From Candidatus Odyssella sp. (lineage in GTDB: Bacteria > Pseudomonadota > Alphaproteobacteria > Bin65): 40,980 bases of DNA. Position 1 is the stretch's first letter, and each line of letters opens with the position of its first letter. The notes beneath the pieces were generated by a model. It made no database searches. It saw only the letters and a program-made list of their open reading frames with translations, and had not been told where the DNA came from. Below are positions 1-40,980 of the stretch, one piece after another. The stretch is from NCBI GenBank assembly GCA_016792765.1, contig JAEULD010000369.1, positions 1 to 40,980 of the forward strand. Reading direction: 5' to 3'. The position numbers and the translations under genes are program-made.

Positions 1-320
1 TAGCGGCCGGGCAGCGTGTTGCTGCAGAAGACGTCGACCTCGAGCTCGCGCACGATGCGATGGAGCACCTCGCGGCCGCGCGGGTCCTTGAGGTTGAGCG
101 CGATCGCCTCTTTGCCGACGTTGGGCGCGATGAAATACGAGCGGCGGTCGTCGTCGACCACGCGCGAGCCGATGTGGCGGTTGGGGTCGCCGGGCGGGAT
201 GCCGGGCGAGGCCGGCGTCGATTCGAGGCGGATCACGCGCCAGCCGAGATGGGCGAAGCGCAGCGTCGCATGCGTCATCGACAGCGCCTGCTCCATCGAG
301 AGGACGGTGCGCGGCCTCAT
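1..320 (-). CDS. Class III (CaiB/BaiF) CoA-transferase, N-terminal part, runs off the left edge
   Basis: About 106 residues are visible, starting at an ATG (318-320) that overlaps the TGA of the upstream molybdopterin-subunit gene as ATGA. The translation has the family's N-terminal layout: a segment reading [13 protein letters not shown], where the family places the strand ending in the CoA-binding E/P region, then [18 protein letters not shown], the usual N-x-G-K-x-x-I-x-L-x-L stretch. Family III enzymes move CoA between carboxylic acids through an aspartyl-CoA anhydride; that Asp would lie beyond the window, so activity cannot be judged. As the last visible gene of the operon led by hyuA, it probably activates the acid that the acyl-CoA dehydrogenase and mutase act on (inference). 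The start is slightly short against typical family members, which usually open with a G-x-R-V-x-D motif that is absent here. Confidence 0.82.
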
Positions 321-2641
321 GGCGCGGCCCTGGTTGAGCGCTGCGCGCGCTCCCAGATGGCGCGCGCCACCTTCTCGGCGGCGAGCGGCGGGTGGTCGAT
401 TCTGACGCCGGTGGCATTGTAGAGCGCGTTGCCCACCGCGGGCGCGATGACGATCGTCGGAAGCTCGGCGATGCCCTTGGCACCGGCCGGCCCTTCCGCA
501 TCGCCGGTTTCGAGGAATGTCATGTCGATCTTCGGCATCTCGGGGGCCGTCATCACGTGATAGTCGCGGAACGACGGATTGCGCACGCGGCCGCGCTCGA
601 TCACCAGCTCTTCGCTCAGCGCGTAGCCCAGGCCCATCGCGATGCCGCCCTCGATCTGGCCTTCGATGCCGTTGCGGTTGACGATGCGCCCGACGTCCTG
701 CACCGACCAGATCGTTTCGACCTTGATCTCGCCGGTGCGGGTATCGACCGCGATCTCCGCCACGTGCGCGGCGTGCGAATAGGCGGCGGACATGTCGCCG
801 ACGTGGTTCTTGTCCTCGTTCTCGGACGGCGGCTCGTAATAGTCGGTGACCATCACCAGCTTCGCGTCTTCGCCGGCGAAGTGCATCTGGCGCAGCAGCT
901 TGTCGATCGCGACGATGGCGACGCCGTTGTCGGCCTGGACCACGAATCCGGCGCGAAGGTCGAGCTGCGCGACGCCGACATTGGCCTGCTTCGCCGCCTC
1001 GTCGAGGATCATCGCGCGCGCCTTGCGCGCCGCACGCCGCGCCGAATTGCCCGCGATATAGGTGCTGCGGCTCGCATGCACGCCCACGTCCCACGGGCCG
1101 GTGGCGGTGTCGTTCATGACGACCGTGATGTCGCGCAGCGCGAGACCGAGCTCGTCGGCGACGAGCTGCGCGATGACGGTATCGAGCCCTTGCCCGATCT
1201 CCGATCCGCCGGTGATGACGGTGGCGCGCGCGTAGTCGTCGAGCTTCAGGATCGTGCCGCAGCCGTCGCTCTTGTGGATCTTGGCGCCGCCGGCGTTGTG
1301 CAGCGACGCCGCGATGCCGATGCCGCGCTTGATCCGCCCCGGCGCCGCGCGCCCGGCGCGGTAGGCGGCCCATTTCCGGAGGAAATCGGACTTCTCGGCC
1401 GCGATGCGGAGGCAGCCCTTGAGGTCGATGTTGGCGAGGCGCGCGCCCTGCGGCGTCACGTCCCCCGGCTCGTTCGCGTTCTTCAGCCGGAACGCGATCG
1501 GATCGAGCCCGGCGACTTCGGCCATCTTGTCCATGTGGGTCTCGACCGCCCAGGTCGCCTGGACGTTGCCGTAGCCGCGGAACGAGCCGGCATAGGGATT
1601 GTTCGTGTAGATCGCGCGCGCGCGATAGCGGACATGCGGCACGCGGTAGTGCGAGCTGATCGTGCGCATCGTGACGAACGGCGTCGTCGCGCCCCACGAG
1701 GTGTAGCCGCCGTTGTTGAGCAGCGTGTCGACGTCGCGGAACGTCAGCGTGCCGTCGCGCTTCATGCCGGCGCGGATCCTGAATTCGACCGGCTGCCGCG
1801 TCGGCGAGGCGACGAACTCCTCCTCGCGCGAGAACACGAGCTTGACCGGCCGGCGCGTCTTCTGCGCCAGCAACACGCAGATCGGCTCGTAGGGGTAGAC
1901 GTCGAGCTTCGAGCCGAACGCGCCGCCGACCGGCGGCTGGATCACGCGCAAGTCTCCCGGATGCACGCCGAGCGACGGCGCGATGTCCATCTTCATGATG
2001 AACGGGTATTGGGTCTGCGAGTAGAGCGTGACGCGGCCCTCGACGTCGACGTCGGCGACGCAACAGCTCACGCCGAGATTGCAGTGCGTGACGTAATGGA
2101 CGTTGTAGGCCCCCTCGACGACGAAATCGGACGCGGCCTCGGCGGCCGCGACGTCGCCGTGATCGAACTGATGCGCCATCGCGATGTTGTCGGGGCGGTT
2201 CGCGTGGATGACCGGCGCGCCGGGCTGGAGCGCCTCGGTGCAGTCGAAGACCGTGGGCAGGTCCTCGTATTCCACCTCGATCAGGCGCAGCGCCTCGTCG
2301 CAGATCGCCTCGCTCTCGGCCGCGACCGCCGCGATCTCGTCGCGGATCGTTCGCACTCGGTCGCGCTTGAGCGGCGGATTGTCCTTGAGCACGCCGATCG
2401 CGATTTCGGGCGTGTCGGCCGCGGTGATGACCGCGACGACGCCGGGCAGCGCCTTCGCCTTGGCCGTATCGACGCGCAGGATCCTGGCATGCACGCGCTC
2501 GCTGCGCCGGATCTTCGCATAGAGCATGCGCGGCAGCACGAGATCGTTGATGTAGCGGGTGCGCCCGGTCGCCTTGTCCGGGGCGTCGAGCTTGACGGCG
2601 CGCGTGCCGACGAAGCTGTGCTTCGGAATGACCTTGTTCAT
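317..2641 (-). CDS. Molybdenum hydroxylase (xanthine oxidase family), molybdopterin-binding large subunit
   Basis: A 774-residue protein of the xanthine dehydrogenase/4-hydroxybenzoyl-CoA reductase/nicotinate dehydrogenase large-subunit family. Visible motifs: [10 protein letters not shown] (about 236-245) and [10 protein letters not shown] (about 478-487), both molybdopterin contacts; FRGYGN (about 354-359), the equivalent of FRGFG; and a C-terminal KGIAELP whose Glu (about 726) matches the catalytic Glu of the family. It lacks the CoxL-type AYRCSFR active-site loop, so it is not a form I CO dehydrogenase. With the FAD and 2Fe-2S subunits just upstream it should form a cytoplasmic heterotrimer that hydroxylates an electron-poor carbon with water, or reductively dehydroxylates a CoA ester. 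The ATG at 2641 is preferred because it directly follows the small-subunit stop (4-base overlap) and the usual N-terminal V-G...D..DK.TG-x-x-x-Y block follows. The substrate is unknown. Confidence 0.93.
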
Positions 2642-3126
2642 GGCGCACCTCCGCCGCGCATCCGCTGCCCGGCCGCGAGCGCGGCTTCGATGACTTTGGC
2701 GTAGCCCGTGCAGCGGCAGACGTTGCCCTCGATCGCGCGTCGCAACTCCGCCTCGCCCGCCGCGGGATTGCGGTCGAGCGCGTGGCGGATTTGCATCACC
2801 ATGCCGGCGGTGCAGTAGCCGCACTGCACCGCGCCGGTATCGACGAAAGCCTGCTGCACCGGATCGAGCCCGCGCTCGCCCCACAGCCCTTCGACCGTGC
2901 GCACCGTGCGGCCCGCCAGGTCCACCGCGGGCATGAGGCACGAATTGCGCGACAGTCCGTCGACGATGATCGTGCAGGCGCCGCACTCGCCCTCGCCGCA
3001 GACGAGCTTGGCGCCGGCGAGATCGAACCGCTCTCTCAGCACGGTCAGCGCGCTGGCGGTGGCGGGAACGGCGGCCGAAACCGCGCGCCCGTTGAGCGTG
3101 AAGGCAATCTCAACTTCGAGCGACAC
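2638..3126 (-). CDS. Molybdenum hydroxylase, [2Fe-2S] small subunit
   Basis: A 162-residue protein with the two iron-sulphur domains of the family. The plant-ferredoxin-type cluster is C43, C48, C51 and C63 (CGEGECGAC plus a later C), and the second cluster is C102, C105, C137 and C139 (QCGYCTAGM and VCRCTGY). It passes electrons from the molybdenum site to the FAD subunit. The start is GTG at 3126: a strong GAGGAG ribosome site sits just before it, while reading further upstream in the same frame gives only low-complexity Arg/Ser-rich translation that is a shadow of the FAD-subunit gene. It overlaps the end of the FAD-subunit gene by 17 bases and the large-subunit start by 4, so the three subunits are probably translationally coupled. 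Confidence 0.93.
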
Positions 3127-4000
3127 GGCCGAGCTCCTCTTCGAGAAACGCCGCGGCGAGATGACGGCGATACCAGGCCGAACCGCGCACGTCGTCGATC
3201 GGCGCGATCTCGCGGCCGAGGCTTTCCAGCGCGCGGGCGATGGCGGCGTCGTCGAGCGCGACGCCTTCGATCTCGGCTTCGGTGCGCGGACAGCGAATCG
3301 GCGTGGGCGCGACGGCGCCCGCCGCAATCCGGACCGAGGTGAGCCGCCGCCCCTCGCGCCGCCCCGCGATGCACAGGGCGACGCGCGCGATCTCGAGCGC
3401 CGGCCGCGGCCCCGATTTCTGGAACGCGCCGAACGAGCCGGCCGCGGGCCGGTCGAACGACACCGCGGTGATGAGTTCGCCGGGCAGCGCGCGCGTCTTG
3501 CCCGGCCCGGCGAAGAACGCCGCCAGCGGCAGGCGGCGCCGGTCGATCCTGTTCTCGTGCCAGCGCGCAAGCTCCACCTCGGCGTCGAGACAGAGCAGCG
3601 GCAGCACCATGTCGGCCGCCGGCGACGCGTTCGCGATGTTGCCGCCCACCGTCGCGGCGTTGCGGATCTGCACGCTGGCGAAGCGGTCGGCGGTCGCCGG
3701 CAGCACCGGAGCGGCGCGGAGGAGCAGCGGGCTTTCGAGGATTTCGGTCATCGTCGCGAGTGCGCCGATGCGGATGCGGCCGCCCTCTTCCGCGATGCCG
3801 CCGAGCGCGGCCACGCGCCGGATGTTCACGAGGCGCCGCCCGTAGGCGCGCTTGCCGAGATCCTTCTGGATCCAGAGATCGGTTCCGCCGGCCACCGGCG
3901 TTCCTGCGCCATCGGCAAGCGCGCGTACCGCCGCGTCGAGCGAAACGGCGTCGACGTACGCGTCGATCTCGAGCGGTTTCAGCTCCTGGGCCAACGGCAC
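3110..4000 (-). CDS. Molybdenum hydroxylase, FAD-binding medium subunit
   Basis: A 296-residue CoxM-type FAD subunit. FAD-binding segments are PVAGGTDLWIQ (about 35-45) and ATVGGNIANASPAAD (about 116-130), as in xanthine dehydrogenase family medium subunits. It lacks the cysteine-rich insert that carries a [4Fe-4S] cluster in the 4-hydroxybenzoyl-CoA reductase beta subunit, which argues for an ordinary hydroxylase direction, though not decisively. The start is a GTG at 4000, chosen because GGGAGG lies six bases upstream; the mutase large-subunit stop is 15 bases further upstream. Gene order medium-small-large is common in bacterial Mo-hydroxylase operons. Confidence 0.92.
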   Translation of the reverse strand: MPLAQELKPLEIDAYVDAVSLDAAVRALADGAGTPVAGGTDLWIQKDLGKRAYGRRLVNIRRVAALGGIAEEGGRIRIGALATMTEILESPLLLRAAPVLPATADRFASVQIRNAATVGGNIANASPAADMVLPLLCLDAEVELARWHENRIDRRRLPLAAFFAGPGKTRALPGELITAVSFDRPAAGSFGAFQKSGPRPALEIARVALCIAGRREGRRLTSVRIAAGAVAPTPIRCPRTEAEIEGVALDDAAIARALESLGREIAPIDDVRGSAWYRRHLAAAFLEEELGRVARS

Positions 4001-4015
4001 GGCACGCCTCCCTGC

Positions 4016-5641
4016 TCAGAAACGCGTGGGCTCCTGGTATCGGCCGAAGACCTGTTCCAGCGCCCGCGTGATCTCGCCGACGGTCGCATAGGCCTTCACC
4101 GCCTCGACGATGGCCGGCATCGTGTTGCGCCGGCTGCGCGCCGCCTCGGACACGGCCGCGAGCGCGGCGGCGACGGCGCCGGCATCGCGGCTGGCGCGCA
4201 CCTCGTTGAGCCGTCGCACCTGCCGCTCGGTATCCTCCGACTTGAACGGGTGCATCTCGACCTTGGGCGCGCCCTCCTCGACGCGGTGGCAATTGACGCC
4301 GACCTTGCGGAACTCGCCCGATTCCAGCCGTTGCTGGTGCAGATAGGCCTGCCGCGAGACGTGCGCCTGGAGCTCGCCGTTGGCGATCATCGACACGATG
4401 CCGCCGCGGCGCCCCACGTCGGCCATGATGCGCGCGATCTCGCGCTCCATCTCGTTGGTCATCGTCTCGACGTAGTAGGAGCCGGCGAGCGGATCGACGG
4501 TTTCGGTGAGGCCCATCTCTTCGACGAGGATCTGCATCGTGCGCAGTGAGACGCGCTGCGCGTACTCGCTGGGGATCGTGTAGGCCTCGTCGTAGCAGCA
4601 GAGTGCCACCGTCTGCGCGCCCGAGAGGGCGCTGATCAGCGCGTAGTAGGCGCCGCGCACGATGTTGTTCTCGGGCTGCTCGATGGTGAGGCCCGAGCCG
4701 CCGCCCCCCGCGATCATGCGCAGCCACATCGAGCGCGGGTCGGTCGCGCCGTAGTCCTCCTTCACGATCTTCGCCCAGTGGCGCCGGCCGGCGCGGAATT
4801 TGCACACCTGCTCGAACAGCTGGCCGAAGATGTTGAAATTGAACGACAGGCGGTAGGCGAACTCGTCGATCTTGAGCCCGCGCTTCAGCACGAGATCGAT
4901 GTAGGCCTTGGCGATCGCGAACGCATAGGCCATTTCCTCGGCCGGGTTCGCGCCCGATTCGCGGATGTGATAGCCGCAGACGCTGACCGGGCTGTAGAGC
5001 GGCGCTTCGCGCGCGCAATACTCGATCGTGTCGGCGACGAGCCGTATCGACGGCTCGACCGGGAAGATCCAGGTGCCGCGCCCGACGAACTCCTTGAGGA
5101 TGTCGTTCTGCGCGGTGCCGCGCAGCTTCTTCGGATCGAAGCCGCGCTTCTCGGCCATCGCCAGATACATGGCGATCAGGATCGCGGCGGAGCCGTTGAT
5201 CGTGAGCGAGACGGTGATCTTCTCGATGTCGATGCCGTCGAACGCGATCTCCATGTCCTTCAGCGTGTCGATCGCCATGCCGACGCGGCCGACTTCGCCG
5301 AGCGCCATCTTGTCGTCGCTGTCGAGCCCGCACTGCGTGGGCAGATCGAACGCGACGTTGAGGCCGGTGTTGCCCGTGGCGATGAGGTATTTGAAGCGCC
5401 GGTTGGTGTCCTCCGCGTTGCCGAAGCCCGTGTACTGCCGCATCGTCCAGGGCTGCTTGCGGTACATCAGCGGATGGATGCCGCGCGTGAACGGATACTC
5501 GCCGGGCAGGCCGATGCCGTCGCCGCCCTCCGGCTCCGCCAGGCGGCTCGCCGCGACGTCGTCCGCCGTGTAGACGGGCTTGATCTCGAGGCCGGACTCG
5601 TTGCGGACGGCGGACGGACCGGGCTTACGCTGCACGTTCAT
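4016..5641 (-). CDS. Acyl-CoA mutase large (catalytic) subunit, B12-dependent, methylmalonyl-CoA mutase family
   Basis: A 541-residue TIM-barrel subunit without its own B12 domain, paired with the small subunit encoded upstream (17-base overlap). Against Propionibacterium methylmalonyl-CoA mutase, aligned by eye, Y70 matches Tyr89, Q178 Gln197, R188 Arg207 and H225 His244. These suggest a substrate with a free carboxylate, unlike isobutyryl-CoA mutase (Phe and Gln at the Tyr89 and Arg207 sites) or 2-hydroxyisobutyryl-CoA mutase (Ile at the Tyr89 site). Several other sites differ: the Tyr75 and Arg82 equivalents are H56 and Q63, the SLHTN motif reads ALCCY (346-350), and the HSQTSG loop is a glycine run (312-315). 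It probably rearranges the carbon skeleton of an acyl-CoA, but the substrate may not be methylmalonyl-CoA. The ATG at 5641 is used because the sequence upstream of it overlaps the small subunit. Confidence 0.9.
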   Translation of the reverse strand: MNVQRKPGPSAVRNESGLEIKPVYTADDVAASRLAEPEGGDGIGLPGEYPFTRGIHPLMYRKQPWTMRQYTGFGNAEDTNRRFKYLIATGNTGLNVAFDLPTQCGLDSDDKMALGEVGRVGMAIDTLKDMEIAFDGIDIEKITVSLTINGSAAILIAMYLAMAEKRGFDPKKLRGTAQNDILKEFVGRGTWIFPVEPSIRLVADTIEYCAREAPLYSPVSVCGYHIRESGANPAEEMAYAFAIAKAYIDLVLKRGLKIDEFAYRLSFNFNIFGQLFEQVCKFRAGRRHWAKIVKEDYGATDPRSMWLRMIAGGGGSGLTIEQPENNIVRGAYYALISALSGAQTVALCCYDEAYTIPSEYAQRVSLRTMQILVEEMGLTETVDPLAGSYYVETMTNEMEREIARIMADVGRRGGIVSMIANGELQAHVSRQAYLHQQRLESGEFRKVGVNCHRVEEGAPKVEMHPFKSEDTERQVRRLNEVRASRDAGAVAAALAAVSEAARSRRNTMPAIVEAVKAYATVGEITRALEQVFGRYQEPTRF

Positions 5642-6032
5642 GAACGCGCTCCTTGATGAAGGCGACGATGTCGGCAAGCTTGCTGCCGGTCGGGAACACG
5701 CCGTCGACGCCGAGCGCGCGGAGCTTCGGCCGATCTTCGGCCGGGATGTTGCCGCCGACGATCCAGAGGCGATCCTGGATGCCGTGGCGGACGAGAAGCT
5801 CCTTGAGCCGCTGGCAGATCGGAATGTGCGAGCCCGACAGGATCGAGAGCGCGATCACGTCGACGCCCTCCTCGAGCGCGGCCACCGCGATTCGCTCCGG
5901 CTCCTGCCGCAGGCCGGTGTAGATCACCTCGAACCCGGCATCGACGAGCGCGCGCACGACGACCTTGGCGCCGACGTCGTGCCCGTCGAGCCCGGGCTTC
6001 GCCACCAGTATTCTGACCTTCTTCCCCGCCAT
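5625..6032 (-). CDS. Acyl-CoA mutase small subunit, cobalamin-binding
   Basis: A 135-residue stand-alone B12-binding domain. It carries the DxHxxG signature as DGHDVG (16-21), whose His18 should be the lower axial cobalt ligand, followed by SILSG (about 64-68) and VGG (about 93-95), the other two conserved loops of base-off/His-on cobalamin domains. It partners the large subunit directly downstream to form an adenosylcobalamin radical mutase. The two-gene arrangement resembles isobutyryl-CoA, 2-hydroxyisobutyryl-CoA and archaeal methylmalonyl-CoA mutases. No MeaB/ArgK-type chaperone GTPase gene is visible in the window. It lies 18 bases after the acyl-CoA dehydrogenase gene in the same operon. 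Confidence 0.94.
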   Translation of the reverse strand: MAGKKVRILVAKPGLDGHDVGAKVVVRALVDAGFEVIYTGLRQEPERIAVAALEEGVDVIALSILSGSHIPICQRLKELLVRHGIQDRLWIVGGNIPAEDRPKLRALGVDGVFPTGSKLADIVAFIKERVHERAA

Positions 6033-6050
6033 CCGTCATTCGCCGCGCTG

Positions 6051-7181
6051 TCAGGCGCGGAGCCCCTTGGCAATGATGAGTTTCAGGATCTCGCTCGTTC
6101 CGCCGCCGATCAGCGTGAAGCGCACGTCGCGCAAGTGGCGCTGGACCGGGAACTCCATCGCGTAGCCGTAGGACGCGAGAATGCGCGCCGCCTGATCGCA
6201 GATCGTGGCGGCGCTCTCGGTGGCGAACAGCTTGGCCATCGCGGCCTCGGTGTGGTGCGGCTTGTCGCTGTCGAACAGCCAGGCGGCGTAGTGCACGAAG
6301 CGCGTCGCCGCCTCGAGCGCCGTGCCCATCTCGGCCAGCTTCAGCTGGATCGCCTGGAAGCGGTCGATGGGCTTGCCGAACTGCTTGCGCTCCGCCGCGT
6401 ATTTGAGCGCATCGGCGAGCGCGGCCCGTGCGATGCCGACCGCCATCGCACCGGTGACGATGCGAATCTGCGCCAGCAGCTTGCGCAGGTGCGCCTCGCC
6501 CTCGCCCTCGGCGCAGAGCCGGTGCGACTCCGGCACGAAGCAGTCGCGAAACGCCACTTCGGCCGTGGGCAGCGCCCAGACGCCCATCTTCTCGATCGCG
6601 CGGCCGATCACGAGCCCGTCGAAGCTGCGCTCGACGAGGAAGATCGTGAGCTTCTTCTCCTTGCCGGCCTTGGCGAAGACGGTGAAGAAGTCGGCGACCG
6701 GGGCGGAGGTGACCCACGTCTTCTGGCCGTTGATCACGTAGCCGCCCTGCACCGCCTCGGCGGCGGTGGATATGCCGTCGAGGTCGCTGCCGGCGTCGGG
6801 CTCGGTCATGCAGATGCCGCCGACCTTCTCGCCGGCGAGCGCGGGCTTGAACAGCCGCTCCTTGATGTCCGCGCCGGCCAGCGCGTAGAGGAAGTGCGTG
6901 CCCATCAGCGACTGCATGGTGGCGCAGCCGGCGAGCGAGGCGGAGCCGCGCGCGATCTCGGTCACCGCGATGCAGAGCGTGAGCAGATCCATGCCCGAGC
7001 CGCCGGCCGCTTCGGGATAGCGCATGCCGAAAAAGCCGAGCCGGCCGAGCGCGCGGAATTCTTCGCGCGGGAAGGCATGCGCTTCGTCGAGCGCCGCGGC
7101 CTTGGGCGCAACCTCGCGATCCGTGAACCGGGCGAACGTCTCCTGGATCGCGCGCTGCTCCTCGGAAAGTGCGAAATCCAT
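6051..7181 (-). CDS. Acyl-CoA dehydrogenase family flavoprotein
   Basis: A 376-residue protein with the full acyl-CoA dehydrogenase fold: N-terminal helical domain beginning with LSEEQRAIQ, the FAD/substrate segment MTEPDAGSDL (about 125-134), INGQKTWVTSA (about 150-160), RKQFGKPI, and a C-terminal GGGTSEI. It should oxidise an acyl-CoA at C2-C3 and pass electrons to ETF. The catalytic Glu of the medium- and short-chain type (Y-E-G-T) is G360 here, and the alternative site used by isovaleryl-CoA dehydrogenase aligns by eye to I239, so the general base is not obvious. It starts five bases after the hyuB stop. In context it probably acts between CoA activation and the B12 mutase. Substrate unknown. 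Confidence 0.9.
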   Translation of the reverse strand: MDFALSEEQRAIQETFARFTDREVAPKAAALDEAHAFPREEFRALGRLGFFGMRYPEAAGGSGMDLLTLCIAVTEIARGSASLAGCATMQSLMGTHFLYALAGADIKERLFKPALAGEKVGGICMTEPDAGSDLDGISTAAEAVQGGYVINGQKTWVTSAPVADFFTVFAKAGKEKKLTIFLVERSFDGLVIGRAIEKMGVWALPTAEVAFRDCFVPESHRLCAEGEGEAHLRKLLAQIRIVTGAMAVGIARAALADALKYAAERKQFGKPIDRFQAIQLKLAEMGTALEAATRFVHYAAWLFDSDKPHHTEAAMAKLFATESAATICDQAARILASYGYAMEFPVQRHLRDVRFTLIGGGTSEILKLIIAKGLRA

Positions 7182-7186
7182 GTCTC

Positions 7187-8890
7187 TCAGTCCCCGAGCC
7201 CGTAGTCCCGGCGGGCGGCTTCGGCCGAGACGATTCCGTCGCGGACCTCGCGGGCGAGCAGCCCGCGATCGCGCAGCCTGGGGTCGCCATACCCGCCGCC
7301 GCCGCCGGCCTGCTGCCAGTAGACCGTGCCCTTGGGCAGGCCGCGGATCAGGTCCTTGTTGAGCGGTACGATCGTGCGCCCGTCCGGCGTGGTGAGCTTG
7401 ATCGCATTGAGGCCGCCCGCGCCGCCGCCGAAGAGGCCGAAGGCGGGCTCGTAGTCGCCGTCGCCGAACGTCACGAGCTGGGTGTCTTCCGAGCCGATCT
7501 CGTAGATCGTCTCGACCCCGAGCCCGCCGCGCCAGCGCCCCGGCCCCGCCGAGTCGGTGAGGTATTCGTGCTTGCGCAAGACATGCGGGGTCTGCTGCTC
7601 GAACATTTCGTAGTCCTGATCGAGCACGCCGCCCGAGGCGTCGATCATGCCGATGTGGTCGTAGCCGTCGGCGCCGTTCAGGGCGCCCGAGCCGCCCTTC
7701 ATTCCCATGAACATGATGTCGACGTAGGACTCGCCCTTCTCCGCGTCGTTTCCCGCGGTGAGCGAGCACAAGAGATTGTTCCAGCCGGCCGTGACCCGGT
7801 CGGGCAACACCGGCGCGAGTGCGCGCTGGATCGCGTCGGCATTGGGCGGGCAGAGATGGTTGCCGAACGTGGTCGCGGCCGGATAGCCGGCGTTGAGGAT
7901 CGTGCCCTCCGGGATCACGATCTCGAGCGGCTCGAGCATCCCTTCGTTGTGCGGAATGTCCGGATTGATCATCTGCAGGAACGTGAGCGCCGTGGCCGAG
8001 GCGCTCGAGCTGTAGGTGCCGTTGACGAAACCGTTCGTGCGCGGATCGGTGCGCGAATAGTCGAACTTGATCGCACGGTCCTTGACCGTCACGTCGACGC
8101 GGATGGTGTACTTCGAATCCTTGTTCTTGCCGTCGTAATAGACGTAACCCTCGCCCGCGTACGTGCCGTTGGGAATTGCGGCGATCTCGGCCTCCATCAT
8201 CCTGCGCGTGGCCTCGAACAGGGCCTCGGTGTGGCGCTCGACCGTCTCCGGCCCGTATTTCTCGAGCAGCGACACGAACCGCCGCGCCCCCACCTCGGTG
8301 GCGCCCATCTCGGCGCGCATGTCTTCCTGGACGATCTCATAGCGGACGTTGGCAAAGATCAAGTCCCAGACGTCCCTGCGCAGCTTGCCGCGTTCGCAGA
8401 CCTTGACCGGCGGAATGCGGATGCCTTCCTGCCAGACCTCGGTCGCGTTGGGATTGTAGCCGCCCGCGACGTTGCCGCCGATGTCGGCCTGGTGGCCCTT
8501 GGCGGCCGTCCAGGCGACGAGCCTGTCGCCGAAGAACACCGGCCGGAACACCGCGACGTCGTTGTTCTGATTGCCCATCGAAAAGACGTCGTTGTGGAAG
8601 ATGACGTCGCCCGGATGGATGTCGTCGCCGAAGTAGTCGATGATGTACTTGCACACCGGCGCCAGCGAGAACGCGAGGATCGGGAGGTTTTCGGTCTGCT
8701 CGAGCATGCGGCCCCGGCCGTCGTAGAGGCCGGTGACGAAATCCTTCGCCTCGCAGAGGATCGGCGAGCGCGCGGTACGCTCGATCGAGATGCTCATCTC
8801 GTCGGTGATCGCCTTGAACGCGCGGGCCAGCACCGAGAGCAGGATGGGATCGATCCCGCCGGCCGCCGCCGGCTTGCCGGTCTCCGTCAT
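7187..8890 (-). CDS. hyuB: Hydantoinase B/oxoprolinase family protein (HyuB type)
   Basis: A 567-residue member of the HyuB family (hydantoinase B, 5-oxoprolinase C-terminal half, acetone and acetophenone carboxylase alpha-type subunits). Typical family features include the early segment SISIERTARSPILCEAKDF, FHNDVFSMGNQNNDV, KGHQADIGG, and a glycine-rich C-terminus ending in GGGGGYGDP. The metal-binding acidic/His positions of the family appear intact (the HND and GHxxD segments). The ATG at 8890 overlaps the hyuA stop as ATGA, so the two are translationally coupled. HyuA-HyuB pairs use ATP to activate and hydrolyse cyclic amides or to carboxylate ketones. No third carboxylase subunit is seen, which favours cyclic-amide hydrolysis over an acetone-carboxylase type (inference). 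Confidence 0.92.
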   Translation of the reverse strand: MTETGKPAAAGGIDPILLSVLARAFKAITDEMSISIERTARSPILCEAKDFVTGLYDGRGRMLEQTENLPILAFSLAPVCKYIIDYFGDDIHPGDVIFHNDVFSMGNQNNDVAVFRPVFFGDRLVAWTAAKGHQADIGGNVAGGYNPNATEVWQEGIRIPPVKVCERGKLRRDVWDLIFANVRYEIVQEDMRAEMGATEVGARRFVSLLEKYGPETVERHTEALFEATRRMMEAEIAAIPNGTYAGEGYVYYDGKNKDSKYTIRVDVTVKDRAIKFDYSRTDPRTNGFVNGTYSSSASATALTFLQMINPDIPHNEGMLEPLEIVIPEGTILNAGYPAATTFGNHLCPPNADAIQRALAPVLPDRVTAGWNNLLCSLTAGNDAEKGESYVDIMFMGMKGGSGALNGADGYDHIGMIDASGGVLDQDYEMFEQQTPHVLRKHEYLTDSAGPGRWRGGLGVETIYEIGSEDTQLVTFGDGDYEPAFGLFGGGAGGLNAIKLTTPDGRTIVPLNKDLIRGLPKGTVYWQQAGGGGGYGDPRLRDRGLLAREVRDGIVSAEAARRDYGLGD

Positions 8891-10998
8891 GACGCCACCT
8901 GCAGCATGGGTTGAGCGAGGCCGGCCCGGTCCTTGCGATAGGCGGCGAATGAGCCGTAGGCGTCGCAGACGCAGTCGTAGGACGAACTCACGAGGAACGA
9001 CGTGTTCACCTGCTCGATGATGGCCGGGCCGGCGATGCGATTGCCGAACTGGAGCCGGTCGCCGTCGTAGACCGGCACCACCTGCTCGCGGCCGGATTCG
9101 GGAAGCACGATGCGCCGCTCGCCCTTGAGCGCCGGAGCCGGGTCGTCGCCGGCGCGGTCGAGCTTGCGGTAGGCGGGCTTGTCGGTGATGCCGACCGCCT
9201 GCACGCGGATATTGATGAGATCGATCGGCGTGCCCTGGTCCTCGAGCGAATATCCGTAGAGGCGATTGTGCTCGGCATGGAACGCGTTGCGGATGCGGCC
9301 GATCTCGGCGCGCTGGAGCGCGTCCAGCGGCACCGGAAACGTCACTTCGTGATACTGCTTGGCGTAGCGGCAGTCGAAGTGGAGGACGACGCGCCGCCGG
9401 TCCTCGGCGATGCGCTCGCGCGCGAGCTGCGCGGCGCCTTCGGCCGTCATCTCGTCGACGAGGCGCCGGATGCGCGGCCACTCGGCGACGTCGAGGCGGC
9501 CGACGCAACTGCGCACGAAATCGTGCTTCAGATCGCTCATCAGCATGCCCGCGGCGCAGAAGATCGAGGATTCGCGCGGCACGATCAGCGCCGGCAGCTC
9601 GAGCTCCTGGCCGATCATGCAGGCGTGGAGCGGGCCGGCGCCGCCGGCGACGATCATCGGGAATTCGCGCGGATCGAAACCGCGCTTGATCGTCACCTCG
9701 CGCACGCCCTGCGCCATGTTCGTGTTGATCACGCGATACATGCCGAGCGCCGCCTCTTCGAGCGAGAGGCCGAGCGGCTTCGCGATATGGCGCTCGATGG
9801 CGCGGCGCGCGCCGTCGAGATCGAGCTTGATGCGCCCGCCGGCGAAGAAATCCGGATCGAGATAGCCGAGCACGAGATCGGCGTCCGTGCAGGCCGGCAG
9901 CTCGCCGCCGCGCCCGTAGCACACCGGACCCGGCGCGGCGCCGGCGCTCTGCGGCCCCATGCGCAGCAGCCCGCCTTCGTCGATCCACCCGATCGAGCCG
10001 CCGCCGGCGCCGATCGTGACGATGTCGAGCGAGGGCATGGCCACGCGATAGCGATTGATCTCGCTTTCATGGGAGGTGACCGGCACGCCGTTGCGCACGA
10101 GCGCGGCATCGAAGCTCGTGCCGCCCATGTCGACCGTCACGCAGCTCTTGTGCCCGTGCGCCTCGGCGTAGCGGACGCCGGCGACCGGGCCCGCCGCCGG
10201 ACCCGAAAGCAGGGTCATCACGGCCGTCCGCTGCGCCACGTCGGGAAGCACGACGCCGCCGTTCGACTGCATGATCAGCAGCACGCCGCCGAAGCGAAGC
10301 GCCGCGAGACGGGCGGTGAGGCTGTCGAGATAGCGGCTGAGTTTCGGGCCCGTGTAGGAATTGAGGACCGTGGTGCTGAGGCGGTTGTAGAACCGGACCG
10401 ACGGCAGCAGCTCGCCCGACACGGTGAGATAGGCGCCCGGCATCGCCGCGCGCACGAGCGCGGCCGCCGCCTGCTCGTGGGCGGGATTGGCGAACGAGTT
10501 CATGAAGCAGATCGCGACGGCCTCGACGCCATCGGCCTTGAACGCATCGATGGCCGCGCGGACGTCGTCGAGCGCGAGCGCCGCGATCTCGCGGCCCCGG
10601 CGGTCGAGCCGGCCGCGAACGGTGCGCCGCCGATAGCGCGGCACCAGCGGCGGCACGTTGGCGTAGCGGTTGTTGTAGCGCTCCTCGCGGACGCCGCGGC
10701 GCATCTCGAGCGCGTCGCGCAGCCCTTCGGTCGTGATGAGGCCGGTCTTGGCGCCGGTCAGCGTCAGCGCCGCGTTGGTCGTGACGGTCGTGCCGTGCAC
10801 GATGACGTCGATCATCGGCCCCAGCGCATCGAGCGTCGTGCCCAGGCTGGCGGCGATATCGCGCAATCCGTTGACGACGCCGATGGACGGATCCTCGGGC
10901 GTGGACAGCGTCTTGAACACGGCGGGCTCGCAGCCGTCGCGGACCATGAGGAAATCCGTGAACGTGCCGCCGACGTCGATGCCGATCTTCAGACCCAT
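8887..10998 (-). CDS. hyuA: Hydantoinase A/oxoprolinase family ATPase (HyuA type)
   Basis: A 703-residue protein with the actin-like ATPase signature IGIDVGGTFTDF (about 5-16), HGTTVTTNA and a second phosphate motif DMGGTSFDAAL. It is the ATP-using subunit that phosphorylates the substrate amide or ketone oxygen; HyuB is its partner. The ATG at 10998 is chosen because GGGAAGGG precedes it closely and the nucleotide-binding strand starts four residues later; longer in-frame starts add only Arg-rich sequence from the promoter region. This is the first gene of the nine-gene minus-strand operon, so the operon promoter should lie between here and the convergent end of iclR (11181). A FixK/FNR-like box is found there. 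Family alternatives are 5-oxoprolinase, N-methylhydantoinase, caprolactamase or a ketone carboxylase. Confidence 0.93.
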   Translation of the reverse strand: MGLKIGIDVGGTFTDFLMVRDGCEPAVFKTLSTPEDPSIGVVNGLRDIAASLGTTLDALGPMIDVIVHGTTVTTNAALTLTGAKTGLITTEGLRDALEMRRGVREERYNNRYANVPPLVPRYRRRTVRGRLDRRGREIAALALDDVRAAIDAFKADGVEAVAICFMNSFANPAHEQAAAALVRAAMPGAYLTVSGELLPSVRFYNRLSTTVLNSYTGPKLSRYLDSLTARLAALRFGGVLLIMQSNGGVVLPDVAQRTAVMTLLSGPAAGPVAGVRYAEAHGHKSCVTVDMGGTSFDAALVRNGVPVTSHESEINRYRVAMPSLDIVTIGAGGGSIGWIDEGGLLRMGPQSAGAAPGPVCYGRGGELPACTDADLVLGYLDPDFFAGGRIKLDLDGARRAIERHIAKPLGLSLEEAALGMYRVINTNMAQGVREVTIKRGFDPREFPMIVAGGAGPLHACMIGQELELPALIVPRESSIFCAAGMLMSDLKHDFVRSCVGRLDVAEWPRIRRLVDEMTAEGAAQLARERIAEDRRRVVLHFDCRYAKQYHEVTFPVPLDALQRAEIGRIRNAFHAEHNRLYGYSLEDQGTPIDLINIRVQAVGITDKPAYRKLDRAGDDPAPALKGERRIVLPESGREQVVPVYDGDRLQFGNRIAGPAIIEQVNTSFLVSSSYDCVCDAYGSFAAYRKDRAGLAQPMLQVAS

Positions 10999-11100
10999 CG
11001 ACCCTTCCCTGCCCGCGGCCCGGGAGACTGCGTATCGACTTGCGCGGCGGGCGTTTCTCTCCCAGTGGAACCTCATAGCGCGGCAATCGAAGGACTATCT

Positions 11101-11114
11101 TTGACCTGGATCAA
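11101..11114 (-). promoter_or_regulatory. FNR/FixK-type box upstream of the hyuA operon
   Basis: TTGACCTGGATCAA fits the CRP/FNR-class consensus TTGA(C/T)-N4-(A/G)TCAA at every fixed base. On the minus strand a TATGAG hexamer (11077 down to 11072) could be the -10 element, which puts transcription start near 11065 and the box centre about 42 bases upstream of it, close to the -41.5 spacing of class II FNR/FixK activation. The box lies about 100 bases upstream of the hyuA start codon. Oxygen- or redox-linked control of the operon is inferred; binding is not shown. Confidence 0.5.
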
Positions 11115-11180
11115 AAGACCGGCGCGATCGTCTCCATCGAAACGCGTTCGGGCCGGGGCCGCGCGCCTCGATCGGCGGCG

Positions 11181-11960
11181 TCAGTCGAGCTTGCTTTCGA
11201 TGGCGCGCGCCGCCGCGCGCAGGCGATCGAGCTGCAGCGGCCGGCCGCGCCGGATCATCTGCGGCGTCAATCCGGCGATGCTGATCGCGCCCGCCAGGCC
11301 GCCCGCCGGATCGAACAGCGGCACGGCGAGCGCGGAAACGCCGACCGCGACATCGTCGATCGCGAACTCCCACTTGCGCTTGCGAATGAGGGCGAGGCGC
11401 CGCCGCAGCGCCGCCTTGTCCATGATGCTTTTCGGCGTGAGCGCGACGAAGGGCTGCGCGAGGCCGCGCTCGACCTCCGCCTCGGGCTGCAGCGCCAGCA
11501 GCAGCTTGGGCGCGCCGCCGCAATTGAGCGGCAGGGTTCCGCCGACGCTCCACCAGCGCACTTCGAGCCCGCGCATGTCGTGATAGCGATCGAGACAGAT
11601 CGCGGCGCCATCGCGGAAAATCGAGAGGAACGCCGTCATCCGCAGTTCCGAGGCGAGCTGGTCGAGCACGGGGGCCGCGCACCGGCGCAAATCGGGCTGA
11701 TCCGGCACGCTGCCGGCGAGGCGCCGCACCGCCTGCCCGAGGCTGTAGGCCTGCGTCTCCGAATCCTGCGCGACGAAACCTTCGGCCATCAGCGCGAGCA
11801 GGAGGCGCCGCGCGGTCGCCTTGTCGAGCCGGGCCTGTTCGGCGACGTCCTTCAACTCCTGCAGCGGCTTGGCCTCGAACGATTTGAGGATCGCGAGCGC
11901 GCGCGCGACGGCGCGAACCGGCGAGGGGCGCGCCCGGGACCCGAAACTTCCGACACTCAT
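11181..11960 (-). CDS. IclR-family transcriptional regulator
   Basis: A 259-residue protein with an N-terminal winged helix-turn-helix (about residues 14-70: VARALAILKSFE, then LKDVAEQARLDKATARRLLLAL) and the C-terminal effector-binding domain (about 90-255), ending in LRAAARAIESKL as IclR proteins do. IclR proteins bind short palindromes and often control divergent catabolic operons. The ATG at 11960 is preferred over in-frame starts at 11990 and 12035: it has a GAGGCGAG stretch just upstream, and it leaves the inverted repeat (11987-12007) in non-coding DNA, where an autoregulatory operator would be expected. It is convergent with nothing and lies between the hyuA operon and the metallo-hydrolase operon, so it could regulate both. 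Confidence 0.9.
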   Translation of the reverse strand: MSVGSFGSRARPSPVRAVARALAILKSFEAKPLQELKDVAEQARLDKATARRLLLALMAEGFVAQDSETQAYSLGQAVRRLAGSVPDQPDLRRCAAPVLDQLASELRMTAFLSIFRDGAAICLDRYHDMRGLEVRWWSVGGTLPLNCGGAPKLLLALQPEAEVERGLAQPFVALTPKSIMDKAALRRRLALIRKRKWEFAIDDVAVGVSALAVPLFDPAGGLAGAISIAGLTPQMIRRGRPLQLDRLRAAARAIESKLD

Positions 11961-11986
11961 TCTCGCCTCAGCAGTCGCCGGAACCG

Positions 11987-12007
11987 CCATTTCATACCGT
12001 GAAATGG
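11987..12007. promoter_or_regulatory. Inverted repeat, candidate IclR operator
   Basis: A perfect palindrome with 8-base arms CCATTTCA and TGAAATGG around a 5-base spacer (TACCG). It lies 27-47 bases upstream of the chosen iclR start and just upstream of the -35 element of the plus-strand promoter at 12018-12045. This geometry suits repression of iclR and activation of the divergent operon by the same protein. The assignment to IclR is inferred from position and symmetry. Confidence 0.55.
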
Positions 12008-12017
12008 ATTTTGCACG

Positions 12018-12045
12018 TTGACACGCAAAAGGCAAACGCTATGAG
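12018..12045 (+). promoter_or_regulatory. Sigma70-type promoter for the metallo-hydrolase/dehydratase operon
   Basis: A perfect TTGACA -35 (12018-12023), a 16-base spacer and a TATGAG -10 (12040-12045). The predicted start near 12052 would leave a leader of about 50 bases before the GTG at 12105. The same TATGAG hexamer is the suggested -10 of the hyuA operon. The AT-richer stretch stands out in very GC-rich surroundings. Confidence 0.5.
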
Positions 12046-12104
12046 TCACGGAAAATCGCACGGCGGCGGCGGCGCGCGGCCGCCGAGACAGCGGAGGAGC
12101 GTCG

Positions 12105-12998
12105 GTGACCTTCAGGGTCGGCACGTACTCGGTGACGCGCATCGAAGAGATGCTGACCCCCGGCTTCCTGCCGGCATTCCTGTTTCCGCAGTTCGACCCG
12201 TCGGTGCTCGACGAGCAGGCGCAGCTCCGCTCCGCGCGCTTCTGGCATGCCGAGAGCGGGAAGGTGATGTCGAGCATGCATTCGTGGCTGATCCGCGACG
12301 GGCGCCACACGATTCTGATCGACACCGGCTGCGGCAACGCCAAGACGCGGGCGCTGCCCGTCTTCCAGCGCTTCCACCGGCTCGACCTCCCCTATCTCGA
12401 CCGCCTCGCGGCGGCGGGCGTGAAGCCCGACGACGTGACGCTGGTCATCTGCACCCATCTCCACATCGATCACGTCGGCTGGAACACGGTGCTGGAGGCG
12501 GGCGCGTGGCGGCCGACCTTCCCGAACGCGCGCTACGTTTTCGGCAAGCGCGAGTTCGACCATTGGCGCTCTCCCGCCGGTCTTGCCGGCTTCCCGGAGA
12601 ACGGACCGGTGATCGAAGACAGCGTGATGCCCGTGGTCGAGGCGGGCCAGGCCGAGTTCGTCGGCGACACGGCGCGCATCCTCGACGGGTTGGAGCTGGA
12701 GCCCGCGCCCGGCCATACCGCGGGCCAGCTGATGGTGAAGCTCACCTCGGGACGCGACACGGCGGTGTTCCCGGGCGACACGCTGCACCAGCCGATGCAG
12801 GTCTATCGCCCCGAATGGAACAGCCGTTTCTGCGAGCAGGCCGAAACCGCGCGCGCGACGCGCCGGCGCGTGCTCGACTACTGCGCCGACCGCGGCGCGC
12901 TGCTGATGCCGGCGCATTTCGGCGCGCCGCATTGCGGGCGCATCCGCCGCTCTTCGGCGGGCTACGACTTCGCACCCGCCGACGAACTGCCGCACTGA
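12105..12998 (+). CDS. Metallo-beta-lactamase-fold hydrolase
   Basis: A 297-residue protein with the two-zinc motif THLHIDH (H118, H120, D122, H123) followed by H204 (PGHTAGQ), D225 (FPGDTLH) and a late His in MPAHFG (about 271). All metal ligands of a lactonase/glyoxalase-II-type enzyme are therefore present. Such enzymes open lactones or cleave thioesters; the substrate is not recognisable. Translation starts at GTG 12105, with GGAGGAG about nine bases upstream. It is the first gene of the plus-strand operon and ends 14 bases before the dehydratase large subunit, so it may open a cyclic precursor or release an acid from CoA for the following enzymes (inference). Confidence 0.88.
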   Translation: MTFRVGTYSVTRIEEMLTPGFLPAFLFPQFDPSVLDEQAQLRSARFWHAESGKVMSSMHSWLIRDGRHTILIDTGCGNAKTRALPVFQRFHRLDLPYLDRLAAAGVKPDDVTLVICTHLHIDHVGWNTVLEAGAWRPTFPNARYVFGKREFDHWRSPAGLAGFPENGPVIEDSVMPVVEAGQAEFVGDTARILDGLELEPAPGHTAGQLMVKLTSGRDTAVFPGDTLHQPMQVYRPEWNSRFCEQAETARATRRRVLDYCADRGALLMPAHFGAPHCGRIRRSSAGYDFAPADELPH

Positions 12999-13012
12999 GA
13001 CCGGGACCGCCG

Positions 13013-14269
13013 ATGGGCTTCACGATCACAGAGAAGATCCTCGCACGCGCGGCGGGCCTGCCGTCGGTCCGCGCCGGCGACGACGTCAAGGCGAAGCCGG
13101 ATTTCGTGCTGTCGTACGACTTCCCGGGCTACACCGACGTCGTCTTCAAGCAGATGAAGGAGGATTTCGGCATCGAGAAAGTGCCCGAGCCGGAGCGCTT
13201 CGGCATTTTCATCGATCACATGGTGCCGGCCGCCACGCCCCAGGAAGAAGAGCTGCATATCGGAACGCGGAAATGGTGCGCGGAGAACGACGTGGCGCTG
13301 TTCGAGCGCAAGGGCATCGGCCACCAGGTTTCCGCCGAGGTGGGCTTCGCCACGCCCGGCGCGTTCGTCGTGCATTTCGACGGCCATGTGAGCCAGCTCG
13401 GCACGTTCGGCACGCTGGCGATCGGCATCCGGCGCAACATCCTCGAGGCGTTCGTGCGCGAGCGCGTCTCGCTGCGCGTGCCGCAGACGACGCGCGTCGA
13501 TTTCACCGGCGCGCTCGGGCGCGGCGTGATGGCGCGCGACGTGTTCCACCACATCGTGCGCATCCTCGGCCCCGCCTCGTGCCGCTTCCAGGTGCTGGAG
13601 CTGGGCGGCCCCGGCCTCGCGTCGCTCTCGACCGAAGGCCTCCAGACCGTGACCGGCCTCGCGATGTTCACCGGCGCTGTGACCGCGATCGTCAATCCGG
13701 ATCCGGAGCGGCTTGCCTATGCGCTGCCGCGCGCGCGCAAGAAGCTCGAGCCGGTTTCGAGCGACCCCGACGCCGTGTTCGCGGCGCGGCATACGATCGA
13801 TCTTTCGGCGCTGACGCCCGTCGTCGTCGTACCGCCGAGCCCGGCGAACACGCGCGATCTCGGGGAGTTCGAGGGCCTCGAAGTGCAGGCCGGCTATCTC
13901 GGCTCCTGCGCCTCGGGGCGCCTCGAGGATCTGCGCGCCGCCGCCAAGGTGCTGGCCGGCCGCCAGGTGAAGCCCGGCTTCGCGCTCCACATCGTGCCGA
14001 CCAGCCAGCAGATCATGGCCGACGCGGCGCGCGAGGGCCTGATCGAGACGCTGGTCGCGGCGGGCGCGTTCGTCTCCTCGCCGTCCTGCGACTACTGCTT
14101 CGGGCGCATCGCGACGATGACGGCGAAGCAGCGCGCGGTCTCCACCGGCACGCTCAACGTGAAGGGCCGCATGGGCAGCCCGGATTCCGAAATCTACCTG
14201 TGCAACGCCGCGACCGTCGCCGCTTCGGCCATCGAGGGCCGGATCGCCGACCCGCGCCGCTACCTCTGA
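13013..14269 (+). CDS. Aconitase-superfamily dehydratase, large subunit (LeuC/DmdA-like)
   Basis: At 418 residues it matches archaeal-type LeuC/homoaconitase and 2,3-dimethylmalate dehydratase large subunits in length. The three [4Fe-4S] ligands are present: C299 (GSCASGRLEDL), C359 and C362 (SPSCDYC). The active-site pair D68-H69 is present, but the usual DSH motif is D123-G124-H125, losing the Ser, and the GSCTN loop reads GSCAS. The protein should add or remove water across a C=C in a hydroxy-dicarboxylic acid together with the small subunit encoded 11 bases downstream. The divergence makes leucine biosynthesis unlikely. Placement before a C-C lyase suggests dehydratase-then-lyase catabolism such as dimethylmaleate to dimethylmalate to propionate and pyruvate, by analogy with DmdAB (inference). 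Confidence 0.86.
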   Translation: MGFTITEKILARAAGLPSVRAGDDVKAKPDFVLSYDFPGYTDVVFKQMKEDFGIEKVPEPERFGIFIDHMVPAATPQEEELHIGTRKWCAENDVALFERKGIGHQVSAEVGFATPGAFVVHFDGHVSQLGTFGTLAIGIRRNILEAFVRERVSLRVPQTTRVDFTGALGRGVMARDVFHHIVRILGPASCRFQVLELGGPGLASLSTEGLQTVTGLAMFTGAVTAIVNPDPERLAYALPRARKKLEPVSSDPDAVFAARHTIDLSALTPVVVVPPSPANTRDLGEFEGLEVQAGYLGSCASGRLEDLRAAAKVLAGRQVKPGFALHIVPTSQQIMADAAREGLIETLVAAGAFVSSPSCDYCFGRIATMTAKQRAVSTGTLNVKGRMGSPDSEIYLCNAATVAASAIEGRIADPRRYL

Positions 14270-14280
14270 GGCGCAGGCCG

Positions 14281-14790
14281 ATGCTTCCGAAAAATCTTCG
14301 CGGCCGCGTGGCCTTCATCTTCGAGGAAGTCGATTTCGACGTCGATCAGATCATCGGCGTCAAGAACATCAAGATCCAGGACGTGGCCGAGCTCGCGAAG
14401 GTGGCGATGCAGGCCTACGACCCCGACTTCGCGAAGAAGGTGAAGCCCGGCGACATCCTCGTCGGCAACGTGAATTTCGGCTACGGGCATCCGCACTATC
14501 CGCCGATGCGCGCGATGCGGCACCTCGGCATTGCCGGGCTGATCGCCGAATCGTTCTCTCCCGGATACTGGCGCGGCGAGGTGAGCATGGGCTTTCCGCA
14601 GGTGCCGTGTCCGGGCATCCTGAAGCTCGTCGAGCGCTGGGACGAGGTCGAGGTCGATTGGGCGTCGGAAACCGTCCGCAACCTCGCCAAAGGCACGTCC
14701 CTGCCCTTCGAGCCGATCGCGCAGGCCGACCGCGACATGATCGCGGCCGGCGGGCTCGTTCCCTATCTCAAGAGTCAACCCGCGGCTTGA
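14281..14790 (+). CDS. Aconitase-superfamily dehydratase, small (swivel) subunit with altered active site
   Basis: A 169-residue LeuD/DmdB-like swivel domain: NLRGRVAFIF at the start, DPDFAKKVKPGDILVGNVNFG in the middle, then LGIAGLIAESF. In normal family members the central loop is G-C-G-S-S-R-E-H, carrying the catalytic Ser and the substrate-binding Arg; here it is GYGHPHYP (67-74). The preceding DxDxIIP-type segment is also changed (FDVDQIIGVKNI). The fold is clear from the flanking sequence, but the chemistry or substrate must differ from isopropylmalate or aconitate. It is cotranscribed with the large subunit (11-base gap) and with the lyase that follows 20 bases on. Confidence 0.83.
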   Translation: MLPKNLRGRVAFIFEEVDFDVDQIIGVKNIKIQDVAELAKVAMQAYDPDFAKKVKPGDILVGNVNFGYGHPHYPPMRAMRHLGIAGLIAESFSPGYWRGEVSMGFPQVPCPGILKLVERWDEVEVDWASETVRNLAKGTSLPFEPIAQADRDMIAAGGLVPYLKSQPAA

Positions 14791-14810
14791 GCGCCGCAAG
14801 GAGCACGGCC

Positions 14811-15695
14811 ATGGCCGCCGGAAAACCGATCCTTCGCCGCCTCATCAAGGAGAAAGGCACCGTGTGGGCCGCCGGCGCGTTCGACGCGCTCAGCGCGCGC
14901 ATGATCAACGACGCGGGCTTCGACGCCCTGCTGACCTCGGGCTTCGGTATCTCGTCGTCGTTCCTCGGCCAGCCCGACGCCGAGCTCTACACGATGACGG
15001 AGAACCTCACCGTCGTCCGCAACGTCGTCAACGCGGTCGATGTTCCCGTGATCGCCGACATCGACACGGCCTACGGCAACGCGATCAACGTGATGCGCAC
15101 CGTGCGCGAGTTCGAGAATGCCGGCGCCGCGGCCGTCATCATGGAGGATCAGGTGGCGCCGAAGCGCTGCCCGGCCTCGTCGAACATGATCGACATCATC
15201 TCGATCGAGGAGGCGGTGGCGAAGGTGGAGGCCGCGGTGGGCGCCCGCAGCAATCCCGAGATGCTCGTCATCGCGCGCACCGACGCCGTGAGCGAAGACG
15301 AGGCGATCCGCCGCGCCGTGGCCTACGTGAAGGCCGGCGCCGACATCATCCAGCCGATCTCGAAATGCTTCAAATCCATCGCCGGCCTCCGGAAGCTGCG
15401 CGCGGCCTGCGGCGTGCCGCTGTCGCTGCAATTGCTCGGCTGGCTCGAGCGCGATTTGAGCCGCGCCGAGATCGAGGAGGTGGCCGGCATCGCCACCTTC
15501 CCGCTCGTGCCGCTGATGAGCGCCGCCCACGCGATGCGCGAGAATTTGAAGGTGCTGGCGCGCGACAAGTCGTCGAAGGCGCTGCCGCTCGCGGTCATGG
15601 ATCACAACGCGTTTTCGGTCTTCATCGGTTTCCCGAAGATCGAGGAACTGCAGAACAGATATCTCAGATTCCTGCCGTCGAGAGCGGCGGAATAG
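14811..15695 (+). CDS. Isocitrate lyase/PEP mutase superfamily C-C lyase (dimethylmalate lyase-like)
   Basis: A 294-residue protein with the fold and metal site of the superfamily: GAFDALSARMINDAGFDAL at the N-terminus, the metal-binding DIDTAYGNA (D83, D85), E112-D113, and PKRC (K118, C120). The Cys marks a lyase that uses a catalytic thiol, as in methylisocitrate or 2,3-dimethylmalate lyase; PEP mutase has a different residue. The usual KKCGH or KRCGH is KRCPAS, so the specificity loop differs. A retro-aldol (retro-Claisen) cleavage of a 2-hydroxy dicarboxylate made by the preceding dehydratase is likely, giving pyruvate or a 2-oxo acid plus a short acid. The ATG at 14811 follows a GGAG ribosome site. 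Oxaloacetate hydrolase-type activity is the main alternative. Confidence 0.87.
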   Translation: MAAGKPILRRLIKEKGTVWAAGAFDALSARMINDAGFDALLTSGFGISSSFLGQPDAELYTMTENLTVVRNVVNAVDVPVIADIDTAYGNAINVMRTVREFENAGAAAVIMEDQVAPKRCPASSNMIDIISIEEAVAKVEAAVGARSNPEMLVIARTDAVSEDEAIRRAVAYVKAGADIIQPISKCFKSIAGLRKLRAACGVPLSLQLLGWLERDLSRAEIEEVAGIATFPLVPLMSAAHAMRENLKVLARDKSSKALPLAVMDHNAFSVFIGFPKIEELQNRYLRFLPSRAAE

Positions 15696-15732
15696 TCGAA
15701 CGCAGGACACAAACACCGGGAGGAGAACGACG

Positions 15733-16863
15733 ATGATCACGCGACGCACATTCGGACTGAGCGCCGGCGCGCTGGCGCTCGGCGCAACGGCGGGCAAGGC
15801 GCTGGCCCAGGACAAATCGGCGGTGCGCATCGCCGCCATCGCGCCGCTGTCGGGCGCGGGCGCGTTCGACGGCCAGCTCGCCGTGGAAGGCATGCAGGCC
15901 ATGGCCGCCGTCATCAACGGCAAGGGCGGCGTGCTCGGCGGACGCAAGATCGAGCTCGTCACCTACGACGACAAGGGCGTGCCGGAGGAAGGCGTTTCCG
16001 CGGCCAAGCGCGCGCTCGAGCAGGACAAGGTGGATCTCATCGTGGGCGGCTGGTTCAGCGCCGTGGCGCTCGCGCAGAAGGAGGTGACGCGCGACAAGAT
16101 CATCAACGTGATGACCTCGTCGCAGCACCCGAAGGTGACCGAGGAGGGGCACAAATATCTGTTCCGCCTCAACGCCACCTCGACGATGATGTCGGACCGC
16201 TACGCGAAGTTCATCTGCGAGAAGATGAAGCTGAAATCCGTGGCGTTCATCACGATCAACGACGACTACGGCCGCCTCGAGGTCGAGAACTACCGGAAGC
16301 TGCTCGGCGCCTGCAACATCGAGGTGAAGGGCAACGAGTTCTACAATCGCAACGACACGGATTTCACGACCGCGCTCACCAAGCTGCGCAGCCTGAACTC
16401 CGACGCGATCTACGTCTCGGCGATCAACACCTCGCAGGGCGCCACGATCTACCGGCAGATCCGGCAGAGCGGCTACAAGGGCACGATCATCGCCTCGGCC
16501 GGCAACATGAATCCGAAGCTCGTCGAGCTTTCGGGCCCGGCGCTCGAAGGCGTCTACTGCGTCTCGCTGTTCGCGCCCGACACCGACAATGCGTCGGCCA
16601 AGGCTTGGATGGCGCAGTACGGCAAGATGTTCAAGAACGAGCCGTCGTTCATCGGCTCGCTCGGCGCGCAGGCGGTCGAGGTACTGGCCGGCGCGATGGA
16701 CAAGGCCGGCGGCGCGCGCGAATACGACAAGATCGCGGCCGCCATGAAGGGCCAGCCCTGGAAGACGCTGCTCGGCGAGATCACGTTCGACGGCAAGGGC
16801 CAGGCGCTCCAGAACATCTATCTCATCCAGGTGAAGAACAAGAAGATCGTCAGCGCCAGCTAG
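15733..16863 (+). CDS. ABC importer substrate-binding protein, LivK/HAAT family (system 1)
   Basis: A 376-residue periplasmic binding protein. It opens with a twin-arginine-type signal, TRRTFGLSAGALALG, ending in GKALAQ as a likely cleavage site, followed by VRIAAIAPLSGAGAFDGQ, the typical N-terminal strand of type I amide/branched amino acid binding proteins. A GGAGG-containing ribosome site precedes the ATG. It lies immediately after the lyase gene and before livHMGF, so it is probably specific for the substrate of the dehydratase-lyase pathway or its precursor; HAAT proteins of this kind often bind aromatic acids, amides or dicarboxylates as well as Leu/Ile/Val. A strong stem-loop follows the stop. 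Confidence 0.92.
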   Translation: MITRRTFGLSAGALALGATAGKALAQDKSAVRIAAIAPLSGAGAFDGQLAVEGMQAMAAVINGKGGVLGGRKIELVTYDDKGVPEEGVSAAKRALEQDKVDLIVGGWFSAVALAQKEVTRDKIINVMTSSQHPKVTEEGHKYLFRLNATSTMMSDRYAKFICEKMKLKSVAFITINDDYGRLEVENYRKLLGACNIEVKGNEFYNRNDTDFTTALTKLRSLNSDAIYVSAINTSQGATIYRQIRQSGYKGTIIASAGNMNPKLVELSGPALEGVYCVSLFAPDTDNASAKAWMAQYGKMFKNEPSFIGSLGAQAVEVLAGAMDKAGGAREYDKIAAAMKGQPWKTLLGEITFDGKGQALQNIYLIQVKNKKIVSAS

Positions 16864-16877
16864 CGCTTGTCCGGACG

Positions 16878-16901
16878 GGCGGGGGCCGGGCGGCCCCCGC
16901 C
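16878..16901 (+). other. Intra-operon stem-loop after the binding-protein gene
   Basis: A perfect 10-base-pair stem (GGCGGGGGCC and GGCCCCCGCC) with the 4-base loop GGGC, starting 14 bases after the stop codon. No run of T follows, so it is not a classic intrinsic terminator. Such structures between binding-protein and permease genes commonly protect the upstream message and raise binding-protein levels over membrane subunits; that role is inferred. Confidence 0.6.
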
Positions 16902-16922
16902 GCCTCTCTCGGATTCGGGGCG

Positions 16923-17819
16923 ATGGACAGCGACGTCTTCGCACAGTTGGTCGTCTTCACGCAGCAGGTCGCGAACGGCCTCGCCAACGGCATGGGCTAC
17001 GTGCTCATCGCGGTCGGGCTCACGCTCGTCTTCGGCGTGCTCCGCATCGTGAACTTCGCCCACGGCGAGTTCTACATGCTCGGCGCCTACTTCACCTATT
17101 ACGTGACGGCGCTCGCCGGCATCGACTATCTCGGCGCGCTCGTGCTGGCGACGCTCGCCGTCGCGGCGATCGGCATCGTCGCGAACCAGTTTTTCTTCCG
17201 GCCGCTGCGCAAAGAGCACGAGTTCACCATTCTGCTCTCGAGCCTCGGCCTCGCGCTGCTCATGGCCAACGGGGCCGAATACGTGTTCGGCGCGGACCCG
17301 AAATACGTTCCGACGCGATACGCCGACGAAACGCTCGAGATCGGCCCCGTCGTCGTGACGCAGCAGCGGGTTCTCGTCATCGCGGTTGCGTTCGCGATGA
17401 TCGCCGCCACCTACTGGTTCATCCGCCACACCCGCATGGGCAAGATGATGCAGGCGACGGCGCAGAACCCGGAGGGCGCGCAGCTCACCGGCATCAACAC
17501 CGGCTTCGTCCACGCCTACACCTTCGCGTTTGCCTGCGGCCTCGCCGCGCTTTCGGGCGCGCTGGTCGGCCCCACCGCGATGTTGACCCACACGGTCGGC
17601 GACTGGGCCGTGCTGAAGGGCTTCATCGTCGTCGTGATGGGCGGGCTCGGCAGCGTCACCGGCGCGCTGTTCGGAGGAATCCTGCTCGGCGTCGCCGAAT
17701 CGCTCGGCGGCGGCTACGTGTCGCTCGGCTTCAAGGACGCGATCGGCTACGCGATCATCATCCTCGTGCTGCTGTGGCGCCCGCAAGGCCTGTTCAGCGC
17801 CGGATCGGGCCGCCGATGA
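16923..17819 (+). CDS. livH: ABC importer permease, LivH family (system 1)
   Basis: A 298-residue polytopic membrane protein with the LivH hallmark near the N-terminus (VLRIVNFAHGEFYMLGAY) and the C-terminal GGLGSVTGALFGG cytoplasmic coupling loop. It pairs with the LivM-type permease to form the pore. The ATG at 16923 is the first in frame after the stem-loop. The stop overlaps the livM start as ATGA. Confidence 0.93.
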   Translation: MDSDVFAQLVVFTQQVANGLANGMGYVLIAVGLTLVFGVLRIVNFAHGEFYMLGAYFTYYVTALAGIDYLGALVLATLAVAAIGIVANQFFFRPLRKEHEFTILLSSLGLALLMANGAEYVFGADPKYVPTRYADETLEIGPVVVTQQRVLVIAVAFAMIAATYWFIRHTRMGKMMQATAQNPEGAQLTGINTGFVHAYTFAFACGLAALSGALVGPTAMLTHTVGDWAVLKGFIVVVMGGLGSVTGALFGGILLGVAESLGGGYVSLGFKDAIGYAIIILVLLWRPQGLFSAGSGRR

Positions 17820-18780
17820 CCGCCGCGCCGCGGATGCGGGCGCTCGGCGCCGTGGCGGCTCTGGCCGTGTTGCCCTGGCTCACCGGCAACGCGTTTCTCC
17901 AGCACATGATGGTGCTGTGGGCGATCTACGCGCTGCTGGCGTTGAGCCTCAACATCATCGTCGGCTATCTCGGAGAGCTGAGCTTCGGCCATGCGGCGTT
18001 CTTCGGCATCGGCGCCTACACCTCGGCGCTGCTCTCGATGCAATGGGGCGTTCCGGTATGGCTCGGGCCGTTTCTGGGCGCGATCGTCGCCGGCGCATTC
18101 GGGCTCGTCATCGGCTTCGTGGCGCTGCGCATCGTCGGCCCGCAATTCGCGATCCTGACGCTCGGCTTCGGCGCCATTCTCCACACGATCACGAACTACT
18201 GGGTCGATCTGACGCGCGGGCCGATGGGCATCTCCAACATCCCGCCGTTCTCGCTCGGCCCCATTGCCCTCGACTTCGCGCAAGCGCGCAACATGTATTA
18301 CGTCGCGCTCGTGTTCCTGCTCGGCGTCGCCTACGTCTGCCACGCCCTGATGACGAGCCGCCGCGGCCGCGCGTTCATCGCCGTGCGCGAGAATCCCGCG
18401 CTCGCCGCCTCGATCGGCATCGACGTGTTCGCCACGAAACTGCACGGCTTCGTCGTCGCCACGGCCATCGCCGGCGCCGGCGGCGCGCTCTACGGCCACT
18501 ATTTGCGCGTGATTACGCCCGAGCTGATGAGCCTGCAATACGTGGCGGCGCTCATCATCATGGTCATCGTCGGCGGCAAGGGCACGATCGTGGGCCCGCT
18601 GATCGGCGCGCTCGTCTATGTGAGCCTGCTCGAGATGCTGCGTGCGGCGGGCCCGCTGCGCCTCGTCGTGTTCGCGGCGCTGCTGACGGCCTGCGTGATC
18701 TTCCTTCCCGGCGGCCTCGTGAGCCTGTGGCGCCGGCTGCGCGAGCGCCGCCTCGCGCCGGAGCCGGCCGGAGCGAGCGC

Positions 18781-18784
<4 letters not shown>
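17816..18784 (+). CDS. livM: ABC importer permease, LivM family (system 1)
   Basis: A 322-residue membrane protein with the LivM signature GELSFGHAAFFGIGAYT near residue 55 and a GGKGTIVGPLIGALVY coupling segment near the C-terminus. The ATG at 17816 overlaps the livH stop by four bases; an in-frame upstream start would need a longer overlap. Its own stop overlaps the livG start in the same way, so livH, livM and livG are translationally coupled. Confidence 0.93.
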
Positions 18785-19546
<762 letters not shown>

Positions 19547-19554
<8 letters not shown>

Positions 19555-20254
19555 GGTGCGCGGCCTGCGCGTGCGCTACGGACAGCGCGAGGCCGTGCAC
19601 GGCCTCGATCTCGAGGTGCGCGCCGGGGAGATCGTGACCCTCGTCGGCTCCAACGGCGCGGGGAAAACCACGACGCTGAAGGCAATCTCGGGCGTTCTCC
19701 GCGCGTCCGCCGGCACGGTCGAGTTCGAAGGCCGGCGCATCGACGGCCTGCCCCCGCACGCCATCATCGAGCGCGGGATCGCCCACGTGCCCGAGGGCCG
19801 GCTGCTGTTCAAGGACATGACCGTTCTCGAGCACCTCGAGCTCGGCGCCATCCGCGCGCCGCGCAGCGCGCCGGCCTATCGCGACCGCGTGCAGCGCGCG
19901 TTCGAGCTGTTCCCGAAGCTCGAGGAGCGGAAAGACCAGCGCGCGGGCACGATGTCGGGCGGCGAACAGCAGATGCTCGCGATCGCGCGCGGACTCATGT
20001 CGGCGCCGAAGCTCTTGATGCTCGACGAACCCTCGCTCGGCCTGGCGCCGATCGTCGTCGATACGCTGGCCGACGCGATCCGCAACCTGCACGCGGCCGG
20101 AATCGTGATCCTCCTCGTCGAGCAGCGCGTCGACATGGCTCTGCGATTGGCCGACCGCGGATACGTCGTCGAGACCGGCCGCATCGTTCTCGACGACCGG
20201 GCCGAGGCACTGCTCGAGAATCCGCGCGTCAAGGAAGCGTATCTCGGTGTGTGA
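19547..20254 (+). CDS. livF: ABC importer ATPase, LivF family (system 1)
   Basis: A 235-residue ATPase: Walker A GSNGAGKTT, signature MSGGEQQMLAIARGL, Walker B LLMLDEPSLGLAP and H-loop VEQR. The HVPEGR motif after ERGIA is characteristic of LivF. It is the last transporter gene of system 1; the Rieske oxygenase gene starts 24 bases later on the same strand, so transport and oxygenation genes appear to be one transcript. Confidence 0.94.
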
Positions 20255-20278
20255 GCGGGCGAGAGACCGGAGCGGGCG

Positions 20279-21625
20279 ATGAACGAAGTGCGGCCGAAGG
20301 ACCGGGCCTACCAGGGCTATCACCGGCGCGAGATTCCGCGCGAAGACGGCCGGCTCACGCACACCGACCCCGGCACGCCGATGGGCGAACTGATGCGACG
20401 CTACTGGCAGCCCGTCTGCCTCTCCGCGCAGCTGGCCGAAGTTCCGCTCGCGATCCGGATCATGGGCGAAGACCTCGTCGCGTTCCGCGACGGCGGCGGG
20501 CGCGTCGGCGTTCTCCACCGCCATTGCACGCACCGCGGCGCTTCGCTCGAATTCGGCCGCATCGCCGAGCGCGGCATCCGCTGCTGCTATCATGGCTGGC
20601 ATTTCGACGTGGACGGGACGGTCATCGACACGCCCGGAGAGCCGCCCGGCAGCTCGATCAAGCACAATGCCTGCCAGGGCGCCTATCCGGCGCGCGAAGC
20701 GCACGGCCTCGTCTTCGCCTATCTCGGCCCGCCCGACGCGGTGCCGGACTTTCCGGACTACGACACCTTTCACCTTCCCGGCGTGGAACTCGTCCCCTAC
20801 TCCATCAAGCACGACTGCAACTGGCTTCAGGTGCACGAGAATCTGATGGATCCGCTGCACGCGGTGTTCCTGCACAGCCGCATGGGCGCCGTTCAGCTCA
20901 CCGCGGCCTGGGGCGAGATGCCGGCGCTCGAGTTCCTGGAGCTGGGCGATCGCGTCTGCTACGTCGCGTCGCGGCGAATCGGCGACAATGTGTGGGTGCG
21001 GTTCAACGAAGTGGGCACGCCGAACTTCGGGCAGGTGGGCGGCTTCTGGGAGGACGGCCTCGCCGAGACGTTCTTCCAGCGCGTCGGCGCCACGCGCTGG
21101 ACGGTTCCCAGCGACGACCGGCATTCGACGATTTTCGGCCTGCGCCATTTCAGCGACGAGCTCGAGGCCAAGGGCATCGGCAACAAGGCACTCGTCGGCG
21201 TGGAAAGCCTGGACATTTACGGCCAAACCGGCCACCGCCCCTATGACGAAATGCAGCGCAACACCGGCGATTGGGAAGCGGAAGTCTCCCAGCGGCCGAT
21301 CGCCATTCACGCGCTCGAGCATCGCGGAACGACCGACCGCGGAGTCGTGCTGCTGCGCAACCATCTGCTGCGCGCCTTGGCGGCGCCGCCCGCGCCGGTG
21401 CCGGCCGTGAGCGGCATCGTGCCGACCTACACCAGCAACACGGTGATGCGCGTGCCGCCGCGAGGCGGCGCCGACGACCACGCAACGCTGAAGGCGGTCG
21501 GGCGCGCCGTGGCGGAGACAATCGTGGCGGCGAATGCCCTCGATCCGGCGGATCGCGCCGCCGCCGTGGCCGCGCGGCTGAGGAAAATTCGCGAATCGCG
21601 ACCTTGGGCAAAGGCTCCGGCATGA
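20279..21625 (+). CDS. Rieske non-haem iron aromatic-ring oxygenase, large subunit (phthalate 4,5-dioxygenase-like)
   Basis: A 448-residue oxygenase. The Rieske centre is C83-x-H85 (HRHCTHRG) and C102-x-x-H105 (CCYHGWHF). The mononuclear iron site has H194 and H199 in NLMDPLHAVFLH, with D191 as the bridging Asp between the two sites. Single-component family members such as phthalate 4,5-dioxygenase and vanillate/phenoxybenzoate-type enzymes share this length and order and need a separate reductase; none is visible in the window, so electrons would come from elsewhere. Activity is hydroxylation, dihydroxylation or O/N-demethylation of an aromatic or heteroaromatic acid. Its stop overlaps the next start (ATGA), coupling it to the TauD-type gene. 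Confidence 0.91.
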   Translation: MNEVRPKDRAYQGYHRREIPREDGRLTHTDPGTPMGELMRRYWQPVCLSAQLAEVPLAIRIMGEDLVAFRDGGGRVGVLHRHCTHRGASLEFGRIAERGIRCCYHGWHFDVDGTVIDTPGEPPGSSIKHNACQGAYPAREAHGLVFAYLGPPDAVPDFPDYDTFHLPGVELVPYSIKHDCNWLQVHENLMDPLHAVFLHSRMGAVQLTAAWGEMPALEFLELGDRVCYVASRRIGDNVWVRFNEVGTPNFGQVGGFWEDGLAETFFQRVGATRWTVPSDDRHSTIFGLRHFSDELEAKGIGNKALVGVESLDIYGQTGHRPYDEMQRNTGDWEAEVSQRPIAIHALEHRGTTDRGVVLLRNHLLRALAAPPAPVPAVSGIVPTYTSNTVMRVPPRGGADDHATLKAVGRAVAETIVAANALDPADRAAAVAARLRKIRESRPWAKAPA

Positions 21626-22440
21626 TGACCCTCGTGCCGCTCTCGCCGGCGCTCGGCGTCGAAGTGCGCGGCGTCGATTTGCGGCGTCTGTCGGAGGGAG
21701 AGACGGAGATCGTCCTCCGTGCCTTCCGCGCCTTCCACCTTCTGCTGTTCCGCGATCAGACCCTCGACGAGGCCGGCCAGGTCCGCTTCGCGCGCCTGTT
21801 CGGGCGGATCTCCCGGCAGGGTGCGATCCAGAAAGCATCCGGAGGCGGCGCCACCTATGTCTCGAACATGCGCGGCGACGGCACGTTCGGCGAGGGCGAA
21901 CTGCTGTTCCACTCCGACCAGTGCTATTACGACCACCCGATGAAGGCCATCATGCTCTATGGCATCGAGGTGGCGCAGGATGGCGGCGAAACCCTTTTTG
22001 CGAATACGACGCGCGCCTATGCGCGAATGCCCGAGGGGCTGAAGCGCAGGATCGACCGGGCCTCGGTCCGGCATCATTTCGATTACGGCGCGCTGCACTA
22101 TGGCGAAACGAAGCGCGCCGAAGTCGAGGCCCTGAAAATCTCGGCCATCCACCGCGTCGTCGGCCGCCATCCGGAGACCGGCGCGCCCATCCTCATGGTC
22201 AACGCGCAAACCGTGGACCGGATTCTCGACCTCGCGCCGGCGGAATCCGCCGCGCTGGTCGGCGAGATCAACGCCCACATCGCGGCGCCCGACAACGTCT
22301 ATCGACACACCTGGCGGCCGAACGACCTGGTCGTTTGGGACAACCTCTCGCTCCAGCATGCGCGCACGGATTTCGCGAACAGCCAGCGCCGTACGCTGCG
22401 GCGCTGCGCGATCGCGCACGACCTGGAACCGGCGGATTGA
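21622..22440 (+). CDS. TauD/TfdA-family 2-oxoglutarate-dependent dioxygenase
   Basis: A 272-residue Fe(II)/2-oxoglutarate enzyme. The facial triad is H97-x-D99 (LLFHSDQ) and a distal His at about 246 (SLQHARTD), followed by an Arg-rich stretch (RRTLRRC) that supplies the 2-oxoglutarate carboxylate contact. It probably hydroxylates or removes a side group (sulfonate, ether or amine) of the compound imported by the adjacent ABC system. It is the last gene of the plus-strand operon starting at 12105 and faces a minus-strand gene across a 40-base GC-rich gap. Confidence 0.91.
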   Translation: MMTLVPLSPALGVEVRGVDLRRLSEGETEIVLRAFRAFHLLLFRDQTLDEAGQVRFARLFGRISRQGAIQKASGGGATYVSNMRGDGTFGEGELLFHSDQCYYDHPMKAIMLYGIEVAQDGGETLFANTTRAYARMPEGLKRRIDRASVRHHFDYGALHYGETKRAEVEALKISAIHRVVGRHPETGAPILMVNAQTVDRILDLAPAESAALVGEINAHIAAPDNVYRHTWRPNDLVVWDNLSLQHARTDFANSQRRTLRRCAIAHDLEPAD

Positions 22441-22480
22441 GGGCCGCCCCCGTCGTGGCGTTGGCGCGCGGGCGCGGCGG

Positions 22481-23236
22481 CTAGGCCTGCGCCAGCAACC
22501 GCCCCGCGCCCGCGAGCCGGTCGACGATCCCCGCCTTGCGGAGCGCCAGCCAGAACGTCGCCTGATTGCTGCTGACGACGGGCCTGCCCGTCTCGGCTTC
22601 GAGGCGCCCGATGACGTCGAGCGTCGCGAAATCGGTGCAGCTGATGAGCAGCGCTTCGGCCGCCGGCGTCATCACGCCGGCGGCGAATGCGTGCACCTCG
22701 CTCGCCGGAACGCGCGCGATGTTGCGGTATTCGGCGACGCCGCCGGCGCCGTAACCCATGCCGCGCAGGGACACCACCTCGAAGCCGTGCGCGTGCAGGA
22801 ACTCGGCTTCGTGGCGGTTGAGCGCGTCGTGGTACGGCGTCGCGACCGCGACGCGCTTCGCCCCGAGCGCGCGCAGCGCTTCCACCAGCGCCTGCGCGGT
22901 GGTCACGCAGGGAGATCCCGTTTCGCGCTCCATGTAATCCGGAAGCTCGGCCGCGGGAACCGTGAGCGAGCCGGCCGTGCAGCCATAGGCGATCACGCTC
23001 ACGCCGGCCTGGGCGAGATCCAGCGCGTGGCGCTTGACGTCTTCGAGCAGCGCGCGCTTTCCCGCGGCGCTCCGGATGTCGGTGTGCAGTTTCATCCGCG
23101 TCGCGTGGATCGTGACCCCGGCCGGCGCCAGCCGGTTCCACTCCGCCTCGTTCGCGGTGTTCGTCGGCGGAACGATGACGCCGAGCTTGGCGCGCGCGCC
23201 ATATACGGTAGGATGGCTCATCCGATCGACGATCAT
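22481..23236 (-). CDS. Maleate isomerase/Asp-Glu racemase-superfamily protein, both catalytic Cys present
   Basis: A 251-residue protein whose N-terminus LGVIVPPTNTANEAE matches the VPSSNT-x-x-E start of maleate cis-trans isomerase and arylmalonate decarboxylase. The two cysteines of the superfamily are at C86 (IAYGCTAGSL) and C200 (LLISCTDFATL), so it could catalyse cis-trans isomerisation or racemisation by the two-thiol mechanism. The ATG at 23236 is preferred over 23221 because a GGTGGAA stretch lies upstream; both remain possible. It is divergent from the flavin monooxygenase gene across 62 bases, an arrangement compatible with a shared regulatory region, though I see no clear promoter there. 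Confidence 0.85.
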   Translation of the reverse strand: MIVDRMSHPTVYGARAKLGVIVPPTNTANEAEWNRLAPAGVTIHATRMKLHTDIRSAAGKRALLEDVKRHALDLAQAGVSVIAYGCTAGSLTVPAAELPDYMERETGSPCVTTAQALVEALRALGAKRVAVATPYHDALNRHEAEFLHAHGFEVVSLRGMGYGAGGVAEYRNIARVPASEVHAFAAGVMTPAAEALLISCTDFATLDVIGRLEAETGRPVVSSNQATFWLALRKAGIVDRLAGAGRLLAQA

Positions 23237-23298
23237 GCTGTTCCACCCGCCGGCGCCCGACGCCCGGCTGCTTCCCGTCAGCGAAACGCGAAAGCTAC

Positions 23299-24507
23299 AT
23301 GCAGGCGAAAGACGCACAAGGGGTCTTGATCGCCGGCGCCGGCCCGTGCGGCATGGTTGCGGCGGCCGCGCTGGCGAGCCAGGGCATTCCTGTCACCGTG
23401 TTCGAGGCGCAGAGCGAGCTTCCGATCGACCTGCGCGCCTCGACCTTCCATCCGCCGACGCTCGACCTGCTCGACCGGTTCCCCGGCGTGACCGCGGACC
23501 TGATCCGGCAGGGCTTGATCGCGCGCACCTGGCAATACCGCGACCGGATCGCCGGCCCGGTCGCCACCTGGGATCTCGGCCTGCTGTCCGCGGACACCAA
23601 TCACCCCTACCGCCTGCAGGCGGAGCAGTGGCGGCTCACGCGCATCTTCGCGGAGCGGCTTCGCACCTGGCCGCAGGCGCGGGTGCTGTTCGGCCACGAA
23701 GTCACCGGCGCGAGCCAGAGCGCCGACGAGGCGCGGCTGAACGTGCGCACGCCCGAGGGCGAGCGCGTGTTTTCCGGAGCGTGGGCCATCGGCGCCGATG
23801 GGGCGAACAGCGCGGTCCGGCGCAGCCTCGGGATCCCGTTCGACGGCATCACGCTGCCGGAGCTCTACCTCACCTTATCCACGACGTTCGATTTCGCGCG
23901 CCACTTGCCTGAACTCACCTACGTGAACTACGTCGCCGATCCCGAGGAATGGCTCGTGCTGCTGCGCGTCTCGGCCGCGTGGCGCGTGCTGTTCCCGACC
24001 CGGCCCGGCGAAAGCCGCGACGAGGTGCTGGCGGATGCGAACGTCCAGCGCCGGCTGCGCGCCGTGGCGGCGAGCGACACGCCCTACGATGTCGTGCACA
24101 AGACGCTCTATCACGTGCACGAGCGGGTCGCGCCGGACTATCGGCGCGGCCGCGTCCTGCTCGCCGGCGACGCCGCGCACATCAACAATCCGCTCGGCGG
24201 CATGGGCATGAACGGCGGCATCCACGACGCGTTCAATCTCGCCGAGAAGCTCGGCCAGGTCTGGCGCGGCGAGGCCGGCCCGGCGCTGCTCGACCGCTAT
24301 ACGCGCCAGCGCCGGAAGGTCGCGATCGATTTCGTCCAGGCCAACGCGCTTCGGAACCGCGAGGCCCTGCGCGAAACCGACCCCGCGCTGCGCAAGCAAA
24401 GGCAGGACGACATGCGCCGCATGGCCGGCGACCCGGTCCAGGCGCGCCAGTTCCTGTTGCGCTCGTCGATGATCGCCGCGCTGCGCGAGGCGGAAAGCGT
24501 CGCGTGA
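23299..24507 (+). CDS. FAD-dependent class A monooxygenase (aromatic hydroxylase type)
   Basis: A 402-residue flavoprotein monooxygenase. Motifs in order: GAGPCG dinucleotide-binding loop (about 13-18), IGADGANSAVRR (the DG motif, about 162-173) and LLAGDAAHINNPLGGMGMNGG (GD motif, about 290-311). These define single-component NAD(P)H-dependent hydroxylases such as 3-(3-hydroxyphenyl)propionate, 6-hydroxynicotinate or salicylate hydroxylase. The substrate cannot be told. It ends 39 bases before the convergent end of the second ABC system, where I see only a weak GC-rich repeat. Confidence 0.9.
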   Translation: MQAKDAQGVLIAGAGPCGMVAAAALASQGIPVTVFEAQSELPIDLRASTFHPPTLDLLDRFPGVTADLIRQGLIARTWQYRDRIAGPVATWDLGLLSADTNHPYRLQAEQWRLTRIFAERLRTWPQARVLFGHEVTGASQSADEARLNVRTPEGERVFSGAWAIGADGANSAVRRSLGIPFDGITLPELYLTLSTTFDFARHLPELTYVNYVADPEEWLVLLRVSAAWRVLFPTRPGESRDEVLADANVQRRLRAVAASDTPYDVVHKTLYHVHERVAPDYRRGRVLLAGDAAHINNPLGGMGMNGGIHDAFNLAEKLGQVWRGEAGPALLDRYTRQRRKVAIDFVQANALRNREALRETDPALRKQRQDDMRRMAGDPVQARQFLLRSSMIAALREAESVA

Positions 24508-24546
24508 CGGAGCGCGCCCGCGCGGAGCGGACGCGCCCGCCGCCGC

Positions 24547-25731
24547 TCAGTCGGCGAACTTCCACTCTTTCTTCGCGACGTCGGGCACGAGAATGCCGTG
24601 CGCCACGTCGCCGTCGCCGGTGTCCCGCATCTTGTAGACGTTGAGGCCGCGGAACTCCTTCAGCTTCTCGAATTCCTCGCGGATGATGTCGCGCGCCTTG
24701 GCGATCTCGGTCGACCCGTCCACGCCGCGCCGGCGCAGGATGTCGGCATAGAGCATCATGATGTCGTAGGCGACCGTGTTGTTCGAGATGTTCGTGCCGA
24801 GCGCCGGAGTCTTGCCGGCCCGCTCGACGAAGCGCGCCGCCACGGATTTGTAGCGCTCGTTGTCGCCCGGCACCTTCGCATTGGTCGAATAGCCGATCGT
24901 GTGCCAGTTCTTGCCCGCCTCGCCGGCGGCCGTGACGAAGTTGCCCGGCCAGATGATGGAGTTCGCCAGCACCGGCTTCGCGAAGCCCTGGATCGCGAAC
25001 TCCTTGGCGAGCAGCAGGCCCTGCGGAATCAGCGCCACGACGAACACCGCATCCGGGTTCAGCGACTTGATCTTGAGCGCGATCGGCGAGACGTCGGTGG
25101 TGCGCGTCGAGAACTCCACGACGTCGAGCACCTTGAGATCGTGCGCCTTCGCCGCCTGCTGATAGAGATCGGCCGCCGCCTTGCCCGAGGCCTCGCGCAC
25201 GTCGGCGGTGATCACGATGTTCTTGACGTTCGGATATTTCTTGAGGAAGGCGGCAATGCCCTGCGGCACGGCGGTGTCGTCGGCCGGGCCGAGGCGGATC
25301 GTCCACGGCTTGACCGTGATGCCGGGCTTGCTCGCGTTGGCCGTGATGGCCGGTAGCTTCATCTGGTTGGCGAGCGGACTCACCGTCTCCCACTGCGTGC
25401 CCGACATCGGGCCGAGCACCGCGACGGCACCGGCGCCGTGCAGTTTGCGGAACAGCAGCACGGCCTGGGCCGGATCGAGCTGGCTGTCCTCGGTCTGCAC
25501 CTCGACCTTGCTGCCGTTGATGCCGCCGGATGCGTTGATGTCTTCGGCCGCGATATCGACGATGATCTTCTGGAGCTGGCCATAGGCGCCGGCGGGGCCG
25601 GTCATGATCGCGATATGGCCGAATTTGATCGGCGGCTTCTGCTGCGCTGCGGCCGGCGCGGCGCCCAGGGTCGCCGCCACGGCCGTGGCGGCAAGGCCGG
25701 CGATCGCCGACCGGCGGTTCAACTTCGTCAT
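24547..25731 (-). CDS. ABC importer substrate-binding protein, LivK/HAAT family (system 2)
   Basis: A 394-residue binding protein with a signal of twin-arginine type (LNRRSAIAGLAATAVAATL) and likely cleavage after AAPAAAQ. The mature start IKFGHIAIMTGPAGAYGQ and the later GPMSGTQWETVSPLANQ are typical of the HAAT family. The ATG at 25731 follows AGAGGGAGC and starts one base after the livF stop; upstream in-frame sequence is a shadow of livF. Here the binding protein is last in its operon, the reverse of system 1. Confidence 0.92.
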   Translation of the reverse strand: MTKLNRRSAIAGLAATAVAATLGAAPAAAQQKPPIKFGHIAIMTGPAGAYGQLQKIIVDIAAEDINASGGINGSKVEVQTEDSQLDPAQAVLLFRKLHGAGAVAVLGPMSGTQWETVSPLANQMKLPAITANASKPGITVKPWTIRLGPADDTAVPQGIAAFLKKYPNVKNIVITADVREASGKAAADLYQQAAKAHDLKVLDVVEFSTRTTDVSPIALKIKSLNPDAVFVVALIPQGLLLAKEFAIQGFAKPVLANSIIWPGNFVTAAGEAGKNWHTIGYSTNAKVPGDNERYKSVAARFVERAGKTPALGTNISNNTVAYDIMMLYADILRRRGVDGSTEIAKARDIIREEFEKLKEFRGLNVYKMRDTGDGDVAHGILVPDVAKKEWKFAD

Positions 25732-25732
25732 G

Positions 25733-26467
25733 TCATGCTCCCTCTTTCGTGCGCGTTCCCAGATAGCGATTGAGCAGTTGATCGTCGGCGAGCAATTCCG
25801 CGGCCGGGCCGCTCGCGATGACTTCGCCCTGCCGCAGAACGTATCCCCGGTCGGCGAGCCGTAGCGCGCTGCGCACGTTCTGCTCGACCACGAGCATCGT
25901 TGTACCACGATCCCGGAATTCGTGGAGGACGTTGAAGGCCTCCTTGACCATCAGCGGCGAGAGGCCGAGCGAGGGCTCGTCGACGAGCAGCATGGCGGGC
26001 GGATTGACGATGGCGCGGGCGAGCGCGAGCATCTGCTGCTCGCCGCCGGACATGGAGCTGGCGCGCTGCCGGCGGCGATCGGCGAGGCGCGGGAAGCGCG
26101 CGAACACCGCGGCGGTGGCCTCGTCGTATCCGAGGCGGGCCGGCCGCACGTCGTAGGCGATCCGGAGATTCTCCTCGACGGTCAGCGTACCCAGCGTCCC
26201 GCGGCCCTCGGGCACGTGCAGCATGCCGGCCCGCGCGAGATCGTGCGGGCCCCGGCCCTTGATCGACCGGCCCTGGAACGCGATTTCGCCGCTCTGCGCG
26301 GGCAGCAGGCCGCTGAGCGCCTTCATCAGCGTGGTCTTGCCGGCGCCGTTGGCGCCGACGACGGCGACGGTTTCGCCCTCGGCGATGCGGATCGAGACGC
26401 CGGACAGCGCGCGGATCGGACCGTAGGCGACCGACAGCGAGCGCGTTTCGAGCACGGGCGCAGTCAC
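25733..26467 (-). CDS. livF: ABC importer ATPase, LivF family (system 2)
   Basis: A 244-residue ATPase: Walker A GANGAGKTT, LHVPEGRGTLGTLTV (LivF-type), signature MSGGEQQMLALAR, Walker B MLLVDEPSLGLSP and H-loop VEQN. The start is GTG at 26467, overlapping the livG stop by four bases. Confidence 0.93.
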   Translation of the reverse strand: MTAPVLETRSLSVAYGPIRALSGVSIRIAEGETVAVVGANGAGKTTLMKALSGLLPAQSGEIAFQGRSIKGRGPHDLARAGMLHVPEGRGTLGTLTVEENLRIAYDVRPARLGYDEATAAVFARFPRLADRRRQRASSMSGGEQQMLALARAIVNPPAMLLVDEPSLGLSPLMVKEAFNVLHEFRDRGTTMLVVEQNVRSALRLADRGYVLRQGEVIASGPAAELLADDQLLNRYLGTRTKEGA

Positions 26468-27240
26468 GGTCCGCCCTCCTCGCCGAGATAGGCGCGCTGC
26501 ACGTTGGGATCGGCCAGCACTTCGGCCGGCGTTCCCGCGGCCATCACGCGCCCGTAATCCATCGCGACGACCCTGTCGGACAGAGCCTGGATCAGCGACA
26601 TGTCGTGCTCGATGAGAACGATCGCGTCGACGGCGGCGCGCGCGCGGCGCACGTCCTGCACGAGTTCTGCCGTCTCTTCCTCGTTCATGCCGGCCGCGGG
26701 CTCGTCGAGCATCAGCAGCTTCGGTTCCGTGGCGAGCGCGCGTGCGATCTCGAGCCGGCGCGCCTCGCCGTAGGGCAGCGTGCCGGCGAGGCGATCGGCG
26801 CGCGCCGCAAGCCCCATGAGCTCGAGGTAACGGGCGGCGCGCGCGATCTCGGTGCGCTGCCGGCCGAACGCGAAAAACGCCCGCGCCGGGCGCCGCGCAT
26901 GGCGCTGGTCGGCGATCAGGACGTTCTCGAGCACCGTCATGCGGCGGAACAGCCGGATGTTCTGGAACGTGCGGGCGATGCCGCGGCGGCCGATCTCGTG
27001 CAGCGGCAGCGAGGTTACGTCCTCGCCGGCGAGATGCACGCTGCCGCTCGTGGCCGGATAGAAGCCGGAGATCAGGTTGATGAGGACCGTCTTGCCGGCG
27101 CCGTTGGGCCCGATGATGCCGACGATCTCGCCTCTGGCGACGTCGAACGAAACCCCGTCGACCGCGCGCAGCCCGTCGAACTGCTTCGCGAGCGCCTCGA
27201 CCCGGAGGACCGGCGGCTCTTCGCGGTCAGCGACCGGCAT
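26464..27240 (-). CDS. livG: ABC importer ATPase, LivG family (system 2)
   Basis: A 258-residue ATPase: Walker A GPNGAGKTV, signature LPYGEARRLEIARAL, Walker [15 protein letters not shown] and H-loop IEHD. The base after the Walker A Thr encodes Val where most relatives have Thr, a tolerated change. The N-terminus extends about a dozen residues before the first beta strand. It overlaps the end of livM by 14 bases. Confidence 0.93.
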   Translation of the reverse strand: MPVADREEPPVLRVEALAKQFDGLRAVDGVSFDVARGEIVGIIGPNGAGKTVLINLISGFYPATSGSVHLAGEDVTSLPLHEIGRRGIARTFQNIRLFRRMTVLENVLIADQRHARRPARAFFAFGRQRTEIARAARYLELMGLAARADRLAGTLPYGEARRLEIARALATEPKLLMLDEPAAGMNEEETAELVQDVRRARAAVDAIVLIEHDMSLIQALSDRVVAMDYGRVMAAGTPAEVLADPNVQRAYLGEEGGP

Positions 27241-28054
27241 GGCCGCTCCAGCGCGCGCTCGGCTGACGAAACTTGAGCAGCCCCTCGGGCCTGAGCAGCA
27301 GCATGACGACGATCGCGACGCCGAACATCGTCGGCCGCCAATCCTGCAGCGCGCGGATGAATTCGGGCAGCAGCGTCATCACCGTTGCGCCGAGCAGCGG
27401 GCCCCACATGTTGTTGACGCCGCCGAGGATCACGTAGAGCACGACGAAGATCGAGACGAGAATGTCGAAATTGTCGGGCCGGACGAAGATCAGGTAGTGG
27501 CCATAGAGCGCGCCGGCCAGGCCCGCGATCGCGGCGCCGGCGCCGAAAGCCAGCAGCTTGACGTAGGTGAGGTTGACGCCGAGCGATGCGGCCACGCGGT
27601 CGTCTTCGCGCACCGCGTCGAGGATCCGCTGCAGCGGCGACCGCGACAGCAGGAACAGCAGCAGGCCGACCGCCGCAATGGCCGCGCCGAGGTGCCAGAG
27701 GCGCGTACCCGACATGCCTTTTAGGCCCTCGACGCCGCCGGTGTAGGCGACGTTCTCGAGCGCGATGCGCACGCAGAACGTCACCCCGACCGTGACGAGA
27801 ATGAGGTAAATGCCGCGCACGCGCAGCGCCGGGAAACCGACCAGGACGGCGGCGGCCGAGGAGAGCAGCATCGCGGCCGGAACCGCGACCGCCAGCGGCA
27901 CTCCGTAGCGCGTCGTCATGATGCCGGCCGCGTAGCAACCGATCGCCATGAACGCGCCCTGCGCAAAGGAGAGATTGCCGGTGAGCAGGACGACGTAGAC
28001 GCTCCACGCCAGCAGGATGTTGATGCCGGTGAAGAAGAGATAGTCCTGGATCAT
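27227..28054 (-). CDS. livM: ABC importer permease, LivM family (system 2)
   Basis: A 275-residue membrane protein with the LivM signature GNLSFAQGAFMAIGCYA (about 27-43) and a GGVNNMWGPLLGA coupling segment. It is shorter than system 1 LivM mainly at the N-terminus. The ATG at 28054 overlaps the livH stop (ATGA). The C-terminal tail RPEGLLKFRQPS is typical of the family. Confidence 0.93.
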   Translation of the reverse strand: MIQDYLFFTGINILLAWSVYVVLLTGNLSFAQGAFMAIGCYAAGIMTTRYGVPLAVAVPAAMLLSSAAAVLVGFPALRVRGIYLILVTVGVTFCVRIALENVAYTGGVEGLKGMSGTRLWHLGAAIAAVGLLLFLLSRSPLQRILDAVREDDRVAASLGVNLTYVKLLAFGAGAAIAGLAGALYGHYLIFVRPDNFDILVSIFVVLYVILGGVNNMWGPLLGATVMTLLPEFIRALQDWRPTMFGVAIVVMLLLRPEGLLKFRQPSARWSGHAGR

Positions 28055-28932
28055 GCGCGCACGTCCTTGACGTGCACGCCGCCGCCGAACAGACCCTCCG
28101 GCCGGACGAAGAGGACGAGTATCATCGTCACCCAGACGACGAGTTCGCCGAGCTTGCCGACCCCGAACTGGAACGTGAGCGCTTCGAGCACGCCGATCAG
28201 CAGCCCGCCGACGACCGCGCCGCGCAGGTCGCCCATCCCGCCGATCGCCATGATCGCGATCGCCTTGAGCCCGAAGGTGAGGCCCACGTCGGTGTTCGCG
28301 AAGCCGGTGCGGAACGCGAGCAGCAGCCCCGCCACGCCGGCCAGCGCCGACGACACGAAGAACACGTCTTGCGTGACGCGCCGGACGTCGATGCCGAGCA
28401 GCGACGCCGCGGCCGGCGAATCGGCGACCGCGCGGATGTTGCGCCCCATCCGCGTGCGCGACACGAGCAGGTGGAGCGACGCCATCAGCGCCAGCGTCAC
28501 GCCGAGGATCAGGAGCTGCACGTAGACGACCCGCATGCCGAACAGCTCGAAGCCGGCCGTCGTCACGTAGCCCGGGATCGTCATTCCGACCGGCTCCGTT
28601 CCCCAGACCTTCTGCGTGAGATCGATCAGCACGAGGCCCACGGCAAGCGAGCTCAGTGCCGCCGTGATGCGCGCATCGCCCTCGAAGCGCCTGAAGCTGA
28701 TGAACTCGACGGCCATGCCGAACAGGCCGCCGACCACGAAAACGAACGGCAGCGCGAGCCACCAGATGCCGCCCGCGTCGATCGCGACGAGGCCGGCGAA
28801 GGCGCCGAACATGAAGACTTCGGTGTGCGCGAAATTGAGGCGATCGAGCACGCCGAGGACCAGCGTGAAACCGATCGCCACCAGCGCATACATGCTGCCG
28901 ACGATCAGGCCGTTCAGGATCTGCGCCGTCAT
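28051..28932 (-). CDS. livH: ABC importer permease, LivH family (system 2)
   Basis: A 293-residue membrane protein with the LivH mark LDRLNFAHTEVFMFGAF (about 30-46) and the C-terminal GGMGDLRGAVVGG coupling loop. The usual FAHG-E/S is FAHTE here. AGGA lies about eight bases upstream of the ATG. It is the first gene of system 2; the 142 bases between it and the preceding minus-strand gene could hold a promoter, but I recognise none. Confidence 0.93.
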   Translation of the reverse strand: MTAQILNGLIVGSMYALVAIGFTLVLGVLDRLNFAHTEVFMFGAFAGLVAIDAGGIWWLALPFVFVVGGLFGMAVEFISFRRFEGDARITAALSSLAVGLVLIDLTQKVWGTEPVGMTIPGYVTTAGFELFGMRVVYVQLLILGVTLALMASLHLLVSRTRMGRNIRAVADSPAAASLLGIDVRRVTQDVFFVSSALAGVAGLLLAFRTGFANTDVGLTFGLKAIAIMAIGGMGDLRGAVVGGLLIGVLEALTFQFGVGKLGELVVWVTMILVLFVRPEGLFGGGVHVKDVRA

Positions 28933-29074
28933 CGCCGCGATCCTGCGCCCGGGCGCAGACCGGTGCCTGCACGCGAATCGGCGGCGCCCGGCCCGGCGCC
29001 GCGAACGATCATCCCAGCCATGCGCCTTCTCCCCCCTCGCCGCCCGCCGCGCGATGCAGCGCGCGCAAGACCGC

Positions 29075-29821
29075 TCAATGTTCCAGCAGCAGCGAGCCGA
29101 AACCCTGGATACGGTCGTTGATGCCGTTCTGGCGCAACGCCCACCAGTAGGTGGCCGTGTTGATGGCGATCACCGGCTTGTCGAGCCAGAACTCCGCGAC
29201 GCCGGCGAGGCGCGCCATCGCGAGATTGGTGCCGACCTGGACGATGGCTTCGACCGAGCCGTCGTTCACCTCGTTGATGGCGTCGCGCAACTCTTTCTCC
29301 GAGACGTGCGCGATCAGCATCGGGCTCTTGCACTTCAGGCCTTTGACCTGGACGACCTCGAACCCGCAGTCGGTGAAGAACTTGCGCACGTTCTCGTCGC
29401 CGATCGGCATGTAGGGCGTGATCACGCTGATACGCTTGACGTCGCCATAGCGGCGGAGCGCGGCCTGGCATGCATCCGAGCCCATCGCGACCGAGACGCC
29501 GGCGCGCTCCTCGCAGCGCTGCTGGAACACCTTCGACCCCGCGAGGCCGTCCCAGAACGTCTCGGCCGACATGCCCATGATGACCTTCTGCGGCCGGCAG
29601 GTCATGACGCGATCGATGGCGAACATCAGCTCCTTGCGGATGTTGTGCATCAGCAGGTCGAAATCGGCATTGTCCTTGATCGGATCGTCCGGGATGTGGA
29701 TGCGCGAAAAATGGTTCGTCACCCCGTAGGGGCGCATCGCGTCGAACTCGGGTTGCACCGAGGTGTTCGTGGACGGCGCGATGACGCCGAACTTCATCCG
29801 AAAGCCGAGGGAGTCGACCAT
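29075..29821 (-). CDS. Maleate isomerase/arylmalonate decarboxylase-like protein lacking both catalytic Cys
   Basis: A 248-residue member of the Asp/Glu racemase superfamily, recognised by FGVIAPSTNTSVQPE at the N-terminus and AINTATYWWALRQNGI near the C-terminus. Aligned by eye with the relative encoded at 22481-23236, the first catalytic Cys falls in IMGMSAETFW (81-90; Met/Ser instead of Cys) and the second in IVQVGTNLAMARL (Gly instead of Cys). It therefore cannot use the two-thiol mechanism, and the arylmalonate decarboxylase single Cys is missing too. The ATG at 29821 is chosen because AGGA lies six bases upstream; a TTG two codons earlier would be too close. It sits 63 bases after the amidohydrolase gene, on the same strand. 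Confidence 0.83.
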   Translation of the reverse strand: MVDSLGFRMKFGVIAPSTNTSVQPEFDAMRPYGVTNHFSRIHIPDDPIKDNADFDLLMHNIRKELMFAIDRVMTCRPQKVIMGMSAETFWDGLAGSKVFQQRCEERAGVSVAMGSDACQAALRRYGDVKRISVITPYMPIGDENVRKFFTDCGFEVVQVKGLKCKSPMLIAHVSEKELRDAINEVNDGSVEAIVQVGTNLAMARLAGVAEFWLDKPVIAINTATYWWALRQNGINDRIQGFGSLLLEH

Positions 29822-29884
29822 GTCCAATCCTACGCTTCGCTGTTCTGCCCGGTGCGCCGCCGGCCGGCAGGATCGCCGCCCGCG

Positions 29885-30532
29885 CTAGGCTCCGCCGCGC
29901 TTGCGTTCCAATTCCTGCAAGTACGCGAGCGCTTCGTCAATGCGGACGACGTCGCCATACTTGGCGTTGATGTCGAACAGATTGGCCTCGTGCGGGCCCG
30001 AATGCCGGTCCGCCACGCATTCCCGCGGCACGATCACGCGAAAGCCGTGCTGCATCGCGTCGACGGCGCTGGCGCGCACGCACCCGCTGGTCGACACGCC
30101 CGCGAGAAGCACGCTGTCGATCCCGCGCGCGGTCAGCGTGCTGGCCAGCGACGTGCCGAAAAACGCGCTGGCATAGTTCTTGGTCACGACCACGTCGTCC
30201 GGGCCGGGCCGCAGATCCTTCGCGAACTCGGCCAGCGGCTCGCCCGGCACCATGCGCCGGAGCGCCGGCACCTTCTGCACGAAAATGCCGCCGTCGCTGC
30301 CATCGCGCGAATAGAGCACGCGCGTGAAAAGGACGGGCACGGCGGCACTCTTGGCCGCGCGATAGAGCCGCGCCGTCTGCCGCACGGCCTCGGCACAGTC
30401 CGGTGCGTGGAGCGGCGACGAGGGCGAGAGGTAGGCTTCGATGAAATCGACGATCAGCAGGGCCGGGCGCTTGCCGAACCCCAGTTTCCCGTCGAAGACG
30501 CCGCTGTAGTTGCGCGCCAAGCTGTCATCCAT
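29885..30532 (-). CDS. Isochorismatase-superfamily cysteine hydrolase (maleamate amidase/N-carbamoylsarcosine amidase-like)
   Basis: A 215-residue hydrolase with the triad D29 (LLIVDF), K118 (TKNYASAFFGT) and C151 (GVSTSGCVRASAVDA), plus DRHSGPHEANLFDINAKYG near the C-terminus. The K-x-x-ASAFFGT and HEANLFDIxAKYG stretches are what one sees in maleamate amidohydrolase (NicF) and N-carbamoylsarcosine amidase rather than in nicotinamidase. It should cleave an amide to acid plus ammonia. With a maleate-isomerase-like gene next door this resembles the end of nicotinate degradation, but no 2,5-dihydroxypyridine dioxygenase is visible, so the pathway is not the known one (inference). Confidence 0.87.
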   Translation of the reverse strand: MDDSLARNYSGVFDGKLGFGKRPALLIVDFIEAYLSPSSPLHAPDCAEAVRQTARLYRAAKSAAVPVLFTRVLYSRDGSDGGIFVQKVPALRRMVPGEPLAEFAKDLRPGPDDVVVTKNYASAFFGTSLASTLTARGIDSVLLAGVSTSGCVRASAVDAMQHGFRVIVPRECVADRHSGPHEANLFDINAKYGDVVRIDEALAYLQELERKRGGA

Positions 30533-30683
30533 GGTCGTCCCGCTGCGACATGGCCGGCCCCGTTCCCGTGCGATCTGGGCATCGAGCCCGAGAATAGACT
30601 CGATGGAAGCCGTCGGCGAGGGCGATGACGAGACGCTGTTGCGGCGATCCCTGCGCGGCCGTGCGGGCCGCGGCCCTCACGCG

Positions 30684-31988
30684 TCATTTCGACATCGTGC
30701 TCGGCAGCCAGGTGGCAAGCGCGGGAACCGCCAGCAGGATCGCGATGCGCACGGCGTCGGCCGAGACGAAAGGCAGGATACCGCGCGCCACCGTCTGCAG
30801 CGGCAGGTTCGGCACCGTCGCGCTGAGCACGAACAGGTTCATGCCGACGGGCGGCGTGATCGTCCCGATCTCCGCCAGAGTCACGAGTACGACGCCGAAC
30901 CAGATCGGATCGAAGCCGAGCGCCTTGACCAGCGGGAAGACGGATCCCAACGTCAGCAGGATCATCGACAGGCTGTCCATGAGACAGCCGAGGATGACGT
31001 AGAACACGCACAGCAGGACCATGACCCAGTATCGGTTCCATCCGAGCGCGTCGATCCACCGGATCAGCGCCTGGGTGAGGCCCGTGGCGTCGATGAAGTA
31101 GTTGAAGATGCCCGCGCCCACGAGGATGAAGAAGATCATGCCCGTGGTGAGGGCCGTTTCGACGAACGACGTGCGCAGCACGCGCAGATTGAAGCGGCGC
31201 GTGACGACTGCGAGCGCGAGGGCGCCGAATGCGCCGACGCTGGCCGCCTCGGTCGGCGTGAACAGGCCGACATAGAGCCCGCCGAGCACGATTCCGAACA
31301 GCACGACGACGCCCCAGACTTCGCGGACGCTGCGCCACCGCTCGCCCCAGTTCTGGCGCGGCCCTTTGGGGCCATAGGCGGGGCGCCGCCACGTCACCCA
31401 GCCCACGGCGCTCATGTAGAGCAGCGTGCCGACGATTCCCGGCAGGATGCCGGCGATGAACAGCGCGCCGATCGAAGTTTCGGTCATCAGCCCGTAGACG
31501 ACGAACAAGATGCTCGGCGGGATCATGATCCCGAGCGTGCCGCCGGCGGCGACCGAGGCGGCGGCGAGGCGGTCGTCGTATCCCAGGCGGCGCATTTCGG
31601 GCATCGCGATGCGGCCGATCGTGGCGGTGGTCGCGATGCTGGAGCCGCACACCGCGCCGAAGACCGCCGAGGCTCCGATCGTCGACACGGCGAGGCCGCC
31701 GCGCCAATGGCCGACGAACGAGGCGACCGTGTTGTAGAGGCTGCGCGACAGCCCGCCCTGGGCCGCGAATACGCCCATCATCACGAACAGCGGCACCACC
31801 GAAAGACCGACCGGCGAGATCGCCTCGAACACCGACCGACCGAGCACGAAGCCGAGCGTGGAGAAGCCGTAGATGATGCCGTAGCCGAGCGCGCCGACGA
31901 TGCCCATGGCGATCGCGACCGGAACCCGGAACGCGAGGAGCGCGACGACGAACGCGAAACCGATCGCTCCGATGACGGGATCGCTCAT
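30684..31988 (-). CDS. dctM: TRAP transporter large permease, DctM family
   Basis: A 434-residue membrane protein with the DctM family features: PLFVMMGVFAAQGGLS in the N-terminal third, a GSSIATTATIG loop, GGTLGIMIPPSI and a C-terminal ITPPVGMNLFVLSA. It is the ion-driven channel of a tripartite periplasmic importer. Its ATG overlaps the dctQ stop (ATGA). The in-frame sequence continuing upstream through dctQ and dctP is a reading-frame shadow, not a fusion. A 7-base-pair GC stem (30654-30672) lies downstream without a T run. Confidence 0.94.
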   Translation of the reverse strand: MSDPVIGAIGFAFVVALLAFRVPVAIAMGIVGALGYGIIYGFSTLGFVLGRSVFEAISPVGLSVVPLFVMMGVFAAQGGLSRSLYNTVASFVGHWRGGLAVSTIGASAVFGAVCGSSIATTATIGRIAMPEMRRLGYDDRLAAASVAAGGTLGIMIPPSILFVVYGLMTETSIGALFIAGILPGIVGTLLYMSAVGWVTWRRPAYGPKGPRQNWGERWRSVREVWGVVVLFGIVLGGLYVGLFTPTEAASVGAFGALALAVVTRRFNLRVLRTSFVETALTTGMIFFILVGAGIFNYFIDATGLTQALIRWIDALGWNRYWVMVLLCVFYVILGCLMDSLSMILLTLGSVFPLVKALGFDPIWFGVVLVTLAEIGTITPPVGMNLFVLSATVPNLPLQTVARGILPFVSADAVRIAILLAVPALATWLPSTMSK

Positions 31989-32545
31989 GGGCGGTCCGCG
32001 GCCCGCGTCGAGGAACCGCCGAGGACCGCCGCGACGGCGTGCCGGGCCGCCTGCGCCAGGCACGCAATGGCCGACGCCGCCATCGCCAGCAGCAACGGAA
32101 CCCAATACCAGAGTATCGGAATGTGCAGCGTCGGGGAGATGTCGCCTTTCGCGATCTGGGCGCGCGCCTGACCGAAAGCGTAGTAGGTCAGCGCGCACAC
32201 GAAGGCGGCGCTCATCAAGGCCACGACGGCTTTCAGGAGGGCGAGCGGCCTGGGCCGAAGCGGATCGGTGAGAAACTCCACCGCGATGTGGCCGTCGCGC
32301 CGGAACACCAGAGGCCACGTCAGGCAGATGCAACTCATCACGAAGAGCTGGCCGATCTCGCTCAGGCCCAGGATCGAGGAGCCGACGGCCTTCCGGCCGA
32401 CGATCTCGACGATCTGCAAGACCATGAAGAGCGAGATCAGCACCATCCCGACATGGGCCAGCCCCTCGCAAATGGCGTCGGCGACGCGCCGCGCGCGGCC
32501 GTGCCGCCCCGCCTCGCCCAGGCCGCTTCCGTCGCCGCCCGCCAT
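31985..32545 (-). CDS. dctQ: TRAP transporter small permease, DctQ family
   Basis: A 186-residue protein with four predicted membrane helices and the family's central GLSEIGQLFVMSCICLTWPL and FRRDGHIAVEFL segments (R-x-x-x-H-I-x-V/I). It bridges the binding protein and DctM. It starts nine bases after the dctP stop, so the order is P-Q-M on the minus strand. Confidence 0.9.
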   Translation of the reverse strand: MAGGDGSGLGEAGRHGRARRVADAICEGLAHVGMVLISLFMVLQIVEIVGRKAVGSSILGLSEIGQLFVMSCICLTWPLVFRRDGHIAVEFLTDPLRPRPLALLKAVVALMSAAFVCALTYYAFGQARAQIAKGDISPTLHIPILWYWVPLLLAMAASAIACLAQAARHAVAAVLGGSSTRAADRP

Positions 32546-32554
32546 CGCCGCGCT

Positions 32555-33574
32555 CTACTTGTCGTATTGCGCCGCGCGCTTCGTCATTTCGTCGTAGATC
32601 GCCCGCGCGTTCGGCACGCCCTGCTTCTCGATCGCGGCAAGCTGCGCTTCGATCACCGGCTTGAGCCGCGTCCGCAGCTCCGCCAGGTCCGCATCCGACG
32701 CCACGGTCTCGCCGACGCCCTTTTCCTTGGCCGAGGTCCGCGCCAGGGCATCGGCCTTGTCCCAGGCGACCGGAAAGCTCTCGACCCACTTGGCCGTCGT
32801 CTCGTCGATCGCTTTCCGCACGTCGGCGGGAAGGCTCTCGAACTTCTTCTCGTTCATCACGATGTGGAAGCAGGTGAGGGTCAGCCTGGCCGCGAAGTAG
32901 CTCTTGATGATGTTCTCGAGCCGGAAGCCGCGCACGCCGTCCCAGCCGGTCGTGGCTCCGTCGAGCGTCCCTTTCTCGAGGCTCTCGTAGATCTGGCCCG
33001 GGCCCATCGTGACCGGCACCGCGCCGACATGCTGGAGGACGGCCTGGACGTTGTTGTTGGGGCTGCGGATGCGGAGGCCCTTGAGGTCGTCGAGCTTCTG
33101 CGCCGTCTTCTCGCGCAACGCGAATCCCTGGGCATTCGTGCAGTTGAGATTGAGCAGCTTGTACCCCTTGAAGTCCGCGGCGAGGTGGCTGCCGAGCATC
33201 GAGGCGAAGGTTCTCGCCGCGCCCTTGGCCGTCGTCGCCACCAGCGGCAGCTCCATGATGCTCGTGCGCGGGTAGCGGCCGGCCGGCACCCCGTTCAGGC
33301 CCCAGCCGATATCCATGACGCCGGCCGAAACCTGATCGGCCTGGTTCGCGACGTTGCCGAACGGCGAATTGCCGGCGAACGCACGAACCTCGACCGCGCC
33401 TTTCGTCCGCTCGCTGAGCTCCTTCGCCCACGGGCCGTAGCCGTCGGTCAGGAACCAGTGGGTCGGCGGAACGAACGTGCTTGCCTTGAGTTCGATCTTC
33501 CCCTGCGCGGCCGCCACGGATGCCGCGAGCGTCGTCGCCGCGACGGCGGCGATAGTCTTGAACGTGCCCGTCAT
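32555..33574 (-). CDS. dctP: TRAP transporter substrate-binding protein, DctP family
   Basis: A 339-residue periplasmic protein with a Sec-type signal (TIAAVAATTLAASVAAAQ) and the mature start IELKASTFVPPTHW. The family's carboxylate-binding Arg is in DLKGLRIRSP. DctP proteins of this type bind organic acids. Two adjacent ATGs (33577, 33574) are possible; the second has better spacing from GGAGG. It starts 53 bases after the diiron-protein gene, and both genes share a GAGGGAGG leader. Confidence 0.92.
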   Translation of the reverse strand: MTGTFKTIAAVAATTLAASVAAAQGKIELKASTFVPPTHWFLTDGYGPWAKELSERTKGAVEVRAFAGNSPFGNVANQADQVSAGVMDIGWGLNGVPAGRYPRTSIMELPLVATTAKGAARTFASMLGSHLAADFKGYKLLNLNCTNAQGFALREKTAQKLDDLKGLRIRSPNNNVQAVLQHVGAVPVTMGPGQIYESLEKGTLDGATTGWDGVRGFRLENIIKSYFAARLTLTCFHIVMNEKKFESLPADVRKAIDETTAKWVESFPVAWDKADALARTSAKEKGVGETVASDADLAELRTRLKPVIEAQLAAIEKQGVPNARAIYDEMTKRAAQYDK

Positions 33575-33627
33575 CATGTCCTCCCTCGATTGCAGGCCGG
33601 ATGTCTTGCGAATGGCCGGCGCGCCGA

Positions 33628-34431
33628 TCACGCCGCGAACCCGGCCTTGGCGTAGTTGAAGGCGATCGGTTTCGACTTGCCCTGCTTGAGCAGCTCGATC
33701 TCGGCGTCCGGCAGCGGATTCCCGAACTGCGCGTTGCGCATGTGCAGTCTGGCGCGCATCTGCTCGACGGCGAGATCCTTCAGCAGGGTCCAGTCGGCTT
33801 GCGAGAGGTCTTCGCGGTCGAGACCGGCGATGCCTTTCAACATGTGGCTGAACTCGTCATCGTAGACGGACCGGCAGGCGCGCGCGACGACCCGGTCGGC
33901 AACCGACGCGCCCTTGAGCTTGGCGCCTTCCGAGAAGAGGGCGCAATAGCCGCCCTCGGTCAGCCGGCTGGCGCGTATACCGATGTCGCCGTGCGCCCGC
34001 ATGTGGCCCGCGCGCAGCTCGCCCAGCGCCTCGTTCTCGGGCCAGCTTTTCACGTCGCGCAGCATCATCGGATTGATGGGCGGGTCGCCCTTGCCGCGAA
34101 TGGCGTCGTAGGCGTCGGCGAAGGCGCAATAATGCGCGAATTCGGCATGCAAGCCTTCGGTCATGTCGAGGATCTCGTGGCGATCGACGCCCTGGTCGAT
34201 CTTCTCGGCGAGGTTCAGCATCTTGCGAAGCGGCCCGATGAACAGGCCGGGATTGGCCACGTCGAAACCGTCCCAGAACTCCTTCCGGCACTGCCGCGAC
34301 AGCCAGAGCAGGTCGCTTTGGCGCGACCGCTTCGGAGACTTGAAATAGGCGCGCACGACCCTGGCTTCGGCCGCCCAGAAGGGCGCCAGCGCCTCGATCA
34401 AGCGCTTGAGATTCCTGCTCGCTCTGGCCAT
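33628..34431 (-). CDS. Unrecognised ferritin-like diiron protein
   Basis: A 267-residue soluble helical protein that I do not recognise by name. It has two ExxH motifs, E97-F-A-H100 (HAEFAHYCAFADAY) and E193-F-S-H196 (VYDDEFSHMLKGI), about 96 residues apart, with E159 (LTEGGYCALFSEG) between them and candidates such as E51 or E86 before. This spacing is that of the ferritin-like diiron-carboxylate fold (Glu, ExxH, Glu, ExxH on four helices), which includes oxygen-activating oxidases, desaturases and N-oxygenases. No signal peptide. The ATG at 34431 is preferred over the GTG just before it because GGAGG is six bases upstream. It lies between an alpha/beta hydrolase and TRAP genes, so it may be a catabolic oxidase acting on the imported compound (inference). 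Confidence 0.7.
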   Translation of the reverse strand: MARASRNLKRLIEALAPFWAAEARVVRAYFKSPKRSRQSDLLWLSRQCRKEFWDGFDVANPGLFIGPLRKMLNLAEKIDQGVDRHEILDMTEGLHAEFAHYCAFADAYDAIRGKGDPPINPMMLRDVKSWPENEALGELRAGHMRAHGDIGIRASRLTEGGYCALFSEGAKLKGASVADRVVARACRSVYDDEFSHMLKGIAGLDREDLSQADWTLLKDLAVEQMRARLHMRNAQFGNPLPDAEIELLKQGKSKPIAFNYAKAGFAA

Positions 34432-34560
34432 CACTTCACCTCCCTCGATATCACGAATGTGTCGCCGGGCCCCATCGGCGCCTCGCGTGTTGCCGGTCGG
34501 ACGTCTCGTGGCATTTCGATCGCACCCGCATCATTTCGCCCGCCAGCCGTCCCTACCAGC

Positions 34561-35385
34561 CTAGCTCGGCAATCCGTCGAGGAAGGCCTCGATCTCGCGA
34601 TTGAAGGCCTCCGGCTGCTCCAGCAACGCGAAGCGGCGCGCTCCCGCAATCCAGGCCTGACGGAAGTTCGGCAGATGCGCAAGCCGCTCGGGCTTGTCGG
34701 GGGACGGATCGTCGGTGCCGCAAATGCCGAGGATCGGACACCGGACCCGATCCATCTCCCGCACCAGATTGGGAATGGACGTATAGAACTCCGCGCTCTG
34801 AACGTAGTGCTGGCGCGGATGGCTGGCGAACATGCGCGCCACCTTGGCGCGGACCGCGGGATCGGTCGGGAAGATGGGCATCAGTTGCTCGTAGTTTTCG
34901 TCGAGGTAGCGCGCGAGCCCGTCGACGCCTTCGGCCTCCATCTTCCTGCCCATCAGGAGATGCAGGTCCGCGAACGAGAGCCGGTGCTTCTTGCGCCGCT
35001 CTTCGAGCAGCGGATAGCCGTCGAGTTCGTACCACGAAGAAAGCACGAGCGCGCGCACGCGCTCGGGGTGCAGCAGCGCGTAGGTCGCCGCGACGGTCGT
35101 GCTCATGGCGACGGCGACGATGGCGACGCGCTGAATGCCGAGATGGTCGAGCAGCGCGACGAGGTCCTGCGTCTGATTCCAGAGCGAATAGCCGTAGGGC
35201 GGGCAGCCGCTCTTGCCGTGCCCGCGCCGATAATAGGAGACGCACCGGAACCGCCGCGCGAAGTATGGCAGCTGGTGCTCGAACATCTCGATGCCGTGCG
35301 TCTCGCCGGGAATGAACAGGACGCACGGACCTTCGCCCTGCGTCTCGTAGTGTATGTCGCAGTTGTTCACCGTTGCCTTCGGCAT
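34561..35385 (-). CDS. Alpha/beta hydrolase-fold protein with degenerate catalytic triad
   Basis: A 274-residue single-domain alpha/beta hydrolase: PGETHG oxyanion region, YYRRGHGKSG, a nucleophile-elbow segment AVAMSTT with S95, an acid at D225/D226 (CGTDDPS), and a C-terminal EQPEAFNREIEAFL. The elbow lacks both glycines of G-x-S-x-G, and the catalytic His, expected before EQPEAF as in GHF-x-x-LEQPEAF, is R251. Ordinary serine-hydrolase chemistry is therefore doubtful; it may be a cofactor-free dioxygenase/lyase-like or non-catalytic relative. It starts 34 bases after the gntR stop and probably shares its transcript. Confidence 0.84.
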   Translation of the reverse strand: MPKATVNNCDIHYETQGEGPCVLFIPGETHGIEMFEHQLPYFARRFRCVSYYRRGHGKSGCPPYGYSLWNQTQDLVALLDHLGIQRVAIVAVAMSTTVAATYALLHPERVRALVLSSWYELDGYPLLEERRKKHRLSFADLHLLMGRKMEAEGVDGLARYLDENYEQLMPIFPTDPAVRAKVARMFASHPRQHYVQSAEFYTSIPNLVREMDRVRCPILGICGTDDPSPDKPERLAHLPNFRQAWIAGARRFALLEQPEAFNREIEAFLDGLPS

Positions 35386-35419
35386 CGCGCCCGTCTCCGT
35401 CCCGCCGCCAGCCGGCGTG

Positions 35420-36160
35420 TCATGCGTGCAACCGGATCAGCCGCAAGGCCGGCAGATCGCGGCTCGAATCGCGGTTGCGCAATACGAGCCGCAGATACTT
35501 CCACGACGATCGCGCATGCTCGAGGGTCAGCGCCTGAGCGCGCGTCCCCTCGCGGTTGCGGATCGCGTCGAGGATGTCGTGGTGCTGGGCATGGCCGGCG
35601 ACGAGGAACTTGTGCAGCTCGGGCACTTGATCGACGGGGGCCTCGACGAAGGTCTGCAGGCCGGCGAACGGCAGGTTCAGCACGTTGCGCAGCGCGCGGT
35701 TGACCATCGCGCTCTTGGCGCAGCCGAGCAGGAGCTCGTGGAACCGGTCGTTGAGGCGGATGAAGTCGCCGATCGAGGCGGCCGAGGCGGCGAGTGCCGG
35801 CATGACCTTGTCGAGATCGCGCAGGCACACCTCCATCTCCATCAGCGTCGCGGGCGAGACGCCGCGCTCGGCCGCGAAGCGCGCCGACAGGCCCTCCAGC
35901 GTTCCGCGCACCTCGATCGCGTCGAAGACGTCGGCCTCGGTGAACTCGCTGACGACGAAGCCGCCCGAGGGCAGCTCCTCGAGCAAGCCTTCCTGCTTCA
36001 GCTGGATCAGGGCCGAGCGCGCGGGCGTGCGCGAAACGCCGAGGCGATCGGCGATCGACTGTTCCGAGATCCGTTCGCCCGGCTGAAGCTGGCCGCTCGT
36101 GATCAGGCCCCGCAGACCGAACGTGGCCTTCAGCGTTTGCGATGGCTGCGCTTCGTGCAT
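35420..36160 (-). CDS. GntR-family (FCD domain) transcriptional regulator
   Basis: A 246-residue regulator: winged helix with LITSGQLQPGERISEQSIADRLGVSRTPARSALIQL (about residues 18-55; the GVSRTP motif is the recognition helix), then an all-helical FCD ligand domain with the usual metal-binding pattern D-x-x-FH, H-x-x-x-H and a late H. FCD regulators respond to organic acids. The ATG at 36160 leaves a normal short N-terminal tail; a longer start at 36205 would extend into the divergent promoter and cover a GTATAC site. It is probably the regulator of both the downstream minus-strand run and the divergent decarboxylase operon. Confidence 0.9.
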   Translation of the reverse strand: MHEAQPSQTLKATFGLRGLITSGQLQPGERISEQSIADRLGVSRTPARSALIQLKQEGLLEELPSGGFVVSEFTEADVFDAIEVRGTLEGLSARFAAERGVSPATLMEMEVCLRDLDKVMPALAASAASIGDFIRLNDRFHELLLGCAKSAMVNRALRNVLNLPFAGLQTFVEAPVDQVPELHKFLVAGHAQHHDILDAIRNREGTRAQALTLEHARSSWKYLRLVLRNRDSSRDLPALRLIRLHA

Positions 36161-36176
36161 GCACGACACTTTATCA

Positions 36177-36182
36177 GTATAC
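36177..36182. promoter_or_regulatory. Candidate GntR operator half, site 1
   Basis: GTATAC in the context ATCAGTATACCGAG, 17 bases upstream of the gntR start codon. FCD-type GntR regulators often bind palindromes with a GTATAC core. Its partner, site 2 at 36260-36267, is 84 bases away (start of core to start of core), close to eight helical turns. Assignment is by position and symmetry only. Confidence 0.35.
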
Positions 36183-36259
36183 CGAGATGAAATGAAACTA
36201 TTCATTCGGGGTCGAAACTGTCGATTTTATTGCTTGTCGTGCAATTGGCTTCCCTGTTA

Positions 36260-36267
36260 CGTATACG
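36260..36267. promoter_or_regulatory. Candidate GntR operator, site 2 (CGTATACG palindrome)
   Basis: A perfect 8-base palindrome, CGTATACG, 26 bases before the start codon of the decarboxylase alpha subunit and inside the AT-richer divergent gap. A repressor bound here would cover the likely promoter of the plus-strand operon; no convincing -35/-10 pair could be fixed, so the promoter itself is not called. Confidence 0.35.
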
Positions 36268-36292
36268 ATGGGAATTCGAAGCGGGTGACACA

Positions 36293-36787
36293 ATGCCGTC
36301 GGCCGAAAGCGCAAACGCGCTTCTGAACGCCTTGCGATATGCCGGGATCAACATGGTGGCCTCGTTGCCGGACGGCGCGATGGTCGCGGTCGTCAATGCC
36401 CTCGAAAAGAGCAATGACATCCTTCACGTGCCGCTCACGCGCGAGGAGGAAGGCACCGGCGTTTGCGCCGGCGGATACCTCGCCGGCAAGCGCTGCGCGC
36501 TTCTGATTCAAAACGCGGGGCTGCTCAATTCGGTCAACGGCCTCACCACGACGGCCCTCCAGTTCGAGATTCCGATGCTGCTGCTCGTGCTGTATGCGGG
36601 CGCCTACAACGACATGGCCTTTCCGAAGCTCGGGCAGGTCACCGAGCCCGTCCTCGACGCGCTCGGCATACGCCACTATCTGCTCGACGATCTCGCGCAG
36701 GCGAAGAAGATCATCAGCGGCGCGCTCGTCCAGGCCTACAATTTCAAGAAGCCGGTGGCCGTTCTCATCCACAAGTCGGTGCTGTAG
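36293..36787 (+). CDS. Thiamine-diphosphate-dependent decarboxylase, alpha (N-terminal-type) subunit, sulfopyruvate/phosphonopyruvate decarboxylase-like
   Basis: A 164-residue protein equivalent to the pyrimidine-binding domain of ThDP decarboxylases: LTREEEGTGVCAGGYLAGKR (E51-E53 contain the Glu that activates the cofactor) and QNAGLLNSVNGLTT. The split alpha/beta arrangement matches ComDE sulfopyruvate decarboxylase. The substrate would be a 2-oxo acid with a second acidic group (3-sulfo-, 3-phosphono- or carboxy-pyruvate type). The ATG at 36293 follows GGGTGA; an earlier start would add sequence from the regulatory gap. It is divergent from gntR, two bases before the beta subunit start. 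Confidence 0.86.
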   Translation: MPSAESANALLNALRYAGINMVASLPDGAMVAVVNALEKSNDILHVPLTREEEGTGVCAGGYLAGKRCALLIQNAGLLNSVNGLTTTALQFEIPMLLLVLYAGAYNDMAFPKLGQVTEPVLDALGIRHYLLDDLAQAKKIISGALVQAYNFKKPVAVLIHKSVL

Positions 36788-36789
36788 CC

Positions 36790-37410
36790 ATGTTCACGCG
36801 GGTGGAAGGCCTGAAACGCGTCCTCGATCTCTTCGACGGCGTTCCGGTCATGGTGACGGTGGGCGCCTGTTGGGTCGAGTGGGATGCGCTGCGCCCCAGC
36901 GACGGCAATTTCGCGCTCAAGACGCTCGGCAGCGGCTCCTCCGTGGGGCTGGGCGTGGCGCTCGCGCTGCCGAAGCGGAAGGTCGTGATCCTCGACGGCG
37001 ACGGCGCGGTTCTCATGAACATGAACGGCGTCGCCACCGTCGGGCAAATGCAGCCCAAGAACCTGATCCACATCGTCTTCGACAACAAGGTCTACGAGGC
37101 GTCGGGCTGCATCCGGACGGCAACGTCGTTCAACGCCGATCTCGTCGCCGTCGCCAAGGGCCTGGGCATCAAGAGCGCCCACCGCGTGGCGACGCCCGAG
37201 GCATTCGAGAGCCAGGTGCGCGCGGCCTTCGCCTCGGACGGCCCGCATTTCATCGTCGCCGAGACCAAGCTCAGCGAGGGCGATTCGACCTTCGCCTACG
37301 CGCGGCTCGAGGAAACCGACAACAAGCACCGCTTCATGCGCTTCCTCGAGAAGGTCGAGGGGCGCAAGCTGCGCGAGGACGCCATCGACGTGAAGACCTC
37401 GCTGCGCTGA
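36790..37410 (+). CDS. Thiamine-diphosphate-dependent decarboxylase, beta (C-terminal-type) subunit
   Basis: A 206-residue pyrophosphate-binding half with the ThDP/Mg motif G70-D-G72 ... N99 (GDGAVLMNMNG to FDN, 26 residues between) and LGSGSSVGLGVALALP before it. It forms the active site at the interface with the alpha subunit. It starts two bases after the alpha stop and ends 11 bases before the FAD oxidoreductase gene. Relative to ComE the C-terminus is some 20 residues longer, with an acidic/basic tail. Aldehyde product from a 2-oxo acid could feed the following oxidoreductase (inference). Confidence 0.86.
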   Translation: MFTRVEGLKRVLDLFDGVPVMVTVGACWVEWDALRPSDGNFALKTLGSGSSVGLGVALALPKRKVVILDGDGAVLMNMNGVATVGQMQPKNLIHIVFDNKVYEASGCIRTATSFNADLVAVAKGLGIKSAHRVATPEAFESQVRAAFASDGPHFIVAETKLSEGDSTFAYARLEETDNKHRFMRFLEKVEGRKLREDAIDVKTSLR

Positions 37411-37421
37411 TCGGGCGCCGC

Positions 37422-38993
37422 ATGGCCGCGTTCGACGCCGTCATCGTCGGCGCGGGCCACAACGCGCTGGTCTGCGCGCTCTATCTCGCCAAGGCGGGGC
37501 GGCGCATCCTCGTCCTGGAGCGCTCGGCGGAGATCGGCGGCGCGCTGCGGTCGGCCGAACTCACGCTTCCCGGCTTCGTCCACGATCTCTATGCGACGAA
37601 TGTCGGGCAGTTCGCGGTATCGCCCGCCTATCGGGACTTCGCGCCCGAGTTCGCGGCGGCCGGGCTCGAGTTCCTCTCCAATCCCTATCCCTACGCGACC
37701 GCGCTCGACGGCGGCAGGGCGATTCGGGTCTACAAGGATCAGGCGCTCACCGAACGCGAGATTGCCGCCGTGTCGGCCGACGACGCAGCCGCCTGGCGCG
37801 AACTGGTCGGCCTGTTCAAGCGAACGGCGCCGCAGTTCCTGCCGCTGTTCTTCACGCCGATGCCGTCCGCGGCGGCCCTGCTGCGCGCGGCGGGGCTGCT
37901 CGGCGCTTCGCCGCGAAGCGCGTGGGCACTCCGCCGTATCGTGAAGGACACGCCGCGCGCTTTCGTCGATCGCCGCTTCGCCGCCGACGAAACGAAAGCG
38001 CTGTTGATGCCCTGGGCCTATCACATGGATTTCGGCCCCGACGTTCCGGGAGGCGCGACCTTCGCTTTCGTGGCCGGCCTTTCGGGGCACTTGCGCGGCC
38101 TCAGCGTCGCCAAGGGGGGCGCTGGGGCGATCACGTCCGCCTTGCGGCGGATCGCGCTCTCGCTGGGCGCGCAGATTCGCACGTCGTCGGAAGTGAAATC
38201 GATCCGCATCGAGCGCGGACGCGCCGCGGGCGTGACGCTGGCCGGCGGCGAAACGATCGACGCCGATTGCATCGTCGCCAGCGTCACGCCGAAGCTGCTG
38301 TTCGGCGGACTGGTTGCCGACGAACACCTTCCGCCGGCCTTCCGCCGGCGCATCGGCGCCTATCGCTACGGGCCGGCGACCTTCGTCGTCCATCTGGCGC
38401 TCGATCGCCCGCTCGAATGGCGCGCGGCCGCGGATCTCGCGCAGTTCAACTACGTCCATCTCTGCGGCGGAACGGACGACATCGCGCGGACCTACGCCGA
38501 CAGCCTGGCGGGCCGGCTGCCGGAGCGTCCCGTCCTGGTGGTGAGCCAGACGACGCCGGTCGATCCGTCGCGCGCGCCGCCGGGCAAGCACGTCGCGCGC
38601 ATCCATGTCCGCACTGTCCCCTCGGTCATCGCCGGCGACGCGGCGGGCGCGATCGACGCGCGCAGCTGGAAAGACGCCGCCGAGCCCTATGCCGAACGCC
38701 TGCTCGATCTCGTCGCCGCACAAGCGCCCAACCTGCGCTCTGCGATCCTGGCGCGCCGCATCGTCGCGCCGCCGGAGATCGAGCTCGACAATCCCAACCT
38801 CGTCGGCGGCGATTGCGTCTCCGGCAGCCACCACCTCGACCAAAACTTCGCGCGGCGCCCGCTCCGCGGCTGGTCGCGCTACGCCACGCCGATACGCGGG
38901 CTCTACATGACCGGCGCGGCCACCTGGCCCGGCGGGGGTGTGCACGGCGGCTCGGGATACTTGCTGGCGCAGACGCTGCTGCGGCGAAGCTAG
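37422..38993 (+). CDS. FAD-dependent oxidoreductase, phytoene desaturase/PYROXD2-like
   Basis: A 523-residue flavoprotein with an N-terminal dinucleotide motif VIVGAGHNALVCALYLAKAG (about 6-25) followed by LVLERSAEIGG, and a C-terminal GLYMTGAATWPGGGVHGGSGY that closes the FAD site as in CrtI-type enzymes. No carotenoid genes are nearby, and bacterial relatives of this type without crtB neighbours are of mostly unknown function, often desaturating or oxidising hydrophobic or acid substrates. It is the last plus-strand gene; its TAG stop overlaps the TAG stop of the convergent ligase gene at CTAG (38990-38993). Confidence 0.88.
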   Translation: MAAFDAVIVGAGHNALVCALYLAKAGRRILVLERSAEIGGALRSAELTLPGFVHDLYATNVGQFAVSPAYRDFAPEFAAAGLEFLSNPYPYATALDGGRAIRVYKDQALTEREIAAVSADDAAAWRELVGLFKRTAPQFLPLFFTPMPSAAALLRAAGLLGASPRSAWALRRIVKDTPRAFVDRRFAADETKALLMPWAYHMDFGPDVPGGATFAFVAGLSGHLRGLSVAKGGAGAITSALRRIALSLGAQIRTSSEVKSIRIERGRAAGVTLAGGETIDADCIVASVTPKLLFGGLVADEHLPPAFRRRIGAYRYGPATFVVHLALDRPLEWRAAADLAQFNYVHLCGGTDDIARTYADSLAGRLPERPVLVVSQTTPVDPSRAPPGKHVARIHVRTVPSVIAGDAAGAIDARSWKDAAEPYAERLLDLVAAQAPNLRSAILARRIVAPPEIELDNPNLVGGDCVSGSHHLDQNFARRPLRGWSRYATPIRGLYMTGAATWPGGGVHGGSGYLLAQTLLRRS

Positions 38994-40486
38994 GCGGGCG
39001 GGCCAAGCGCCCCGCGCAATTCGTGTTTCAGCACCTTGCCGCTGGCGTTGCGCGGCAGCGGCGCCGTGCGCAGAGCGAGCCGGCGCGGCTGCTTGTAGCG
39101 GGCGACGCGGCCCTCGCAGAAGGCGCGCAGCGAATCGAGCGTGACCGTCCGGCCCGGCTCCGGGACGACGACGGCGCACGGCACCTCGCCCCATTCGCGG
39201 TCGGGCACGCCGACGACGGCGATCTCCACGATGCCGGGATGCTCGCGCAGCACGGCCTCGAGCTCGGCGGGATAGACGTTTTCGCCGCCGGTGATGATCA
39301 CGTCCTTCGCGCGGTCGACGAGATAGAGGTAGCCGTCCGCGTCGCGCCGGCCGAGATCGCCGGTCTTGAGCCATGCTCCGGCGAACGCGGCGCGGCTCGC
39401 CTCGGGATTGCGCCAGTAGCCGGAGAAGACATGCGGCGCCTTCACCTGCACCTCGCCGATCTCGCCGGCGGCCAGCTCGGCGCCGGCCGCGTCGACGATG
39501 CGCAGCTCGGTGTGGAAGTAGGGCAGCCCGGCCGAGCCCGCCTTCGCCGACGCGTGCGCGAGATCGACCAGCGTCGCCGGCCCCGCCGTTTCGGTGGCGC
39601 CATAGGTCTGCTGGACGGGGATGCCGCGCTGGCCGGCAGCCGCGATCAGCTCGGGCGGCACCGGCGCGCCGCCGCAGAGGATCCAGCGCAGGCTCGAAAG
39701 ATCGGCCGTCGCGAAGTCCGGATGCTCGAGCAGCGAGCGCACCATCGCCGGCACGGCGAAGAAATGATTGATCCGCTCCTTGGCGATCAGCGCCAGGACG
39801 GCGCCGGGCTCCCAGGCGCGCGGCAGGACGAGCGTCGCGCCCATGTGAACGAACAGTGTCGCGAACGAGAGCCCGCCGACATGGAACAGCGGCGTCGGGA
39901 CGAGGTTCACGTCGCCCGGCCGGTAGTCGTGCGACGCGGCCATCGTCGCCGAGGCCCAATACATCTGATTGTGCGTCAGCACCGCGCCTTTCGGGCGCCC
40001 GGTGGTGCCGGAGGTATAGACCAGCACCAGCGGTTCGCCGCCGCCGGCCGCGGGCTGGGGCTCTTGCGCCGGCGCGGCGGCGACCTGCGCGCGCCAACCG
40101 GTCTCTGCCGCGGACACCGTTAGCCCGCGCCGGCCGCCTGCGGAAACCGCCGGCGCGAACTCGATTCCGTGGACGAGCAGCTTCGGCTCGCTGTCGCCGA
40201 GGATGTAGTCGATCTCTTGCGCGGCGAGGCGCCAGTTGATCGCGCACAGAATCGCGCCGATCTTCGCCGCGCCGTAGTAGAGCGCCACGTAATCCGGGCC
40301 GTTGCGCATCAGTGCCGCAACGCGATCGCCGGCGCGCACGCCGCTCGCCACGAGCGCATGGGCGGCGCGGCAGGCTTCGCCGTTCAGGTCGCGGAACGAG
40401 AAACGCCGCTCCTCCGCGACCAGCGCGAGGTGATCGCCGTCGAGCAGCGCCCGCCGGGCGAGGAGCCGGCCGATATTGATGTCCAT
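38990..40486 (-). CDS. AMP-forming acyl-CoA synthetase (ligase)
   Basis: A 498-residue ANL-superfamily ligase: P-loop YTSGTTGRPKG (about 157-167), TYGATET (about 285), TGDLGRRDADGYLYLVDRAKD (about 370-390), GGENVYPAE hinge region, and the C-terminal catalytic Lys in PRNASGKVLKHEL. All parts needed for adenylation and thioesterification are present. It activates a carboxylic acid, probably a medium-length or aromatic acid by resemblance to FadD/benzoate-type ligases. It is encoded 12 bases after an enoyl-CoA hydratase-family gene on the same strand, which suggests a CoA-thioester degradation unit. Confidence 0.93.
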   Translation of the reverse strand: MDINIGRLLARRALLDGDHLALVAEERRFSFRDLNGEACRAAHALVASGVRAGDRVAALMRNGPDYVALYYGAAKIGAILCAINWRLAAQEIDYILGDSEPKLLVHGIEFAPAVSAGGRRGLTVSAAETGWRAQVAAAPAQEPQPAAGGGEPLVLVYTSGTTGRPKGAVLTHNQMYWASATMAASHDYRPGDVNLVPTPLFHVGGLSFATLFVHMGATLVLPRAWEPGAVLALIAKERINHFFAVPAMVRSLLEHPDFATADLSSLRWILCGGAPVPPELIAAAGQRGIPVQQTYGATETAGPATLVDLAHASAKAGSAGLPYFHTELRIVDAAGAELAAGEIGEVQVKAPHVFSGYWRNPEASRAAFAGAWLKTGDLGRRDADGYLYLVDRAKDVIITGGENVYPAELEAVLREHPGIVEIAVVGVPDREWGEVPCAVVVPEPGRTVTLDSLRAFCEGRVARYKQPRRLALRTAPLPRNASGKVLKHELRGALGPPA

Positions 40487-40498
40487 CCCGCGCGCGCC

Positions 40499-40980
40499 TT
40501 ATCGCTTGAACGGCCCGTCGCGCGCCTCCAGGAACGCCCGCATGCCCTCCTTGGCGAGGATATCGAGCAGCCGCTTCTGGTCCGGCGTGTTGGCGCCGAT
40601 CACGAGCGTGTCGGCCAGCGCGTGCTGGCGGATCGCCGAGGTGGCGCCCATCAGGTCGTAGGCGAGCCTCAGACTGCGCTTCTTCATCTGCAACGCATAG
40701 GGCGGCACCTTGGCCAGGCGCTCCGCCAGCGCCCGCGCCGCGCCCATGAGGTCTTTCGCCGGAACCACGCGGTTCACGACGCCGAGCCGCAGCAGGTCGT
40801 CGGCGCCGACGAGATCGCCGGTGTAGTAGATCTCGTGCGCCGCGCGGCTGTGCGTGAGGAACGGCAGCATCAGGAACGGCGAGAGCGCGCCGTGGCGGAT
40901 CTCGGGCTCGCCGAGGCGCGCATGCTCGGCCGCGATGGCGAGGTCGCAGGCCAGCGCCATGCCCGACCCGGTGCCGACGG
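40499..40980 (-). CDS. Enoyl-CoA hydratase/isomerase (crotonase) family protein, N-terminus beyond the window
   Basis: The C-terminal 160 residues of a crotonase-fold protein: GTGSGMALACDLAIAAEHARLGEPE, then YYTGDLVGADDLLRLGVVNRVV and a C-terminal EGMRAFLEARDGPFKR. Of the two hydratase glutamates, the one in G-x-PE (rat Glu164) is kept and the one after GGGC (rat Glu144) is Gly. This pattern is common in crotonase-family isomerases, hydrolases and other variants, so hydratase activity is not assured. The missing N-terminus carries the first oxyanion-hole segment. It is probably cotranscribed with the acyl-CoA ligase. Confidence 0.9.
   Translation of the reverse strand, partial: VGTGSGMALACDLAIAAEHARLGEPEIRHGALSPFLMLPFLTHSRAAHEIYYTGDLVGADDLLRLGVVNRVVPAKDLMGAARALAERLAKVPPYALQMKKRSLRLAYDLMGATSAIRQHALADTLVIGANTPDQKRLLDILAKEGMRAFLEARDGPFKR

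Follow-up and report, generated by a model that had tools for sequence, protein, structure and literature searches.

P0001, a 267-residue protein encoded in a 40,980-nucleotide stretch of DNA from Candidatus Odyssella sp. (contig JAEULD010000369.1; the whole stretch analyzed is hereafter called the window), is probably an O2-using enzyme of organic acid degradation, because the residues that never vary among its relatives form a complete putative two-iron site on a predicted helical bundle. The more specific assignment, to the O2-dependent nonheme di-metal (most likely di-iron) oxidases or oxygenases built on a heme-oxygenase-like helical bundle, we regard as about an even bet. With this assignment, a gene family that lacks a Pfam or NCBIfam entry and is present in all 11 searched genera of one alphaproteobacterial order receives a label.

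Reading frame and operon

The P0001 reading frame (complement of 33628-34431) begins with an ATG at 34431 and comprises 267 codons plus a stop. Translation could also start from a GTG in the preceding codon, and a good ribosome-binding site, GGGAGG, precedes the ATG by about 7 nt. Numbering from the ATG places the two ExxH motifs at E97-x-x-H100 and E193-x-x-H196, exactly as in the first-pass annotation of this DNA, and the Glu that the annotation saw between them is E159; the protein has one further ExxH, at E92, which its relatives do not conserve. Of composition-preserving shuffles of P0001, 6.8% contain at least two ExxH motifs, such that the motif count alone is weak evidence.

In transcription order, the genes run from a GntR regulator through an alpha/beta hydrolase, P0001, DctP, DctQ, DctM, an amidase, and an Amdase-type protein to Liv-type ABC genes (Table 1). 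P0001 does, as initially described, lie between a hydrolase (upstream) and the TRAP importer genes (downstream), all on the minus strand. For the hydrolase, the best NCBIfam match is PcaD at 97 bits, under the cutoff of that model, and a search of the PDB found no close solved relative; a deformylase or lactonase role is possible. By a small margin, the amidase resembles N-carbamoylsarcosine amidase more than NicF (among its PDB matches, we take 3ot4/3uao and 4l07 to be NicF and maleamate amidase).

Table 1. P0001 and neighboring genes, with positions in the window
Feature	Position	Strand	Basis
GntR/FCD-type regulator, upstream of the run	35420..36205	-	Pfam GntR + FCD
Alpha/beta hydrolase, first of the codirectional run	34561..35385	-	Pfam Abhydrolase_1 5.6e-19
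P0001, uncharacterized putative di-metal family, 267 aa	33628..34431	-	ORF and translation; invariance in 57 relatives; AF2 model
TRAP substrate-binding DctP	32555..33586	-	Pfam DctP 1.9e-39
TRAP small membrane subunit, DctQ-like	31985..32545	-	Position and sequence
TRAP large membrane subunit, DctM-like	30684..31988	-	Position and sequence
Isochorismatase-superfamily amidase	29885..30532	-	PDB 26st 3e-49, 3ot4/3uao 3e-42, 4l07 1.7e-38
Amdase/maleate-isomerase superfamily protein	29075..29827	-	Pfam Amdase 2.4e-12; PDB maleate cis-trans isomerase 4fq5 1.4e-6

An unlabeled family and its distribution

The statement that P0001 resembles no nameable family holds: it has no match in Pfam, NCBIfam, or PHROGs at an E value of ≤1, and searches of these collections and of the PDB with P0001 and with alignments of 14 and 47 sequences returned nothing credible. 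When the 47 members were scanned one by one, there were scattered weak matches but no family common to them; single members matched Ferritin (E = 0.059), FA_desaturase_2 (0.12), and DUF455 (0.12) in isolation.

Relatives were detected on five public MAG contigs, in 6 of the 385 sampled genomes of the window's class, and in 4/11 genomes of its order. In another order of this class, 22 of 27 genomes, from all 11 genera, carry the family, with up to 5 copies each, and among 398 genomes sampled across the phylum, the window's own was the sole one to match. No relatives were found in plasmid, phage, and viral collections. In the genome from which the window derives, P0001 is accompanied by another copy, 51% identical, and by a C-terminal fragment that lies at the edge of a contig. 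Members fall into two main groups, one of about 265 aa that includes P0001 and one of about 245 aa, with roughly 28% identity between them.

Invariant residues and the putative metal site

Across 57 full-length members, E22, K50, E51, R84, E97, H100, R140, E159, G160, E193, H196, R228, M231, and R232 never vary, and they include the candidate ligands of P0001, namely, E51, E97, H100, E159, E193, and H196 (and E22). A metal site predicts that its ligands are retained as the remainder of the protein diverges, and the whole E/ExxH/E/ExxH set is indeed kept at about 26% identity elsewhere, the lower limit of a separate 47-sequence alignment. The five invariant basic residues, in turn, suggest an anionic ligand.

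AlphaFold2, run on P0001 together with five relatives, returned an all-helical model (pLDDT of 87.2, pTM of 0.84) with helices at residues 6-30, 37-52, 65-76, 84-111, 131-160, 177-206, and 211-235. The candidate ligands are borne by 6-30/37-52, 84-111, 131-160, and 177-206. A second target, L004 (43% identical), modeled from the same six sequences, was likewise all-helical (pLDDT of 85.1), and in the models both ExxH motifs occupy the middle of long helices. The helical di-metal carboxylate site postulated in the first-pass annotation is thus well supported by two confident models and an invariant ligand set. From conservation and the models, we infer that the family binds two metals through a ferritin-type set of two His and four or five carboxylates, just as we infer the convergence of these ligands in space and, for P0001, the metal identity, O2 use, and substrate.

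Heme-oxygenase-like or ferritin-like scaffold

Foldseek searches of the PDB with both models placed heme-oxygenase-like proteins first (TenA, AetD, PolF, and UndA; probability of 1.00, TMq of 0.47 to 0.59, and a best E value of 0.011, with none below 0.01) and ferritin-like proteins (PaaA, R2, and Dps) lower, at TMq values of 0.36 to 0.44. The original description of P0001 as ferritin-like thus fits its ligand pattern (E, ExxH, E, ExxH) but probably not its fold; the scaffold, as modeled, is probably heme-oxygenase-like.

Among the best Foldseek neighbors of the family models are the heme-oxygenase-like di-metal oxidases/oxygenases (HDOs; UndA, SznF, AetD, PolF, and CADD; PF14518), the definition of which requires three His plus three or four carboxylates (PMC13108848). 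A profile alignment that needed no adjustment of columns sets P0001 residues E97, H100, E159, E193, and H196 on HDO ligand columns E79, H86, E140, D175, and H178, occupied in 29 PF14518 sequences by Glu (28/29), His (25/28), Glu (24/29), Asp (24/28), and His (27/29), such that the E/H, E, and D(E)/H columns of core helices 1 to 3 coincide with those of the family. The alignment score of 33.3 exceeds that of all 120 column and block shuffles (maximum of 23.7). The Glu and His of HDO core helix 1 and the Glu of core helix 2 therefore have counterparts in E97, H100, and E159, which are invariant in the 57 members. The third HDO His, the first His of the core-helix-3 HxxxD/ExxH (present in 28/28 of the HDO set), has no such counterpart: position 189 of the P0001 family is Ile in 35/57 and Val in 22/57, leaving two His instead of the three of HDOs. 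Because this defining residue was looked for and is replaced in all members, we do not file the family among the HDOs. It further differs from them in adding the invariant E22, E51, and Arg/Lys set, and none of the 47 members matched PF14518 in the HMM search (E value of ≤1). The extra N-terminal-side E51 recalls the auxiliary Glu of SznF (3H/4C).

A survey of 150 HDO groups assigns about 85% to E-H-X-H-D/E-H, about 4% to an Asn variant, and one group to the FlcD type, leaving about 9% unassigned, and describes no two-His set with Ile or Val at the first core-3 position (PMC11363339). Neither that survey nor a review describes a ferritin-type 2-His/4-carboxylate motif on a heme-oxygenase-like fold (PMC11363339, PMC13108848). 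TenA/thiaminase II and PqqC, metal-free proteins of the same fold, gave the highest TM-scores (TMt of 0.69 with 2rd3) but lack the ligand set, and TenA has no sequence similarity to the family: TENA_THI-4 was unmatched in the Pfam scan of members and scored 0.2% in hhalign.

The main alternative is that P0001 is a divergent ferritin-like di-iron protein, a four-helix bundle related to DUF455, and that the ranking of heme-oxygenase-like folds reflects the limits of shallow models; we hold this to be possible but doubtful. The ligand order E...ExxH...E...ExxH, with two His and four carboxylates, is the classic one of DUF455 (PF04305), rubrerythrin, acyl-ACP desaturase, and PaaA, and P0001 reproduces it on long predicted helices (E51 or E22, E97xxH100, E159, and E193xxH196). 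DUF455 is also the best hhalign match of the family (81%, versus 45% for HDO), with a score of 44 against a shuffle maximum of 28.5 and with the first-helix Glu and both ExxH motifs in register, and the isolated weak HMM matches noted above point in the same direction. E159, however, is out of register with the third-helix Glu of DUF455; the profiles of rubrerythrin, AurF, and PaaAC give only 0.2 to 4%; no scanned member matched PF05138 (PaaA/PaaC; hhalign of 0.2%); and both models fit the heme-oxygenase-like fold better. Nor did the HMM search against ferritin-like families yield a significant ferritin-clan match, the best single-member E value being that to Ferritin. Since neither a family match nor fold support was obtained, we do not file the family as ferritin-like.

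In cross-controls, HDO (PF14518) and PaaA_PaaC (PF05138) score 89% against each other in hhalign despite reportedly different folds, which could represent convergent ligand spacing or an old relationship. We rejected hhalign as a judge of fold on this account: its scores cross fold borders and support a di-iron-type helical site, not a particular fold.

Proposed function and gene neighborhoods

On the preferred reading of P0001 as a di-metal oxidase or oxygenase with a heme-oxygenase-like scaffold, E97 and H100 on one long helix, E159 at the end of a second, and E193 and H196 on a third would serve as metal ligands, and E51 (perhaps E22), contributed by the N-terminal helices, would complete the site in place of the HDO His. 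The role of the invariant Arg/Lys set is probably to hold an anionic (carboxylated) substrate in place next to the metals. P0001 would then oxidize an imported organic acid, the product of which may be processed by the neighboring hydrolase, amidase, and isomerase-like proteins.

Gene neighborhoods of relatives bear on the suggestion, made at the outset, of an oxygen-using catabolic enzyme. Family loci elsewhere adjoin PaaK-like and other CoA ligases, Rieske oxygenases, Mo-hydroxylases, TauD-type dioxygenases, and amidohydrolases, and some adjoin proteins that we take to resemble 4,5-dihydroxyphthalate decarboxylase. Oxygenases and Mo-hydroxylases lie near 28/58 family loci versus 5/27 control stretches (P = 0.009, although related loci are not independent), an enrichment that stems mainly from one syntenic subgroup; in the window's own subgroup, they occur near 11 of 33 loci (P = 0.25). 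Because the loci are related and the enrichment is weak in the window's own group, we consider the catabolic role plausible, not demonstrated.

A narrower version of this role, to which we assign a low probability, would have P0001 be the oxygenase, ring-opening or hydroxylating, that is missing from an N-heteroaromatic (pyridine/nicotinate-type) pathway, filling the slot of NicX/Hpo beside neighbors equivalent to NicD/Nfo, NicF/Ami, and NicE/Iso. In Pseudomonas, the 2,5-dihydroxypyridine dioxygenase Hpo, an Fe(II) enzyme, is followed by the alpha/beta hydrolase Nfo, Ami, and Iso, and these four enzymes carry out the final steps in the degradation of nicotine and nicotinate (PMC6122326). The window offers candidates for the last three nicotinate steps beside P0001, since the hydrolase, the NicF-like amidase, and the maleate-isomerase-like protein are all present; by analogy, and speculatively as regards substrate, the operon resembles a lower nicotinate pathway that lacks its ring-cleaving enzyme. 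Elsewhere in the window lie genes for a Mo-hydroxylase large subunit (320-2641) and a flavin monooxygenase (23299-24504), and Mo-hydroxylase genes flank 12/58 family loci versus 2/27 controls. Against this, the affinity of the amidase to N-carbamoylsarcosine amidase, the weak isomerase match, and the generic nature of the hydrolase count, as does the fact that L028 (63% identical) and other near relatives adjoin CoA ligases or PaaA-like genes instead. NicX/Hpo itself, although a possible functional equivalent given the deformylase-, amidase-, and isomerase-like genes nearby, binds a single Fe(II) through His257, His310, and Asp312 (PMC6122326). A motif common to it and P0001 would not be expected.

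A metal-binding but noncatabolic protein (an iron sensor, a stress-protective HDO-like protein, or an accessory to an adjoining oxygenase) is similarly improbable: neighbors do vary widely across loci, one subgroup is found amid genes of central carbon metabolism (PGK, GAPDH, and transketolase, named from sequence), and an HDO-domain stress protein, DtpC, is reported in Acinetobacter (PMC13232832), but the invariant positive residues beyond the ligands suggest a bound anionic substrate, P0001 lies inside a transporter-amidase operon, and the family is multicopy, with as many as five per genome.

Going beyond the assignment of P0001 as a di-metal oxidase or oxygenase, the family could constitute a di-iron class in which a ferritin-type 2-His/4-carboxylate site on a heme-oxygenase-like fold opens the rings of (N-hetero)aromatic acids oxidatively or hydroxylates these acids as part of catabolism in Alphaproteobacteria, each genome having several paralogues; taken as a whole, this proposal is unlikely, and we offer it tentatively. 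The roughly one dozen characterized HDOs act mainly on fatty and amino acid substrates in small-molecule biosynthesis, and nearly all have three His (PMC13108848, PMC11363339). If real, a family that acts in catabolism and places two His on the HDO scaffold would broaden the picture of HDOs in ligand rules and biology alike and would allow a direct test of whether ferritin-type and heme-oxygenase-type di-iron sites converge.

Other gene associations

The closest relative (L028:10957-13863) adjoins a divergent PaaA-like di-iron oxygenase (PF05138, 4.4e-14) and a 2Fe-2S/FAD/NAD reductase, and this locus thus shows two unrelated di-iron-type proteins side by side. We considered the reductase as a partner of the family, but it more likely serves the adjoining PaaA-like oxygenase. 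In the shorter group (L031, L032, L033, L198-L210, and L218), an SdhA-like flavoprotein and a 117-aa SdhB-like 2Fe-2S protein, possibly a redox pair, are divergent neighbors across genera. The same loci also keep PGK, GAPDH, and transketolase, so the conserved order is not evidence of a functional link, and we did not retain the flavoprotein, the 2Fe-2S protein, and the Rieske and Mo-hydroxylase proteins as an electron-transfer partner set, for which order alone is insufficient.

Several other gene groups were noted within the window. A second, separate Amdase/maleate-isomerase superfamily gene is located at 22484-23236. At 320-4000, a three-subunit Mo-hydroxylase of the xanthine dehydrogenase type, which could catalyze an upper step of an N-heterocycle pathway, adjoins mutase-like and hydantoinase A/B-like genes. 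A metallo-hydrolase-like gene, a LeuC/LeuD-like dehydratase pair, and an ICL/PEP-mutase lyase (PEP_mutase, 2.3e-43) stand in a row at 12105-15692, an order tentatively reminiscent of the dehydratase and lyase that act on 2,3-dimethylmalate in nicotinate fermentation. At 36230-37410, and divergent from the operon regulator, is a two-subunit TPP decarboxylase resembling sulfopyruvate/phosphonopyruvate decarboxylases (TIGR03845, 125 bits, under the cutoff of 148).
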